48,750 nt of DNA from assembly GCA_013285945.1 (NCBI GenBank), contig JABDGP010000016.1, positions 1 through 48,750 on the forward strand. The letters are read 5' to 3'. The position numbers and the translations under genes were made by a program. Shown here piece by piece: positions 1 through 48,750 of this stretch (the first letter of the stretch is position 1; each line of letters begins with the position of its first letter). This DNA comes from Bacteroidota bacterium. GTDB lineage: Bacteria; Bacteroidota; Bacteroidia; Cytophagales; Cyclobacteriaceae. The notes under the pieces were generated by a model, which saw only the letters and a program-made list of their open reading frames with translations, did not search any database and was not told where the DNA came from.

Positions 1-1175
1 TTCAAAAATAGATTCGATAAATCGGGCTGTTGGGAAAAGGCCATACGAATGTCTTCCAACAAAGAGGCTCGAATGATGCAACCGCCTCTCCAGATTCTTG
101 CAATGTCCTCCAGTTTCAAGTCATATTTATATTCCTTGGAAGCAACTTGTAGCAAAGACATTCCCTGTGCATATGTAGTTACCATCGAGAAGTAAAGCGC
201 TTGCTCAAGCCAGTCTATCAATTTATTTTTGTCTCCGTTGAATTTCGTTTCTGGCCGTGTCAGTTTTTGCTGAACTGACTCTCGTTCCTTTTTATAGGCA
301 GACAAATTGCGCATAGAAACAGAGGTATCGATGACAGGAATTGGTACCTGCAAACTCATTGCATCTTCTGAAGTCCATCCGCCGGTGCCCTTCTGATGAG
401 CACTATCGAGGATCATATCGATAAGATGATTTTTGGTGAGTTCATCTTTTTGAACAAAAATATCAGCTGTGATTTCGATAAGAAAGGAGTGTAGTATCCC
501 TCTATTCCATTTTGAAAAAATAGAATGAATTTCATCGTTATTAGACTTACCGACTTCTTTCAGTAAATGATACGATTCTGAAATGAGTTGCATCAATCCA
601 TACTCAATGCCATTGTGAACCATCTTTACATAATGTCCTGCTGAGCCTGGCCCAAGCCATGTAACGCAGGGCTCATTATTTACTTTGGCTGAAATAGACT
701 CTAACATTGCCGACAAACGATCATAGACATTCCTTGGTCCGCCGGGCATAATGCTTGGTCCATAACGTGCACCAGACTCACCTCCCGAAATACCAACACC
801 CATGAAGTGAATAGTGGATTTTGCCAAAAGAGCGATCCGGATATTAGTTTCCGTAAAGTGAGAATTTCCGCAATCGATAAGTAAGTCATTCCCCGATAAA
901 AAAGGTTTCAACTCGTCAATGACTTCGTCTACTATTCTTCCGGCAGGCACGAGCATCATAACTACTCGCGGGATCTTCAATACGTTTACGAATTCATCAA
1001 GCTGTGATGTAGCAAAAATGGTTCTACCTGCAGCTTCTTTCTTAAGTAATTCCGTCTGTGATTGACTCTTATCAAAGCCCGCCACGCTGTATCCGTGATC
1101 ATTGATATTAAAAACGAGGTTGCGGCCCATAGTGCCCAACCCAATCATCCCGTAATCATATTTTTGCTCCGTCAT
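1..1175 (-). CDS. gnd: 6-phosphogluconate dehydrogenase, decarboxylating (C-terminus outside window)
   Basis: Oxidises and decarboxylates 6-phosphogluconate to ribulose 5-phosphate with NADP+, in the cytosolic oxidative pentose phosphate pathway. The reading frame starts at ATG 1175 (MTEQKYDYGMIGLGTMGRNL) and is open to the window edge, giving about 391 of the usual 470-480 residues. Visible are the N-terminal Rossmann motif GLGTMGRNL, the ISGGESGA segment, the catalytic-lysine block VKMVHNGIEYG, and the later substrate-binding stretch GTGGWTSEDA. Only the C-terminal tail is missing, because of the window edge and not because of a lesion. It lies 29 bp downstream of a HAD phosphatase gene on the same strand, so the two are probably cotranscribed. 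The family call is very secure. Confidence 0.96.
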   Translation of the reverse strand, partial: MTEQKYDYGMIGLGTMGRNLVFNINDHGYSVAGFDKSQSQTELLKKEAAGRTIFATSQLDEFVNVLKIPRVVMMLVPAGRIVDEVIDELKPFLSGNDLLIDCGNSHFTETNIRIALLAKSTIHFMGVGISGGESGARYGPSIMPGGPRNVYDRLSAMLESISAKVNNEPCVTWLGPGSAGHYVKMVHNGIEYGLMQLISESYHLLKEVGKSNNDEIHSIFSKWNRGILHSFLIEITADIFVQKDELTKNHLIDMILDSAHQKGTGGWTSEDAMSLQVPIPVIDTSVSMRNLSAYKKERESVQQKLTRPETKFNGDKNKLIDWLEQALYFSMVTTYAQGMSLLQVASKEYKYDLKLEDIARIWRGGCIIRASLLEDIRMAFSQQPDLSNLFL

Positions 1176-1204
1176 ATCATTCTTTATAAACAGATGTCTA
1201 ATCA

Positions 1205-1822
1205 TTATAAGGCAAGGCCAAATTTCTCTAACTGATTCTTTGTCGCGTTCAAATTCTGATGATGAATCCCGTGCATGCCTAAAGATTGTGCGACCTCAAC
1301 AAACATCAGGCGATCGTCAATATAAATGGAGTGCTCGGGGTTAGTTTGGGAGATGTCGATGGCCATGAGAAATATGTCTCGATCGGGTTTGCGAAAATGA
1401 ACGAATGAGGAAGATACAAAAACATCAAACAACTCATTCAGATTAAACTCTTTTACCCGGTATGTATTCAGCTCACGGCCTTCATTGCTCACTGCAATTA
1501 CTCTGAGATGATATAGCTTCTTGAGTTTTCTAAAATGATCTATCGTGTCTTGATACGCAAACGATTGCCTGAGCATGACTTCAATAAATTCATCTTCAGA
1601 GAAACTTCTTTTTTCATAAAAGACCACACGCTTCAAGTATTCACTTAGTGTCAGTTTGCCTTCTTCATAAGTATCGAATGTCAGATGATGTCTCTCATTC
1701 ACTTCATTGCCGTCCAGGTTGAAATGAGCGATAGTTTTACCGCGCGCTTCATTGCCCCATCCATTGCTCAGCAACACGCCACCGATATCAAGAAACAATG
1801 TTGTGATTTTGTTTTCATTCAT
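1205..1822 (-). CDS. HAD-superfamily (IA-type) hydrolase, YihX-like
   Basis: A 205-residue cytosolic HAD phosphatase. Motif I is FLDIGGVL with nucleophile D12; the usual D+2 acid is replaced by Gly14, as in the YihX-like branch with DxGxV. Motif II is VSNEG, motif III is KPDRDIF, and motif IV is YIDDRLMFVEVA with two acidic Mg2+ ligands. An alpha-helical cap sits between motifs I and II. All catalytic motifs are present, so the enzyme should be active on a small phosphorylated metabolite. The substrate cannot be read from sequence. YihX-like enzymes often act on sugar phosphates, and the gene precedes gnd by 29 bp, which suggests a role in sugar-phosphate metabolism or clean-up of a side product (inference). 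Confidence 0.88.
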   Translation of the reverse strand: MNENKITTLFLDIGGVLLSNGWGNEARGKTIAHFNLDGNEVNERHHLTFDTYEEGKLTLSEYLKRVVFYEKRSFSEDEFIEVMLRQSFAYQDTIDHFRKLKKLYHLRVIAVSNEGRELNTYRVKEFNLNELFDVFVSSSFVHFRKPDRDIFLMAIDISQTNPEHSIYIDDRLMFVEVAQSLGMHGIHHQNLNATKNQLEKFGLAL

Positions 1823-1906
1823 AGCATAAAGCTAACCTCAAATTGAGTGCGTTGCCAACAAATTATTTGAGTGGGCTCCAATGAAGTCATTATTAATTTG
1901 GGAGAT

Positions 1907-2833
1907 TTAATTTCTCTTCCCACTCTTTGGTTGGCTCTGACGAGGGTTTACATGAGGCGTAGACGGACTGGCAGATTGTCTTTTGGGGTTCACATGTTGT
2001 TCTGATGGATTGACACGTGGATGTTCCAATGGTCGAATAGCCGGCATTGCAGAGGTTGAGTTTGGCTTGGCGGTATGCTCTTCATGTTCTCTGGTCCTGC
2101 CAGGTTCTGGGTTGTTGGAAGGCATTGGCTTGGAGACCGGACCTTCTTGATTGATCCTTACATCTTTGACAGACTTCACAGTCATTGTAGAAGGGTGCCC
2201 GTGATTGACAGTAGCCAATTGATTATTGTCTTTTCCAGCATTCAAGTGATGAGAGGTTTGTTCAGCGGTCGGATTCTCATGTCTTTCATGCATGGCTGTT
2301 TGCTCTTCATTGGTGGGTCGTGATGAAATACCACCCGCACCGTTGAAACTTGTACGATTGTTTGCTGTGTTAATAACTGTACGGTCTTCGTATGTATTGT
2401 GAATCACCGTAGTGTTGACGTTCATCACTGCAGTGTTGTAATGAAATGAGCGGCCTTCCCAGCGTCCTCCACCAAAGCCGACGCCTCCATATCCATAACC
2501 ATAGTTTACGCCTCCGTAGAATCCAACATGCTCTCCCCAATATCCGGAATGCCATCCGTAGTAGCCACCGGAAAATGCCCAGTAACTCGGAGTCCAAAGA
2601 AACCCTGGAGTAGGAGGATACACCCAAACTCCGGGCACCCAATAGTATCCATCAGTATTGTAAGCCCAGTATCCTGGCGTCCACATATACCCGTCATAAG
2701 GACATGGTGGTTGAGAATAAACGGGTAATTCAGGCGGAGCTACTTGAATAGATAAGCTCAGATCATCTTGAGCGTTTGATATGCTGAATGAAATGAGCGC
2801 TGCAACGACGGAAAGGAAAATCAATTTTTTCAT
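1907..2833 (-). CDS. Exported WXXGXW-repeat protein
   Basis: A 308-residue protein with a clear signal peptide (MKKLIFLSVVAALISFSISNAQ). Residues about 40-110 hold four repeats: WTPGYW, WVPGVW, WTPSYW and WHSGYW. These match the WXXGXW (YXWGXW) repeat family common in secreted or outer-membrane-associated proteins. A Gly/Tyr-rich stretch follows (about 100-125), then a long polar tail rich in Asn, His, Pro, Ser and Thr that is probably disordered. No catalytic residues are visible. Known family members are uncharacterised envelope proteins. Other long frames over this locus are artefacts of its Trp/Gly/Tyr codons. The spacer upstream of the start shows no recognisable promoter. Confidence 0.85.
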   Translation of the reverse strand: MKKLIFLSVVAALISFSISNAQDDLSLSIQVAPPELPVYSQPPCPYDGYMWTPGYWAYNTDGYYWVPGVWVYPPTPGFLWTPSYWAFSGGYYGWHSGYWGEHVGFYGGVNYGYGYGGVGFGGGRWEGRSFHYNTAVMNVNTTVIHNTYEDRTVINTANNRTSFNGAGGISSRPTNEEQTAMHERHENPTAEQTSHHLNAGKDNNQLATVNHGHPSTMTVKSVKDVRINQEGPVSKPMPSNNPEPGRTREHEEHTAKPNSTSAMPAIRPLEHPRVNPSEQHVNPKRQSASPSTPHVNPRQSQPKSGKRN

Positions 2834-3049
2834 GGCTGGGGAGCAGGAGTTCTTAATTGCTAAAAGTAAAATTGACGACTTAGTCGTTGCAAATTGTTAT
2901 ACAATCCTACCAATTACTTGCATCATTCACGGATTTGAGAATGTCGTAGAGATGCGACCGTGTCTCGAACCTAACAAGTTTCGGATGTACAGAAAGTCAG
3001 AATGGAAATCAATGTATTTCGTGTGAAAGACTTAAGAGGACAGGGTTAA

Positions 3050-3349
3050 CTATTTCAATTTCCCATCTTTATCAAATTGAATAGTTTGGAAGGCGCTCCC
3101 CTTTCTTAATTCAACTTCGAACTCTTCGTTGCCTACCTTGTAAACTCTCACAATTGCCCAACCCTTAAAACTGTCACCACCGAGTGTTTTTTTGGCCGCC
3201 TCCGGAAGATCTTCCTTCTTAATTTTCACTTTATCATTCTGCGCTTGTGTGTTTACAGTGTGAAGCACAAAATTGAACCCACTCTCTGCAGGAGCTGAAA
3301 CATTTGCCAACATGAATAGAGACAAAACTGAAATCCTTATCCTTTTCAT
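3050..3349 (-). CDS. Small exported PepSY-like protein
   Basis: A 99-residue protein with an N-terminal hydrophobic signal (MKRIRISVLSLFMLANVSAP). The mature part has the pattern of a PepSY-like domain: a helix (KEDLPEAAKKTLGG), then beta strands (WAIVRVYKV, EFEVELRKG, FQTIQFDKDGKL). This is the short Bacteroidota form related to the beta-lactamase-inhibitor-like PepSY_like family. Proteins of this type are periplasmic; no partner is encoded next to it. It stands alone between the WXXGXW gene and a 350-bp non-coding stretch. The fold is fairly secure; the role is unknown. Confidence 0.75.
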   Translation of the reverse strand: MKRIRISVLSLFMLANVSAPAESGFNFVLHTVNTQAQNDKVKIKKEDLPEAAKKTLGGDSFKGWAIVRVYKVGNEEFEVELRKGSAFQTIQFDKDGKLK

Positions 3350-3699
3350 AGAAAATATTTTAGTGAGCTAATACCAGTCCAAAATGAATCTGAGTTAATA
3401 ACGAATCCGAATACTAAAAAATTGTTAGTCTAGAAACGCGAGTAGTTAATTGAATTACAGAAGGAGCAATTAAAAGTAAAAGGAGCAACAATGTTTTTGG
3501 CAATATGTTTTTACTACTGCCGAATAATATGTTCGTTGGTCGATAATCGAAAAAAATCATTACCGCAGATAAAAGCACTTCATTGCCTTGTAAGGTCAAT
3601 CACAGTAAAATAATCTGCATTCGAAGAGAATCCATTTTCGAGCTGTGATGCTGGTTGTAATTTGGTCTTGTCAATTCCCAATAAAAACCCAACAACATT
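3350..3699. other. Intergenic, no supported gene
   Basis: This AT-rich spacer lies between the divergent PepSY-like gene (minus) and the coiled-coil membrane gene (plus). The only open frame is a 61-residue minus-strand one with a low-complexity Leu run and no family features, which I do not accept. No convincing terminator or repeat was seen. It probably holds the promoters of both flanking genes. Confidence 0.5.
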
Positions 3700-4902
3700 A
3701 TGGAAACGAGCGAAGTAGTAAAAGAGGAGGAACCAAAAGTCATTCATCACGTTGATCGAGTGAATCTTTATGATTTTGGCTATGAAAAATCAGGGAGTGC
3801 AAAAGGTGACCCTGATTTATTCGCCTCATTTCTCGATCGGATTCTCAATGGAGATTTAGTCGACAGTAAATACTATGGGTATACCGACGATGAAAAAAAG
3901 GAAAGAGTTAAACAAATAAAGGCTTTAGAAATTCAGCTCAGGAAAAAGGAGGAGGCTAATTCAAAAATTGTAGAGGAGGTAAAGGCAAAGGAGAAAGACA
4001 TTGACAAGTACAGAAAAGATCTAATGCAGATCAGAGAGAAGCGATCAAAAGATAAAGAGGTCTTGAAAAACGAAAGTTTCAGCACACTTAAGTTCGTGCT
4101 CAATTTATTTCTGTTGGCTATGCTGTCAGTGTACCTATTCTTCTTTTACATATCAGCAACGTTCAAAGCGCTGTATGTAGATTTTGAAGGTATTGCCGAA
4201 CGGATCGCCAGGGGTGAAGGCACAGGAAGCATCATGCCAGGAGCTTATGAGCTAGCAGAAGCACTTCAATATAACTACCTTCTTTTTGTGGTACCGTTCG
4301 TATTTTTTGCTTTTGGTTGGGCCTTTCACATCATCTTGGAAATGAAAGACAAAGTGAAATTGGCTTATCTCTCAATGCTGATTGCCGTTACGTTTGCCGT
4401 TGATTTTCTGCTAGCAATGATTATTAGTAATAATACTGAGAACGCAAAATCATTGATGGGCCTTCCAGCGATTGCGTGGCATCAAAGCCCGACTTTCTAC
4501 ATTATTTTATTTCTCGGATTTCTGGTGTACATCATTTGGAGCATTCTGTTGGATTCCCTGCTTAGAGAATGGGATAAAAAGGAGATCACCAATAATCTCA
4601 AGAAAATTATCAAGCATCTTCAGGGAGATATAAAAGTATTGAAATTGGGAATTCTTGACGTTGCGGCTATTAAAAATAAAATCGCCGACTATCGCGAAGA
4701 CGCCAGCACCGTGATGTACGGAAACTTGAAAAAGTACATCGACCAGTTTACGTCAGGATGGATTGCTTATTTGATTCCTTCCAATATGAAGGAGGTGAAA
4801 GAAAAATGCTTAATTCTTAAAAAAGAATTTGAAGAGCGAAATGATATTAAAGCTGGTACTGTGAAAGTTACCAGTCGACGCCCGTTTCTAAATTTTATCT
4901 GA
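3700..4902 (+). CDS. Coiled-coil, four-TM inner-membrane protein of unknown function
   Basis: I do not recognise a family for this 400-residue protein. Residues 1-65 are soluble and acidic. Residues about 65-125 form a highly charged Lys/Glu heptad-like stretch, a probable coiled coil. Four hydrophobic segments follow at about 131-153, 195-215, 222-243 and 263-288. The C-terminal 110 residues are charged and helical. Both termini should be cytoplasmic, with a loop (about 155-190) outside. The stop is 19 bp before the start of the VWA-caspase lipoprotein gene, so the two are very likely one operon, with the S53 protease third. It may be the membrane platform or signal-transmitting partner of the lipoprotein across the inner membrane (inference). 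It could also be an assembly scaffold. Confidence 0.8.
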   Translation: METSEVVKEEEPKVIHHVDRVNLYDFGYEKSGSAKGDPDLFASFLDRILNGDLVDSKYYGYTDDEKKERVKQIKALEIQLRKKEEANSKIVEEVKAKEKDIDKYRKDLMQIREKRSKDKEVLKNESFSTLKFVLNLFLLAMLSVYLFFFYISATFKALYVDFEGIAERIARGEGTGSIMPGAYELAEALQYNYLLFVVPFVFFAFGWAFHIILEMKDKVKLAYLSMLIAVTFAVDFLLAMIISNNTENAKSLMGLPAIAWHQSPTFYIILFLGFLVYIIWSILLDSLLREWDKKEITNNLKKIIKHLQGDIKVLKLGILDVAAIKNKIADYREDASTVMYGNLKKYIDQFTSGWIAYLIPSNMKEVKEKCLILKKEFEERNDIKAGTVKVTSRRPFLNFI

Positions 4903-4921
4903 TTAAATAATTATTCACGAT

Positions 4922-6517
4922 ATGAAACACAGTAAGATTATTCTTCTGAGCACATTAGTGATTCTCGTTTCAGCTTGTAAGATTCCAAAGCCCGAGCACA
5001 GAAAAAACTCGCTACGAGTAAAAAATAACTACATCATTCTATTGGACCTTTCTGACCGACTGATCGTTCAGGACCATCAGCCTGAGCGTGATAAACAGAT
5101 CATCAAAAGCCTGTATTCTCTTTTTGAGGAAAAGGTTCGGAAGGAGTTGTACATAAAATCAAGAGATGAAATCCGGATAGTTATTGCTCCTCAACTTGGT
5201 GCAGGCTTAAACCGCAACGCATTTGAAGATAGGCTTTATGTAAATATGGCCGCCCTAAATCTGGTTGAACGCAAAGCGCGTGAAGAAGAAAGGCGAAGGA
5301 GTTTTTTTGCAACGCTGGACACACTTTATCACCAAGCTGTATATAGCCAGGTTCCGACCGATTATAATGGTGCGGATATCTGGAAATATTTTTACGAGGA
5401 CTTGAAAACTGATTACTCCAGGGATACCCTCACCAATAATTATCTTTTTATTCTTACCGATGGGTATCCTATCGTTGGACAGCAAAATAAATTACTTCAG
5501 GTCAAAAATGAATTTCCAGATCTGGAAATTGTTTTGATGGAGGCGGCTCCCCGCGAAAAAGATCTGGAGTGGGATCACTTAATGAGTGTTTGGGAAAGCT
5601 GGTTTGCGAATATCGGGATTAAGAAATATACACTTGTCAAAAGAGCATCTATTACGAAGGAACTTGAGCAGGTCAAGGAAGCCATAGCAACGACAAGCCC
5701 TAAGGACCACAAAATGCCAGCTGTTGCCTCGAGGATAATTGATGTGAAAAAAGATATACCTGCCTCAGATAGTAAAACTGCGTTATTCGATATGTACAGA
5801 AATGAAAAACGCTACGCACTCGTTATCGGGAATTCAAAATATAAACGTGTCTCTTCTCTGCGAAATCCGATAAACGATGCTACGGACATGGCGTCAGTTT
5901 TAAAAAAAATGAACTTTGAAGTGATCAGTCTTATAGATGCCACTTATATAGAAATACGAAGTGGTTTCCTGAAGTTTCACGATAAATTAGTAAACGGCCC
6001 TAAAGATCAAACTATAGGTTTGGTATATTATTCTGGACATGGGCTGCAAAATGATGGAGAAAATTACCTTGTACCGATCGATGCGAGCATTGAATATGAA
6101 GATGATATCCCTCGTCAATGTTTTCCTGTTCAGAAAATTATTTTGGGTAACATGGAACGATCCAATTCGCGAATGAATATTTTAATCCTGGATGCATGCA
6201 GAAATAATTCATTTCCTCAAGCTATGCGAACCATAGGGAGTGGCTTGGCTGAAATGAAGAGTGGAAGGGGCTCCTTCATTGCCTACTCCACAGCGCCTGG
6301 ATCCACAGCTTCTGATGGCATTGGAAAAAATGGATTGTATACACAAGAATTGATAAAGGCAATTCAAATACCGGGCTTGTCAATCGAACAGGTCTTCAAG
6401 GAGGTAAGGATAAATGTGCTTCGACTTTCAGGAGAAAAGCAATACACATGGGACAATTCGAATATAACAGGAGAATTTTATTTTAATCTCCAAGATAAAG
6501 AGACTATGATGCCATGA
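4922..6517 (+). CDS. Lipoprotein with VWA-like domain and C-terminal caspase-like (C14) protease domain
   Basis: A 531-residue lipoprotein: the signal ends in the lipobox LVSAC, with lipidation at C19. Residues about 35-260 look like a von Willebrand A-type fold: the first strand IILLDLSDR (D42-x-S44, MIDAS-like) and a later strand FILTDGYP (D180). Residues about 295-500 are a caspase-like domain. It opens with KRYALVIGNSKYK, carries the catalytic His in YYSGHG (H373) and the catalytic Cys in LDACRNN (C426), and has the downstream SFIAYSTAPG strand. Both dyad residues are present, so it should be active. Such metacaspase-like enzymes usually cut after basic residues. The lipid anchor places the protease in the periplasm or outer membrane, unlike most cytosolic bacterial caspases. 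It is cotranscribed with a four-TM protein (19 bp upstream) and followed 65 bp later by a sedolisin. The substrate is unknown. Confidence 0.9.
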   Translation: MKHSKIILLSTLVILVSACKIPKPEHRKNSLRVKNNYIILLDLSDRLIVQDHQPERDKQIIKSLYSLFEEKVRKELYIKSRDEIRIVIAPQLGAGLNRNAFEDRLYVNMAALNLVERKAREEERRRSFFATLDTLYHQAVYSQVPTDYNGADIWKYFYEDLKTDYSRDTLTNNYLFILTDGYPIVGQQNKLLQVKNEFPDLEIVLMEAAPREKDLEWDHLMSVWESWFANIGIKKYTLVKRASITKELEQVKEAIATTSPKDHKMPAVASRIIDVKKDIPASDSKTALFDMYRNEKRYALVIGNSKYKRVSSLRNPINDATDMASVLKKMNFEVISLIDATYIEIRSGFLKFHDKLVNGPKDQTIGLVYYSGHGLQNDGENYLVPIDASIEYEDDIPRQCFPVQKIILGNMERSNSRMNILILDACRNNSFPQAMRTIGSGLAEMKSGRGSFIAYSTAPGSTASDGIGKNGLYTQELIKAIQIPGLSIEQVFKEVRINVLRLSGEKQYTWDNSNITGEFYFNLQDKETMMP

Positions 6518-6582
6518 CTTTCAATGAAAGAATTAATCTTCGACATAGAACTGTTTGATATAGATTTAAAATCAATTGATTC

Positions 6583-8136
6583 ATGAGCCCGGGTTACGTT
6601 GAATTAAAGGGAAGTCATAAGTCGGCTTCTCGAAATGAAAAGATCAGAGGGATAAACAAAGGGGAGCCAATCTCACTCTCGGTTTGTCTAAGGCCAAGAA
6701 CACCTCTTCCCGATTTGACCGAAGTTGGTCAATACAAAAAATTTAAAACACTTTTGCCTAGGCAATATCAATCCAAGCATGGGGCGTTAGCTTCTGACAT
6801 AGAGAAAGTAATAAAATTTGCTCACCACTCGGGATTGAGTATAAGTAAAATAGGAGTTGCGCAACGAACAGTTGAACTTCGTGGTACTATCGCTCAGCAT
6901 GAAAAAGTTTTTGGAGTTGAACTTGAAAATTACTCATCGGCTAATGGGCAAATTTTTCGCGGGCGTTCAGGGCCAATCTGTATTCCCAAAGAATTAGAAA
7001 ATATAATTCATGGTATTTTCGGTCTTGATAATCGACCAATCGCCACACCTAAATTTCAGTTATTCAGGCCTTCACTTTCAAAGGATTTAATGAACTCCTA
7101 TTATCCTAATCAGTTAGCTGATATCTACGATTTCCCTTCGTCGACTTCCGGTAAGAAGCAATGTATTGGCATCATCGAACTGGCGGGTGGGTATCGCGAG
7201 CAGGATATTTCAAATTATTTTTCAAATCTCGGAATGAAAACTCCCGAGGTTGTCGCAGTATCTGTCGATGGGGGAGTTAACGACCCAAGTTCTCCAGATA
7301 GCGCCGATGGTGAGGTGATGCTTGATATTGAAGTAGCCGGTGCTGTTGCGCCCGACGCTTTGCTGGCTGTATACTTCGCACCCAATACAGATAAAGGTTT
7401 TCTGGATGCAATTAATACAGCCATACATGATTCAAAAAATAAGCCTGACGTATTATCCATTAGCTGGGGCGCCTCAGAGAGTGATTGGACATCGCAGTCG
7501 CTGGATGCTTTCAATAGTGCATTCCAGGCTGCAGCATCGCTTGGAATTACTGTGTGTGCTGCAGCAGGAGACAGAGGTTCTAGTGATGGTGTAAGTGATG
7601 GTCTTGCTCATGTCGATTTTCCTGCGTCAAGTCCATATGTTCTCGCTTGTGGGGGTACGCGGCTGATGACTCTCGGCAATACAATTGAAACGGAAACTGT
7701 CTGGCATGAGAGTGCTGACAGCGCAACGGGTGGAGGCGTGAGCAGTGTATTCGACTTGCCATCATACCAGCAGAACGCCAATGTTCCCATGTCGGTTAGT
7801 TCAAATTCAAAAGGAAGGGGAGTTCCTGATGTGGCTGCAGATGCAGACCCTGCGACAGGATATAAAGTTTTGGTAGATGGGAATCAACTTGTTATTGGTG
7901 GTACAAGTGCCGTGGCCCCGCTTATTGCTGGATTAATTGCACGTATCAATGAAGGTCAAGGGAAAAATGCTGGATTTATTCACAATGAGTTATATAATAA
8001 CTCTTCCGCCTGCCGTGATATTGTAAGCGGAAATAATATCACTACTTCAACAAACAAAGGATATACTGCCGGAAAGGGATGGGATGCCTGCACGGGTTTG
8101 GGTGTGCCCATTGGGTCTAAGTGGTTGAACTTATAA
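6583..8136 (+). CDS. Sedolisin/kumamolisin-type serine-carboxyl peptidase (S53) with pro-domain
   Basis: A 517-residue S53 protease. Residues about 25-145 form the prokumamolisin activation domain (for example the segment GTIAQHEKVFGVEL). The catalytic domain begins near 180 (IGIIELAGGY). The family triad is visible: E244 and D248 in GEVMLDIEVAG (the Glu-x3-Asp spacing of sedolisins), the oxyanion Asp in AAAGDRGSSDG (D330), and the nucleophile S442 in GGTSAVAP. The C-terminus has the DIVSGNN and GWDACTGLG segments expected for the Ca2+ site. No signal peptide or lipobox is seen, which is unusual for a family that mostly acts in acidic extracellular settings. Either export is non-classical or the enzyme stays inside. 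Self-cleavage of the pro-domain is expected from the family; a link to the upstream caspase lipoprotein is inferred from synteny. Confidence 0.93.
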   Translation: MSPGYVELKGSHKSASRNEKIRGINKGEPISLSVCLRPRTPLPDLTEVGQYKKFKTLLPRQYQSKHGALASDIEKVIKFAHHSGLSISKIGVAQRTVELRGTIAQHEKVFGVELENYSSANGQIFRGRSGPICIPKELENIIHGIFGLDNRPIATPKFQLFRPSLSKDLMNSYYPNQLADIYDFPSSTSGKKQCIGIIELAGGYREQDISNYFSNLGMKTPEVVAVSVDGGVNDPSSPDSADGEVMLDIEVAGAVAPDALLAVYFAPNTDKGFLDAINTAIHDSKNKPDVLSISWGASESDWTSQSLDAFNSAFQAAASLGITVCAAAGDRGSSDGVSDGLAHVDFPASSPYVLACGGTRLMTLGNTIETETVWHESADSATGGGVSSVFDLPSYQQNANVPMSVSSNSKGRGVPDVAADADPATGYKVLVDGNQLVIGGTSAVAPLIAGLIARINEGQGKNAGFIHNELYNNSSACRDIVSGNNITTSTNKGYTAGKGWDACTGLGVPIGSKWLNL

Positions 8137-8535
8137 TAAATGAAGAATAATTAAGGTTTCCTTTATCAATACCTGGCCTGAATACAATTCATCAATTATA
8201 AATTTTCTTTTGCCGAACACTTTCCTAATTCAGTGACCTGTTCAGTACGTTTCAGAGGTCTCGTTCTATTATAGTCTCTCAGCTTCGGAGCGAGAACCAT
8301 CTAATCTAAAAAACCTAAGAAAAATTGGCCAATGGTGTTGGATCAAGGCCATGGCTCAGTTTATTTATTCAAATGTGTACACTGATAGGGCAAAGTGGAA
8401 TCTTCTGATTTTGCATCTAAATATTGTATCCGAACCTACTACCATGGTATAGTCGAAAGGAAGTCCCTTTAAAGTTTGCTGGCAGGCATACAATTAAAAA
8501 GCGAAATGTTTTACCTTTAAGATTCTTCAATCTCT
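8137..8535. other. Intergenic, no supported gene
   Basis: This 400-bp AT-rich spacer between the S53 protease gene and the DUF3667 gene has no open frame with coding character on either strand. An imperfect inverted repeat near 8257-8297 (GGTCTCGTTC against GAGCGAGAACC) is too mismatched to call a terminator. A promoter for the DUF3667 gene is expected here but not identified. Confidence 0.45.
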
Positions 8536-9291
8536 ATGATAGCTTGTAAAAATTGTAACGCTGAATTTGAAGGTCGATATTGTAACCAATGTGGTCAGCC
8601 TGCTGAAACGCATAAAATGAATATCCATTTTCTGGTGCACGATCTTCAACACGGTCTGCTGCATCTTGAAAAGGGAATATTTTTTACAATAAAAGAACTT
8701 TTCACACGTCCCGGAACGTCAATCAGGGAGTACATTGAAGGAAAACGGGTTAAGCATTTTAAGCCCATCTCGTTGATTCTTGTATTAGCCGGGATTTTAG
8801 GACTACTCTCTCATTATTTTCACATCAGTATGCTTGGCCAGGCATTCCAGGTCAATGGCACAGATAGTAAGGCAGAGGAGATTCGGAGATCATTTAATGA
8901 ATTCAGTGATTGGGTAAGTGGTCACTACTCAATTGTATCACTGTTTTTACTTCCCGTCTTTACACTTGGTACATTCTTATCATTCCGAAAAAAGGGTTAC
9001 AATTTTATAGAACATCTTGTACTCAATGCCTTTCTTACAGGGCAGCGCCTGGTAGTAAACATCCTGCTATTTCCGTCTTATTACTTGCTAAATGGAACTG
9101 GTGATCTGAAAGGTTTTTCGGATTTTGTTAATCTTGGCCTTGGCCTCCTCACTTTTTGGACGCTTACCCAATTTTTTAACACTACCAAAAAGTCATCTGT
9201 GTTTTGGAGAACGTTGCTAAGTTTTATCATCTCAGGGATAGTCTACCTGGCTTTAGGAATGGCGGGGTTCTTGATCTTTGTTTCGAAGTAG
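8536..9291 (+). CDS. DUF3667 family membrane protein
   Basis: A 251-residue protein with an N-terminal zinc-ribbon-like knuckle (CKNC, then CNQCGQ about 15 residues later). The family-typical region follows: HDLQHGLLHLEKGIFFTIKEL and RPGTSIREYIEGKR. At least four hydrophobic segments come next (about 76-93, 131-150, 180-200 and 225-248). This is the usual layout and length of the DUF3667 proteins of Bacteroidota, whose function is not known. The zinc knuckle should face the cytoplasm. It stands alone, with non-coding spacers on both sides, so it is probably monocistronic. Confidence 0.87.
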   Translation: MIACKNCNAEFEGRYCNQCGQPAETHKMNIHFLVHDLQHGLLHLEKGIFFTIKELFTRPGTSIREYIEGKRVKHFKPISLILVLAGILGLLSHYFHISMLGQAFQVNGTDSKAEEIRRSFNEFSDWVSGHYSIVSLFLLPVFTLGTFLSFRKKGYNFIEHLVLNAFLTGQRLVVNILLFPSYYLLNGTGDLKGFSDFVNLGLGLLTFWTLTQFFNTTKKSSVFWRTLLSFIISGIVYLALGMAGFLIFVSK

Positions 9292-9752
9292 TTAATCTTT
9301 TAGAAGGCTATCTGTGGTAGGTTGGCTCGATTCTATAAATGAAACAAGGAATTAATGCTGGCAAGAGGTATGTTTCTGATGGTATTGCCGGAAGAAACTC
9401 TCCGTTTGCAAAACAAATGATTGAGCCCTTGAAAAGGAATGGGTGGAGACGGAATTCTAACATTGAGCGAATTGATGACTTTTGTCGAAACACTGAAGAC
9501 GGCACCCCAATTTGGAAAGTTCGGCTCCGACCAACTGGGTAGCGATTTTGTCTTTGTTGTGAAAGGAAATTGATATAGAATCACTCATTGACAGAAGCTT
9601 TGTCCTAAGGCTCCATGGTGACCTGTAATTTTGGATAACTGTGACCAACTTCAGAGACTGATAATCGGGGTATTAAAATTTATTGGTTGTACTAGAAAAA
9701 AGGCTGACAAGAGTGTCGGAATCTCCACCAAAATGAAGTAATTGACTTTCGT
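9292..9752. other. Intergenic, no supported gene
   Basis: This 460-bp spacer holds short overlapping open frames on both strands (60-83 codons), none with a recognisable domain, a hydrophobic signal or a good start context. The plus-strand frame at 9339-9542 could be a decayed fragment, but nothing identifies it. No terminator or repeat was seen. Confidence 0.4.
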
Positions 9753-10679
9753 ATGAGAGCGACGTACCTCTTGATCTTTGTTATCCTCCTAGGTTGCGGC
9801 GATCATCGCTCGCATAACAACCGCGACCAAATCGAAAGCTTTGATATTTCCCCCGACGACCAGAAAGTGCTGTTGCTGAGCACACGTGATGGCGCCACCA
9901 CCGTATTTGAGATAAATGCTGATGGCACTTCTCCCAGGCCAATCCTGAAGCCATCGAGCGATGGGATATTCTCAAACCCCCGGTATTCACCGGATGGAAA
10001 AAAAATTGTATTCATTAAATATTTCAAAAAAAGATTTGGTGAAAGTGCTGTATATGTCTCTAATAACGATGGCTCCGGTGTGCAGGAACTAACGCGCGGC
10101 GGCGAGCTGGTTACCGAAGCGATATTTTCCGCCAAAGGCGATGCGGTGCTGTACTGCTCTGCCAAACAATACAACAGCAGCAAGACGAAGGGCACAACAG
10201 ACGCGCGCAGATTTGACATTTATGCCATAGACCTCCTCGACGGGAAGACTACAAAACTCTCCAAACTCAATGCCCTGGGAATCGACAATCTCTCTGAGAT
10301 CAGTGAAAAGTATATCTTGTTTCATATGAACGCCGGTAAGAAAAGCGGCATCTATTCTTTTGAAAACGACAACCCGACCAAGGCTATGAGAATATTCCCT
10401 GTCAATGGGACCGAGGAATCAACCTTACTGGACAAACCGGGATACGTACCCGATAGATTCCTTGTGTTCACTGCTCGCTCCAAGTTGCACGTCATGAATC
10501 TAATCACACGTAAGGCAGACCTCATCTACGACACGAAAGGCGGTCATTTTATTCAGATGCTCAGGGGGTTTCACACAAAATCACGTGTGCTGTTTAAAAA
10601 ATTCGATGAGCCAAGGCTGACATCCGTCAACACCGATGGGAGCGAAGTCAGCTCATTTGATGTTGAATTCCCCGAGTAA
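9753..10679 (+). CDS. Lipoprotein with TolB-like (PD40) beta-propeller
   Basis: A 308-residue lipoprotein with a short signal ending in the lipobox LLGC (C15). The mature part has repeated PD40/TolB-type blades: FDISPDDQKVLLLSTRDG, YSPDGKKIVFIKYF, SAVYVSNNDGSGVQEL and the later YIDLLDGKTTKL-like segment. At least four to five blades can be counted by eye, which suggests one closed propeller. Such lipoproteins usually bind proteins or ligands in the periplasm or at the outer membrane. No enzyme motif is visible and no Pal/Tol gene is nearby. It faces the minus-strand sugar-binding-like gene, whose stop lies 55 bp beyond. The local GC is slightly higher than in the AT-rich spacer upstream. Confidence 0.8.
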   Translation: MRATYLLIFVILLGCGDHRSHNNRDQIESFDISPDDQKVLLLSTRDGATTVFEINADGTSPRPILKPSSDGIFSNPRYSPDGKKIVFIKYFKKRFGESAVYVSNNDGSGVQELTRGGELVTEAIFSAKGDAVLYCSAKQYNSSKTKGTTDARRFDIYAIDLLDGKTTKLSKLNALGIDNLSEISEKYILFHMNAGKKSGIYSFENDNPTKAMRIFPVNGTEESTLLDKPGYVPDRFLVFTARSKLHVMNLITRKADLIYDTKGGHFIQMLRGFHTKSRVLFKKFDEPRLTSVNTDGSEVSSFDVEFPE

Positions 10680-10734
10680 CATTTGAGACTTACTTACAGA
10701 TCAGGAGTTGAGCTTGTTTGCCGAGAGGACAACG

Positions 10735-11700
10735 TCAATCTTCAAGAATCTTCTTAGCGTTCGCATGAGTGGTAATGCCAACTGGTCCCTCGTAGATGCC
10801 ACCGATGTTTCCCATATCTTCCACAAGCACCTCTATCACGTTTTCACCGGCTTTTAATGACGCAGCCGGAATGTCATAGATGCGTGTCTGTTCATAAGAC
10901 TCGCTGCGACCATATGGTCTGTGATCGTTTGTTGAGCCGATGACTTTCCCATTCAGATACGCGACATCGAAGTCGTCGATTTTTCCAAGCACAAGCACTA
11001 AGCCGGCCTTTGAAACCTCTGGAGGAAGAATGAATGTCTTTTTGTACCAGGCAAAGCCGTCATAGTCCTGAAAATCCTGATGCTCCCATGGGCCTGGTAC
11101 CATGATTTTTTTCCACTCATTCTTATTTCGGATCGGATCTTTGTTCTCGCTAGGTGTGAAAGACCAAACACCCTGCAAGTCTACGACCATAAGTTTGTTT
11201 TTTTCCTGCTGAAAAATTCCGAGCTCACCATCTACAATTCCACCACCTTGCATAACATCGAACACGCGAATTGCAATTGTGTTTTCACCCGAAAAATTGA
11301 TCACTTCCGGCGGCAACAGATACCTTCGTTCTGTGTTGTAAGAAGTTTTGAATCGCGGTGGCATGCGCCCTGAGAAACCGATCAGTTTGCCATTCACATA
11401 CACCTCGTCACAGTCATCGATGTAGCCGAGCCGCAAGTAATAATTTTCCTTTTTGCTGAGTTGTTTGCCGTCAAATTTTCTTCGGTACCATGCAAAGCCA
11501 TCATACCCGTTAAAGCCCTCGTCTTCCCAAGCCGAAGGTGCGAATACATTCTTCCAACCCGAATCGTCAAATTGCGGCGAAGCCCAGGTATGATTGTCGT
11601 CGATATGAAATTTCCAAGTCCCTCTTAAATTGATAGTCTGCGCTATAGACGGCGCCGAAAGCAATAGGAATAGGAGAAGAATAGAGCCAACGTATTTCAA
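10735..11700 (-). CDS. Exported protein with two GH2-type sugar-binding (jelly-roll) modules
   Basis: Two tandem beta-galactosidase-like jelly-roll modules. The first has GTWKFHIDDN, then PSAWEDEGFNGYDGFAWYRR; the second has GVWSFTPSEN, then PGPWEHQDFQDYDGFAWYKK. Each ends with the strand pattern of glycoside hydrolase family 2 N-terminal domains (YLRLGYIDDCDEVYVNGKLIG; LGKIDDFDVAYLNGKVIG). No catalytic TIM barrel follows, so it is a binding protein and not an enzyme. The open frame reaches up to a GTG at 11772, but that lies inside the terminator stem of the upstream gene. I chose the TTG at 11700, which gives MKYVGSILLLFLLLSAPSIAQ, a clean signal peptide. An ATT start slightly upstream is possible. 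It is downstream of the two-component system and may belong to its regulon (inference). Confidence 0.8.
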   Translation of the reverse strand: MKYVGSILLLFLLLSAPSIAQTINLRGTWKFHIDDNHTWASPQFDDSGWKNVFAPSAWEDEGFNGYDGFAWYRRKFDGKQLSKKENYYLRLGYIDDCDEVYVNGKLIGFSGRMPPRFKTSYNTERRYLLPPEVINFSGENTIAIRVFDVMQGGGIVDGELGIFQQEKNKLMVVDLQGVWSFTPSENKDPIRNKNEWKKIMVPGPWEHQDFQDYDGFAWYKKTFILPPEVSKAGLVLVLGKIDDFDVAYLNGKVIGSTNDHRPYGRSESYEQTRIYDIPAASLKAGENVIEVLVEDMGNIGGIYEGPVGITTHANAKKILED

Positions 11701-11738
11701 AAACTTATTTTTAATTACAAAAATACACCATTGATTTG

Positions 11739-11776
11739 AAAAAAAGGCAGGCGGCCTCTGTGTGAAGGCCACCTCC
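11739..11776 (-). terminator. Rho-independent terminator after the small exported protein gene
   Basis: Read on the minus strand, GGUGGCCU pairs with AGGCCGCC across an 8-nt loop (one U-G pair) and is followed by a run of seven T, 25-60 bp after the stop of the upstream gene. It is a textbook intrinsic terminator. It shows that the sugar-binding-like gene downstream has its own start of transcription or is reached only by read-through. Confidence 0.88.
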
Positions 11777-11800
11777 TTTCCTAAACAACAACTAAACCAT

Positions 11801-12205
11801 TTAGTTGTTAGCGGCTACCAAATCATGGTAATAGGTCGTTTTCTCCAGGAGTGGGTGATAGGTCCCGTCCTTTTGAGCCGTCATTTTATAGACAACCGAG
11901 AGTTTTGAAGATTTCACTTCGATCCAGAACGCGTCGACTTCGATGTTCCGGATATCGTATTTTTTAGAAAATCCGCTGGGGAAATTCTCACCTCCGATAT
12001 AATCAACCTGGTTTAGGTTTTGTGCATCTGTGAACCTGATCTTTATAGGTTCGCTGCTGCTGTACGCATACATAACTTTCAATACACCGTCTTCAGTAGA
12101 AGGCAGAATTTTTACGGCTGGACCGTTGACTTGTGCACTGGCTGCACCACATGCCAGGATCAGCGCTACCACCAACCCTGCAAGAATCTTTGATTTGTTT
12201 TTCAT
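11801..12205 (-). CDS. Small exported protein, target candidate of the adjacent two-component system
   Basis: A 134-residue protein with a strong signal peptide (MKNKSKILAGLVVALILACGAASAQ). The mature part of about 110 residues is beta-rich (VLKVMYAYSSSEPIKIRFTDA, FWIEVKSSKLSVVYKM). I do not recognise the family. The open frame extends to a GTG at 12241, but ATG 12205 begins exactly at the signal peptide and is the better start. The gene lies between the response regulator gene (stop 127 bp upstream) and a strong terminator, so it is a short transcript of its own. The upstream spacer holds a phased TGTNAC repeat of the kind OmpR/PhoB regulators bind, so it is the best candidate for direct control by the neighbouring regulator. 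Its Cys20 lies within the signal peptide and is not a convincing lipobox. Confidence 0.78.
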   Translation of the reverse strand: MKNKSKILAGLVVALILACGAASAQVNGPAVKILPSTEDGVLKVMYAYSSSEPIKIRFTDAQNLNQVDYIGGENFPSGFSKKYDIRNIEVDAFWIEVKSSKLSVVYKMTAQKDGTYHPLLEKTTYYHDLVAANN

Positions 12206-12273
12206 GGCATTATTTGTTTTGTTGAAGTGATTTTGATTCACAGTTCAAATAACGCGATGCCTCGTGTGCAAGA

Positions 12274-12310
12274 TGTCACCAGATGGTAAACGTTTGTAAC
12301 AAGTTGTCAC
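12274..12310. promoter_or_regulatory. Phased TGTNAC repeats, candidate response-regulator operator
   Basis: Four half-sites lie on one face of the helix: TGTCAC (12274), TGGTAA (12284), TGTAAC (12295) and TGTCAC (12305), at steps of 10, 11 and 10 bp. Direct repeats at a 10-11 bp step are the hallmark of OmpR/PhoB-type winged-helix regulators (compare the Pho box, TGTCA at 11 bp). The site is between the response regulator gene and the small exported protein gene, about 70-100 bp upstream of the latter's start. Binding by the neighbouring regulator is inference. Confidence 0.55.
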
Positions 12311-12331
12311 AAGGCGACAAGGAGTGAAAAG

Positions 12332-13015
12332 CTACAGCACCAATTTGTAGCCGGAGCCGTGGGCAGTCAGGATAATCCTGGGATGGTTGGGAGTGAATTC
12401 GATTTTTTGACGCAATCGAGCGATGAAGTTGTCGACCGTTCGAGTTGTGATCGACTCACCATAACCCCACACGTTTTCTAGCAGGTCATTCCGGCTGACG
12501 ATCTGATTTTTATTTTTGACCAGGTATGCAAGCACCTCGAATTCCTTGTGTGAGAGTTTTATTTCGAGGGCGTTTTCTTCCGCCTGAAATGCGTCGAAGT
12601 CGATGACTAAGCGGCCGATTGTCACCAGTGACGCAGTCTGAGCCACCGATGGCTGGTTTCGTCGCAAGATGGCCTTCACGCGAGCTAACAGTTCCCGGAT
12701 GCTGAATGGCTTGGTGATGTAGTCATCCGCACCCAACTCGAGACCCACAACTTTGTCTATTTCTTCACCACGCGCTGTAAGCAAAATGATTGGCGTGCGA
12801 ATGCCTGCGCTACGAGCCATCTTACAAACATCGAAGCCTGAAAGTTTCGGAAGCATAACATCCAACAATGCCAAATCATAAGTTCCAGTCTTCAAGTGGG
12901 CCAAGCCTGCCTCACCATCGCTGGCGATATGCACGGTGTAGTTCTCCAACTCCAGATTGTCGCGGAGGCCAAGTTGCATAGCCGGCTCGTCTTCAATGAT
13001 GAGTATGGTGGCCAT
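12332..13015 (-). CDS. OmpR/PhoB-family response regulator
   Basis: A 227-residue two-domain regulator. The receiver domain (1-120) has the acidic pocket EDE (D9), the phospho-acceptor D52 in LLDVMLPKLSG, the conserved Thr in ILLTARGEE and the Lys in DYITKPFS. The C-terminal winged helix (about 130-227) has the family segments LSHKEFEVLAYLVKN, SRNDLLENVWGY and TVDNFIARLRQKIE. All key residues are intact. The start lies 3 bp after the kinase stop, so the two are translated from one message. Likely targets are the exported protein gene downstream, through the phased repeat, and perhaps the kinase operon itself. Confidence 0.95.
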   Translation of the reverse strand: MATILIIEDEPAMQLGLRDNLELENYTVHIASDGEAGLAHLKTGTYDLALLDVMLPKLSGFDVCKMARSAGIRTPIILLTARGEEIDKVVGLELGADDYITKPFSIRELLARVKAILRRNQPSVAQTASLVTIGRLVIDFDAFQAEENALEIKLSHKEFEVLAYLVKNKNQIVSRNDLLENVWGYGESITTRTVDNFIARLRQKIEFTPNHPRIILTAHGSGYKLVL

Positions 13016-13018
13016 CGA

Positions 13019-14593
13019 TTATGATTCGGTTTTCTTTAATAGAAAATACAATGTGAACACAGATCCTTTTCCAGGCGCGCTTGAAACGGTGACGTGCCCA
13101 TGCTGGGCTTCCGTAAGCTGCTTCACGAGAGACAGTCCCAATCCTGTGCCCAGACTTTTGGCAAGGTCGCCGCTCGACACGCGGAAGAATTTGTCGAAGA
13201 TATGTTTCTGGTCCATCTTGCTGATCCCGATACCGTGATCTTTTACGGCTACATAGCCATATTCGTTTTCAATTCCGGAAGTGATTTCGATGAATTTTTT
13301 ATCAGGGCTGTACTTCATCGCATTGTCAATCAGGTTGATGACGGCCTCCGCAAAAGCTTCATCATCAGCCTGAACAGAAACCTCACCACCCGGAATGAAA
13401 GTATAGCCGAATCCCTTGCTTCTCAGATGAAAATCATAGGTTTTTAATATCCCGTTCACTTCTGCATTGATGTCAACAATTCGAAAAACAAGGTTTTTTT
13501 TGTTGGCATCTATTTGACTGAAGCTGAGGATTTTGTTCACAATCCCCGACAGACGGTGCGTTTCCTTCGTGATGATAGAATAGTATTCCTGTTTTTTTTC
13601 CTCCGATCCTACACGCCCCATCTCGAGCGTTTCAGCAAACATGCTTATGAGTGCGAGTGGCGTTCGTATCTCGTGCGAAACATTAGAAACAAAATCAGCT
13701 TTGTTCTGTGCCAGCTGGACTTCGTGCTTCACATTCCTGAAAACAAGAATCACAGCAACAATCAGTACCGCATCCAGAGATAGCAGCAAGATAAGGTTGG
13801 TGGTTGTTCGCTTGTCCACCAAACTTTGTATCGAAGTGCCGTTGGCTCGGATGCCGATAGTAAAGTCGGGGAGTAGCCACAGATCTTTCGTGTGTGCTTC
13901 CGCTTTGAGCGTGTCCCCGTTTCTCGCCAACGTAGAATAGATCGATGCGGGTGATCCTTTTTTAAAGACTGAAAGTATGAATTGGTCTTTTGCAATGATC
14001 TGAAGGCGCGGCCCCACTACTTCCTGAATAAAAATATTTGGATCGACAAGAAGACCCGCTATGGAGAATTGAGAAGGCTGGTCGCCCACTACAAAGGCGA
14101 GGCACCGCAGGTCGTTATTTGCACTGTCTCGATAAGGAAGAGACTGCAATTTTTGAAACCCGTCTTTTTTATATTCTACTAACTGTCGAATATTCTCAGC
14201 ACCTGAACTCAAAGTTTCATTGATTGCCGAAATGTGCTCTTTCGATGAGTCGGTAAGCGAAAAGACAGCGCCATTTGCGGCCCCGTAAGGCGGGTCACTA
14301 ATAAATACAGCCACCAAGGAAGAATTGAAGGTCAGCAGGTTCTTGATTTTTTTTGGCGTGTGACCAGGAACCTTTTCGATCCATCCGCTTTCCACCTTTG
14401 CAATCCAGCTATTCAGAACATCGTCAGAGTATTGATTTACGGAGAATAAAATAGCATCAAGTTGCTTGCGGTAAACATCCTGAATCATTCTTTCATCCCG
14501 GTTCAACGATGAGATTTCGTAGACCGAGAAGAAAACAGCCGGTAGAACAAATACCAGCGTCAGTATCAACCCGATTCGTTGCGTAGATTTCAC
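13019..14593 (-). CDS. Membrane sensor histidine kinase
   Basis: A 524-residue kinase with TM1 at about 7-25, a periplasmic sensor region of about 240 residues, and TM2 at about 266-286. The HisKA domain follows with H307 in VSHEIRTPLALI, then a HATPase_c domain with the N box (VINLIDNAMKYSP), G1 (VKDHGIGI) and G2 (GTGLGLSL). The sensor region has no recognised fold by eye. The start is GTG at 14593 (MKSTQRIGL). It precedes its cognate regulator by 3 bp. The left end of an insertion element lies only about 42 bp upstream of the start, so the native promoter may have been displaced, or the element may now supply transcription. Protein motifs are all intact. Confidence 0.95.
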   Translation of the reverse strand: MKSTQRIGLILTLVFVLPAVFFSVYEISSLNRDERMIQDVYRKQLDAILFSVNQYSDDVLNSWIAKVESGWIEKVPGHTPKKIKNLLTFNSSLVAVFISDPPYGAANGAVFSLTDSSKEHISAINETLSSGAENIRQLVEYKKDGFQKLQSLPYRDSANNDLRCLAFVVGDQPSQFSIAGLLVDPNIFIQEVVGPRLQIIAKDQFILSVFKKGSPASIYSTLARNGDTLKAEAHTKDLWLLPDFTIGIRANGTSIQSLVDKRTTTNLILLLSLDAVLIVAVILVFRNVKHEVQLAQNKADFVSNVSHEIRTPLALISMFAETLEMGRVGSEEKKQEYYSIITKETHRLSGIVNKILSFSQIDANKKNLVFRIVDINAEVNGILKTYDFHLRSKGFGYTFIPGGEVSVQADDEAFAEAVINLIDNAMKYSPDKKFIEITSGIENEYGYVAVKDHGIGISKMDQKHIFDKFFRVSSGDLAKSLGTGLGLSLVKQLTEAQHGHVTVSSAPGKGSVFTLYFLLKKTES

Positions 14594-14635
14594 GTACCAA
14601 TGTTACAGCAATTCACTCAGGGCTGCAAAGCCGAC

Positions 14636-14700
14636 TAGCACCGGCAGTAACTCGAGATTTTTACAATTCATTGTTCCAATATTGAAACAACTCTCAATTT
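14636..14700 (+). repeat. Left inverted end of the insertion element
   Basis: Contains TAGCACCGGCAGT, CGAGATTTTT, the near-palindrome at 14672-14689 and ACTCTCAATTT. It is homologous by eye to the right end at 16085-16159 (inverted) and to the two units at 28367-28461 and 30736-30831. Confidence 0.7.
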
Positions 14701-14724
14701 AGACGGAAATCGACACATTGCATT

Positions 14725-15978
14725 GTGTTGACCTACAATTCCTATCACTCCGAACTTAAATGTCTCGCGCGCGCGAACCTTCTTGCACAAGAAATCTGTG
14801 CACTAATTCCGCGTTCCAATATCTGGCGTTGGAAGCATGAGCCTGCCGATAAGTACAAATCATTTGACCTGAATTTGAAGGCATCCCAAGATTATGAGCT
14901 GATCCGATCTTTTGCCAACAATACGAAAGCAAAACGGGTTTTCTCTGCATACGTGCGTCTGTGCAAATTCTTCCTTGAGCTCGTACACAACGTTCCGAAA
15001 TTTCACAAATACGTCCATGCCGTGAAATTGCAAGTGGTCAAAACAATTGATCGTGTGAAGAATACAATCGGATTAGTCCGAACACTTCGGGTGTTCAACA
15101 TCTCCGTTTCCACCTATCGCCAATGGAGTATCGAAACCTATACCAGTTGTTTTCATTCTATAATAAACACCTGCAATCGGATTTATCCTACCCAACTCTC
15201 AAGTCTAGAAATCAAACTTTTGAAGGACAAACTCATTGATCCGGTTAACCGGTACTGGCCGATTTCGTCCATTGCATTTGAATCTCTGAAAGACGGATCA
15301 CTCCCCTTGAGTCTGAACACATGGTACAAATACTCCAAGAGGTTGGGCATCGCAAGACCAAGGCCCAACGACCGGCGGAAGAAAAGGGCAGAAGGGATCC
15401 GGGCAGAACGACCGAATCAAATCTGGCATGCCGACATTACACGGTTTGTTACAATCGACAATGTCGCATATTTCATCTACTTAGTCGTCGATAATTTTTC
15501 ACGGAAAATCCTATCGTGGAGAATTTCCGACAAAGTAAGTGCTTTGATCCGGCGCGAGACGATAGGGGAGGCCACGAAAAACTCGAAAAATGAAGAGGAA
15601 CATATTCTGTTGATCACTGACGGCGGCCCAGAAAATTCTTTGAAGGAGTACCTGAGAACAATCGACGTCTCTGTTGTTCATCAAAGAGCAATGATCGACG
15701 TACAGTGCTCAAACTCGTTGATAGAGGCCCACAACAAGGTGATCAAATACAACTATTTGTACAGGATGTCGGTCTCGGATGGAAACCACTTGAAAAAACT
15801 CATCCCATGGATAGTTGACGACTTCAACTCTCGTCCTCACGTTTCACTTGAGGGTCTAACACCAAATGAAAAATATGGGAACCTGACGCTTGATCAAAGC
15901 TCCTTGCGATCTTTGAAAGCAACGGCTTCACAAAAGCGAAAAGAGCACAACTTCAAGAACAGATGCGTGAATTGCTGA
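14725..15978 (+). CDS. DDE (rve-type) transposase
   Basis: A 417-residue single-frame transposase. The N-terminal half is basic and helical, with possible HTH segments near 120-135 (LRVFNISVSTYRQWS). The integrase-like catalytic core runs from about 228: D237 in IWHADITR, D299 in ILLITDGGPEN, and E334 in SNSLIEAHNKVIK, so the acidic triad is complete. The last two acids are 35 residues apart, as in IS3-like enzymes. The C-terminal FNSRPHVSLEGLTPNEKY segment is also typical of that group. There is no upstream orfA and no frameshift window, unlike IS3 elements. The start is GTG 14725. The gene appears intact and could act in trans on the related ends near 28.4 and 30.8 kb. Confidence 0.9.
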   Translation: MLTYNSYHSELKCLARANLLAQEICALIPRSNIWRWKHEPADKYKSFDLNLKASQDYELIRSFANNTKAKRVFSAYVRLCKFFLELVHNVPKFHKYVHAVKLQVVKTIDRVKNTIGLVRTLRVFNISVSTYRQWSIETYTSCFHSIINTCNRIYPTQLSSLEIKLLKDKLIDPVNRYWPISSIAFESLKDGSLPLSLNTWYKYSKRLGIARPRPNDRRKKRAEGIRAERPNQIWHADITRFVTIDNVAYFIYLVVDNFSRKILSWRISDKVSALIRRETIGEATKNSKNEEEHILLITDGGPENSLKEYLRTIDVSVVHQRAMIDVQCSNSLIEAHNKVIKYNYLYRMSVSDGNHLKKLIPWIVDDFNSRPHVSLEGLTPNEKYGNLTLDQSSLRSLKATASQKRKEHNFKNRCVNC

Positions 15979-16084
15979 CAGGTGTTTACTTGTCGCGAGG
16001 TTTTTTGTGTCGGAATAGGAGAGAACCGTCTCGATTTTCTACCGCTGAGGCCATGCTAATCCATAAACTTTTTGATCAGGTAGG

Positions 16085-16159
16085 AATTTTTATAGCTTCG
16101 TACTGTGTTCCAATATTGAAACACTGGATTATTAAAAAGTCGTAGGAGTGCCGGCGCTA
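16085..16159 (-). repeat. Right inverted end of the insertion element
   Basis: Read on the minus strand: TAGCGCCGGCACT, CGACTTTTTAATA, the near-palindrome (16106-16123), then AGTACGAAGCTATAAAAATT. The inner part matches the passenger-element ends closely (AGTATCGAAATTTTAAAAATT at 28421 onward). Confidence 0.7.
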
Positions 16160-16471
16160 ATAGAATTGGCTGATGGTGACGTACAACTCATAGAGCCAAA
16201 TTTGATACGATTCAAAAACCCGCTTACTTCCAAAATTGATCGACTGGATTGATTTTGAGGGTTACGAATTCGTAAAGAAATGTTACGACAAAGCCGTAAC
16301 GGAAGCAGCGCTGAGTCCAAGTTGAGTTTGACTTAGTACATTGCCAATACCGCCTGTAAAACACAGGATAAAAACAATGGGAAGCCACCGTTTTTTTAAA
16401 ATATTTTTCGCACAATTCTTAGCAATTGCAGAAAAAAGTGGGAACTCTCTCTAAAGCTTTGGTATGGCTTG
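16160..16471. other. Intergenic between insertion element and RHS operon
   Basis: No accepted gene. The open frames here are 62-79 codons, on the minus strand, without domains. No terminator hairpin was seen. The promoter of the RHS operon lies at the right edge. Confidence 0.45.
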
Positions 16472-16502
16472 TTTGGTACTTCTTGATGAACTGTTAAGTT
16501 TG
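16472..16502 (+). promoter_or_regulatory. Promoter of the RHS operon
   Basis: TTTG at 16472-16475 (-33 element) and TAAGTTTG at 16495-16502 (-7 element, consensus TAnnTTTG) are separated by 19 bp, which fits the Bacteroidota housekeeping promoter. The start site should be near 16509, about 45 bp before the ATG of the first operon gene. Confidence 0.65.
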
Positions 16503-16554
16503 CACCTCGAAAAATTCCGATTGCTTTAACCCACCTACGCGTTAATCCTGAATT

Positions 16555-19500
16555 ATGAAGAACATTATTACTGGCATCATCGCGCTTGCCATATTTCCTA
16601 TTGGGCATCACTATGCACAGAGCAATAACTATCAATTACCAACTGTTATTCCTCCTTCTCCTGCCGTAATGAATTTTTTACGGTATGGAGAAATTCCTGT
16701 TGATTATAGTACTGGTGTACCGTCGATAAGCGTACCTCTCTACACAGTAAAATCACGGAAGCTTGAACTGCCAATAAGCATTTCCTATCATGCTGCCGGC
16801 ATAAAAGTGGATGACATAGCATCAACAGTTGGTCTTGGGTGGGTACTAAATGCTGGAGGGTTTGTTGCAGCAACCATTTTGTCTAAACCAGATGGCACGA
16901 ATAAACCCACTTACAAAACTACTGCTGCTTTTAATAGGGCCAGGGATAGTGTAAATAATTTAAGTAACAACTTGCAAAATTTCCGAGATTTTGGAGGTCA
17001 GGTAAGCCTTGAATTAACGTCGTATGACTGGCAGTCTGATCGCTATAATTTTCAATTGCCAAATGGGGAGTCTGGTGCATTTCGTTACGATTTTCTCACT
17101 AATAAATTAATTAAGGCCCCCTACAGTGGTGTTAAGATTGATGCTATAACATCAAATTCTATTGTAGGAGCGGGGTTTGTAATTACGGATGAAACAGGAG
17201 TAATCTATACATTCAACCTTCAGGCTCTCAATACTTATGCCCAAACCTGGGATCTAACCAGTATTGTGAGCGCGGATAAAGCAGATACAATTCGTTTCGT
17301 CTATAAAAATGTAGCTAACGCTTATACAACTCAGTCGTTTGTCTCATCAGTAGATGAGGGGGGCTATCCCACGCCAAATGGCAACAGTACATTTTTCGTA
17401 GCATCGTATCAATTCAGCAATTTCATTTCGAGCACCAATAATTCAACTGAAAGGCTGTTGGACAGCATTATTTCTTCCAACAGTGTTGTGAAGTTCACTG
17501 TGGCGGGAGACAGACAGGATATGGGAGTAAGTGCCTGCCCTTACCGCATTACTAATTTAACTGTTTATGACCGCTGGTCTGGTCAACAACTCAAGTCATT
17601 CACTTTTAATCAATCGTATTCCGGCGGCGTTCAGGGTGGTTACGCAAACAATAAGAGGTTGATGCTGAATGGAGTGTCTGTCGGTGGGAGTGATTCGAAG
17701 GCTGTCGAAAATTACAATTTTTCTTATAACCAACTGGAATTGCCGTTCCGTCCGGAAGAGGCGACCCCTGACCAGATACCTTATAGATTTAATGTAGATT
17801 ATTGGGGTTATTACAACGGTAGTCAAAGCAATTCTCTGCTTCCCTCCAGATTTGTTCCTATGGACGTTAGCTGTCAATGCCTTGGACCTGATGCTACAAT
17901 CCCTGGTTTTGTAGTTGGCAACAGGGATCCCGATCACAATTATGCTAGCGCGTGCATGCTTAATCAAATAAATTATCCAACTGGAGGAAAGACTGTTTTC
18001 GATTTTGAACCAAATTTTGCCTACGGATACAGCATAGCGGGGGTTAACTCTTATGGAAATGTTGGGGGCTTTCGAATCAGGCAAATAAGTAACTATACTA
18101 GTGATAATACTTTAGCAAGCTATAAGACCTATGAATATGACACTGGAATTACGAGGGTAATAGACCAGGATTTATACGGCTATACTCGCAGAGTATTTCA
18201 GGCTAATTCAGTGATACCTGGTGGCAGACTACTTATAACATCATCTCCAATGTTACCTTTAACAGCAGATAATGGACCGCCGGTTTTCTATAGCAAAGTC
18301 ATCGAATACAACGGTGATCCCGGTGGAAGTGTTGGCAAAACAGTATATAACTATAATGTTCCGCCTCCATTATTTCATGCGCCGTTTGTTCCACCCTTTC
18401 CAGATACAGAAGGTGTTTTTAATAATGGCGATGGGTTTGTTTACTGCGATCCTTTAGAATTAGATTTAGGCAATTACATCCCACGTTTATCAAGCAAGAT
18501 CGATTACAAAAATGTAAATGGAAAATTTATTCCCGTGAGTGAAACGGTAAATACCTATTCATCTTTCCTGTCTGATCAATATTACACCGGAATGCATGTT
18601 GCCCAACTTACGGATTATCCAGATGGTGATATACTGGATGACTATCATTGGTGCTTGTTGCCAGGTGACCCCGCTAGATCTCTGTTGACGGTTGGCGAGG
18701 ACGGCTGTTTTGATAACACCTATCAATACCCGTATTATTTGTATTCAATAGACATGCATGCAACTCAACTCGTAATCCTTCCAACGCAAACCTCGAACTA
18801 CCTCTTTTCGCCTGACGGCACACAAAGCATTGTAAGTACGACCAATTACGTGTATGGAAGCATTGCCAAATACACCTATGGTGCTCGAGCTCACACATCA
18901 CCCACAGATCAAACTCTTGTAAACAGCACCGGGGATTTAACAGAGACACGGACTAAGTACCCATTCGATTTTTCCTCTTCGGTTGTTGGTGGATCAAGCA
19001 ATGTCTATGATCAAATGGTCAGTCAGAATATTATTGCTCCAGTTGTTCAGGATAGTATTTTGATGAACAACATTTTTCTCGAGTCGAAGACTACCAATTA
19101 TCAGCAATGGAACGGCGCCAGTTTTCTCCCCCAGTCTATTCAATCGTTGCAGGCCGGAATGACCGCACAAGACACACGCATTGTCTTTAAAAATTACGAC
19201 AGCCATGGCAACATTATTGAGCTTCAAAAAGCGAACGACGTAGTTCATGTTTACTTGTGGGGTTACAGTGGAACCCATCCAGTAGTGGAAGTGGTTGGCT
19301 CAGATTATGCCACTGTTTCTGGGTTTGTCAACTTGAGTATGTTGAATAATGCGGGTAAATACACAGACGATCAGATACGCACTGAGCTCAATAAAATACG
19401 AACGGGGCTCGCTGCACTTGGAAAACCTGTACTGGTTACCACCTACACCTACCAGCCTCTTGTGGGAATCACAAGCCAGACCGATTCTAATGGCCAAATA

Positions 19501-19599
19501 ACCTACTATCAGTATGATACTTTTAACCGACTCTCTTATATAATGGACTCGAACTTGAATATCGTTAAAAGATACAGCTACAATTATCAAATGAAATAG
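16555..19599 (+). CDS. Exported RHS-like protein, N-terminal component of a split YD-repeat system
   Basis: A 1014-residue protein with a signal peptide (MKNIITGIIALAIFPIGHHYAQS). The first 120 residues (DYSTGVPSISVPLYTV, LPISISYHAAGIKVDDIAS, VGLGWVLNAGGFV) are the conserved opening seen in Bacteroidota RHS-type shell proteins. The middle is beta-rich with many YNF/YTF strands. The end holds YD-type repeats: QTDSNGQITYYQYDTFNRL. It lacks the RHS core and a toxin tip, so it is likely a shell or carrier piece acting with the two large proteins downstream. It is the first gene behind the promoter at 16472, and the next gene starts 29 bp after its stop. Export is by the general pathway; how the complex reaches target cells is unknown. 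Confidence 0.85.
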   Translation: MKNIITGIIALAIFPIGHHYAQSNNYQLPTVIPPSPAVMNFLRYGEIPVDYSTGVPSISVPLYTVKSRKLELPISISYHAAGIKVDDIASTVGLGWVLNAGGFVAATILSKPDGTNKPTYKTTAAFNRARDSVNNLSNNLQNFRDFGGQVSLELTSYDWQSDRYNFQLPNGESGAFRYDFLTNKLIKAPYSGVKIDAITSNSIVGAGFVITDETGVIYTFNLQALNTYAQTWDLTSIVSADKADTIRFVYKNVANAYTTQSFVSSVDEGGYPTPNGNSTFFVASYQFSNFISSTNNSTERLLDSIISSNSVVKFTVAGDRQDMGVSACPYRITNLTVYDRWSGQQLKSFTFNQSYSGGVQGGYANNKRLMLNGVSVGGSDSKAVENYNFSYNQLELPFRPEEATPDQIPYRFNVDYWGYYNGSQSNSLLPSRFVPMDVSCQCLGPDATIPGFVVGNRDPDHNYASACMLNQINYPTGGKTVFDFEPNFAYGYSIAGVNSYGNVGGFRIRQISNYTSDNTLASYKTYEYDTGITRVIDQDLYGYTRRVFQANSVIPGGRLLITSSPMLPLTADNGPPVFYSKVIEYNGDPGGSVGKTVYNYNVPPPLFHAPFVPPFPDTEGVFNNGDGFVYCDPLELDLGNYIPRLSSKIDYKNVNGKFIPVSETVNTYSSFLSDQYYTGMHVAQLTDYPDGDILDDYHWCLLPGDPARSLLTVGEDGCFDNTYQYPYYLYSIDMHATQLVILPTQTSNYLFSPDGTQSIVSTTNYVYGSIAKYTYGARAHTSPTDQTLVNSTGDLTETRTKYPFDFSSSVVGGSSNVYDQMVSQNIIAPVVQDSILMNNIFLESKTTNYQQWNGASFLPQSIQSLQAGMTAQDTRIVFKNYDSHGNIIELQKANDVVHVYLWGYSGTHPVVEVVGSDYATVSGFVNLSMLNNAGKYTDDQIRTELNKIRTGLAALGKPVLVTTYTYQPLVGITSQTDSNGQITYYQYDTFNRLSYIMDSNLNIVKRYSYNYQMK

Positions 19600-19628
19600 T
19601 ACTGCCTACATTATTAATTAGACATCTC

Positions 19629-22175
19629 ATGATAAAATATTTTGTATACTGTTTGAGAATTAGTTTAGCAAGTATCGCTTTACTATTTGCAGCAGTGGTG
19701 ACTTCAAAAGCTCAGTCTATTGATCGGGTCTATGGAAGTGACTGTGTCGGCAATCAAAATGAATTTGAATTTGACTGCTCCAATTGCACTTTTGTACAAT
19801 GGCAAATAAGTGGAAGTTATACTGTTGACAATGATTCGGGTGATGGAATAATTGACATGCATTGGAATAGCCCGGGAGCCAATTCAATTAAAGCCATATA
19901 TTCCGTTCCAGGATTAAGTTACAACCTTAATGTGGAGTATGATGTCACAGTTACGAGCCCGTTGACGCCAGCGGTGAGTTTACATATAACTTCCACACTT
20001 CCATCTCCGCTTTGTAGCAGCTCGTATATCCAGTTTGCTGCCGCTCCGACTAATGGAGGCACTGCTCCAACCTATGACTGGTACATAAATGGTACCTTCA
20101 TTAGCAGCAGTAGTTCCACCAATACTTTTGCTGCGTCCCATTGGTCAAACAACGATGCTGTTACTGTACAAATGGCTTCCAGCCTCAATTGCACAACATT
20201 GGCTTATGAAGGAGCAAGTGTCTCAAGTAGCCCTGTGACGATTGGTGTCTTTCAGCCTCCTGTTGGTACCTTGACTATTGCCAACCCCGGAACAATTTGT
20301 TCCCTTAATGGTACGAGCTCAAATCAAGTGCTGAATATGTTTGCCGATGCAACTGATAATAATAGCTCACCGATATATACAAACGTTCCAACTTATACTT
20401 GGCTGAGGAATGGTGTTATGGTTAATTCCAGTGAATATACCAGCACAATTCAGGGAAGCACCTATAACCCCAGTGCAAACCTTCAGGGTGGAGAGACAAT
20501 TCAATGTACACTTTTGTCTAATGATGTTTGCGCTTCCACCACACCATTAAAATCCAACGTTATTACAATTTCGACAATTTCTGCGGCTACACCGGTAGTC
20601 TCAATTTCGGCAGATAAGTCTGCAATTTGTAGTGGGGATGCGGTTACATTCACTTTTTCATCTGCTTACACACCGACCGGGCCATTTATTATTAATGGAA
20701 GTACTTCGCTAAGCCCAGGCCAAGCCTTTGTTTTCAACAACTATGACGGTTCAAATGTTAATGCGTCGGTGACTGTTTCTGGCTCATGTCTGGCTACAAC
20801 ACTAGCACAAGGTACTTTCGCAGGCTCACAGATCGCTATCCATCCTCTTCCGGTTGCATCGCTTTCTCCTGTAGGACAACTTAAGATATGTTCAACATGT
20901 ACACAGGTAATTTCAGCATCTGGCGATCAGGGCCCCAGCCAGTTTCAATGGTATAATGGCGGTGTTCCTATTCCAGCAGCCACTGCGTCTTCATACACCG
21001 CAGCGCTCGGTGGAACATACACTGCAGTAGCTACAACGACAGCATTTCCGTGCACGGGACATCCTTCAATTCCTCTTAACCTGGTAATTAATGTTGCCCC
21101 AATTGTTACAGTTAGTAATTCGTTTGCGTTGACTTTGCCAAATAATTCAATATCCATAACGGCGGCCGCCTCTGATCCAGATGGATCAATTCGTTCCGTT
21201 GCATGGGTACAGACCTCAGGATCAACAGTTACTTTATCCGGTGCAACGACAAACATATTGTCACTAAGTAATCTGGTAGCAGGGAGTTACGGGTTCAGAT
21301 TTACCGCTACTGATGATTTTGGTGAGTCAGTAAGTGTTATTACAACTGTTACCGTAAGCTATCCGCCCAACAATTATAATTATATACAAGAGTCAACTGT
21401 CGAAATCTCTGGCGAGATGGTGCCTTCCAACCTAGTGGGTTTGCCAGTGGAACAACTGAATGTGCACACCACTTATTTTGACGGCCTCGGTCGCCCGATG
21501 CAGAGTGTTACTACCCAGGGATCTCCTTTAAAACATGATATGGTTCAACCTGTTATTTATGACCCTTACGGAAGAGAGAGTAAAAAATATTTGCCCTATT
21601 CCCCAAATGACAACAGCGGTTATTATAAGACTGATCCGGTGGGACAAGTGAGTGGAAACTATTCAGGCTCACCACAGCAAATTTTTTATCAAGGTACCAC
21701 GAAGGTCGCAAGTGACTCGGCCTACGCAATGACCGCCTTCGAACCCAGTCCGTTAAATCGCGTGGCGAAGCAAGGTGCTCCGGGTATCAACTGGCAACCC
21801 GACGACAATCTTAATAGTACAACTGATCATACCGTTAAACACAGCTACGAAATTAACGGAGCAACCGATGTAATACTCTTCAAGTATGACCCCGTTACAG
21901 GATATGTTTCCACAGGGGCGGGTGCGCAACCAAGCTTTTATGGAGTCAATCAGTTGGTTGCCAATCGTAGTACTGATGAGCAGCAAAACGATGTGATTGA
22001 GTATGTCGACAAACTTGGCCGCACGGTTTGCAAAAAAGTGCAAAGCGGAACCGATGGCACTGTAAAACTTTATGCTAGCACTTACTACATCTATGATAAC
22101 CTAAATAATCTGGTGGTCGTCCTTCCTCCGGAGGCAATTAACAGTGCCTTAAGTTCACTCACCACACAAAATTGA
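19629..22175 (+). CDS. Exported Ig/PKD-like protein with C-terminal DUF6443-type RHS module
   Basis: An 848-residue protein with a signal peptide (residues 1-29, ending SKAQS). Several Ig-like, Ser/Thr-rich beta domains fill about 30-490, with Cys pairs such as CVGNQNEFEFDCSNC near the start. A PKD-like domain lies at about 490-575 (AAASDPDGSIRSVAWVQTSG, then FRFTATDDFGE). From about 580 the sequence matches the DUF6443-type module that usually forms the N-terminus of RHS-core proteins (NYIQESTVEI, TYFDGLGRPMQSV, VIYDPYGRESKKYLPYS). The adhesion-like domains suggest surface attachment. The RHS core itself is two genes downstream, so a normally single polypeptide seems to be split here. The stop lies 5 bp before the next start. 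Confidence 0.85.
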   Translation: MIKYFVYCLRISLASIALLFAAVVTSKAQSIDRVYGSDCVGNQNEFEFDCSNCTFVQWQISGSYTVDNDSGDGIIDMHWNSPGANSIKAIYSVPGLSYNLNVEYDVTVTSPLTPAVSLHITSTLPSPLCSSSYIQFAAAPTNGGTAPTYDWYINGTFISSSSSTNTFAASHWSNNDAVTVQMASSLNCTTLAYEGASVSSSPVTIGVFQPPVGTLTIANPGTICSLNGTSSNQVLNMFADATDNNSSPIYTNVPTYTWLRNGVMVNSSEYTSTIQGSTYNPSANLQGGETIQCTLLSNDVCASTTPLKSNVITISTISAATPVVSISADKSAICSGDAVTFTFSSAYTPTGPFIINGSTSLSPGQAFVFNNYDGSNVNASVTVSGSCLATTLAQGTFAGSQIAIHPLPVASLSPVGQLKICSTCTQVISASGDQGPSQFQWYNGGVPIPAATASSYTAALGGTYTAVATTTAFPCTGHPSIPLNLVINVAPIVTVSNSFALTLPNNSISITAAASDPDGSIRSVAWVQTSGSTVTLSGATTNILSLSNLVAGSYGFRFTATDDFGESVSVITTVTVSYPPNNYNYIQESTVEISGEMVPSNLVGLPVEQLNVHTTYFDGLGRPMQSVTTQGSPLKHDMVQPVIYDPYGRESKKYLPYSPNDNSGYYKTDPVGQVSGNYSGSPQQIFYQGTTKVASDSAYAMTAFEPSPLNRVAKQGAPGINWQPDDNLNSTTDHTVKHSYEINGATDVILFKYDPVTGYVSTGAGAQPSFYGVNQLVANRSTDEQQNDVIEYVDKLGRTVCKKVQSGTDGTVKLYASTYYIYDNLNNLVVVLPPEAINSALSSLTTQN

Positions 22176-22180
22176 TAACG

Positions 22181-22597
22181 ATGAAGAATTTACTATTACT
22201 TTTTATACCGATTGTCTTTTCTGTTCAGGCAATTGCACAAAACATTTCCACAATGAATCTCAATTGGAGTTCGACGCTTACATATAATAACACGGCAAGT
22301 CCAAGTGAGATACAATTCGTTAATGAAAATACGCAGCTGATCACCTATTCGGGTGACAGTATACAATGGGTAGCACAAGACGGCTCGATGAAGTATCGAT
22401 TGAAAATCAGTAAGGCAAATGGTACATGGAGTGATGTGTCACAACCCGGGTTAATGGTTTACGAAGTTGTCAACAACGATCTGCGGGGTGTGGTAAGGAT
22501 TGAAAGGGCTGATGAAATAAAAGTACACTTGATATTTACTACGCTGAGTACACCGCTGATTTATACACTGACTATTGACTCGATCAAAACATTTTAA
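22181..22597 (+). CDS. Small exported protein in the RHS operon
   Basis: A 138-residue protein with a signal peptide (MKNLLLLFIPIVFSVQAIAQ). The mature part is beta-rich (LNWSSTLTYNN, VRIERADEIKVHLIFTTL). I do not recognise a family. The open frame begins at TTG 22172, overlapping the previous stop, but ATG 22181 starts exactly at the signal peptide and is preferred. It sits 5 bp after one RHS component and 5 bp before the next, so expression is coupled to both. It may be a periplasmic chaperone or a plug for the RHS shell (inference). Confidence 0.75.
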   Translation: MKNLLLLFIPIVFSVQAIAQNISTMNLNWSSTLTYNNTASPSEIQFVNENTQLITYSGDSIQWVAQDGSMKYRLKISKANGTWSDVSQPGLMVYEVVNNDLRGVVRIERADEIKVHLIFTTLSTPLIYTLTIDSIKTF

Positions 22598-22602
22598 AGA
22601 AC

Positions 22603-25600
22603 ATGAAGACGATTTTCTATAGTGGCATTTTAGTGATTGTTTCAACGATGTCGTTGGTAAATGTAGCCAATGCCCAAGGCTCTGTGCCCGACCAGCAGGA
22701 GTTCACGGCGTTGAAAGCACTTTACGATAGTTTGGGTGGAAGCAGTTGGACAACAAAGACGAACTGGCCTGTTGCGGGCAGCTGGCCAAGTAGTGCTACA
22801 GCTGCGCAAATGAGTACATGGTATGGAATTACAGTTACCAATGGAGATGTGACAAGTGTTTCTTTCGCCACCAATAACCTGATAGGAAAAATTCCGTCAG
22901 CTGTTGGCGGACTCACCATGGTGAATACCCTGAGCATCACTGGCAACCCAGGAGTAGCTGGTCACATTCCTTCCGCTCTTGGGAGCATGACGGCATTAAA
23001 GACGATCTATATTTTTGGTTGCAGCCTTACAGGCACGATACCCGCCTCTCTGTTTAGTTTACCACAGTTGGGCGTATTGTGGTTGAACAGTAATAAACTT
23101 ACTGGATCGATACCCAGGGCTATCGGCGACGCCACGGCACTAACGAACCTGAATTTGAGTACCAATCAATTGACTGGGCCACTGCCCAATGAGCTATCCA
23201 ATTGCCATGGGCTGGCAACGTTGAATGTTAGCCTAAACCAACTTAGCACGTTGGAGCCACTAGGGGCGATGCCGGCTCTGAGTGCGTTCAGAATAAACAA
23301 CAATAGCTTTACGGGAGCAATCCCCGTTTGGGTAGGGCAGATGCCTGCGATGCAGGACTTAAGCTTGGGTAATAACAAATTCTCGGGCAATCTCCCCAGT
23401 TCACTAAGTAGCCTACAGAGTCTTACCAATTTTTCGTTTGGCAATAACCAGATCACTGGCCCTCTGCCTGATGCTACTAATTTTAAGAACATGTTGACGT
23501 TTGATGTGAGCAATAATAAAATGTCCGGCACGATTCCGCTGACTTACACGAATTTAAGTAAGTGTACATCCTTTAATATCAATACAAACCAATTCACCGG
23601 TGTATTGCCCGATAATTTATTTGCTTCGTGGACAAAAGTAAACACTATTAATGTATTAGGTAATCATTTCTCAGGATCCTTCCCATCGTCGGTTGGGAGT
23701 TGTACCCTATTAGTAAGTCTATGCGGAACTACAAATTCATTTACCAGTCTCCCTGCTTCTATTTTAAGTCTGTCTGCATTGCGAGCATTGCAATTTGAAA
23801 ACAATCAACTCACCGCCATTCCCAACTTGGCAAACCATCCTAACAAGGCAAACCTTTCAATTACGATCAGGACTAACCACCTTGATTTTTCACAACTGGA
23901 GCCATTGATTGGCAGTGGGCTGCCTGCATTCAGTTACTCGCCACAAACCATTAGCGATGTAACCAGCATTACGTACCAGGCGAATGATACACTGAAAATA
24001 CCTGCACGACCTTTTGGCACTTCAAGTACAATCACCTGGCAAAAGCAACAGGCCAACGGCACTTGGGCGACCATCAACAGCAGCAACAACGACCCCTCGC
24101 AGAAAACCTTCCGCCAAAACAGCGCAGCGATTTCGAATGAAGGCACCTACCAGTGGATCATGACCAACACTATAGTAACTGGACTTAGTAGTCTTAGCAG
24201 CAGTCCGATTACAGTAGCAACGACTACTCAGGTAGCAATGAATAAATGGGCATTTCAATATCAGTATGACACCCGGAGAAGAGTGACGGCCAAGCGCGTG
24301 CCTGGAGCTGACTGGGTATATATGGTATATGACGCAAGGGATAGATTGGTACTTACCCAGGATGGAAATCAACGGCTAAGCAATCAGTGGATATTCACGA
24401 AATATGATGCGCTGAACCGGCCGGTAAGTACGGGCATTTATAGCCCGGGCAGTGCGATCAGTCAGGCAGCCATGCAGGCTAACGTCAACAGCTATTACAA
24501 TTCCATTAGTACTAATGGAGGAAATTTGTATGAGACATACATAGGAACAGGTAATACACATGGCTATGACGACAAATCATTCCCTCCCGTGACAGATGCA
24601 AGCCAGTACCTCACAGTGACATATTATGACAACTATTCATTTTTGAACAATGATAATGAATACGCTTACGTTGCAATCGATGCACCTTCACAGTTAGTAG
24701 GCGGGGTCACTTACAATCAACCAACAGCAAACAACAGCACGGTGACAGGAAAAGTAACCGGCAGCAAGGTAAAAGTACTCGGTGCAGATTTGTACTGGCT
24801 GCAAAGCGTGAATTATTACGATGACAAGTACAGAGTGATACAAACCATTTCTGACCATCAACGAAACGGGCAACAGCGTACAACAAACATATATGACTTT
24901 GTTGGCAAAGTACTTGCAACAAAAACCTCTGACATGAAACGAGTTACTTGGACAGATATGGTGAATGTATCTGTGCTTGGCAATAAATTGGTTGCCAATG
25001 GAGGGGTGTGTTCTAACGCAGGGGCGGTTTCAGTGGAACAAATACCGTCACCCTCCGCACCGAGCACTTTGGGGAATGGCTGGGTAGAAGTAACCGTATC
25101 TGAGATTGACCCCAATTCGAAAAGAGAGATCGGACTTTCGAGTACCGATGCTAATGCAAGCTATACCTCGATCAACTATGGTTGGTTTATCCAAGGTAGT
25201 AGTGCCGCAGTATTTGAAAATGGTAGTCAAAGCACTAGCGTTACCATAGTTCAGGGTGATATACTCCGCGTGGAGCGAGTGGGTATTACGAGTACTAATT
25301 CTGTCGGCACTATTGTGTATAAGAAGAATGGAGTACTCGTGCGTACTTCGACAATTCCTTCGTCCACAATGTTAATGGCCGACAATTCATTTTGCGGCAC
25401 CAATGGCACGTTGCTGAATGTGCGTACTTCGATAGCCACAGTTACTGAAACAATCACTAGAACATTTGATTACGATCATGTTGGACGTCTCGTGCATACT
25501 TGGCACAGCGTGAATGGAGCTGCAGCAATCTTGCTGGCAGCAAATGAGTACAATGAGATAGGGCAAATTGTAACCAAGAAACTGCACAGCACCAATAGCG

Positions 25601-27981
25601 GAAGTACATTCAAACAAAATGTAGACCAACGCTATAACATAAGAGGGTGGCTGACGAATATCAATAATTCTCAACTTGCCAGTGATGGAGGGACAACTAA
25701 TGGTGATAACAATGACCTGTTTGGAATGGACTTGCTTTACGACCAGAGCGACACGGGAATGGGGAACACTAGCCTATACAATGGCAATATAAGTGCTGTC
25801 AAGTGGAGCAACAGTTTGGCACTTAGTTCTGCAAAGAGTAGCGGCTACAAGTATAGTTATGATGCCATGAACCGGATACTTGGAGCTAGCTATCTCACGA
25901 ATAACTCAAGCACATGGACCAATCCGACAAACGCCTTCAGCGAAAGTGGTTACACTTATGACCTGAACGGAAACATTAAACACCTCAAACGCCTGGATGC
26001 AAATGGAAGCCTGCTCGATAGTTTGAACTACAGCTATGGGACTCAGGGCAACCAGTTACAAAGTGTTACCGACGATGGAGGTGATGCCCTCAATGGCTTT
26101 GTAGATGGTAACATAGGCAACACTGACTACAGCTACGACCCAGCAGGCAACATGATAGCCGACAAGAATAAGAATATTACCTCCATCACCTACAACTATT
26201 TGAACCTGCCACAGCAGGTGACTAAAGGAACCGGCGAGAATATAAAGTATACCTACGATGCAAGTGGAAGGAAACTAAAACAACAGGTGTACAGTGCTAG
26301 CAACGCACTGACCAAAACCACCGACTACGATGGAGAACTGATCTACCAAGGCACGGCACTGGGCGACACACTTAAATTCATTAACCATGAGGAAGGCAGA
26401 GTAGTAATGACAGGAGCAACACCTGAATATCAATATCATTTGAAGGATCATCTTGGAAATGTGAGAACCACGTTCACGACTCAAAGAACCGTGGACAACC
26501 CTATTGCAACCTTTGAGGTAGCTAATTACAATACAGAGCAAAGCCTGTTCTTGCGATATGATGACGCACGAGTAATTAACTCAACCTTGTTTGATCATAC
26601 CTATTATCATCAAACCCCACCAGTAGCAGGCGCATTCAGTGAGCGACTCAGCGGCTCGGCAAACGAAAAGACAGGGATAGCCAGATCAATTAGTGTAATG
26701 CGGGGAGATACCATCAACCTGACCGTGTACGCCAAATACGTAGACCCGACAAACAGCAACAACACGGCAGCGCTCACACAATTCCTTGCACAGGTAGTGG
26801 CAGGGACGGCCAGCGCGGGGACAGTAATAGACGGAGCGAACTATTCAGTGAATGGTATCACACCATTTCCATACACCGGCTTAGCAGGCGAAGGCCGGAG
26901 CACTGGCACTGGGCCAAAGGCGTACTTGAATTATCTTGTCTTTGATCGTAATTTCGTATTCATGAACGGAGGCTATGTACAAGTAAGCACGTCAGCAAAA
27001 GAAGACGGTACCAATGTACCACATCAACAACTATCTGCACAAGTTGTAATCAACCAACCGGGATATGTTTACACCTACTTATCAAACGAAGCTGCCTCAC
27101 CGATAGAAGTCTACTTCGATGACTTTACGGTGCAGCAGATAAAAAGCCCTGTTATCGCCACAAATGACTACTACCCCTTCGGAGCTGTGACACAATCTTA
27201 TCAACGGGAAAATTCAGTGCCGAATAATTATTTGTACCAGCACAAAGAATACCAGAGCGATCTTGGGTTAAACTTATACGACTTCAATGCAAGACAATAT
27301 GATCCGTGGGCTGTACTTACAACAACACATGACCCACATGCAGAGAAGTACTACAGTATGAGCCCTTACAGCTGGGCAGGCGGAAATCCCATGAAGTACC
27401 TCGATCCAACAGGTAAGGATATCATTATTTTGTACCAAGATGATAAGGGAAAGACTCAACAATACAATTATAAAAATGGTAGCACTTATAAAGGAAGCAA
27501 TCAATTCATTAAGAATTTTTATTCAGCAGTTGGTCTGTTGAACAGTAAAGGCGCTGGCGGAATAATTAGTGCCCTAGAAAAGAATTCTCAAAAAGTATTT
27601 ATTCAACAAAAATCTGGAATCTCAAATCAAAGTAAGAATACTATTAATTGGGATCCACACTTAGGGTTAGTGACTAAAAATGCTACGTTATCGCCGACTT
27701 CAGTTCTAAACCATGAGGCTGATCATGAACTTCAATATGTTACAAACCATGAGCAGTGGAAGAAAGATGCTACTACACCAGATAAGGATTATGATACTAA
27801 AGAAGAGAGAAGGGTGATAACTGGATCAGAACAAGACACTGCTAAGAAACTTGGAGAAGTAGATAAAGGTAAAGTAACAAGGACAGACCACAATGGAACG
27901 TTATACCCTACTTTAGGCCCAACTTCCACGCAAGGAAAAGATGAAATTACTGTAGAATCCAAAAAAGGAAATGATGAATAA
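22603..27981 (+). CDS. LRR-RHS polymorphic toxin with C-terminal HExxH (zinc metallopeptidase-like) domain
   Basis: A 1792-residue exported protein. Signal peptide 1-24 (ending NAQG). Residues about 35-450 hold plant-type leucine-rich repeats (TGTIPASLFSLPQLGVLWL, then SGNLPSSLSSLQSLTNFSF). YD repeats run from about 550 (YQYDTRRRV, KYDALNRPVSTG, YDHVGRLVHTW). The RHS core lies at about 1275-1606 (YHLKDHLGNVRTTF, GLNLYDFNARQYDP, NPMKYLDPTGKD); the DPTG is where RHS tips are normally released. The tip (about 1607-1792) has LNHEADHELQY: H1704-E1705-x-x-H1708, a zincin motif, with acidic KEERRVITGSEQ downstream as a possible third ligand. This resembles M91/NleD-type effector peptidases. The gene overlaps by 11 bp the start of a lipoprotein gene, the usual toxin-immunity arrangement. 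Confidence 0.9.
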   Translation: MKTIFYSGILVIVSTMSLVNVANAQGSVPDQQEFTALKALYDSLGGSSWTTKTNWPVAGSWPSSATAAQMSTWYGITVTNGDVTSVSFATNNLIGKIPSAVGGLTMVNTLSITGNPGVAGHIPSALGSMTALKTIYIFGCSLTGTIPASLFSLPQLGVLWLNSNKLTGSIPRAIGDATALTNLNLSTNQLTGPLPNELSNCHGLATLNVSLNQLSTLEPLGAMPALSAFRINNNSFTGAIPVWVGQMPAMQDLSLGNNKFSGNLPSSLSSLQSLTNFSFGNNQITGPLPDATNFKNMLTFDVSNNKMSGTIPLTYTNLSKCTSFNINTNQFTGVLPDNLFASWTKVNTINVLGNHFSGSFPSSVGSCTLLVSLCGTTNSFTSLPASILSLSALRALQFENNQLTAIPNLANHPNKANLSITIRTNHLDFSQLEPLIGSGLPAFSYSPQTISDVTSITYQANDTLKIPARPFGTSSTITWQKQQANGTWATINSSNNDPSQKTFRQNSAAISNEGTYQWIMTNTIVTGLSSLSSSPITVATTTQVAMNKWAFQYQYDTRRRVTAKRVPGADWVYMVYDARDRLVLTQDGNQRLSNQWIFTKYDALNRPVSTGIYSPGSAISQAAMQANVNSYYNSISTNGGNLYETYIGTGNTHGYDDKSFPPVTDASQYLTVTYYDNYSFLNNDNEYAYVAIDAPSQLVGGVTYNQPTANNSTVTGKVTGSKVKVLGADLYWLQSVNYYDDKYRVIQTISDHQRNGQQRTTNIYDFVGKVLATKTSDMKRVTWTDMVNVSVLGNKLVANGGVCSNAGAVSVEQIPSPSAPSTLGNGWVEVTVSEIDPNSKREIGLSSTDANASYTSINYGWFIQGSSAAVFENGSQSTSVTIVQGDILRVERVGITSTNSVGTIVYKKNGVLVRTSTIPSSTMLMADNSFCGTNGTLLNVRTSIATVTETITRTFDYDHVGRLVHTWHSVNGAAAILLAANEYNEIGQIVTKKLHSTNSGSTFKQNVDQRYNIRGWLTNINNSQLASDGGTTNGDNNDLFGMDLLYDQSDTGMGNTSLYNGNISAVKWSNSLALSSAKSSGYKYSYDAMNRILGASYLTNNSSTWTNPTNAFSESGYTYDLNGNIKHLKRLDANGSLLDSLNYSYGTQGNQLQSVTDDGGDALNGFVDGNIGNTDYSYDPAGNMIADKNKNITSITYNYLNLPQQVTKGTGENIKYTYDASGRKLKQQVYSASNALTKTTDYDGELIYQGTALGDTLKFINHEEGRVVMTGATPEYQYHLKDHLGNVRTTFTTQRTVDNPIATFEVANYNTEQSLFLRYDDARVINSTLFDHTYYHQTPPVAGAFSERLSGSANEKTGIARSISVMRGDTINLTVYAKYVDPTNSNNTAALTQFLAQVVAGTASAGTVIDGANYSVNGITPFPYTGLAGEGRSTGTGPKAYLNYLVFDRNFVFMNGGYVQVSTSAKEDGTNVPHQQLSAQVVINQPGYVYTYLSNEAASPIEVYFDDFTVQQIKSPVIATNDYYPFGAVTQSYQRENSVPNNYLYQHKEYQSDLGLNLYDFNARQYDPWAVLTTTHDPHAEKYYSMSPYSWAGGNPMKYLDPTGKDIIILYQDDKGKTQQYNYKNGSTYKGSNQFIKNFYSAVGLLNSKGAGGIISALEKNSQKVFIQQKSGISNQSKNTINWDPHLGLVTKNATLSPTSVLNHEADHELQYVTNHEQWKKDATTPDKDYDTKEERRVITGSEQDTAKKLGEVDKGKVTRTDHNGTLYPTLGPTSTQGKDEITVESKKGNDE

Positions 27982-28369
27982 AATATATTTTTTAGCCATA
28001 CTCTTTTTATTTTCCCTTTGTTCTCAGAGGAGATCATCTTTGGAAATAAAAATTCAATCGGTTAATAAAGATTTGGAATCACCCATTCGGATCGGGTGTG
28101 GGGATTTTTCAAATATTTTTAAGGATGAGATCAAAGCAAGAACGATCAATGACAAAGAACAAATTGAAGTGTTCAATGAGGCTCTTAAAAAACTTGATAA
28201 GGATAGAGATAGCATGAATGTGGACGTCAGGGCAAAAATTTTTATAAGGGACAATGACCACGTTGATACGCTTTGTGCCAGCAGGTTCTTCATAATTTAC
28301 AATGACATTACCTACAAGATGTCAAATGAATTAGCTAGTCAATTGTGGTCAGGATACCCTGAAGAATAG
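27971..28369 (+). CDS. Lipoprotein, predicted immunity protein for the LRR-RHS toxin
   Basis: A 132-residue protein. The signal region MMNKIYFLAILFLFSLC ends in a lipobox-like FSLC (Cys17). The mature part is a compact charged domain (FKDEIKARTINDKEQIEVFNEAL, FIRDNDHVDTLCASRFFIIYND). No family recognised. Two adjacent ATGs (27971 and 27974) lie inside the end of the toxin gene, so translation is coupled. A lipid anchor would place it in the periplasm, which fits neutralising a toxin that enters from outside. Its TAG stop forms the first three bases of the inverted end of the following repeat unit, so the original 3' end may have been altered. Immunity is inferred from position; the sequence itself shows no homology. 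Confidence 0.7.
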   Translation: MMNKIYFLAILFLFSLCSQRRSSLEIKIQSVNKDLESPIRIGCGDFSNIFKDEIKARTINDKEQIEVFNEALKKLDKDRDSMNVDVRAKIFIRDNDHVDTLCASRFFIIYNDITYKMSNELASQLWSGYPEE

Positions 28370-28461
28370 CTACGGCAGTTCCATGAGTTTTTTTATACCT
28401 CAACATTCCATTGATGGAACAAGTATCGAAATTTTAAAAATTGACATTGGATTGACAACGA
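28367..28461 (+). repeat. Left inverted unit of the passenger element
   Basis: TAGCTACGGCAGTT, then a T7 tract, the palindrome TTCCATTGATGGAA (28406-28419), AGTATCGAAATTTTAAAAATT and GGATTGACAACGA. It begins in the stop codon of the immunity gene. It pairs with the inverted unit at 30736-30831. Confidence 0.72.
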
Positions 28462-28556
28462 GGCAAGGCTGATTTGGCTTGAGATTTTGGTTGACCCTAA
28501 TCAGTTTTGGTCTGGAATATTTAGCAGTCTAATTAACAATAAAATCAATCAACAAT

Positions 28557-28946
28557 ATGGAGGACCTAAAGAACCTTCAAAGAATAGTGATCAGTAGTCT
28601 TTTGTTAATAATGCTTACAACCTGCGGGCATAAGAATGGCCACAGCAATTCCGTGTATATTGATATATACGGAAGATGCAAAGAGCAAATTACGGTTAAA
28701 TTAGACGACGATATAATTTTTGATAAGAAGATGAAAGCTGAGAAGCTCTTGGAAGTAACACGGGGTCCACTCATCTTGAAAAAAGAGAAAGTTAAAATAT
28801 ATTATCGCATAGATGATAAAGACACCTCATTCACGTTTGTTCTAAAACAAAATAATTACTTAAGCATCGGATATTCGGAATTCAGGAAGGAATTCCAGTT
28901 TGGAATACGCGATTCTCTGCATTTTTTTAAATCAAGAATAGACTGA
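28557..28946 (+). CDS. Putative lipoprotein of unknown function
   Basis: A 129-residue protein. A hydrophobic stretch (IVISSLLLIMLTTC) ends in a lipobox-like LTTC (Cys23), with ten extra residues before the core signal. The mature domain is short and charged, with beta-strand spacing (SVYIDIYGRCKEQITVKLDDDIIFD, VKIYYRIDDKD). No family recognised. It is the first gene inside the segment bounded by the inverted repeats, 187 bp after the immunity gene stop. It could be a second or orphan immunity protein from an older toxin cassette, or cargo unrelated to RHS. Its small size and lipoprotein nature resemble the neighbour, but no sequence similarity is evident. The start could also be the later ATG at the hydrophobic core. 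Confidence 0.6.
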   Translation: MEDLKNLQRIVISSLLLIMLTTCGHKNGHSNSVYIDIYGRCKEQITVKLDDDIIFDKKMKAEKLLEVTRGPLILKKEKVKIYYRIDDKDTSFTFVLKQNNYLSIGYSEFRKEFQFGIRDSLHFFKSRID

Positions 28947-29116
28947 TTAGCTAACAGCGATAGTCAATCAGGCCACTAACAAAAAATCTGCGTTTCTAGC
29001 TTAACTCCATGCGATTTCCAGAAATTAGTTTTTGGATTATTTCAACTTCCGACTTGTGGTGTTGTGATATTACCGATTAACTTTAGTTGGATAATATTTT
29101 CATCGACCCGACCTGA

Positions 29117-30637
29117 ATGCGTAACATAATTACAGTATTTTTGATCACTTCATACTTAGCGGTCGACGCACAATTGCCCTTTCGGCTAAGCAAAGAACAA
29201 TCTCTAGCTTCAAACTCAGAAGAATCAGTTTCATCAAGCGAGTACGAAATTCAAAACGATTCCTTGTTGTATAGTCATATAAATGGTTCAGTTCTTAGTG
29301 ACATCGTACTGTTTAATCCCAAATTGTCACGGTTGTTGAATTTTAAGAATTGCACTTATTTTCTCCCTCTGAAATTGATTGTGACGCAGTGTTATTTTAA
29401 GGACTATTCCAATTTCAAGTTGACTACCGACTGCAATGGGTATAAGCCAAACTTGAATCTGCTAAATGGATTCGGTATCGTGAATTCAAGGTTCACCTCT
29501 GAGCTAGATATCTCATATCTTACGTGTAATGGTCCTTCACAATTGATTGGCAACCGAGCAGGAAATATCAACCTCTCTGGTGACAATTTTACATACCTCT
29601 CGATCGAAAGCTGTACCCTGGACCGTTGGATCAAATTGGTAAGAACTAATGCGAGTGAATTCAGATGTATAAGTAATAAATTTAATGAAGACTCCTTTCT
29701 AAGCCTCCGTAATTCAACGATTACTGAGGATCTTCAACTGGTGGGGAATTTAGTTCCGAAAGTCTTCTTTGATGATTGTCAGTTTTCGGGAACCTTAAGT
29801 GTAATATCCTGGACGACGCCGACTACGAAGATTGATCACACTGACATATTTATCTCTAACTCAACTATCAATAGCAATTGTAGCGTTGCAATAAGCGGTC
29901 CTAACTATTCCTCGAAACTGATTTTCGAGAGTTGTACATTTGGTCCCTCTGCCAGTCTTTTCAATCTTAAAGTTGACACGATTGTCTTTAAGAATTGCAA
30001 CAATATTCCTCACCCGCTCTTCCTGACCTCTGATACATCAAAGACTGAAATACGCATCGAATTAATCAATTCCAATGTGAACAACATAAGATTTGATTAC
30101 ACAGACAGATTCAAATTGTTTTTTGACAAGAATGTATCAGAGGAAACAAAGAACAATACTTATCAAAGCCTGTTTGCTAAATACAAGGCGGAGGGTAAGC
30201 CTCAGAATTTGGAAAAAATTGACATTGAATATAAGAGATACTTATACAAGTCAAATTGGACTAGTTGGCCGATCTGGCTAATGGACTATTTGTGGTGGCG
30301 ATACGGTTACTCCAAATGGCTGGTTATTGCCTGGTCATTCTTATTTATCGGCATTTTCTTCTTTTACAATTACAAAAATTGGGAGGGAATGAGAAAGATT
30401 TATGGTGTATTTGACAAGGAAGATTTGTCATTGCTAGGCGTTGGTCAAAACGCAATCCGACTAAGAAAAAAAATTATCTACGTCCTGCTCTTCACATCAT
30501 TCATTTTCTTTTCCATTCGAGTCGATTTTGATAAGCTTAAATACGCTAATAACAAATACCTAATCCTTTTTTTTACTCAATATATAGTTGGATTAATTTG
30601 TCTGTTTTTCTTAGCAAACGCTATCTTCAAATTATGA
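29117..30637 (+). CDS. Beta-helix-like exported domain with three C-terminal TM helices, unknown function
   Basis: A 506-residue protein with a signal peptide (MRNIITVFLITSYLAVDA). Residues about 60-330 have short repeating strands with the rhythm of a right-handed beta helix or pentapeptide-like solenoid (FKNCTYFLPLKL, CTLDRWIKLVRTNASEFRCISN, SFLSLRNSTITEDLQLVGN, FISNSTINSNCSVAISG), many with Cys/Asn at turns. A charged helical linker (335-380) leads to TM helices at about 395-415, 453-471 and 483-504. A charged loop between the first two (NWEGMRKIYGVFDKEDLSLL) would be cytoplasmic. A TAACTTTA sequence about 45 bp upstream is one base off the -7 consensus. It lies within the repeat-bounded segment, so it may be cargo. 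The layout suggests a periplasmic sensor or binding domain held by a membrane anchor (inference). Confidence 0.75.
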   Translation: MRNIITVFLITSYLAVDAQLPFRLSKEQSLASNSEESVSSSEYEIQNDSLLYSHINGSVLSDIVLFNPKLSRLLNFKNCTYFLPLKLIVTQCYFKDYSNFKLTTDCNGYKPNLNLLNGFGIVNSRFTSELDISYLTCNGPSQLIGNRAGNINLSGDNFTYLSIESCTLDRWIKLVRTNASEFRCISNKFNEDSFLSLRNSTITEDLQLVGNLVPKVFFDDCQFSGTLSVISWTTPTTKIDHTDIFISNSTINSNCSVAISGPNYSSKLIFESCTFGPSASLFNLKVDTIVFKNCNNIPHPLFLTSDTSKTEIRIELINSNVNNIRFDYTDRFKLFFDKNVSEETKNNTYQSLFAKYKAEGKPQNLEKIDIEYKRYLYKSNWTSWPIWLMDYLWWRYGYSKWLVIAWSFLFIGIFFFYNYKNWEGMRKIYGVFDKEDLSLLGVGQNAIRLRKKIIYVLLFTSFIFFSIRVDFDKLKYANNKYLILFFTQYIVGLICLFFLANAIFKL

Positions 30638-30735
30638 ATGCGGATTCGAAAGGTTGAGTGGTTAATGACTAATTCGCAGCCCAATAACTCACTTAAAAGA
30701 ACTGGACCATCAGCATTTACTGCCGACCGAGTTAA

Positions 30736-30831
30736 TCGTTGCCAATCCAATTCATTTTTTTAATTTCGATACTCGTTCCATTAATGGAACATCGAAGTAT
30801 AAAAAACTCGTAGAACTGCCGGCTGAACTAG
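30736..30831 (-). repeat. Right inverted unit of the passenger element
   Basis: Read on the minus strand: CAGCCGGCAGTTCTACGAG, T6, ATACTTCGAT, the perfect 16-bp palindrome GTTCCATTAATGGAAC (30775-30790), GAGTATCGAAATT, and TTGGATTGGCAACGA. It lies just beyond the stop of the convergent small membrane protein gene. Confidence 0.72.
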
Positions 30832-30841
30832 TTTAAAATCT

Positions 30842-31198
30842 TCACCAATGGTTCAAGTATCTACTTGTTGTGACCCCAGAAAAAATAAGTAAGGCTAAAG
30901 AACCCAAGAATAAGAGTGCAGCTATTAATCCGTAAATTCTTCTTGTTGACAATGAGGACTTGTTGTAACCATTTATAATTTCTAAGTAGCGTCCAGTCTT
31001 TACAAAATACCTTGATGTCAAAAAACCATTCGCCATCCCTAAGATTACTACTAATGCAAAATACACCTTGGCATTAATTGCGGGTAGCCCAAGGACCACA
31101 GTTAGCAGAAAATAAAGGGACACCGAGATGAAAAAAATTGTAGTGGACACCAGGAAACTCGCTCGTTCCATAACAGTACCATCACTCTTTGAAATCAC
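30842..31198 (-). CDS. Small membrane protein, three to four TM segments
   Basis: A 118-residue integral membrane protein with hydrophobic segments at about 14-35, 44-64 and 88-108. Family not recognised. The frame starts at GTG 31198 (MISKSDGTVMERASF); ATG 31171 is an alternative and would leave a nine-residue shorter N-terminus. Charges (KTGRYLEIINGYNKSS, STRR) lie in the last loop. A perfect inverted repeat (GTCCCAACCA/TGGTTGGGAC) lies 34 bp upstream and could be an operator or an mRNA hairpin. The stop is about 10 bp from the outer edge of the passenger-element end. It is a single-gene unit, with a hairpin-rich spacer behind it. Confidence 0.62.
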   Translation of the reverse strand: MISKSDGTVMERASFLVSTTIFFISVSLYFLLTVVLGLPAINAKVYFALVVILGMANGFLTSRYFVKTGRYLEIINGYNKSSLSTRRIYGLIAALLFLGSLALLIFSGVTTSRYLNHW

Positions 31199-31231
31199 AT
31201 TTTTAATGAGCCCACTGGCACATATTTAATG

Positions 31232-31257
31232 GTCCCAACCACAAACCTGGTTGGGAC
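31232..31257. repeat. Perfect 10-bp inverted repeat upstream of the small membrane protein gene
   Basis: GTCCCAACCA, loop CAAACC, TGGTTGGGAC: ten matched pairs. It lies 34 bp upstream of the GTG start at 31198. It has no T-run on either side, so it is more likely an operator or an mRNA leader structure than a terminator. Confidence 0.6.
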
Positions 31258-31273
31258 AATTAACAATGTACAT

Positions 31274-31305
31274 CCGCACTGTTATATATAGAGTGCGGCT
31301 TTTCT
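31274..31305 (+). terminator. Terminator-like hairpin (plus-strand orientation)
   Basis: CCGCACT pairs with AGTGCGG across an 11-nt AT-rich loop, followed by CTTTTCT. The T-rich tail is on the plus strand, yet no plus-strand gene precedes it for 640 bp. It may stop read-through from the passenger segment or end an unannotated plus-strand transcript. Confidence 0.5.
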
Positions 31306-31576
31306 AAGTTTTTGATATTACCTGGGCTGTTTTTCACCCGATTGAGTCGTCAAGGTTGACAGACAATTAAAAATGTTCTTTTTCGCCCCTTTCCTTCAAT
31401 TTTAAAAAATTAAAATGTGCCTGCTGTTTCGCAGAACGCAGCATTGTTTTTGAGTTTTTGACTGATTTCATCCCGAGTTTATAAAATCAGGATTTCCCGA
31501 AAATCCCGAATATCATCCCGAATAAACGGGATAGAATTGAGTTCATTATAGCTGTAAAACTACTTTGATACAGCTT
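31306..31576 (-). other. Hairpin- and repeat-rich spacer
   Basis: No gene. The sequence TCCCGA occurs four times within 51 bp (31471, 31495, 31504 and 31516). The last copy forms the hairpin ATCCCG-AATAAA-CGGGAT at 31515-31532, about 45 bp past the stop of the minus-strand gene at 31577. It could act as that gene's transcription end or mRNA stabiliser; no T-run follows. Confidence 0.45.
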
Positions 31577-32569
31577 TCAATATACTTGATTGCTAAGCGT
31601 AACCGTGCATGTTAGAATGCCACGAACGTGTTCCCACTTGTCAAAACTACTCCTGCGCGAATAACAAACGAAATGCTCTCTTGCAAACTGGGTAGTGGAA
31701 ATTGCTACAGCAGTTCCAGGAAAATCTGCCCATTTTACAATTTGTCTTGTCTTTTTTTTGCCATCGACAAGCACAGTATCGATTTTTACTCTCTTAGGAT
31801 TTTTTTCCTTGAATTCTCTAAACTCTTGTACTATTTGCAGTCGATCTTTGTCTTCCAAAATCGGTTCAAAGGCAACGAAAAAAGGTTTTGATACTGAGAA
31901 TTTTAAGTTTGACAAATCGATTACCAGCCAGCCTTTTCTTATCGTTGACTCAACAATAATGTTTTCATTAACCAAATCATTTCCTGGCTGACCACCATGC
32001 AAACTATCAACCTCATAAAACCTGACCCTGTATTTAAAGGACGGCCAATTATTTTTAAAGATTTTTATCCGGGCGCTTTTAAGAAAGACCGGAAAAGCAA
32101 AATTAGAGTAAAATGATGGAAGCTCGTTTCGGATCAGAATGGCTTTTGAAGAACCAGCATATACTGTGTCCGTTGCATACACCCCTCCCTTCATTTCTTT
32201 ATTTCCGAACTCGAAGCTCTTATTCTGCTCTTTCTTCCCAATTACATTGACTGAAGCCAAGACTTGCGGCCTCTCAACTAAATAAACAGTTTGATCCTTT
32301 TTTAGAAGGCTGACCGGGACATTCTTCTTATTGAATCCAAGTGATGAGAAATGAAGTTCCTCGTTTTGATAGTTTTCAGGAACCAAAAGCGTAAAGGTCC
32401 CATCTGCATTTGAAATTGTGCCTATTGAAGTATTTAATATTCCAATGTTAGCGTAAGCAATCGGTTGTCTGCTTGCATCATTCAAAACAACTCCCTTAAC
32501 TAAATTTTGCGAAAATGAAGGAATGAGGGAGGTCAATAAAATAACAGGAACGAATCGGTAAGATCTCAT
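31577..32569 (-). CDS. Exported CarboxypepD_reg-like domain protein
   Basis: A 330-residue protein with a signal peptide (MRSYRFVPVILLTSLIPSFSQ). Residues about 24-105 form a CarboxypepD_reg-like (transthyretin-fold) domain: VKGVVLNDASRQPIAYANIGI, IGTISNADGTFTLLVP, LHFSSLGF. A beta-rich region of about 220 residues follows (FYEVDSLHGGQPG, WLVIDLSNLKFSVSKPFFVAFEP) with no known catalytic motif. Such proteins are common at the Bacteroidota cell surface; most lack assigned roles. It is divergent from, and related in its first domain to, the plus-strand gene at 32670, sharing YANIGIL and IGT-SN--GTF. A TACATTTG -7 element lies 29 bp upstream of the start on the minus strand. Confidence 0.8.
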   Translation of the reverse strand: MRSYRFVPVILLTSLIPSFSQNLVKGVVLNDASRQPIAYANIGILNTSIGTISNADGTFTLLVPENYQNEELHFSSLGFNKKNVPVSLLKKDQTVYLVERPQVLASVNVIGKKEQNKSFEFGNKEMKGGVYATDTVYAGSSKAILIRNELPSFYSNFAFPVFLKSARIKIFKNNWPSFKYRVRFYEVDSLHGGQPGNDLVNENIIVESTIRKGWLVIDLSNLKFSVSKPFFVAFEPILEDKDRLQIVQEFREFKEKNPKRVKIDTVLVDGKKKTRQIVKWADFPGTAVAISTTQFAREHFVCYSRRSSFDKWEHVRGILTCTVTLSNQVY

Positions 32570-32597
32570 AACAGGTATTTCTTATTTATTTGTATAT

Positions 32598-32634
32598 CAA
32601 ATGTAGTAAGTGATTTCTATTATATATACATTTG
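32598..32634. promoter_or_regulatory. Back-to-back promoters of the two CarboxypepD_reg-like genes
   Basis: The same -7 octamer TACATTTG (TAnnTTTG) occurs on both strands: minus at 32598-32605 and plus at 32627-32634. They point away from each other, with 21 bp between. No good -33 TTTG is seen at the proper spacing on either side, which may mean activator dependence. The plus-strand -7 lies downstream of the 32610 start of the open frame, ruling that start out. Confidence 0.55.
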
Positions 32635-32669
32635 GTAAACAAATAATTAGAAATTACATATCCGACTGC

Positions 32670-33908
32670 ATGCTGAGAAACAGATTTCTTCATATTCAGA
32701 CCTGCCTACTAAACTTTCTTATGTTATCACTGACAACGAATGCTCAAGAGCGCTATCTTACCTTAAGAGGTGAAATTACAGATGCGAAAACGAGGGCTCC
32801 CCTTGGATACGCAAACATTGGGATCTTGGGGAAAGCAATTGGGACTACATCAAATAGTAGCGGGACGTTTGAATTCCATATCCCGATTTCGTATTCAAAA
32901 GATACTGTATCCGTTTCTTATATTGGGTATCGCACGTACAAAATTTGTCTAGCTGATTGGCAGTCGGAGAGAACGCTGGATGTTGCAATGCAAACAACGA
33001 TTTATGAATTAAAAGAGGTGGTTATCCGGGATAAACCCTACACGGTCTGTTCATTACTTGATGACGTCCTAAAGAACTATGATACTAACTATGGTACAAC
33101 CCCTTACGAGATGGAAGCCTTTTATCGTGAAGTCAGACAGACCGATAAAAAATTCAATTACCTTATAGAAGCAGCCGTTCACATTTACAAAGCCAGCTAC
33201 AAAAAAGAAAATGTCATCCAACTTAAGCAAATCAGAAAAAGTAGTGGACCTAATGAGTATGGGCGGGAAAACCGTCTTGCTGGGCTCCTGAAGAATGATT
33301 ATGTAAGTAACCCGTACATGGGTTTTTACAAAAGGTTTAAGAAAAAGAATGCTTACATCATAGAAGATACAACCATTATTGACAATCATCCAGTATATGT
33401 CGTATCGTTTGGAAGATTGCCTTCCTGGAAGCAGACATTCTATATTAACGCTGATGACTTTGCAATCATCAGGTATGATGTGGAAACATATTATGGCAAG
33501 GAGGGGAACCTTGCGATGGGGAAAGAGGAAAAGAATAAAGTTTTTCGCTACCGGTATCTAAAAGTCGTAAACAGTTTCAGCCTGAAAAATGGAAAATACT
33601 ATCTCAATTATATCAAGATGAAAGTCGAACATGATTTATTCAACGAGCTTGAAAAGAAAATCGAAAAATATAATGTTTGGGAACGTGAAATCCTGATCAA
33701 CAATGTCAATTCAACAAATGTTAAACCAATTGAACCTCAGTATATAATGAGGAACGAAAAACTTGAAGATCAATTAAGGGGATACGACGAACGGTTCTGG
33801 AAGAATTATAATATTCTTATCAGAACCCCTCTAGAAGAACAGATCGTGAAGGACCTTGAAAAAGAATCAACTCTTGATGAACAATTTGCGAAACAAAGGC
33901 GGCAGTGA
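32670..33908 (+). CDS. Exported CarboxypepD_reg-like domain protein, larger paralogue
   Basis: A 412-residue protein. ATG 32670 gives a good signal peptide (MLRNRFLHIQTCLLNFLML, cleavage near TNAQ). The longer frame to 32610 begins upstream of the likely promoter and is rejected. Residues about 28-110 form the CarboxypepD_reg-like domain (LRGEITDAKTRAPLGYANIGI, IGTTSNSSGTFEFHIP, VSVSYIGYRTYKI), closing with ELKEVVIRDKPY. The rest (about 300 residues) resembles the beta-strand-rich C-terminal part of Bacteroidota proteins of this type, ending in a charged helical tail. No catalytic motif. It is divergent from its smaller paralogue. A PadR-permease unit starts 53 bp after its stop, so read-through is possible. 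Confidence 0.8.
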   Translation: MLRNRFLHIQTCLLNFLMLSLTTNAQERYLTLRGEITDAKTRAPLGYANIGILGKAIGTTSNSSGTFEFHIPISYSKDTVSVSYIGYRTYKICLADWQSERTLDVAMQTTIYELKEVVIRDKPYTVCSLLDDVLKNYDTNYGTTPYEMEAFYREVRQTDKKFNYLIEAAVHIYKASYKKENVIQLKQIRKSSGPNEYGRENRLAGLLKNDYVSNPYMGFYKRFKKKNAYIIEDTTIIDNHPVYVVSFGRLPSWKQTFYINADDFAIIRYDVETYYGKEGNLAMGKEEKNKVFRYRYLKVVNSFSLKNGKYYLNYIKMKVEHDLFNELEKKIEKYNVWEREILINNVNSTNVKPIEPQYIMRNEKLEDQLRGYDERFWKNYNILIRTPLEEQIVKDLEKESTLDEQFAKQRRQ

Positions 33909-33961
33909 AAAAGAAAAAATGAGTTTCCGATAATGGATTACATCAATACATCTAAATATTT

Positions 33962-34294
33962 ATGAAAGGGACAAATCTCGGCGAATTTGAAGAGCTCGTT
34001 TTGCTTGCTGTCGGCATTTTGAATGATGAAGCCTATAGCATAGCAATAACCAAGGAGATCAATCGGATTACAAAAAGGAAAGTAATTTTTCCAGTGGTAC
34101 ATTCTGCATTGAACCGGTTAGAGGAAAAAGGGTTCGTGGAATCCAAATTAGGTGGAGCCACAAAAGAACGGGGTGGAAGAAGTAAACGATTATTCACCAT
34201 CTCTGCAGGAGGTAAAAAAGCTTTGCTGCGCGTGAAGGCTCAGCGGGACGAGCTTTGGAGTTTAATTCCTAAAGTAGTTTTCAAAAACGCATGA
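33962..34294 (+). CDS. PadR-family transcriptional regulator (unit A)
   Basis: A 110-residue PadR-type winged-helix regulator starting MKGTNLGEFEELVLL, the shared opening of the three paralogues in this window. The wing region has HSALNRLEEKGFVESKL and the family tag GGRSKRLFTISAGGKKAL. It lacks the long C-terminal dimer domain of PadR subfamily 1, as expected for the short subfamily. Its TGA overlaps the ATG of the permease gene by 4 bp (ATGA), giving coupled translation. By family it should repress its own operon in response to a small molecule or stress; the effector is unknown. Confidence 0.93.
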   Translation: MKGTNLGEFEELVLLAVGILNDEAYSIAITKEINRITKRKVIFPVVHSALNRLEEKGFVESKLGGATKERGGRSKRLFTISAGGKKALLRVKAQRDELWSLIPKVVFKNA

Positions 34295-36876
34295 AATCAA
34301 AAGAACATAGGCCACCAATTTGGGCCGACCGTTTTTTGGAATGGTATTGTGACCCGAGCCTCTTGGAGGATCTCCAGGGTGATCTCCATGAGCGATTTAC
34401 GCACAGGATCAGAAATGGGAGTATAACTCGGGCCAAGCTGCTTTTCATCTGGGACGTCTTCATATTTCTAAGGCCTTATACATTTCGGGGAAACCGTAGA
34501 GTTTCTTTCTTTTTCATGTTTAGAAATTATTTTAAGTCAGCGTATCGCAGTCTTTCAAAAAATAAGCTTAATACGAGCTTAATCGTTGCCGGCCTTACCA
34601 TCAGTATCTCCGGGTTCATTCTTATTTCTCTCTATGTAATAGACGAGTCAAAATTTGATAAGCACTATGACAAGGCTGATCGCATCTACCGGGTCACCAC
34701 GAAGCTGCATTCGGAAACTGCGACAGAACTCACGGCCTGGTCCGATGCATATTTAGGACCGCACTTGAAGGAACTCTATCCTGAAGTAGAAGAATCGGTC
34801 GGTATCGTTAAGATGAGGGGGAAAACAATTGTCAGTCATGACGGGAAAAGTTTCCCTGAAGAATTACTTTACCGCGTTGAAAAATCATATTTCCGAATAT
34901 TCTCTCATCTATGGATTAGCGGTGACCCAACTACAGCATTATCCAAGCCCCGATCTATTGTCCTGACGAAAAAGATGGCCAATAAGTATTTTGGCGATGA
35001 AAAACCAATAGGCCAATCAATTGACATTGGAGGAGATAATTACCTCGTAACCGGAATTATCAAAAACCCTCCGAGCCATTCGGATCTCATTTTTGATGGA
35101 CTCCTGTCAACAGATAAGGAATACCTCGCTGAATCAACATTTTGGTGTACAACCTTCATATTATTCCGGCATGCAGCGGACGCGAACGGGTTTGAAAAGA
35201 AGCTAGACTTTGCTTGCAAAAAATACCTGGACCCTGAGTCTGCTGAAACAGGGACTACATTCTCCTACCAAATGGAATTACTCACAGACGTTCATTTTGG
35301 TGACGATAAATTATTTGATACACCGAAGGGAAACAGGAGTAGTGCTTACGTTTTTACTGTCATTGCTTTGTTCATTCTGTGCATTGCATGCGTAAACTAC
35401 GTTAACCTCTCATTCGCCCAGTCCATTAAAAAAAATGTACAGTCCGGCATTCGAAAAATTTTAGGCGCTCAACCTTCGCAGATAAGAGCACAACAACTTA
35501 CCGAATCATTATTGCTTACAGCAACCAGCCTCATATTCGCCATATGTCTTTCTGCTTTGCTTCTGCCGTTGATAAATCGAACCACCGGCAAAGAGATTGA
35601 GTTTCAGCAATTCTTCAGCCTCTCATTCCTCCCTATTGTACTATTTATTATGCTTGCGATAGGCTTCTTTGCAGGAAGTTTCCCAGCCATCTACACATCA
35701 TCTTTGAATCCGTTAGATGCATTGAACGGAACTTATAGAATAGTTAGTAAAAAATGGTTGAGAAGTAGCTTGGTTGTTGTTCAATTTACTGCTTGCATCA
35801 TCCTGATGATCTGCACAAAAATAGTATTTGACCAAGTTAACTTGTTAACCAAGAGTGATCCGGGTTTTAACAAAGAACAAATATTAGTGGTAGATATACC
35901 GAATGATCCTTCCCTTTTCCAGTTGATGCCAGATGTCAAGAATGAATTTTCTGAATTACCTTTTGTAAGGAAATCTTCATTGGCCGGTTATAACTCCGTA
36001 CCAACAAGTGATATGGATATTGATACCTATGAGGTGGATACCAACAACGGAACTTTCAAGAAAGCATTCAATAATATTTCGGTAGATGAAGATTATATCG
36101 ACTTGTTCAAAATTGGCTTAGTTGAAGGTAGAAATATCACCAAAGAAGATCTTGATAATGATCACAGCACCGTGATGGTGAACGAATCGCTGGTTAAAAT
36201 GATGGGGTGGAAACACCCTTTTGACCAAACTCTTGGCGAAGGCACAAGGGAATATACTATTGTGGGAGTTGTCAAAGATTTTCACTTTAACTCATTTCAT
36301 AGGTCCATCGAACCGCTTATTATCCACGGCAGTAACAGTTCTCCCGAAAAACTTATGGTTAAAGTGGATAAAATTGATTTCGAAAAAATCGGTATCATGG
36401 AGAAAATTTGGAAAAAATATTTGGATGATCAACCGTTCACTTTTGAGTTCATGGATACCTACTTTAACAATCAATACAAAAGTGAAAAAGCTATTCAAAC
36501 CATACTCCTGTGGTTCTCGTGGCTTGCTATTGTGATCGCATGTCTTGGACTCTTTGGACTTGTAGCAATTTCAACATCCCAACGCACTAAAGAATTTGGC
36601 ATCAGGAAAATTTTGGGCGCTGGACCTATTAGCATTAGCTCATTAATAGCTAAACAGTTTTTGATGCTCATCGGATTGGCAGCTGTTATTGCAGCGCCAA
36701 TCTCTTGGTATGGCGCCGAAACGTGGTTAGCCAAATTTGCTTACAAGATTTCAATCAGGATGGAGCATTTTCTCCTGCCAATTCTTATAATACTAGCGAT
36801 CGCATTCTTGTCTATGTGTTACCACATGTTTAAAGCAGTGCATGGTAACGCAATTCAATCGATCAAACACGAGTGA
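34291..36876 (+). CDS. FtsX-type ABC permease with WYC prefix domain (unit A)
   Basis: An 861-residue permease. Residues about 5-70 form the prefix domain (WADRFLEWYC, then LEDLQGDLHERF) of PadR-linked Bacteroidota permeases. The TM/periplasmic core then repeats twice: a first TM at about 90-115, a MacB-type periplasmic domain, and a first FtsX block near 350-485 with CVNYVNLSFAQS and IRKILGAQPSQ. A second periplasmic part and a second FtsX block follow near 740-855 (RTKEFGIRKILGAGP). Expected topology is eight TM helices on one chain, so one protein supplies both halves of the pore. No ATPase is encoded with it, so it must use one from elsewhere. Such systems relate to MacB-like export or lipoprotein and peptide handling. 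A nested inverted repeat follows the stop by 2 bp. Confidence 0.92.
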   Translation: MKSKEHRPPIWADRFLEWYCDPSLLEDLQGDLHERFTHRIRNGSITRAKLLFIWDVFIFLRPYTFRGNRRVSFFFMFRNYFKSAYRSLSKNKLNTSLIVAGLTISISGFILISLYVIDESKFDKHYDKADRIYRVTTKLHSETATELTAWSDAYLGPHLKELYPEVEESVGIVKMRGKTIVSHDGKSFPEELLYRVEKSYFRIFSHLWISGDPTTALSKPRSIVLTKKMANKYFGDEKPIGQSIDIGGDNYLVTGIIKNPPSHSDLIFDGLLSTDKEYLAESTFWCTTFILFRHAADANGFEKKLDFACKKYLDPESAETGTTFSYQMELLTDVHFGDDKLFDTPKGNRSSAYVFTVIALFILCIACVNYVNLSFAQSIKKNVQSGIRKILGAQPSQIRAQQLTESLLLTATSLIFAICLSALLLPLINRTTGKEIEFQQFFSLSFLPIVLFIMLAIGFFAGSFPAIYTSSLNPLDALNGTYRIVSKKWLRSSLVVVQFTACIILMICTKIVFDQVNLLTKSDPGFNKEQILVVDIPNDPSLFQLMPDVKNEFSELPFVRKSSLAGYNSVPTSDMDIDTYEVDTNNGTFKKAFNNISVDEDYIDLFKIGLVEGRNITKEDLDNDHSTVMVNESLVKMMGWKHPFDQTLGEGTREYTIVGVVKDFHFNSFHRSIEPLIIHGSNSSPEKLMVKVDKIDFEKIGIMEKIWKKYLDDQPFTFEFMDTYFNNQYKSEKAIQTILLWFSWLAIVIACLGLFGLVAISTSQRTKEFGIRKILGAGPISISSLIAKQFLMLIGLAAVIAAPISWYGAETWLAKFAYKISIRMEHFLLPILIILAIAFLSMCYHMFKAVHGNAIQSIKHE

Positions 36877-36878
36877 GC

Positions 36879-37008
36879 TTGGAGATTCCGCGACCCTTGA
36901 CCAGGTTTTTTCGCACCCGAAAAATAATGTCAAGCCTATGATTGTTAACTCGTTAATGTGGTCAACTTAAGACGGAAAATACTGATCAACCCACAGCGGA
37001 ATCTCCAA
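36879..37008. repeat. 130-bp element with nested inverted repeats
   Basis: TTGGAGATTCCGC (36879-36891) is repeated perfectly in inverted form at 36996-37008. Inside it, TTGACCA (36897-36903) is inverted as TGGTCAA (36959-36965). It lies between the convergent unit A permease gene and the TPR gene. It may be a small MITE or a structured RNA; no target duplication is clear. Confidence 0.55.
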
Positions 37009-37091
37009 TAAATTGAATATCGAACTTGTCATTTAAAATCGCGCCCATGAAGATCTATCCTTCACTGATATAGTAAATGAATTCTTCCCAT

Positions 37092-38981
37092 TCATTTAGA
37101 CTTGGATTTATAAGAAGAAAGTAGCGCCTTGAATTCCTTAAGGTTTTTGATGTTGTCTAAGTCATCGTCATAAGAAAGGTATTCCAATGTGTTATAGCCG
37201 TGTTCGAATGCTTCTTTGAGCCAGTACAATGATTCTTCGCTTTTGTTTTCAAGGGAAAATAAGCAAGCGAGTGCGTAATAAATTTCATAGTCTTTTGGGT
37301 TTTTGATGAGGAGAGTTTTTAAGTAGCTTTCTGACTTCTCCCACTCTCGCAATTGAATTAGATTATAGGCCTTCAACAGATAGTCCCTTGATTCTCCTTT
37401 TGCTAGGATGTCTAATGAATCTATCATTAAACTCTCGCGAAACTGTTTAATTGCCAGGTTCTGCGCCCCATTTGCTAGGTAGGCCCTGCCTAAGTCATGA
37501 AGGTAAGTTGAGTTTGCACTATCAAGTTTCGTCGCCTTTAAAAGTTCAGTAATTGCTAAATCATATTTTCTCGTCTTGTGATAGAGAATTCCAAGCCAGT
37601 AGTGACTCAAGGGGTTATTTGGATTCAACTTATTTAGCGTTGTATAAACGCCGATCGCATTATTGATTTCGGATTGTGTCCTATAAATCGCACCTAGTTG
37701 AAGGTATGCATCAGGGAATCCCAATTCCGCCGATTTCTTAAACCAGCTCACAGCTGCTGCCTTGTCTCCTTGCCTGTTATAAGCCAATCCTACATTATAA
37801 CTGTAGCTGGCATTAAATGGCTCCAACCTAACTGCCGCCAAGAATTCGTTTAGCGCTTCATGAGGCATTCCCGTAGCAAAATAAAACCCACCCAATTTAT
37901 TTCGAGATGAAGCAGAGTTAGGATTAAGCTCTACGGCTTTAATGAACAACTTCCTTGCTAATTCTATCGAATCAATTTGGTAATATATTTGTCCAATGAG
38001 CTCAAGTGTTGTGACGTTTTGCGGGTTAATTGAAAGAGCAACTTTGCTTTCAATTATTGCGTCGTGATATTTCTTCGCGCTTTGAAGCAATTTAGCTAGC
38101 AATAGATGACTTGACTCGTCTGATGGGTATTTCTCAACCGCTTTTTTGGAGATTTCCAATGATTTAAGAGTGTCGCCAATGTGCAAGTAAGAAGTAGCTA
38201 AGTTGAAGTGGTAATTACTATCGGACGAATCTGAACTATTGATAGCATGGAGGAATGCCATTTCTGATTCTTTGATCACTCCCATATATGAATAGGTGAT
38301 ACCAAGATATACATATCCATCAGCTTGTTGAGGCTCGAGTTCAATTGACCATTTTAGTTCGGTCAATGCACTATCATACCCGCCATTATTAAGGTAGATT
38401 TTTCCAAGTTCCAAATGAGGCAACGAAAACTTCGAATCTCCATTAATGGCTTGGCGCAAAGCCCTTTTTGCATCGCTATTCCGATCTAAGTTTTTATACA
38501 CTATGCCCAAGTTATAGTACGCTAACGGGTTATGATTGTTTGATAGCAATTCCTGAAGATCAATTAATGCATCCCCGTATCTTCTTAGTTCGTTGTAATT
38601 CACTGCTCTGTTCAATAAAATGTCGCTCCGTGACGGATCCAATTCATGCGCTCGGTTGTAGTATTTTAATGCTTCAGACACACGACCTAGATTAGATAAG
38701 GAATATGCTAAGCCATAGTTAGCGTTGACAAACACCGAATCAAATTGAAGACTTTTGCGGAAATAATAACTGCTGCTATCAAAGTCTGCGGATCGTATAA
38801 AATTTTCCCCAATAAGGAAATAGTAATAAGGGCTTGTTGGATCTATTTTGAGAGCAAGTCGATAGTAGTTGTTTGCCTTTTGCCCTTTCTCGAGATTACC
38901 AAGTAAAATGTAGGGGACTGCATCACGTTTATTCAACTCAATCGCTTGATTAAAATAGTATGACGCCGACTTTCTATCCAC
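37092..38981 (-). CDS. TPR-repeat protein, apparently truncated at its 5' end
   Basis: A 629-residue frame made almost wholly of TPR repeats (for example ALKYYNRAHELDPSRSDILLN, ALINLQELL-type, ALKYYxxAxxLDP units), about sixteen in all, closing with the common C-terminal DDDLDNIKNLKEFKALLSSY. No signal peptide. The start is GTG 38981 in the middle of a TPR helix. The same frame continues upstream with good coding sequence (AAKLAPTWSYPFVSLGEVAN) for about 29 codons to a TAA near 39067, with no ATG. A longer TPR protein, probably with an N-terminal domain, seems to have lost its front. It could be a pseudogene, or start from a weak codon in that stretch. It sits between two PadR-permease units. 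Confidence 0.72.
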   Translation of the reverse strand: MDRKSASYYFNQAIELNKRDAVPYILLGNLEKGQKANNYYRLALKIDPTSPYYYFLIGENFIRSADFDSSSYYFRKSLQFDSVFVNANYGLAYSLSNLGRVSEALKYYNRAHELDPSRSDILLNRAVNYNELRRYGDALIDLQELLSNNHNPLAYYNLGIVYKNLDRNSDAKRALRQAINGDSKFSLPHLELGKIYLNNGGYDSALTELKWSIELEPQQADGYVYLGITYSYMGVIKESEMAFLHAINSSDSSDSNYHFNLATSYLHIGDTLKSLEISKKAVEKYPSDESSHLLLAKLLQSAKKYHDAIIESKVALSINPQNVTTLELIGQIYYQIDSIELARKLFIKAVELNPNSASSRNKLGGFYFATGMPHEALNEFLAAVRLEPFNASYSYNVGLAYNRQGDKAAAVSWFKKSAELGFPDAYLQLGAIYRTQSEINNAIGVYTTLNKLNPNNPLSHYWLGILYHKTRKYDLAITELLKATKLDSANSTYLHDLGRAYLANGAQNLAIKQFRESLMIDSLDILAKGESRDYLLKAYNLIQLREWEKSESYLKTLLIKNPKDYEIYYALACLFSLENKSEESLYWLKEAFEHGYNTLEYLSYDDDLDNIKNLKEFKALLSSYKSKSK

Positions 38982-39160
38982 CTCTTCATTTGAAAGGTTA
39001 GCTACTTCACCAAGAGAAACAAACGGATAACTCCAAGTAGGAGCAAGTTTTGCTGCTTTGGTTTAGTTTTCTTAATTTCGTTTTTGTGCCAGTGACAAGA
39101 GAGCTTCGAAATTCCAGCACGCAATAAACACGGGTGTACGTCGTCGAATCAAAGTGTACT

Positions 39161-39190
39161 CTTAGGGTTTGATCGAGCTTAGGGTTTGAT
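39161..39190. repeat. Tandem direct repeat upstream of PadR unit B
   Basis: CTTAGGGTTTGAT occurs at 39161-39173 and again at 39178-39190, a 17-bp step. It lies about 80-110 bp upstream of the -7 element of unit B and could bind a regulator. Confidence 0.45.
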
Positions 39191-39213
39191 TTTTTTCATT
39201 CTGATGTTAAAAC

Positions 39214-39230
39214 CGTGATAAAAAATCACG
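39214..39230. promoter_or_regulatory. Palindromic candidate operator of PadR unit B
   Basis: CGTGAT-AAAAA-ATCACG is a perfect 6-bp inverted repeat. It is centred about 50 bp upstream of the -7 element at 39271. Dyads of this kind are typical of PadR-type operators; autoregulation by the adjacent PadR is inference. Confidence 0.45.
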
Positions 39231-39270
39231 AATCTTTTATCAATATCTTCTTAATAATAGAAACATATAA

Positions 39271-39278
39271 TATATTTG
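39271..39278 (+). promoter_or_regulatory. -7 element of PadR unit B
   Basis: TATATTTG matches TAnnTTTG. The expected start of transcription is near 39285, downstream of the TTG at 39276 where the open frame begins, so translation must start at ATG 39294 or ATG 39306. Confidence 0.5.
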
Positions 39279-39305
39279 ACCCTCATCTTTTTAATGATTG
39301 ATTCT

Positions 39306-39635
39306 ATGAAAGGATACATTGGTGAATTTGAAGAACTCGTTTTGTTAACGATTGCCAGCCTGGGTGAAGAGGCATACGGGGTTTCTATTAAAGAGAATAT
39401 TGAAAACAGAAGTGACCGCAGTATTAGTATTGGCGCACTGCATTCAACCATTACGCGATTGGAGGAGAAAGGACTGATAAAATCCTGGCTTGGAGACCCT
39501 ACCCAGGAGAGAGGAGGGAGAAGAAAACGTTTCTTTGAGATCACACATCAAGGCAAAGTAAGTCTCCACCATGTTAAGAATTTGAGGGATGAACTTTGGA
39601 AACTTTCCAGAACGACACTTTCTCTCGCCAAATGA
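39306..39635 (+). CDS. PadR-family transcriptional regulator (unit B)
   Basis: A 109-residue PadR regulator. ATG 39306 gives MKGYIGEFEELVLLTI, matching the starts of its two paralogues. ATG 39294 is possible; the TTG at 39276 lies inside the -7 element and is rejected. The winged helix is intact (HSTITRLEEKGLIKSWLGDP, then RGGRRKRFFEITHQGK). Stop and permease start overlap by ATGA. The palindrome CGTGAT-N5-ATCACG upstream of the promoter is a candidate operator. The same layout is seen in units A and C. Confidence 0.92.
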   Translation: MKGYIGEFEELVLLTIASLGEEAYGVSIKENIENRSDRSISIGALHSTITRLEEKGLIKSWLGDPTQERGGRRKRFFEITHQGKVSLHHVKNLRDELWKLSRTTLSLAK

Positions 39636-42262
39636 AAAAGCAAAATAGTAAACCGCCCGTTTTTGCGGAGAAGTTCTTCGAGTGGTATTGCGAAAACGCT
39701 GCTATTGAAGACCTGCATGGTGACCTGGACGAATTGTTTTATGCCAACCTTGAACGCATGAGTGTCACCAGGGCCAAGTTCAAATATTGCCAACAAATAT
39801 TGTCACTTGTGTTTTCATACGCCATCGAAAAACGAAAACGGAGATCCGGTTATCGTCCGTATTCAACAAATCAAACTGTTATGATCGCAAATTATTTTAA
39901 AGTAGCCTGGCGCAACATACGCAAGCACAAAATGTATTCGTTCATCAATGCTTTCGGTTTGAGCATTGGCATTGCGTTTTGCATCTTGATTTATCTCTTC
40001 ATTCGGGATGAGAAAAGCTTTGATCAGTTTCATTCGAACAAAAACCAGATCTATCGGATGGAAGCTAAACGATATGATAGAGAGCTGCAAGGCTCAGAGG
40101 TTCCTTACGAGCGCGATGCAGCGCTTCAATTTGGCCTCCGAAACGTCCTTAAAGATGAATTGCCTGAGGTAAAATATGCAACCCGTTTCAACAGTGGCAG
40201 AAAAGTAGTACTTAAGTACCGTGACAAAATTTTTTCTGAGAAGATTGCTTTTGTTGATCGTGATTTTTTCAAGATGTTTTCTTTTAAGCTGTTGTCTGGA
40301 AATGCAGAAAGACTTTTTGAAAATAATATTGACGTGGTGATCACGCCTGAGATTGCTGAAAAGTATTTCGGAAAAGAAGACGCGATTGGAAAGACCATTT
40401 CCATTGACGATGGAGGCGAAAGGCTTTTTACCATTGCAGGAATAATTGAGACACCTCCTGCCAATTCAAGTCTTGATTTTCAAATTTTAGTGTCAGAAGA
40501 GAGCATCCCCGGATACGAAAAACAGATGAGGGATTGGAGTGCATTTGGTACACATTGCTTTGTTCAACTTCTGGATAAGGCTGACTCTGCCCAATTCCGT
40601 GCCAGCCTCAATAAAGTTGCCCCAAAATACGTGGGTGATCTCGAACTTGTCTTCACTCCTCTCACAGAAATCCATTTAATGAAATCGGTTGGATGGCACA
40701 AAGTAAGCGATCCTCAATATGCTTATATTCTTGGAGGAATTGCTCTCTTGATCTTGGTGATAGCGTGTATCAACTATATCTCGTTGGCACTCACAACTTC
40801 TGCATCGCGAAGGAAAGAAGTGGGCGTTCGAAAAGTAACAGGTGCGGGTCGTAAACAACTAATGTATCAATTTAGCCTTGAGTCTTTGTTGTTGGCCTGT
40901 GTATCCATGTTTATCGGAATAATGCTTGTCATTCTCTTCCTTCCTTCATTCAATCAGTTTACCGGAAAAGGAATTGCAATAGCCTGGAAGGATTGGGCTG
41001 AGTTATTGAGCATTGGCCTTGCAATTACTTTTGTCGTTGGGCTTTTAGCAGGAAGTTATCCGTCCGTTTTTCTATCTCGCTTTCAACCTGCACTTGTTTT
41101 GAAGGGGCATTTTACTTCTCATCTTCAGGCAAGCTTTACTAAACCACTTGTTGTGCTGCAATTCTTTTTATCAGCAAGTCTTATCATTTGTTCTGTAATT
41201 ATGTATCGTCAAATGAAGTTTGTGGCCACGAAAGACCTTGGGTACAATAAAGATCAGACGCTCGTCATCCAAACACAAACCGGATGGAGGGATAAGAGTG
41301 CCAACAAAATCGTGGAACGTTTCAGAACACGCGCACAGAGCGAGAGCGGAATCGTTTCTGTTGCTGGTACAGGCTCATCTTTCAATCAAGGGGTGGGTCG
41401 TTTTTCGTACAAAATCAAAGAGGAAGAAAAGGCGGCCTATGTTTATGCGGTTGATCCGAATTATATCTCCACGCTCGGTATTCAGCTTGCGCAAGGAAGA
41501 AATTTCGATGTGAATATATTCTCAGATTCGTCTGCTGTCATCGTAAACCAAGCGTTGGTTAAAGACCTGAAGTGGACTGATCCGTTGAACGAACATTTGA
41601 ACTGGCGTGAAGACACCGTTGGCCTCGGCTCCAAGGTGATTGGAGTAGTGAAAGACTACCATTTCCTGTCGCTCGAGGAAAACATAGAACCTATGTTTCT
41701 CACGATGGACGAATTTTTTGGTTATCACACCAAAATATTAGTTCGTGTAGAGGCCGGAAATGTTCCGGCTTCCCTTGACAAAGTACACAGGATGTGGAAA
41801 GAACTTTTCCCTGACAAGCCTTTCAACTACACTTTTCTCGATCAGGATGTAGCGAAACAATATGAAAGCTATGAGCGATGGATGAGCATCACAGGCCTTG
41901 CAACTGGATTTGCAATTTTGATTTCTTGCATGGGCTTGTTCGGATTAGCGGGCATCAACTCAGTAAACCGAACAAAAGAAATAGGAATACGAAAAGTATT
42001 TGGCGCTGGGATGTCTTCCCTTTTTATTCTACTCAACAAACAATATATGTGGCTGTCGCTGATTGCTTTTGTGTTGGCCGTGCCATTGTCGTGGTACGTG
42101 ATGAGCAAGTGGCTTGCTAGTTTTAAATTTTCGATCGCGATTAGCTGGGAATTATTTGCACTAAGTATATTGTCAGGATTGGTGATCGCACTGGTAACGG
42201 TAAGTTATCACGCATTTAAAACTGCGTTGGTAAATCCGGCAGAGACGTTGAAGTATGAGTAA
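39632..42262 (+). CDS. FtsX-type ABC permease with WYC prefix domain (unit B)
   Basis: An 876-residue permease starting at ATG 39632 (MKKQNSKPPVFAEKFFEWYC). The earlier TTG at 39596 would overlap the PadR gene by 40 bp and lacks the shared layout. The prefix domain has EDLHGDLDELF. The first TM lies at about 100-125, then a periplasmic domain. The first FtsX block (CINYISLALTTSASRRKEVGV, then RKVTGAGRKQL) is near 380-520; the second is near 760-870 (RTKEIGIRKVFGAGMSSL). All conserved FtsX glycines are present. No ATPase gene accompanies it. It follows its PadR by 4-bp overlap and ends before a spacer with a terminator hairpin for the opposing operon. Substrate unknown. Confidence 0.92.
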   Translation: MKKQNSKPPVFAEKFFEWYCENAAIEDLHGDLDELFYANLERMSVTRAKFKYCQQILSLVFSYAIEKRKRRSGYRPYSTNQTVMIANYFKVAWRNIRKHKMYSFINAFGLSIGIAFCILIYLFIRDEKSFDQFHSNKNQIYRMEAKRYDRELQGSEVPYERDAALQFGLRNVLKDELPEVKYATRFNSGRKVVLKYRDKIFSEKIAFVDRDFFKMFSFKLLSGNAERLFENNIDVVITPEIAEKYFGKEDAIGKTISIDDGGERLFTIAGIIETPPANSSLDFQILVSEESIPGYEKQMRDWSAFGTHCFVQLLDKADSAQFRASLNKVAPKYVGDLELVFTPLTEIHLMKSVGWHKVSDPQYAYILGGIALLILVIACINYISLALTTSASRRKEVGVRKVTGAGRKQLMYQFSLESLLLACVSMFIGIMLVILFLPSFNQFTGKGIAIAWKDWAELLSIGLAITFVVGLLAGSYPSVFLSRFQPALVLKGHFTSHLQASFTKPLVVLQFFLSASLIICSVIMYRQMKFVATKDLGYNKDQTLVIQTQTGWRDKSANKIVERFRTRAQSESGIVSVAGTGSSFNQGVGRFSYKIKEEEKAAYVYAVDPNYISTLGIQLAQGRNFDVNIFSDSSAVIVNQALVKDLKWTDPLNEHLNWREDTVGLGSKVIGVVKDYHFLSLEENIEPMFLTMDEFFGYHTKILVRVEAGNVPASLDKVHRMWKELFPDKPFNYTFLDQDVAKQYESYERWMSITGLATGFAILISCMGLFGLAGINSVNRTKEIGIRKVFGAGMSSLFILLNKQYMWLSLIAFVLAVPLSWYVMSKWLASFKFSIAISWELFALSILSGLVIALVTVSYHAFKTALVNPAETLKYE

Positions 42263-42470
42263 CCAATCTTCGAAATAGGAGATTCGTTTTTGGCATTACA
42301 TCATTAGTATTATTTGATACTAATTGATACTCATTTAGTTTCGTTAAGTCCTGCATTAAACCGGTGTTGAAGTACAATCCCAATAAATATTCGTTTTGGA
42401 TTGGGATCAATGATCTCAATTGTACGAATTAGTGCGAATTGGTGAAATTTGATGCCTCCATGTTAAAACG
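42263..42470. other. Spacer between convergent permease genes
   Basis: No gene. Together with the terminator region it makes a 348-bp gap. It holds AT-rich short repeats (ATTAGTATTATTTGATACT, then AATTGATACT), which could be an attachment-like or binding site, but no strong case can be made. Confidence 0.4.
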
Positions 42471-42498
42471 AAAATAAAAAGCCTCTTTTCAGAGGTCT
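42471..42498 (-). terminator. Terminator of the PadR-permease-permease operon (unit C)
   Basis: Read on the minus strand: CCTCT, loop GAAA, AGAGG, then CTTTTTATTTT. It lies about 115 bp past the last stop at 42611. A stable short stem with a GAAA tetraloop and a T-run. It can weakly serve the plus-strand unit B as well. Confidence 0.75.
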
Positions 42499-42610
42499 TT
42501 CGCAATAGTTGTGATCCCGCTGCGTGTCTAACTTTATTTACTAAAGCTAACCAGAATTTACTCAAAAGTATTTTCTTGGTGTATCACAACATTGGACACA
42601 AATTTCGTGA

Positions 42611-45319
42611 CTACTCCACCTTCAAACTTTTCACCGGATTCGTTGTGGCTGATTGAACCGCCTGAACCGAAATCGTGATCAGTGCAATAACCACGGCTGA
42701 CGCTCCAGCTAAAGCAAATATCCACCACGATAACTCAATCTTGTAGGCAAATCCTTGGAGCCACTGGTACATGAAGTACCCCGCGATTGGTGCTGCGATT
42801 AAGAACGAGAGCAGAACCAACGCGAGGAATTCTTTCGAAAGTAAATTGACAATATTTGTTACAGTCGCGCCCAGTACTTTTCGGATACCTATTTCCTTAG
42901 TCCGTTGTTCGGCTGCAAACATTACAAGACCTAATAGACCCAGGCACGAGATGGCAATCCCAAGCACCGCAAAAATATTGGTGAGTTTGGTGATCACCTG
43001 TTCCGTGCGATAAAGTTTGTCGTACTCCTGATCCATAAATTGAAAAGCAAAAGGATAGTTGGGATTAATCTCTTTACAAACCGTTTCCATGCTTGCAAGT
43101 GCCTCCTTGGTTTTGCCAGGCTCAAAGCTCACGATAATTACACCAAAATATTCATACTCCTTTACATCGAGGATCAATGGTTTGATCGGTTCTCGCAGGG
43201 AGTTGGTGTGATAATCCTTAAGGATGCCGACGATGTGTCCTTTCTTGGCCCAGGCCGACACCCATTTTCCGATAGGATTTTTTATGCCCATTTGCTTTAC
43301 CGCTTCTTCATTAACCATGAACGCATCGGCAGAATCGGTCGCGAACGATTTTGAAAAGTCGCGTCCTTCGGCCACTTTCAAATTCATGATTTTTATGAAA
43401 TCAAATCCCACAGAGGCTGGTTTAAACCCGACTGACGCATCCTTCGGTTTACCCTCCCAATTGATCGCGTCGTCTCCGTTTAATGTATTTTTTAGCCCGT
43501 CATTTTCATCAACTACAAAACCCATGGCATGAGGAGCTTCCGTACTGCGATCAACCATCACAATTCCAGGCATTTTCATGGCACGTTCCTTAAACAAGGA
43601 ATATTTCGGGTTAAGCTCGCCTTCAAGTTGGATCAGGATGCGATTGTCGCGGTCATACCCAAGGTTTGTATTTTGGACGAAGCTTGTTTGATTGGAAACG
43701 ACAATAGTAGCAATGAGCAACACAATAGACAACGCAAATTGAAATACGACCAACCCCTTGCGAAACCAGATTGCAGAATTAGTGAAACGCAATGTTCCTT
43801 TTAGTATACGAGCAGGTTTGAGTGAGGAAAGATAAAGTGCGGGGTAACTTCCAGCAATCAATCCGGTAAACAATGCCATGCCGATCAATGCAGCCCAATA
43901 GGAGGGTACCGATATGGGGGAGGCGATTTGCTTGCTGGCAAGGGCATTGAAGAAAGGAAGGAAAATTTGAATCAGTGCAATGGAAACGAAAAGCGACAAA
44001 AAAGACAGAAGCAACGATTCGCCAAAGAATTGACTCACCAAGCTGAATCGCGACGAGCCGACTACTTTACGCACACCCACTTCTTTTGCCCGCTTGACGG
44101 ATCGTGCAGTGGCCAGGTTCATGAAATTGATGCAGGCAATGATTAAAATAAAAACTGCGACTCCCGTAAAAATCCGAACGTAGATCATGCGCCCTTCTTG
44201 TGGTTTTCCATTTAAGAAAGTGGAATTCAAATATTTTTCCCCGTAAGATTTGAGGCCAACGCTAATTTTTTCAGGATCGTTTTTGTCAAGCCTCGACTGC
44301 AGAAAATGATTCAGTTTAATTTCCACTTGGACGATATCGGCGTTCTCCTCCAACTCAAGTGTGGTGAGGATGATCGGTGAGGCCTGTTCCAATTGCTTGA
44401 TATGCGAATCCCAGTTGATAAGAAAATCAAATGTCAGCGAGCTATGCGAAGTGATGTTTTCAAAGACAGCATTTACGACAAAATCGAACTTATTTTCGTA
44501 GCGAATACTTTTACCGATGGCCTCCTTGGGCGAGCCAAAAAAGAATATTGCCATTTTCCGTGAGATGGAAATGCTGCTTATATCGTGCAGGGCGGCGTTG
44601 GCATCTCCAGCAATGATTGGATAACTGAACATCGTAAAGAAGTCTTTTCCTGCCCGCGAACCGTCAAACTTTTGAATTTTTTCGCCTACCTGAAAAGTTT
44701 CCGAATGTCCCCACGGCAGTTCATAACCAGTGGCATACCAATTTATTTTCTTGATTTCAGGGACAGCCTGTTTGAAGTCGTCAAGGTTGACCCCAGTGAT
44801 TTCGCCCTTTTTTTTTGCGTTGAGATTTTGGTAGATCAGCACAGATGGGGTACTATAGACTCCTGTGGTTTGCCCATTCCTGGCCACTGTTTGATAGATA
44901 TTGTACAGTTGACTTCCGTTGGCATGAAAATTATCAACAGATTTCTCATCACCTACCCACAGAAAAATAAACAAGCAACAGGTCATTCCAAGGGCAAGCC
45001 CAACAATGTTGATTGCAGAGAATGTCTTTTGTCGAACCACATTGCGAAAGGCAACAGTGGCGTAATGCGTGAACATGCTCATAGTTGAAGATTTAGTTGA
45101 TAGATATTTCTTTCTTCTTATTGCAAATGGTTTTATAAATCCAATTACATTTCTGATATATTCAAGCTTGGCTCTTGCAATGCCAACTTGTTTCACTTTA
45201 AAATCAAATTCTTCTTCCAGATCCCCTTGTACTTCTTCCACCAAATGTGGTGCGCAATACCAGCGGAGCAAGCGCGTGGCCCAGCGAGGTGGAGATGGAT
45301 TGGAGTTGGTTGGGTTCAT
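42611..45319 (-). CDS. FtsX-type ABC permease with WYC prefix domain (unit C, second permease)
   Basis: A 902-residue permease starting MNPTNSNPSPPRWATRLLRWYC, with the prefix-domain tag VEEVQGDLEEEF. The first TM is at about 100-120 (INIVGLALGMTCCLFIFLWV). Two periplasmic domains alternate with two FtsX blocks (CINFMNLATARSVKRAKEVGV and RKVVGSSR near 400; RTKEIGIRKVLGATVTN near 810). The C-terminus LKVE is the usual family ending. Its start lies 6 bp after the stop of the other permease gene, so both are made from one message. The two unit C proteins are closer to each other than to those of units A and B in prefix and FtsX motifs, suggesting a local duplication or a heteromeric pair. No ATPase gene is near. 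Confidence 0.93.
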   Translation of the reverse strand: MNPTNSNPSPPRWATRLLRWYCAPHLVEEVQGDLEEEFDFKVKQVGIARAKLEYIRNVIGFIKPFAIRRKKYLSTKSSTMSMFTHYATVAFRNVVRQKTFSAINIVGLALGMTCCLFIFLWVGDEKSVDNFHANGSQLYNIYQTVARNGQTTGVYSTPSVLIYQNLNAKKKGEITGVNLDDFKQAVPEIKKINWYATGYELPWGHSETFQVGEKIQKFDGSRAGKDFFTMFSYPIIAGDANAALHDISSISISRKMAIFFFGSPKEAIGKSIRYENKFDFVVNAVFENITSHSSLTFDFLINWDSHIKQLEQASPIILTTLELEENADIVQVEIKLNHFLQSRLDKNDPEKISVGLKSYGEKYLNSTFLNGKPQEGRMIYVRIFTGVAVFILIIACINFMNLATARSVKRAKEVGVRKVVGSSRFSLVSQFFGESLLLSFLSLFVSIALIQIFLPFFNALASKQIASPISVPSYWAALIGMALFTGLIAGSYPALYLSSLKPARILKGTLRFTNSAIWFRKGLVVFQFALSIVLLIATIVVSNQTSFVQNTNLGYDRDNRILIQLEGELNPKYSLFKERAMKMPGIVMVDRSTEAPHAMGFVVDENDGLKNTLNGDDAINWEGKPKDASVGFKPASVGFDFIKIMNLKVAEGRDFSKSFATDSADAFMVNEEAVKQMGIKNPIGKWVSAWAKKGHIVGILKDYHTNSLREPIKPLILDVKEYEYFGVIIVSFEPGKTKEALASMETVCKEINPNYPFAFQFMDQEYDKLYRTEQVITKLTNIFAVLGIAISCLGLLGLVMFAAEQRTKEIGIRKVLGATVTNIVNLLSKEFLALVLLSFLIAAPIAGYFMYQWLQGFAYKIELSWWIFALAGASAVVIALITISVQAVQSATTNPVKSLKVE

Positions 45320-45325
45320 GCTAAA

Positions 45326-47977
45326 TCATTCGCTCCGTAAACTGTTTATTGGGTTTGCCATCGCTGCTTTGATTGCCTGAAAACTTACTGTAACGATGGT
45401 AATCGCCAGCGCACCCATTCCCGACAAGGCGAAAACCCACCAGGAGATTTCGGTATGATATTGATAAGTCTTCAACCAATTGGTTAAGAAATAATAGGAG
45501 ATAGGGACGGCAATAAAGCAAGAGAGTAAAACCAACACCACAAAATCTTTCGACAACATCCGCCAGAGGGTTGCCACAGAGGCTCCGAGGACTTTTCGGA
45601 TACCGATTTCCTTTGTCTTTTGTTCGGCAATGAATGATGATAACCCAAACAAACCAAGACATGAAATAAATATTGCAAGTATTGCAAACAATGAAGCTAA
45701 CCTCCCTAATCGTTGCTCTGCCTTGAACTTATTTCCATATTCTTCATCGACAAAACTATAAACAAACGGAGCTGATGGCACGAGTTTGTTTTGTATCGAT
45801 TCTATTTTTGATAATGCCTCTTTTGTACTTATCGAATGATTTAGCTTGATCAGCATTTGCCACAAATTACTTGCATCTTTTTCTAACCAATAGAAACCAG
45901 GTTGCACCGATTCATATGGGCTGGTTGCAATCACGTCATCTACCACCCCAATGATTAGCCGGTGTTGATTGTTGTTCGATTCCTGCGTAATAAATTCTCC
46001 AATTGGATTTTCTAGGCCCATGTATTTTGCAGCCGACTTATTAATAATCACTACGTCTGCGTCTGTACCAAATTCCCTTGAAAAATCCCGGCCTTGTAGC
46101 ACTTTCCATTGGATCGTTTTGCCGTAATCTTCGTTGGTCCACGTAACAGTAAAGCTGGATTCTGCCTCCGGATTTTTACCTTTCCATGTAAACCCTCCCC
46201 AGTTATCCCATATCGCTGTGACAGGGCTGCTGGAAAACCCAACATTGCTCGCCAAACCGCTAGCCAATAGTTCATTCTGAATTACCAGTTTGCTCTTGTT
46301 GAAATCGGGGTCCTTTATCGGGATTCGGATCAGTCCTTTGCGGTCATATCCGATGGGCCGATTTTGTGCGTATTGAATTTGCTGATAAACAATAATTGTT
46401 CCGATCATTAAAACCACAGAAACACTGACTTGCGTAATGACCAAGATCCTACGCGGCAGTGCAGCAAACCTTCCCAAAGGAGATGACCCTTTCAGGACTT
46501 TCACCGGCTGGAACGATGAAAGATAAAAAGCCGGGTAGAGCCCTGACAAAAATGACGTTATTGTTAAGAAGGCAAAGCACAATAACCAAAAATAAATATT
46601 ATCGAAAGGTAATTGGATGCTTTTGTCCGCCAATTCGTTGAAGGGTGAAAGTGACATTGAAACCAATACAAGCGCAATGACCAATGCAAGGAAAACCACC
46701 AGAAAAGATTCACTCAAAAACTGATTGACTAACTGCAATTTCACAGAGCCAATCGCCTTTCTGATGCCGACTTCTTTGGCTCTTTTTTCGCTTCGCGCAG
46801 TACTTAGGTTCATGAAGTTGATGCATGCCAGCAACAAGACAAACAATCCGACTATCGCAAACAACCAAACATAAGTTACCCGCCCGGCAATAGGATAACC
46901 ATCCTTAAATTCTGAATACAAGTACCAATCCTTCATCGGATGCAACCAAACATTGGTTTTATATTTCTTTGCACCTTCCTTAAAACCATCCGGAGAATCC
47001 TTCAAATACAAATCCCGCATGGCCTCGCTCGCCCGTTCAACGCTGACATTGTCCTTAGTTTGTACATAAATCCAGTGTGAAGTTTGGCCCCAATTATTTT
47101 CATTGGCTTTGATGCCTTCGTTGTTGGCTCTCAGGTTCTCAAAATTTGCAAAAAACTGAATGTTGCCGAAGACAGAATTTTTGGCAATGTCAGCATACAC
47201 GCCCCTGACCACTGCATCAATTTTGCTGTCCAATTTTACGGTTTGGTTGATAGGGTCCTTTTCCCCAAAGATTGCTTTTGCCGTTGATTCGGAAATAATG
47301 ATGGCTTGTTGATCGCTGAGGCTTTCCTTGCTCCCCCTCAGCATGTTCAATGAAAACATGTCGGTCATCCCGTTTTCGATAAATTGACCAACCTTGATAA
47401 AACTACTTTCGCCAACCCTAAGTGTATAATCAGAGTATGACCGAACCAACACTATATGCTTAAACAAATGCCCATATTTTTCAGTCAAGACTTTAGCCAT
47501 CGGCTGCGGCAGCCATTCCGTGCTGATTGTTTTTTGTTCCAACGGCTCGGTGAAACGTCTGTAAACCTGTGCGATATTTCTGTAATTGGTATGGCTATGA
47601 TTGTAGCTTACTTCATCATAAACCCACAATCCAATGAGCATAACCACAGCCATACCAACGGCCAACCCGCCAATATTGATCAGGCTATACATTTTATTTC
47701 TGCTTAAATTCCTCCACCCGATTTTGAAATAACTTTTGAACATGGCGTTGTTGTTTATGGTTGACTTCCTTCTCTTTATCGCAAACGGTTTTATAAATCC
47801 GATAACATTTCTGACGTAGTCGAGTCGCGCTTTTGTTAGGCCGACTTGTTTTATTTTAAAATCAAATTCTTCTTCTAGGTCACCCTGTACTTCTTCAATC
47901 AATTGTGGAGCACAATACCATTGTAGTAGTTTCGTGGCCCAGCGTGGTGGAGATGGTTTAGGAATGAAAGGTTTCAT
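45326..47977 (-). CDS. FtsX-type ABC permease with WYC prefix domain (unit C, first permease)
   Basis: An 883-residue permease. The start at ATG 47977 (MKPFIPKPSPPRWATKLLQWYC) overlaps the PadR stop by ATGA, the arrangement seen in units A and B. The longer frame to 48016 lies inside the PadR gene and is rejected. Prefix tag IEEVQGDLEEEF; first TM at about 102-125 (INIGGLAVGMAVVMLIGLWV); first FtsX block CINFMNLSTARSEKRAKEVGI, then RKAIGSVKLQL; second block RTKEIGIRKVLGAS-type motif (here KTKEIGIRKVLGASV) near 795. Same topology as its neighbours. The two permeases of this operon may form a heterodimer with an ATPase supplied elsewhere (inference). Confidence 0.93.
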   Translation of the reverse strand: MKPFIPKPSPPRWATKLLQWYCAPQLIEEVQGDLEEEFDFKIKQVGLTKARLDYVRNVIGFIKPFAIKRRKSTINNNAMFKSYFKIGWRNLSRNKMYSLINIGGLAVGMAVVMLIGLWVYDEVSYNHSHTNYRNIAQVYRRFTEPLEQKTISTEWLPQPMAKVLTEKYGHLFKHIVLVRSYSDYTLRVGESSFIKVGQFIENGMTDMFSLNMLRGSKESLSDQQAIIISESTAKAIFGEKDPINQTVKLDSKIDAVVRGVYADIAKNSVFGNIQFFANFENLRANNEGIKANENNWGQTSHWIYVQTKDNVSVERASEAMRDLYLKDSPDGFKEGAKKYKTNVWLHPMKDWYLYSEFKDGYPIAGRVTYVWLFAIVGLFVLLLACINFMNLSTARSEKRAKEVGIRKAIGSVKLQLVNQFLSESFLVVFLALVIALVLVSMSLSPFNELADKSIQLPFDNIYFWLLCFAFLTITSFLSGLYPAFYLSSFQPVKVLKGSSPLGRFAALPRRILVITQVSVSVVLMIGTIIVYQQIQYAQNRPIGYDRKGLIRIPIKDPDFNKSKLVIQNELLASGLASNVGFSSSPVTAIWDNWGGFTWKGKNPEAESSFTVTWTNEDYGKTIQWKVLQGRDFSREFGTDADVVIINKSAAKYMGLENPIGEFITQESNNNQHRLIIGVVDDVIATSPYESVQPGFYWLEKDASNLWQMLIKLNHSISTKEALSKIESIQNKLVPSAPFVYSFVDEEYGNKFKAEQRLGRLASLFAILAIFISCLGLFGLSSFIAEQKTKEIGIRKVLGASVATLWRMLSKDFVVLVLLSCFIAVPISYYFLTNWLKTYQYHTEISWWVFALSGMGALAITIVTVSFQAIKAAMANPINSLRSE

Positions 47978-48309
47978 CCTCCAACAATTTTCATCGATGA
48001 CGGCAACAAGTTCCAAAGGTGGGCACGCACGGTTTTCATCTCGGCCAATGTATTCTGGCCAAACGCAGTGATGGTGAATATCCGTTTGCGCCTGCCGCCC
48101 CTTTGTGGGGTTGGGTCTCCCATTTTCGAATTGATCATGCCTTTATCCTCAAGACGGTGAAGGGCGGCATGAACCTGATTGAGTCGTACACTGCGATTGG
48201 TTTGATCCGTGATTTCGTGGGTAATTTTTACGCCATATGCATCGCTTTCGAGCATGGCCACAACAAGCAAAACGAGCTCTTCAAACTCGCCCAGGTAAAC
48301 TCGTTTCAT
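47974..48309 (-). CDS. PadR-family transcriptional regulator (unit C)
   Basis: A 111-residue PadR regulator. ATG 48309 gives MKRVYLGEFEELVLLVV, matching the two paralogues. The open frame runs 63 codons further upstream through sequence without PadR character, so the longer start is rejected; ATG 48330 is a minor alternative. The winged helix is intact (HAALHRLEDKGMINSKMGDP, then GGRRKRIFTITAFG). The TGA stop overlaps the first permease start by ATGA. First gene of a three-gene operon of about 5.7 kb ending at the terminator near 42480. Divergent from the gene at 48581. Confidence 0.92.
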   Translation of the reverse strand: MKRVYLGEFEELVLLVVAMLESDAYGVKITHEITDQTNRSVRLNQVHAALHRLEDKGMINSKMGDPTPQRGGRRKRIFTITAFGQNTLAEMKTVRAHLWNLLPSSMKIVGG

Positions 48310-48580
48310 TTGGGCTTCTATTAAATCCATCTTTGCTGACCAAATATCCGGCCAAGATGAAAACGAAGATTTTGAAAGAATTTGGAAGAATTCTGGTTTC
48401 GAGCTGCTGTGCAAACGTTCGAGTTCGTAACAGAAGTGTTCAATACTGGGAACTCGCTTATTTGCGTCTCGAACGTTGAGCCAGTTGCAAATCATCAAAT
48501 CCGTCTAAATGCCACCTACGAAAAATTAAATTGGTCAAATTAGTAACCTTGCAATCTTTATAAGGTTGCCAACTTTTATC

Positions 48581-48750
48581 ATGAAGAAGATTCCCTATTT
48601 GCTTTTAACACTTTTAATGGTGCAGCCTTGCCTTTCTAAAAGTCAAGTCATCGACACGTTAGTCAGTATCGGCAAAAATTCACTGCACTTTGTAATTATG
48701 CCAGGTAAAGGAGCACCAATATTATTTGAGGCCGGATATTTGGTCAGCAA
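48581..48750 (+). CDS. Exported protein, possible alpha/beta-hydrolase (C-terminus outside window)
   Basis: The 5' end of a gene starting at ATG 48581. The signal peptide MKKIPYLLLTLLMVQPCLS is followed by LHFVIMPGKGAPILFEAGYL. That segment has the first-strand and oxyanion-loop character of alpha/beta hydrolases (a G-x-G-x-P-x-LFEAG pattern), but only 56 residues are visible and the catalytic serine is not included. No closer family can be named. An imperfect inverted repeat (AACCTT and AAGGTT) lies 20-35 bp upstream of the start. Divergent from the PadR gene of unit C. Confidence 0.55.
   Translation, partial: MKKIPYLLLTLLMVQPCLSKSQVIDTLVSIGKNSLHFVIMPGKGAPILFEAGYLVS

What the first reader, a model, noticed from the sequence alone, without database searches (positions are those of the whole stretch)
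28367..30831. Transposase-less segment bounded by the same kind of inverted ends as the nearby DDE insertion element
The ends at 28367-28461 and 30736-30831 are inverted, about five-sixths identical by eye over roughly 88 bp, and share their plan with the ends of the transposase element at 14636-16159: outer (C)CGGCAGT, CGAG-T-tract-ATA, central TTCCA-N4-TGRAA palindrome, inner AGTA(T)CGAA tract. Inside are two genes (a lipoprotein and a beta-helix-like TM protein) and no transposase. This is what a passenger element mobilised in trans would look like. It would be a way to move envelope genes beside polymorphic toxin loci. Shared ends are seen in sequence; mobility is inference.
Basis: partly seen in the sequence, partly recalled or inferred. 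Interest (0 to 1): 0.78.

Follow-up and report, generated by a model that had tools for sequence, protein, structure and literature searches.

The report
Two genes inside transposon-like ends
Next to a bacterial toxin gene, two envelope genes sit between mirror-image DNA ends that match the ends of a nearby jumping gene but contain no jumping enzyme, so they are probably a passenger that a neighbouring element could move, a kind of element already known elsewhere.

Summary
The ends at 28373-28461 and 30736-30822 are inverted and 84% identical over 89 bp. A model trained on ends of the transposase element and its relatives, without the passenger's ends, finds four sites at E<=0.05 in the 2.9-Mb draft genome: the two transposase-element ends and these two. 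The block holds a lipoprotein-like gene and a gene of a pentapeptide-repeat/membrane family, with no detectable transposase remnant. The nearby transposase (417 aa) is a DDE rve enzyme matching IS3 and IS481 models below both cut-offs; relatives occur in other Bacteroidota, and many share the right-end plan (outer GCA..TCC.ACGA, AT-rich stretch, palindrome).

Best reading: a non-autonomous passenger element of the known MIC/transporter-IS kind, beside a toxin-immunity pair.

Against it: no second passenger copy, no empty site and no convincing target duplication were found. In genus relatives the ends occur singly, usually at gene 3' ends, most with transposase sequence inward (6 of 9 tested) and some with none detectable. 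Two independent solo ends around resident genes therefore remain a serious rival. Mobility is inferred, not shown. New member of a known kind; moderate interest.

The parts
28373..28461 (+). left end of the passenger block (pL): outer CGGCAGT, T-tract, palindrome TTCCATTGATGGAA at 28406-28419, inner AGTATCGAAA tract
   Evidence: 84% identical to the right end inverted; R3 match 35.3 bits, E 2.9e-4 genome-wide
30736..30822 (-). right end of the passenger block (pR), palindrome TTCCATTAATGGAA at 30776-30789
   Evidence: R3 match 65.4 bits, E 7.6e-11 genome-wide
28557..28946 (+). cargo gene 1: 129-aa lipoprotein-like protein (lipobox-like LLLIMLTTCG by eye; no family match above a curated cut-off)
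   Evidence: translation; Pfam/NCBIfam
29117..30637 (+). cargo gene 2: 506-aa protein with signal-peptide-like start (by eye), strand-rich middle and helical C-terminus; relatives carry Pentapeptide_3 repeats, this one has no Pfam match itself
   Evidence: matches in 11 other of 390 family genomes; Pentapeptide_3 in 4 of 5 relatives scanned at E<=0.1, 3 of them above the cut-off; model mean pLDDT 64.6
14641..14712 (+). left end of the transposase element (tL)
   Evidence: alignments; tL-tR local score 41 against shuffle maximum 25
14725..15978 (+). DDE (rve) transposase, 417 aa, candidate triad D237-D299-E334
   Evidence: Pfam rve E 3.7e-9; NCBIfam IS3 97.3 bits (cut-off 160) and IS481 54.9 bits (cut-off 224); D237 and E334 invariant in 15 aligned proteins
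16083..16154 (-). right end of the transposase element (tR), palindrome TTTCAATATTGGAA read inward
   Evidence: similar plan in relatives
22603..27981 (+). neighbour: Rhs polymorphic toxin with LRR N-terminal part and Peptidase_M91-like C-terminal domain
27971..28369 (+). neighbour: putative immunity gene by position; its stop codon ends 4 bp outside the left end
   Evidence: position; Imm30 similarity only E 0.054, below cut-off
30842..31198 (-). neighbour: 118-aa membrane-like protein, possible orphan immunity gene; its stop lies 20 bp outside the right end
   Evidence: weak Bfi1 immunity match E 0.0019, 18.2 bits against cut-off 100; E 0.03 to the gene beside a G004 end

Best explanation
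The block 28373-30822 is a non-autonomous passenger element. It has a pair of ends of the same family as the nearby rve-type insertion element (14641-16154) and encloses two envelope genes instead of a transposase. The DDE transposase would bind the end signature (outer CGGCAnT, CGA, AT-rich stretch, palindromic GTTNCA..TGNAAC box), pair the two ends and move the block in trans, as proposed for mobile insertion cassettes and other transposase-less IS derivatives. It probably landed in the gap between a toxin-immunity pair (ending 28369) and a convergent immunity-like gene (30842-31198). Shown: the related paired ends, no detectable transposase inside, the full-length transposase with DDE residues nearby. 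Inferred: binding, pairing, past or present mobility.
For: Paired inverted ends, 84% over 89 bp. Both recovered by a model that never saw them; only 4 hits at E<=0.05 in 2.93 Mb. Among the six ends of alignment A3, pL and pR are closest to each other (53 of 64 positions; at most 45 of 64 or 43 of 61 to any other), and their local similarity stops at one inner point, as expected for the two ends of one element. A search with pL finds only itself and pR in the genome, 2.4 kb apart and facing outward. Weak support that paired ends belong to the family: tL lies 84 bp before the ORF; short matches to the right outer end lie at -71 in L060 (14 of 18, p 0.003) and -68 in G453 (11 of 16, p 0.023) (see against). 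Cargo gene 2 has relatives in 11 other of 390 family genomes; none of the 11 loci fetched has an R3 match at E<=1 in its about 1.5-kb flanks, so enclosure by ends is particular to this copy.
Against: Only one copy known: no second pair among 14 end matches in 6 of 60 genus genomes, nor among the R2 matches in 8 of 14 transposase-bearing genomes from other groups (opposite-strand hits there are the palindromes themselves). One weak opposite-strand match, L122 1181-1217 (18.5 bits), lies inside another gene and shares only 11 bp with the right end, so it looks like chance. All are drafts or samples; the own genome is 78% complete. Target repeats: for the transposase element nothing over 4 bp, and that one lies inside the ends; for the passenger nothing over 3 bp (a GCT abuts it, about what the offsets tried would give by chance). 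Empty site: sought only through one flanking protein, whose genus relatives are 44-51% identical, and no conserved flank was found in the 11 relative loci fetched. pL fits the family model only modestly (35.3 bits). The left-end test is weak: 17 copies, uncorrected p; the window's own element gets p 0.32, one other low p (L061, 0.033) points to -210, and 12 more have p over 0.1.
Confidence: 0.54

Rival explanations
1. Two solo ends: pL and pR are the surviving right ends of two separate, decayed copies of the element, each dropped at the 3' end of an immunity-like gene in the toxin island. They happen to face outward around resident genes, so no passenger element exists.
For: In the genus, ends outside this genome are single. 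All four G004 copies keep the right end; two are cut inside the ORF and the other two show no left end above shuffles. 8 of 9 genus ends tested outside this genome face a gene 3' end. Ends without detectable transposase exist: G069, G005 C402, G003 C438, a weak G065 match, and L117 and L119 in other groups. pL sits 4 bp and pR 20 bp from gene stops.
Against: pL and pR are closest to each other among the six ends compared and lose similarity at the same inner point; no transposase remnant was found inward of either; pL finds only itself and pR in the genome, 2.4 kb apart and facing outward.
Confidence: 0.28
2. Derivative of one autonomous element of a sister subfamily whose own transposase gene was replaced by, or lost beside, the two genes; the ends serve a transposase now absent from the genome.
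For: pL and pR are more like each other (53 of 64) than like tL or tR (39-44 of 61-64); no other full-length transposase of this family was found in the own genome and none with better-matching ends among the relatives.
Against: No transposase remnant inside. It differs from the leading reading only in origin and in which enzyme acts.
Confidence: 0.12
3. The palindromes are transcription terminators or binding sites between convergent genes, unrelated to transposition.
For: Ends lie at gene 3' ends and carry T-tracts.
Against: The terminator scan of 27500-31500 finds none at the ends. As single-stranded DNA only pR tends to fold better than shuffles (z -1.82, 7 of 200 as good); the other three ends do not. 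The shared signature is 89 bp long with an outer CGGCA, and in relatives it lies downstream of the transposase gene.
Confidence: 0.06

Closest known systems
Mobile insertion cassettes (MICs), e.g. MIC231 of Bacillus cereus
   Same: Transposase-less segment with IS ends around unrelated genes, with a related transposase in the same genome. [quoted passage not shown] MIC231 was seen only as a reference title; that MICs carry cargo genes between IS ends is recalled.
   Different: Other IS group; ends about 89 bp with an internal palindrome; cargo is envelope genes beside a polymorphic toxin; mobilisation and copy spread not shown here.
Transporter IS (IS copies with passenger genes)
   Same: Passenger genes unrelated to transposition in an IS (term in PMC3129680 passages).
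   Different: This block has no transposase.
IS3 and IS481 families
   Same: The nearby transposase has the rve DDE domain and matches both family models.
   Different: Below both curated cut-offs (97.3 against 160; 54.9 against 224 bits); single ORF; ends with an internal palindrome.
IS1202 family (ISAjo2 and relatives)
   Same: About 1.5 kb element with one large DDE transposase (441-457 aa there, 417 here) and an extra binding site near each end (abstract of PMC10132070).
   Different: There the outer ends are 5'-TGT..ACA-3' (abstract); here they are CCGGCA..TGCCGG. dif-like sites were not sought here.

Membership tests
Mobile insertion cassette / non-autonomous passenger element | no transposase gene between the ends | tested here: met
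   no transposase family match in either cargo gene; 15 transposase proteins against the interior give only E >= 0.065
Mobile insertion cassette / non-autonomous passenger element | both ends related to the ends of a transposase-bearing IS in the same genome | tested here: met
   R3, built without the passenger ends, finds both (E 7.6e-11 and 2.9e-4) and otherwise only tL and tR in the genome at E<=0.05
Mobile insertion cassette / non-autonomous passenger element | passenger gene(s) unrelated to transposition | tested here: met
   lipoprotein-like gene and member of a pentapeptide-repeat/membrane family
Mobile insertion cassette / non-autonomous passenger element | target site duplication | tested here: inconclusive
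   passenger: nothing over 3 bp; transposase element: one 4-bp match, inside the ends; a 2-4 bp duplication cannot be told from chance
Mobile insertion cassette / non-autonomous passenger element | more than one location, or an empty site | tested here: not met
   no second pair among 14 end matches in 60 genus genomes searched; empty site sought through one flanking protein only. Weak evidence, since genomes are drafts
Mobile insertion cassette / non-autonomous passenger element | mobilisation in trans | not testable with these tools
   needs a transposition assay
IS3 family | transposase at or above the NCBIfam IS3 cut-off | tested here: not met
   97.3 bits, cut-off 160
IS481 family | transposase at or above the NCBIfam IS481 cut-off | tested here: not met
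   54.9 bits, cut-off 224
IS1202 family | outer ends 5'-TGT..ACA-3' | tested here: not met
   ends CCGGCAGT..AGTGCCGG in the sequence; feature from the abstract of PMC10132070

The most novel reading that the evidence does not exclude
The whole 16-kb stretch from tL (14641) to pR (30822) is one compound element: a transposase unit at one side, a transposase-less unit at the other, with the complete Rhs toxin operon and immunity gene between them. The end signature would then mark module boundaries through which toxin-immunity modules and their orphan immunity genes are exchanged in Bacteroidota. This would fit the two passenger ends and the four G004 ends lying 4-166 bp from the stops of immunity-like genes. 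A 5-bp direct repeat ACTAG lies just outside tL and pR, but at unequal offsets (3 and 5 bp) and within reach of chance for the number of offsets tried.
Probability: 0.1. Interest if true: 0.65.

Novelty: new member of a known kind. Interest (0 to 1): 0.42.

Why it matters
How toxin tips, immunity genes and neighbouring envelope genes are shuffled in Bacteroidota is, as far as I recall, mostly put down to recombination. A transposase-driven route with recognisable ends would make individual moves traceable and testable. The end signature and the transposase family described here give a search handle, and the window holds what looks like a matched enzyme and substrate pair for an assay.

Tried and rejected
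Target-repeat search around both elements and around tL..pR: nothing convincing. Interior search for transposase remnants: none. Left end of four genus copies (two G004, one G005, one G003) by alignment to six end types: none above shuffles. Inverted-repeat search in 700-bp flanks of 20 relatives' transposase genes: no long pair (2 more too short to test). Loose search for further copies of the palindrome in 27 loci gave second hits in L054, L056, L066, L074 and L075, most chance-like; only those of L056 (R1, E 0.011) and L075 were borne out as ends, the latter in the same orientation as the first right end. Viral contigs: 14 stretches matched a pattern, none confirmed. Plasmids: best match 28% identity (Leptospira); 1310 records in all, none at 60% identity or more, of which I saw 15 rows; cargo gene 2 none. 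R1 in 390 order genomes found only the own genome at E<=0.001, with strict filters. Integron-like single-site cassette idea: dropped, because the passenger ends are inverted and the enzyme is rve. Terminator idea: not supported. Rhs association: Rhs core matched in 6 of 27 family loci by tblastn; beside three of four G004 copies by tblastn and beside the fourth by a 168-bp stretch 98% identical to the Rhs-side gene of C18; controls 1 of 21 but with shorter flanks, so no rate is claimed.
Full report
1. The observation. The two ends flank 28373-30822 in inverted orientation and are 84% identical over 89 bases (E 1.0e-18 in the whole genome; pair I2 shows the central 53 bp). The transposase element is 14641-16154. 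Local alignment scores of pR to tR and tL (53, 42) exceed the maxima of 500 single-base shuffles each (26, 24); pL exceeds them only narrowly (29 and 28 against 26 and 27).

2. Independent test of shared ends. Model R3 was built from eight ends: tL, tR, two G004, three G005 and one G003 right ends, with no passenger end. In 60 genus genomes it gives 14 matches at E<=0.05 in 6 genomes. In the own genome (2.93 Mb, 130 contigs, 78% complete) there are four: tR 71.1 bits, pR 65.4, tL 63.9, pL 35.3 (E 2.9e-4). With filters off, the next site in the window has 15.7 bits. R1, which included the passenger ends, gives the same four at E<=0.5. So the kinship of the ends is not an artefact of eye or of training.

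3. The enzyme. ORF 14725-15978 encodes 417 aa with an rve domain (E 3.7e-9). It matches the NCBIfam IS3 and IS481 models below their cut-offs. In an alignment of 15 family proteins D237 and E334 are invariant; D299, 35 positions before E334, starts a DGG-type motif that a simple pattern found in 8 of the 15. Relatives: 66% identity in G004, about 52% in G005, 38% in G003. A pattern-limited scan of one genome per 84,980 species found 27 loci; by their record titles all belong to Bacteroidota as far as I can tell (group assignment of the names recalled). In 390 family genomes 9 have a match at E<=1e-25, several of them fragments.

4. The end plan in the family. Downstream of the transposase in many relatives there is a palindrome (TGTTGCAATATTGCAACA, TGTTTCAATGTTGGAACA, GTTCCTTATAAGGAAC and the like), then an AT-rich stretch, then a TCGTGGGA..TGC-like outer end. 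This is the order seen in the window. Chryseobacterium-type loci have a different palindrome, and a few loci show none of this kind. The left end is much less clear: no long inverted pair was seen around 20 transposase genes. Short matches to the right outer end lie 71 bp before the ORF in L060 (14 of 18, p 0.003) and 68 bp before it in G453 (11 of 16, p 0.023), out of 17 copies tested without correction; the window's own copy reaches only 11 of 18 (p 0.32) in that test, and L061's best match lies at -210 (p 0.033). tL lies 84 bp before the ORF and is supported by its longer alignment to tR (score 41 against 25). In G004 all four copies keep the right end; two are cut inside the ORF, and the other two show no recognisable left end.

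5. Where ends lie. For 13 genus ends tested, the nearest outer ORF of at least 80 aa shows its 3' end in 10; for 16 Bacteroidales-type ends, 8 show 3', 4 show 5', 2 lie inside an ORF and 2 have no gene. The counts include copies of one lineage and are not independent. All four G004 ends lie 83-166 bp from the stop of a putative immunity gene (by position) next to an Rhs-type gene. In this window pL lies 4 bp from the stop of the putative immunity gene of the Rhs toxin (22603-27981; Rhs core, Peptidase_M91-like end), and pR 20 bp from the stop of a small membrane-like protein gene with a weak immunity match. Of the 9 genus ends outside this genome, 6 have transposase sequence inward and 3 have none detectable (L081, L083, L084).

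6. The cargo. Gene 28557-28946 encodes a 129-aa lipoprotein-like protein without a family match above cut-off. Gene 29117-30637 encodes 506 aa. It has no match at E<=0.001 in the 57 other genomes of a set of 58 relatives, but 11 other of 390 family genomes carry members at E<=1e-5, mostly matching its C-terminal half. Of five relatives scanned, four match Pentapeptide_3 at E <= 0.1, three of them above the cut-off. None of 11 loci with relatives has an R3 match at E<=1.

7. Explanations. A passenger element mobilised in trans fits the pairing, the closeness of pL to pR, their common inner limit and the missing transposase. Two solo ends around resident genes fit the habit of relatives. I prefer the first because a search with pL finds only itself and pR in the genome, 2.4 kb apart and facing outward, because the two are closest to each other, and because neither continues into detectable transposase remnants. 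I cannot exclude the second. Target duplications do not decide: nothing over 3 bp for the passenger and one 4-bp match inside the ends for the transposase element. Empty sites were sought only through one flanking protein, without success.

8. Known kinds. Passages of PMC3129680 name MICs, MITEs, solo IRs and transporter IS, and say that some transposase-less objects can be activated by a cognate transposase. IS1202 elements, another DDE group, have TGT..ACA ends (abstract and outline of PMC10132070), unlike these. A review of polymorphic toxins (PMC3482391; term search in the held 300,000 characters) mentions transposase once, in another sense, and none of 'transposon', 'insertion sequence' or 'mobile element'. 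The listed papers (15, 15, 12 and 8 rows) showed none that by title or abstract start describes this family; that is not proof of absence.

9. Verdict. Observation confirmed; interpretation partly supported; most likely a new member of a known kind (passenger element) belonging to an IS group that fails the IS3 and IS481 cut-offs. Mobility remains to be shown.

Noticed in passing
L085, L086, L087, L088 (G004): Four of four transposase copies keep the 3' end and differ on the 5' side (two cut inside the ORF, two without a recognisable left end); one (C3) has the outer 12 bp of its end repeated in tandem.
   Followed up: partly
L078 6350-6790; L072 6560-6660: In L078 about 215 bp at the transposase 3' side, including the right end, is repeated in tandem; in L072 a second copy of the outer right end lies about 85 bp further (by eye), as if another copy had inserted next to an existing end.
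   Followed up: partly
L075 / L115 (JAOZUK010000070): Several fragments of this transposase lie within one contig, with two right ends in the same orientation 2.7 kb apart.
   Followed up: partly
L082 194-211: The outer bases of an element end seem to supply the last codons and the stop of a neighbouring ORF (reading ..APAVPR*, by eye).
   Followed up: no
L112 6888-7193 and L119 3081-3431: Element ends lie inside small ORFs; by eye one looks like an HTH-regulator tail and the other precedes a RelE-like ORF. No family search was run on them.
   Followed up: no
window 42611-48498: Large minus-strand ORFs that share a 215-bp direct repeat at 77% identity (45108-45322 and 47766-47980), probably paralogues.
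   Followed up: no
G000 C81:5002-5331 and C16:49668-49754: Further fragments of the same transposase in the own genome, the first about 97% identical in DNA over 395 bp (90% in protein) but cut on both sides.
   Followed up: partly
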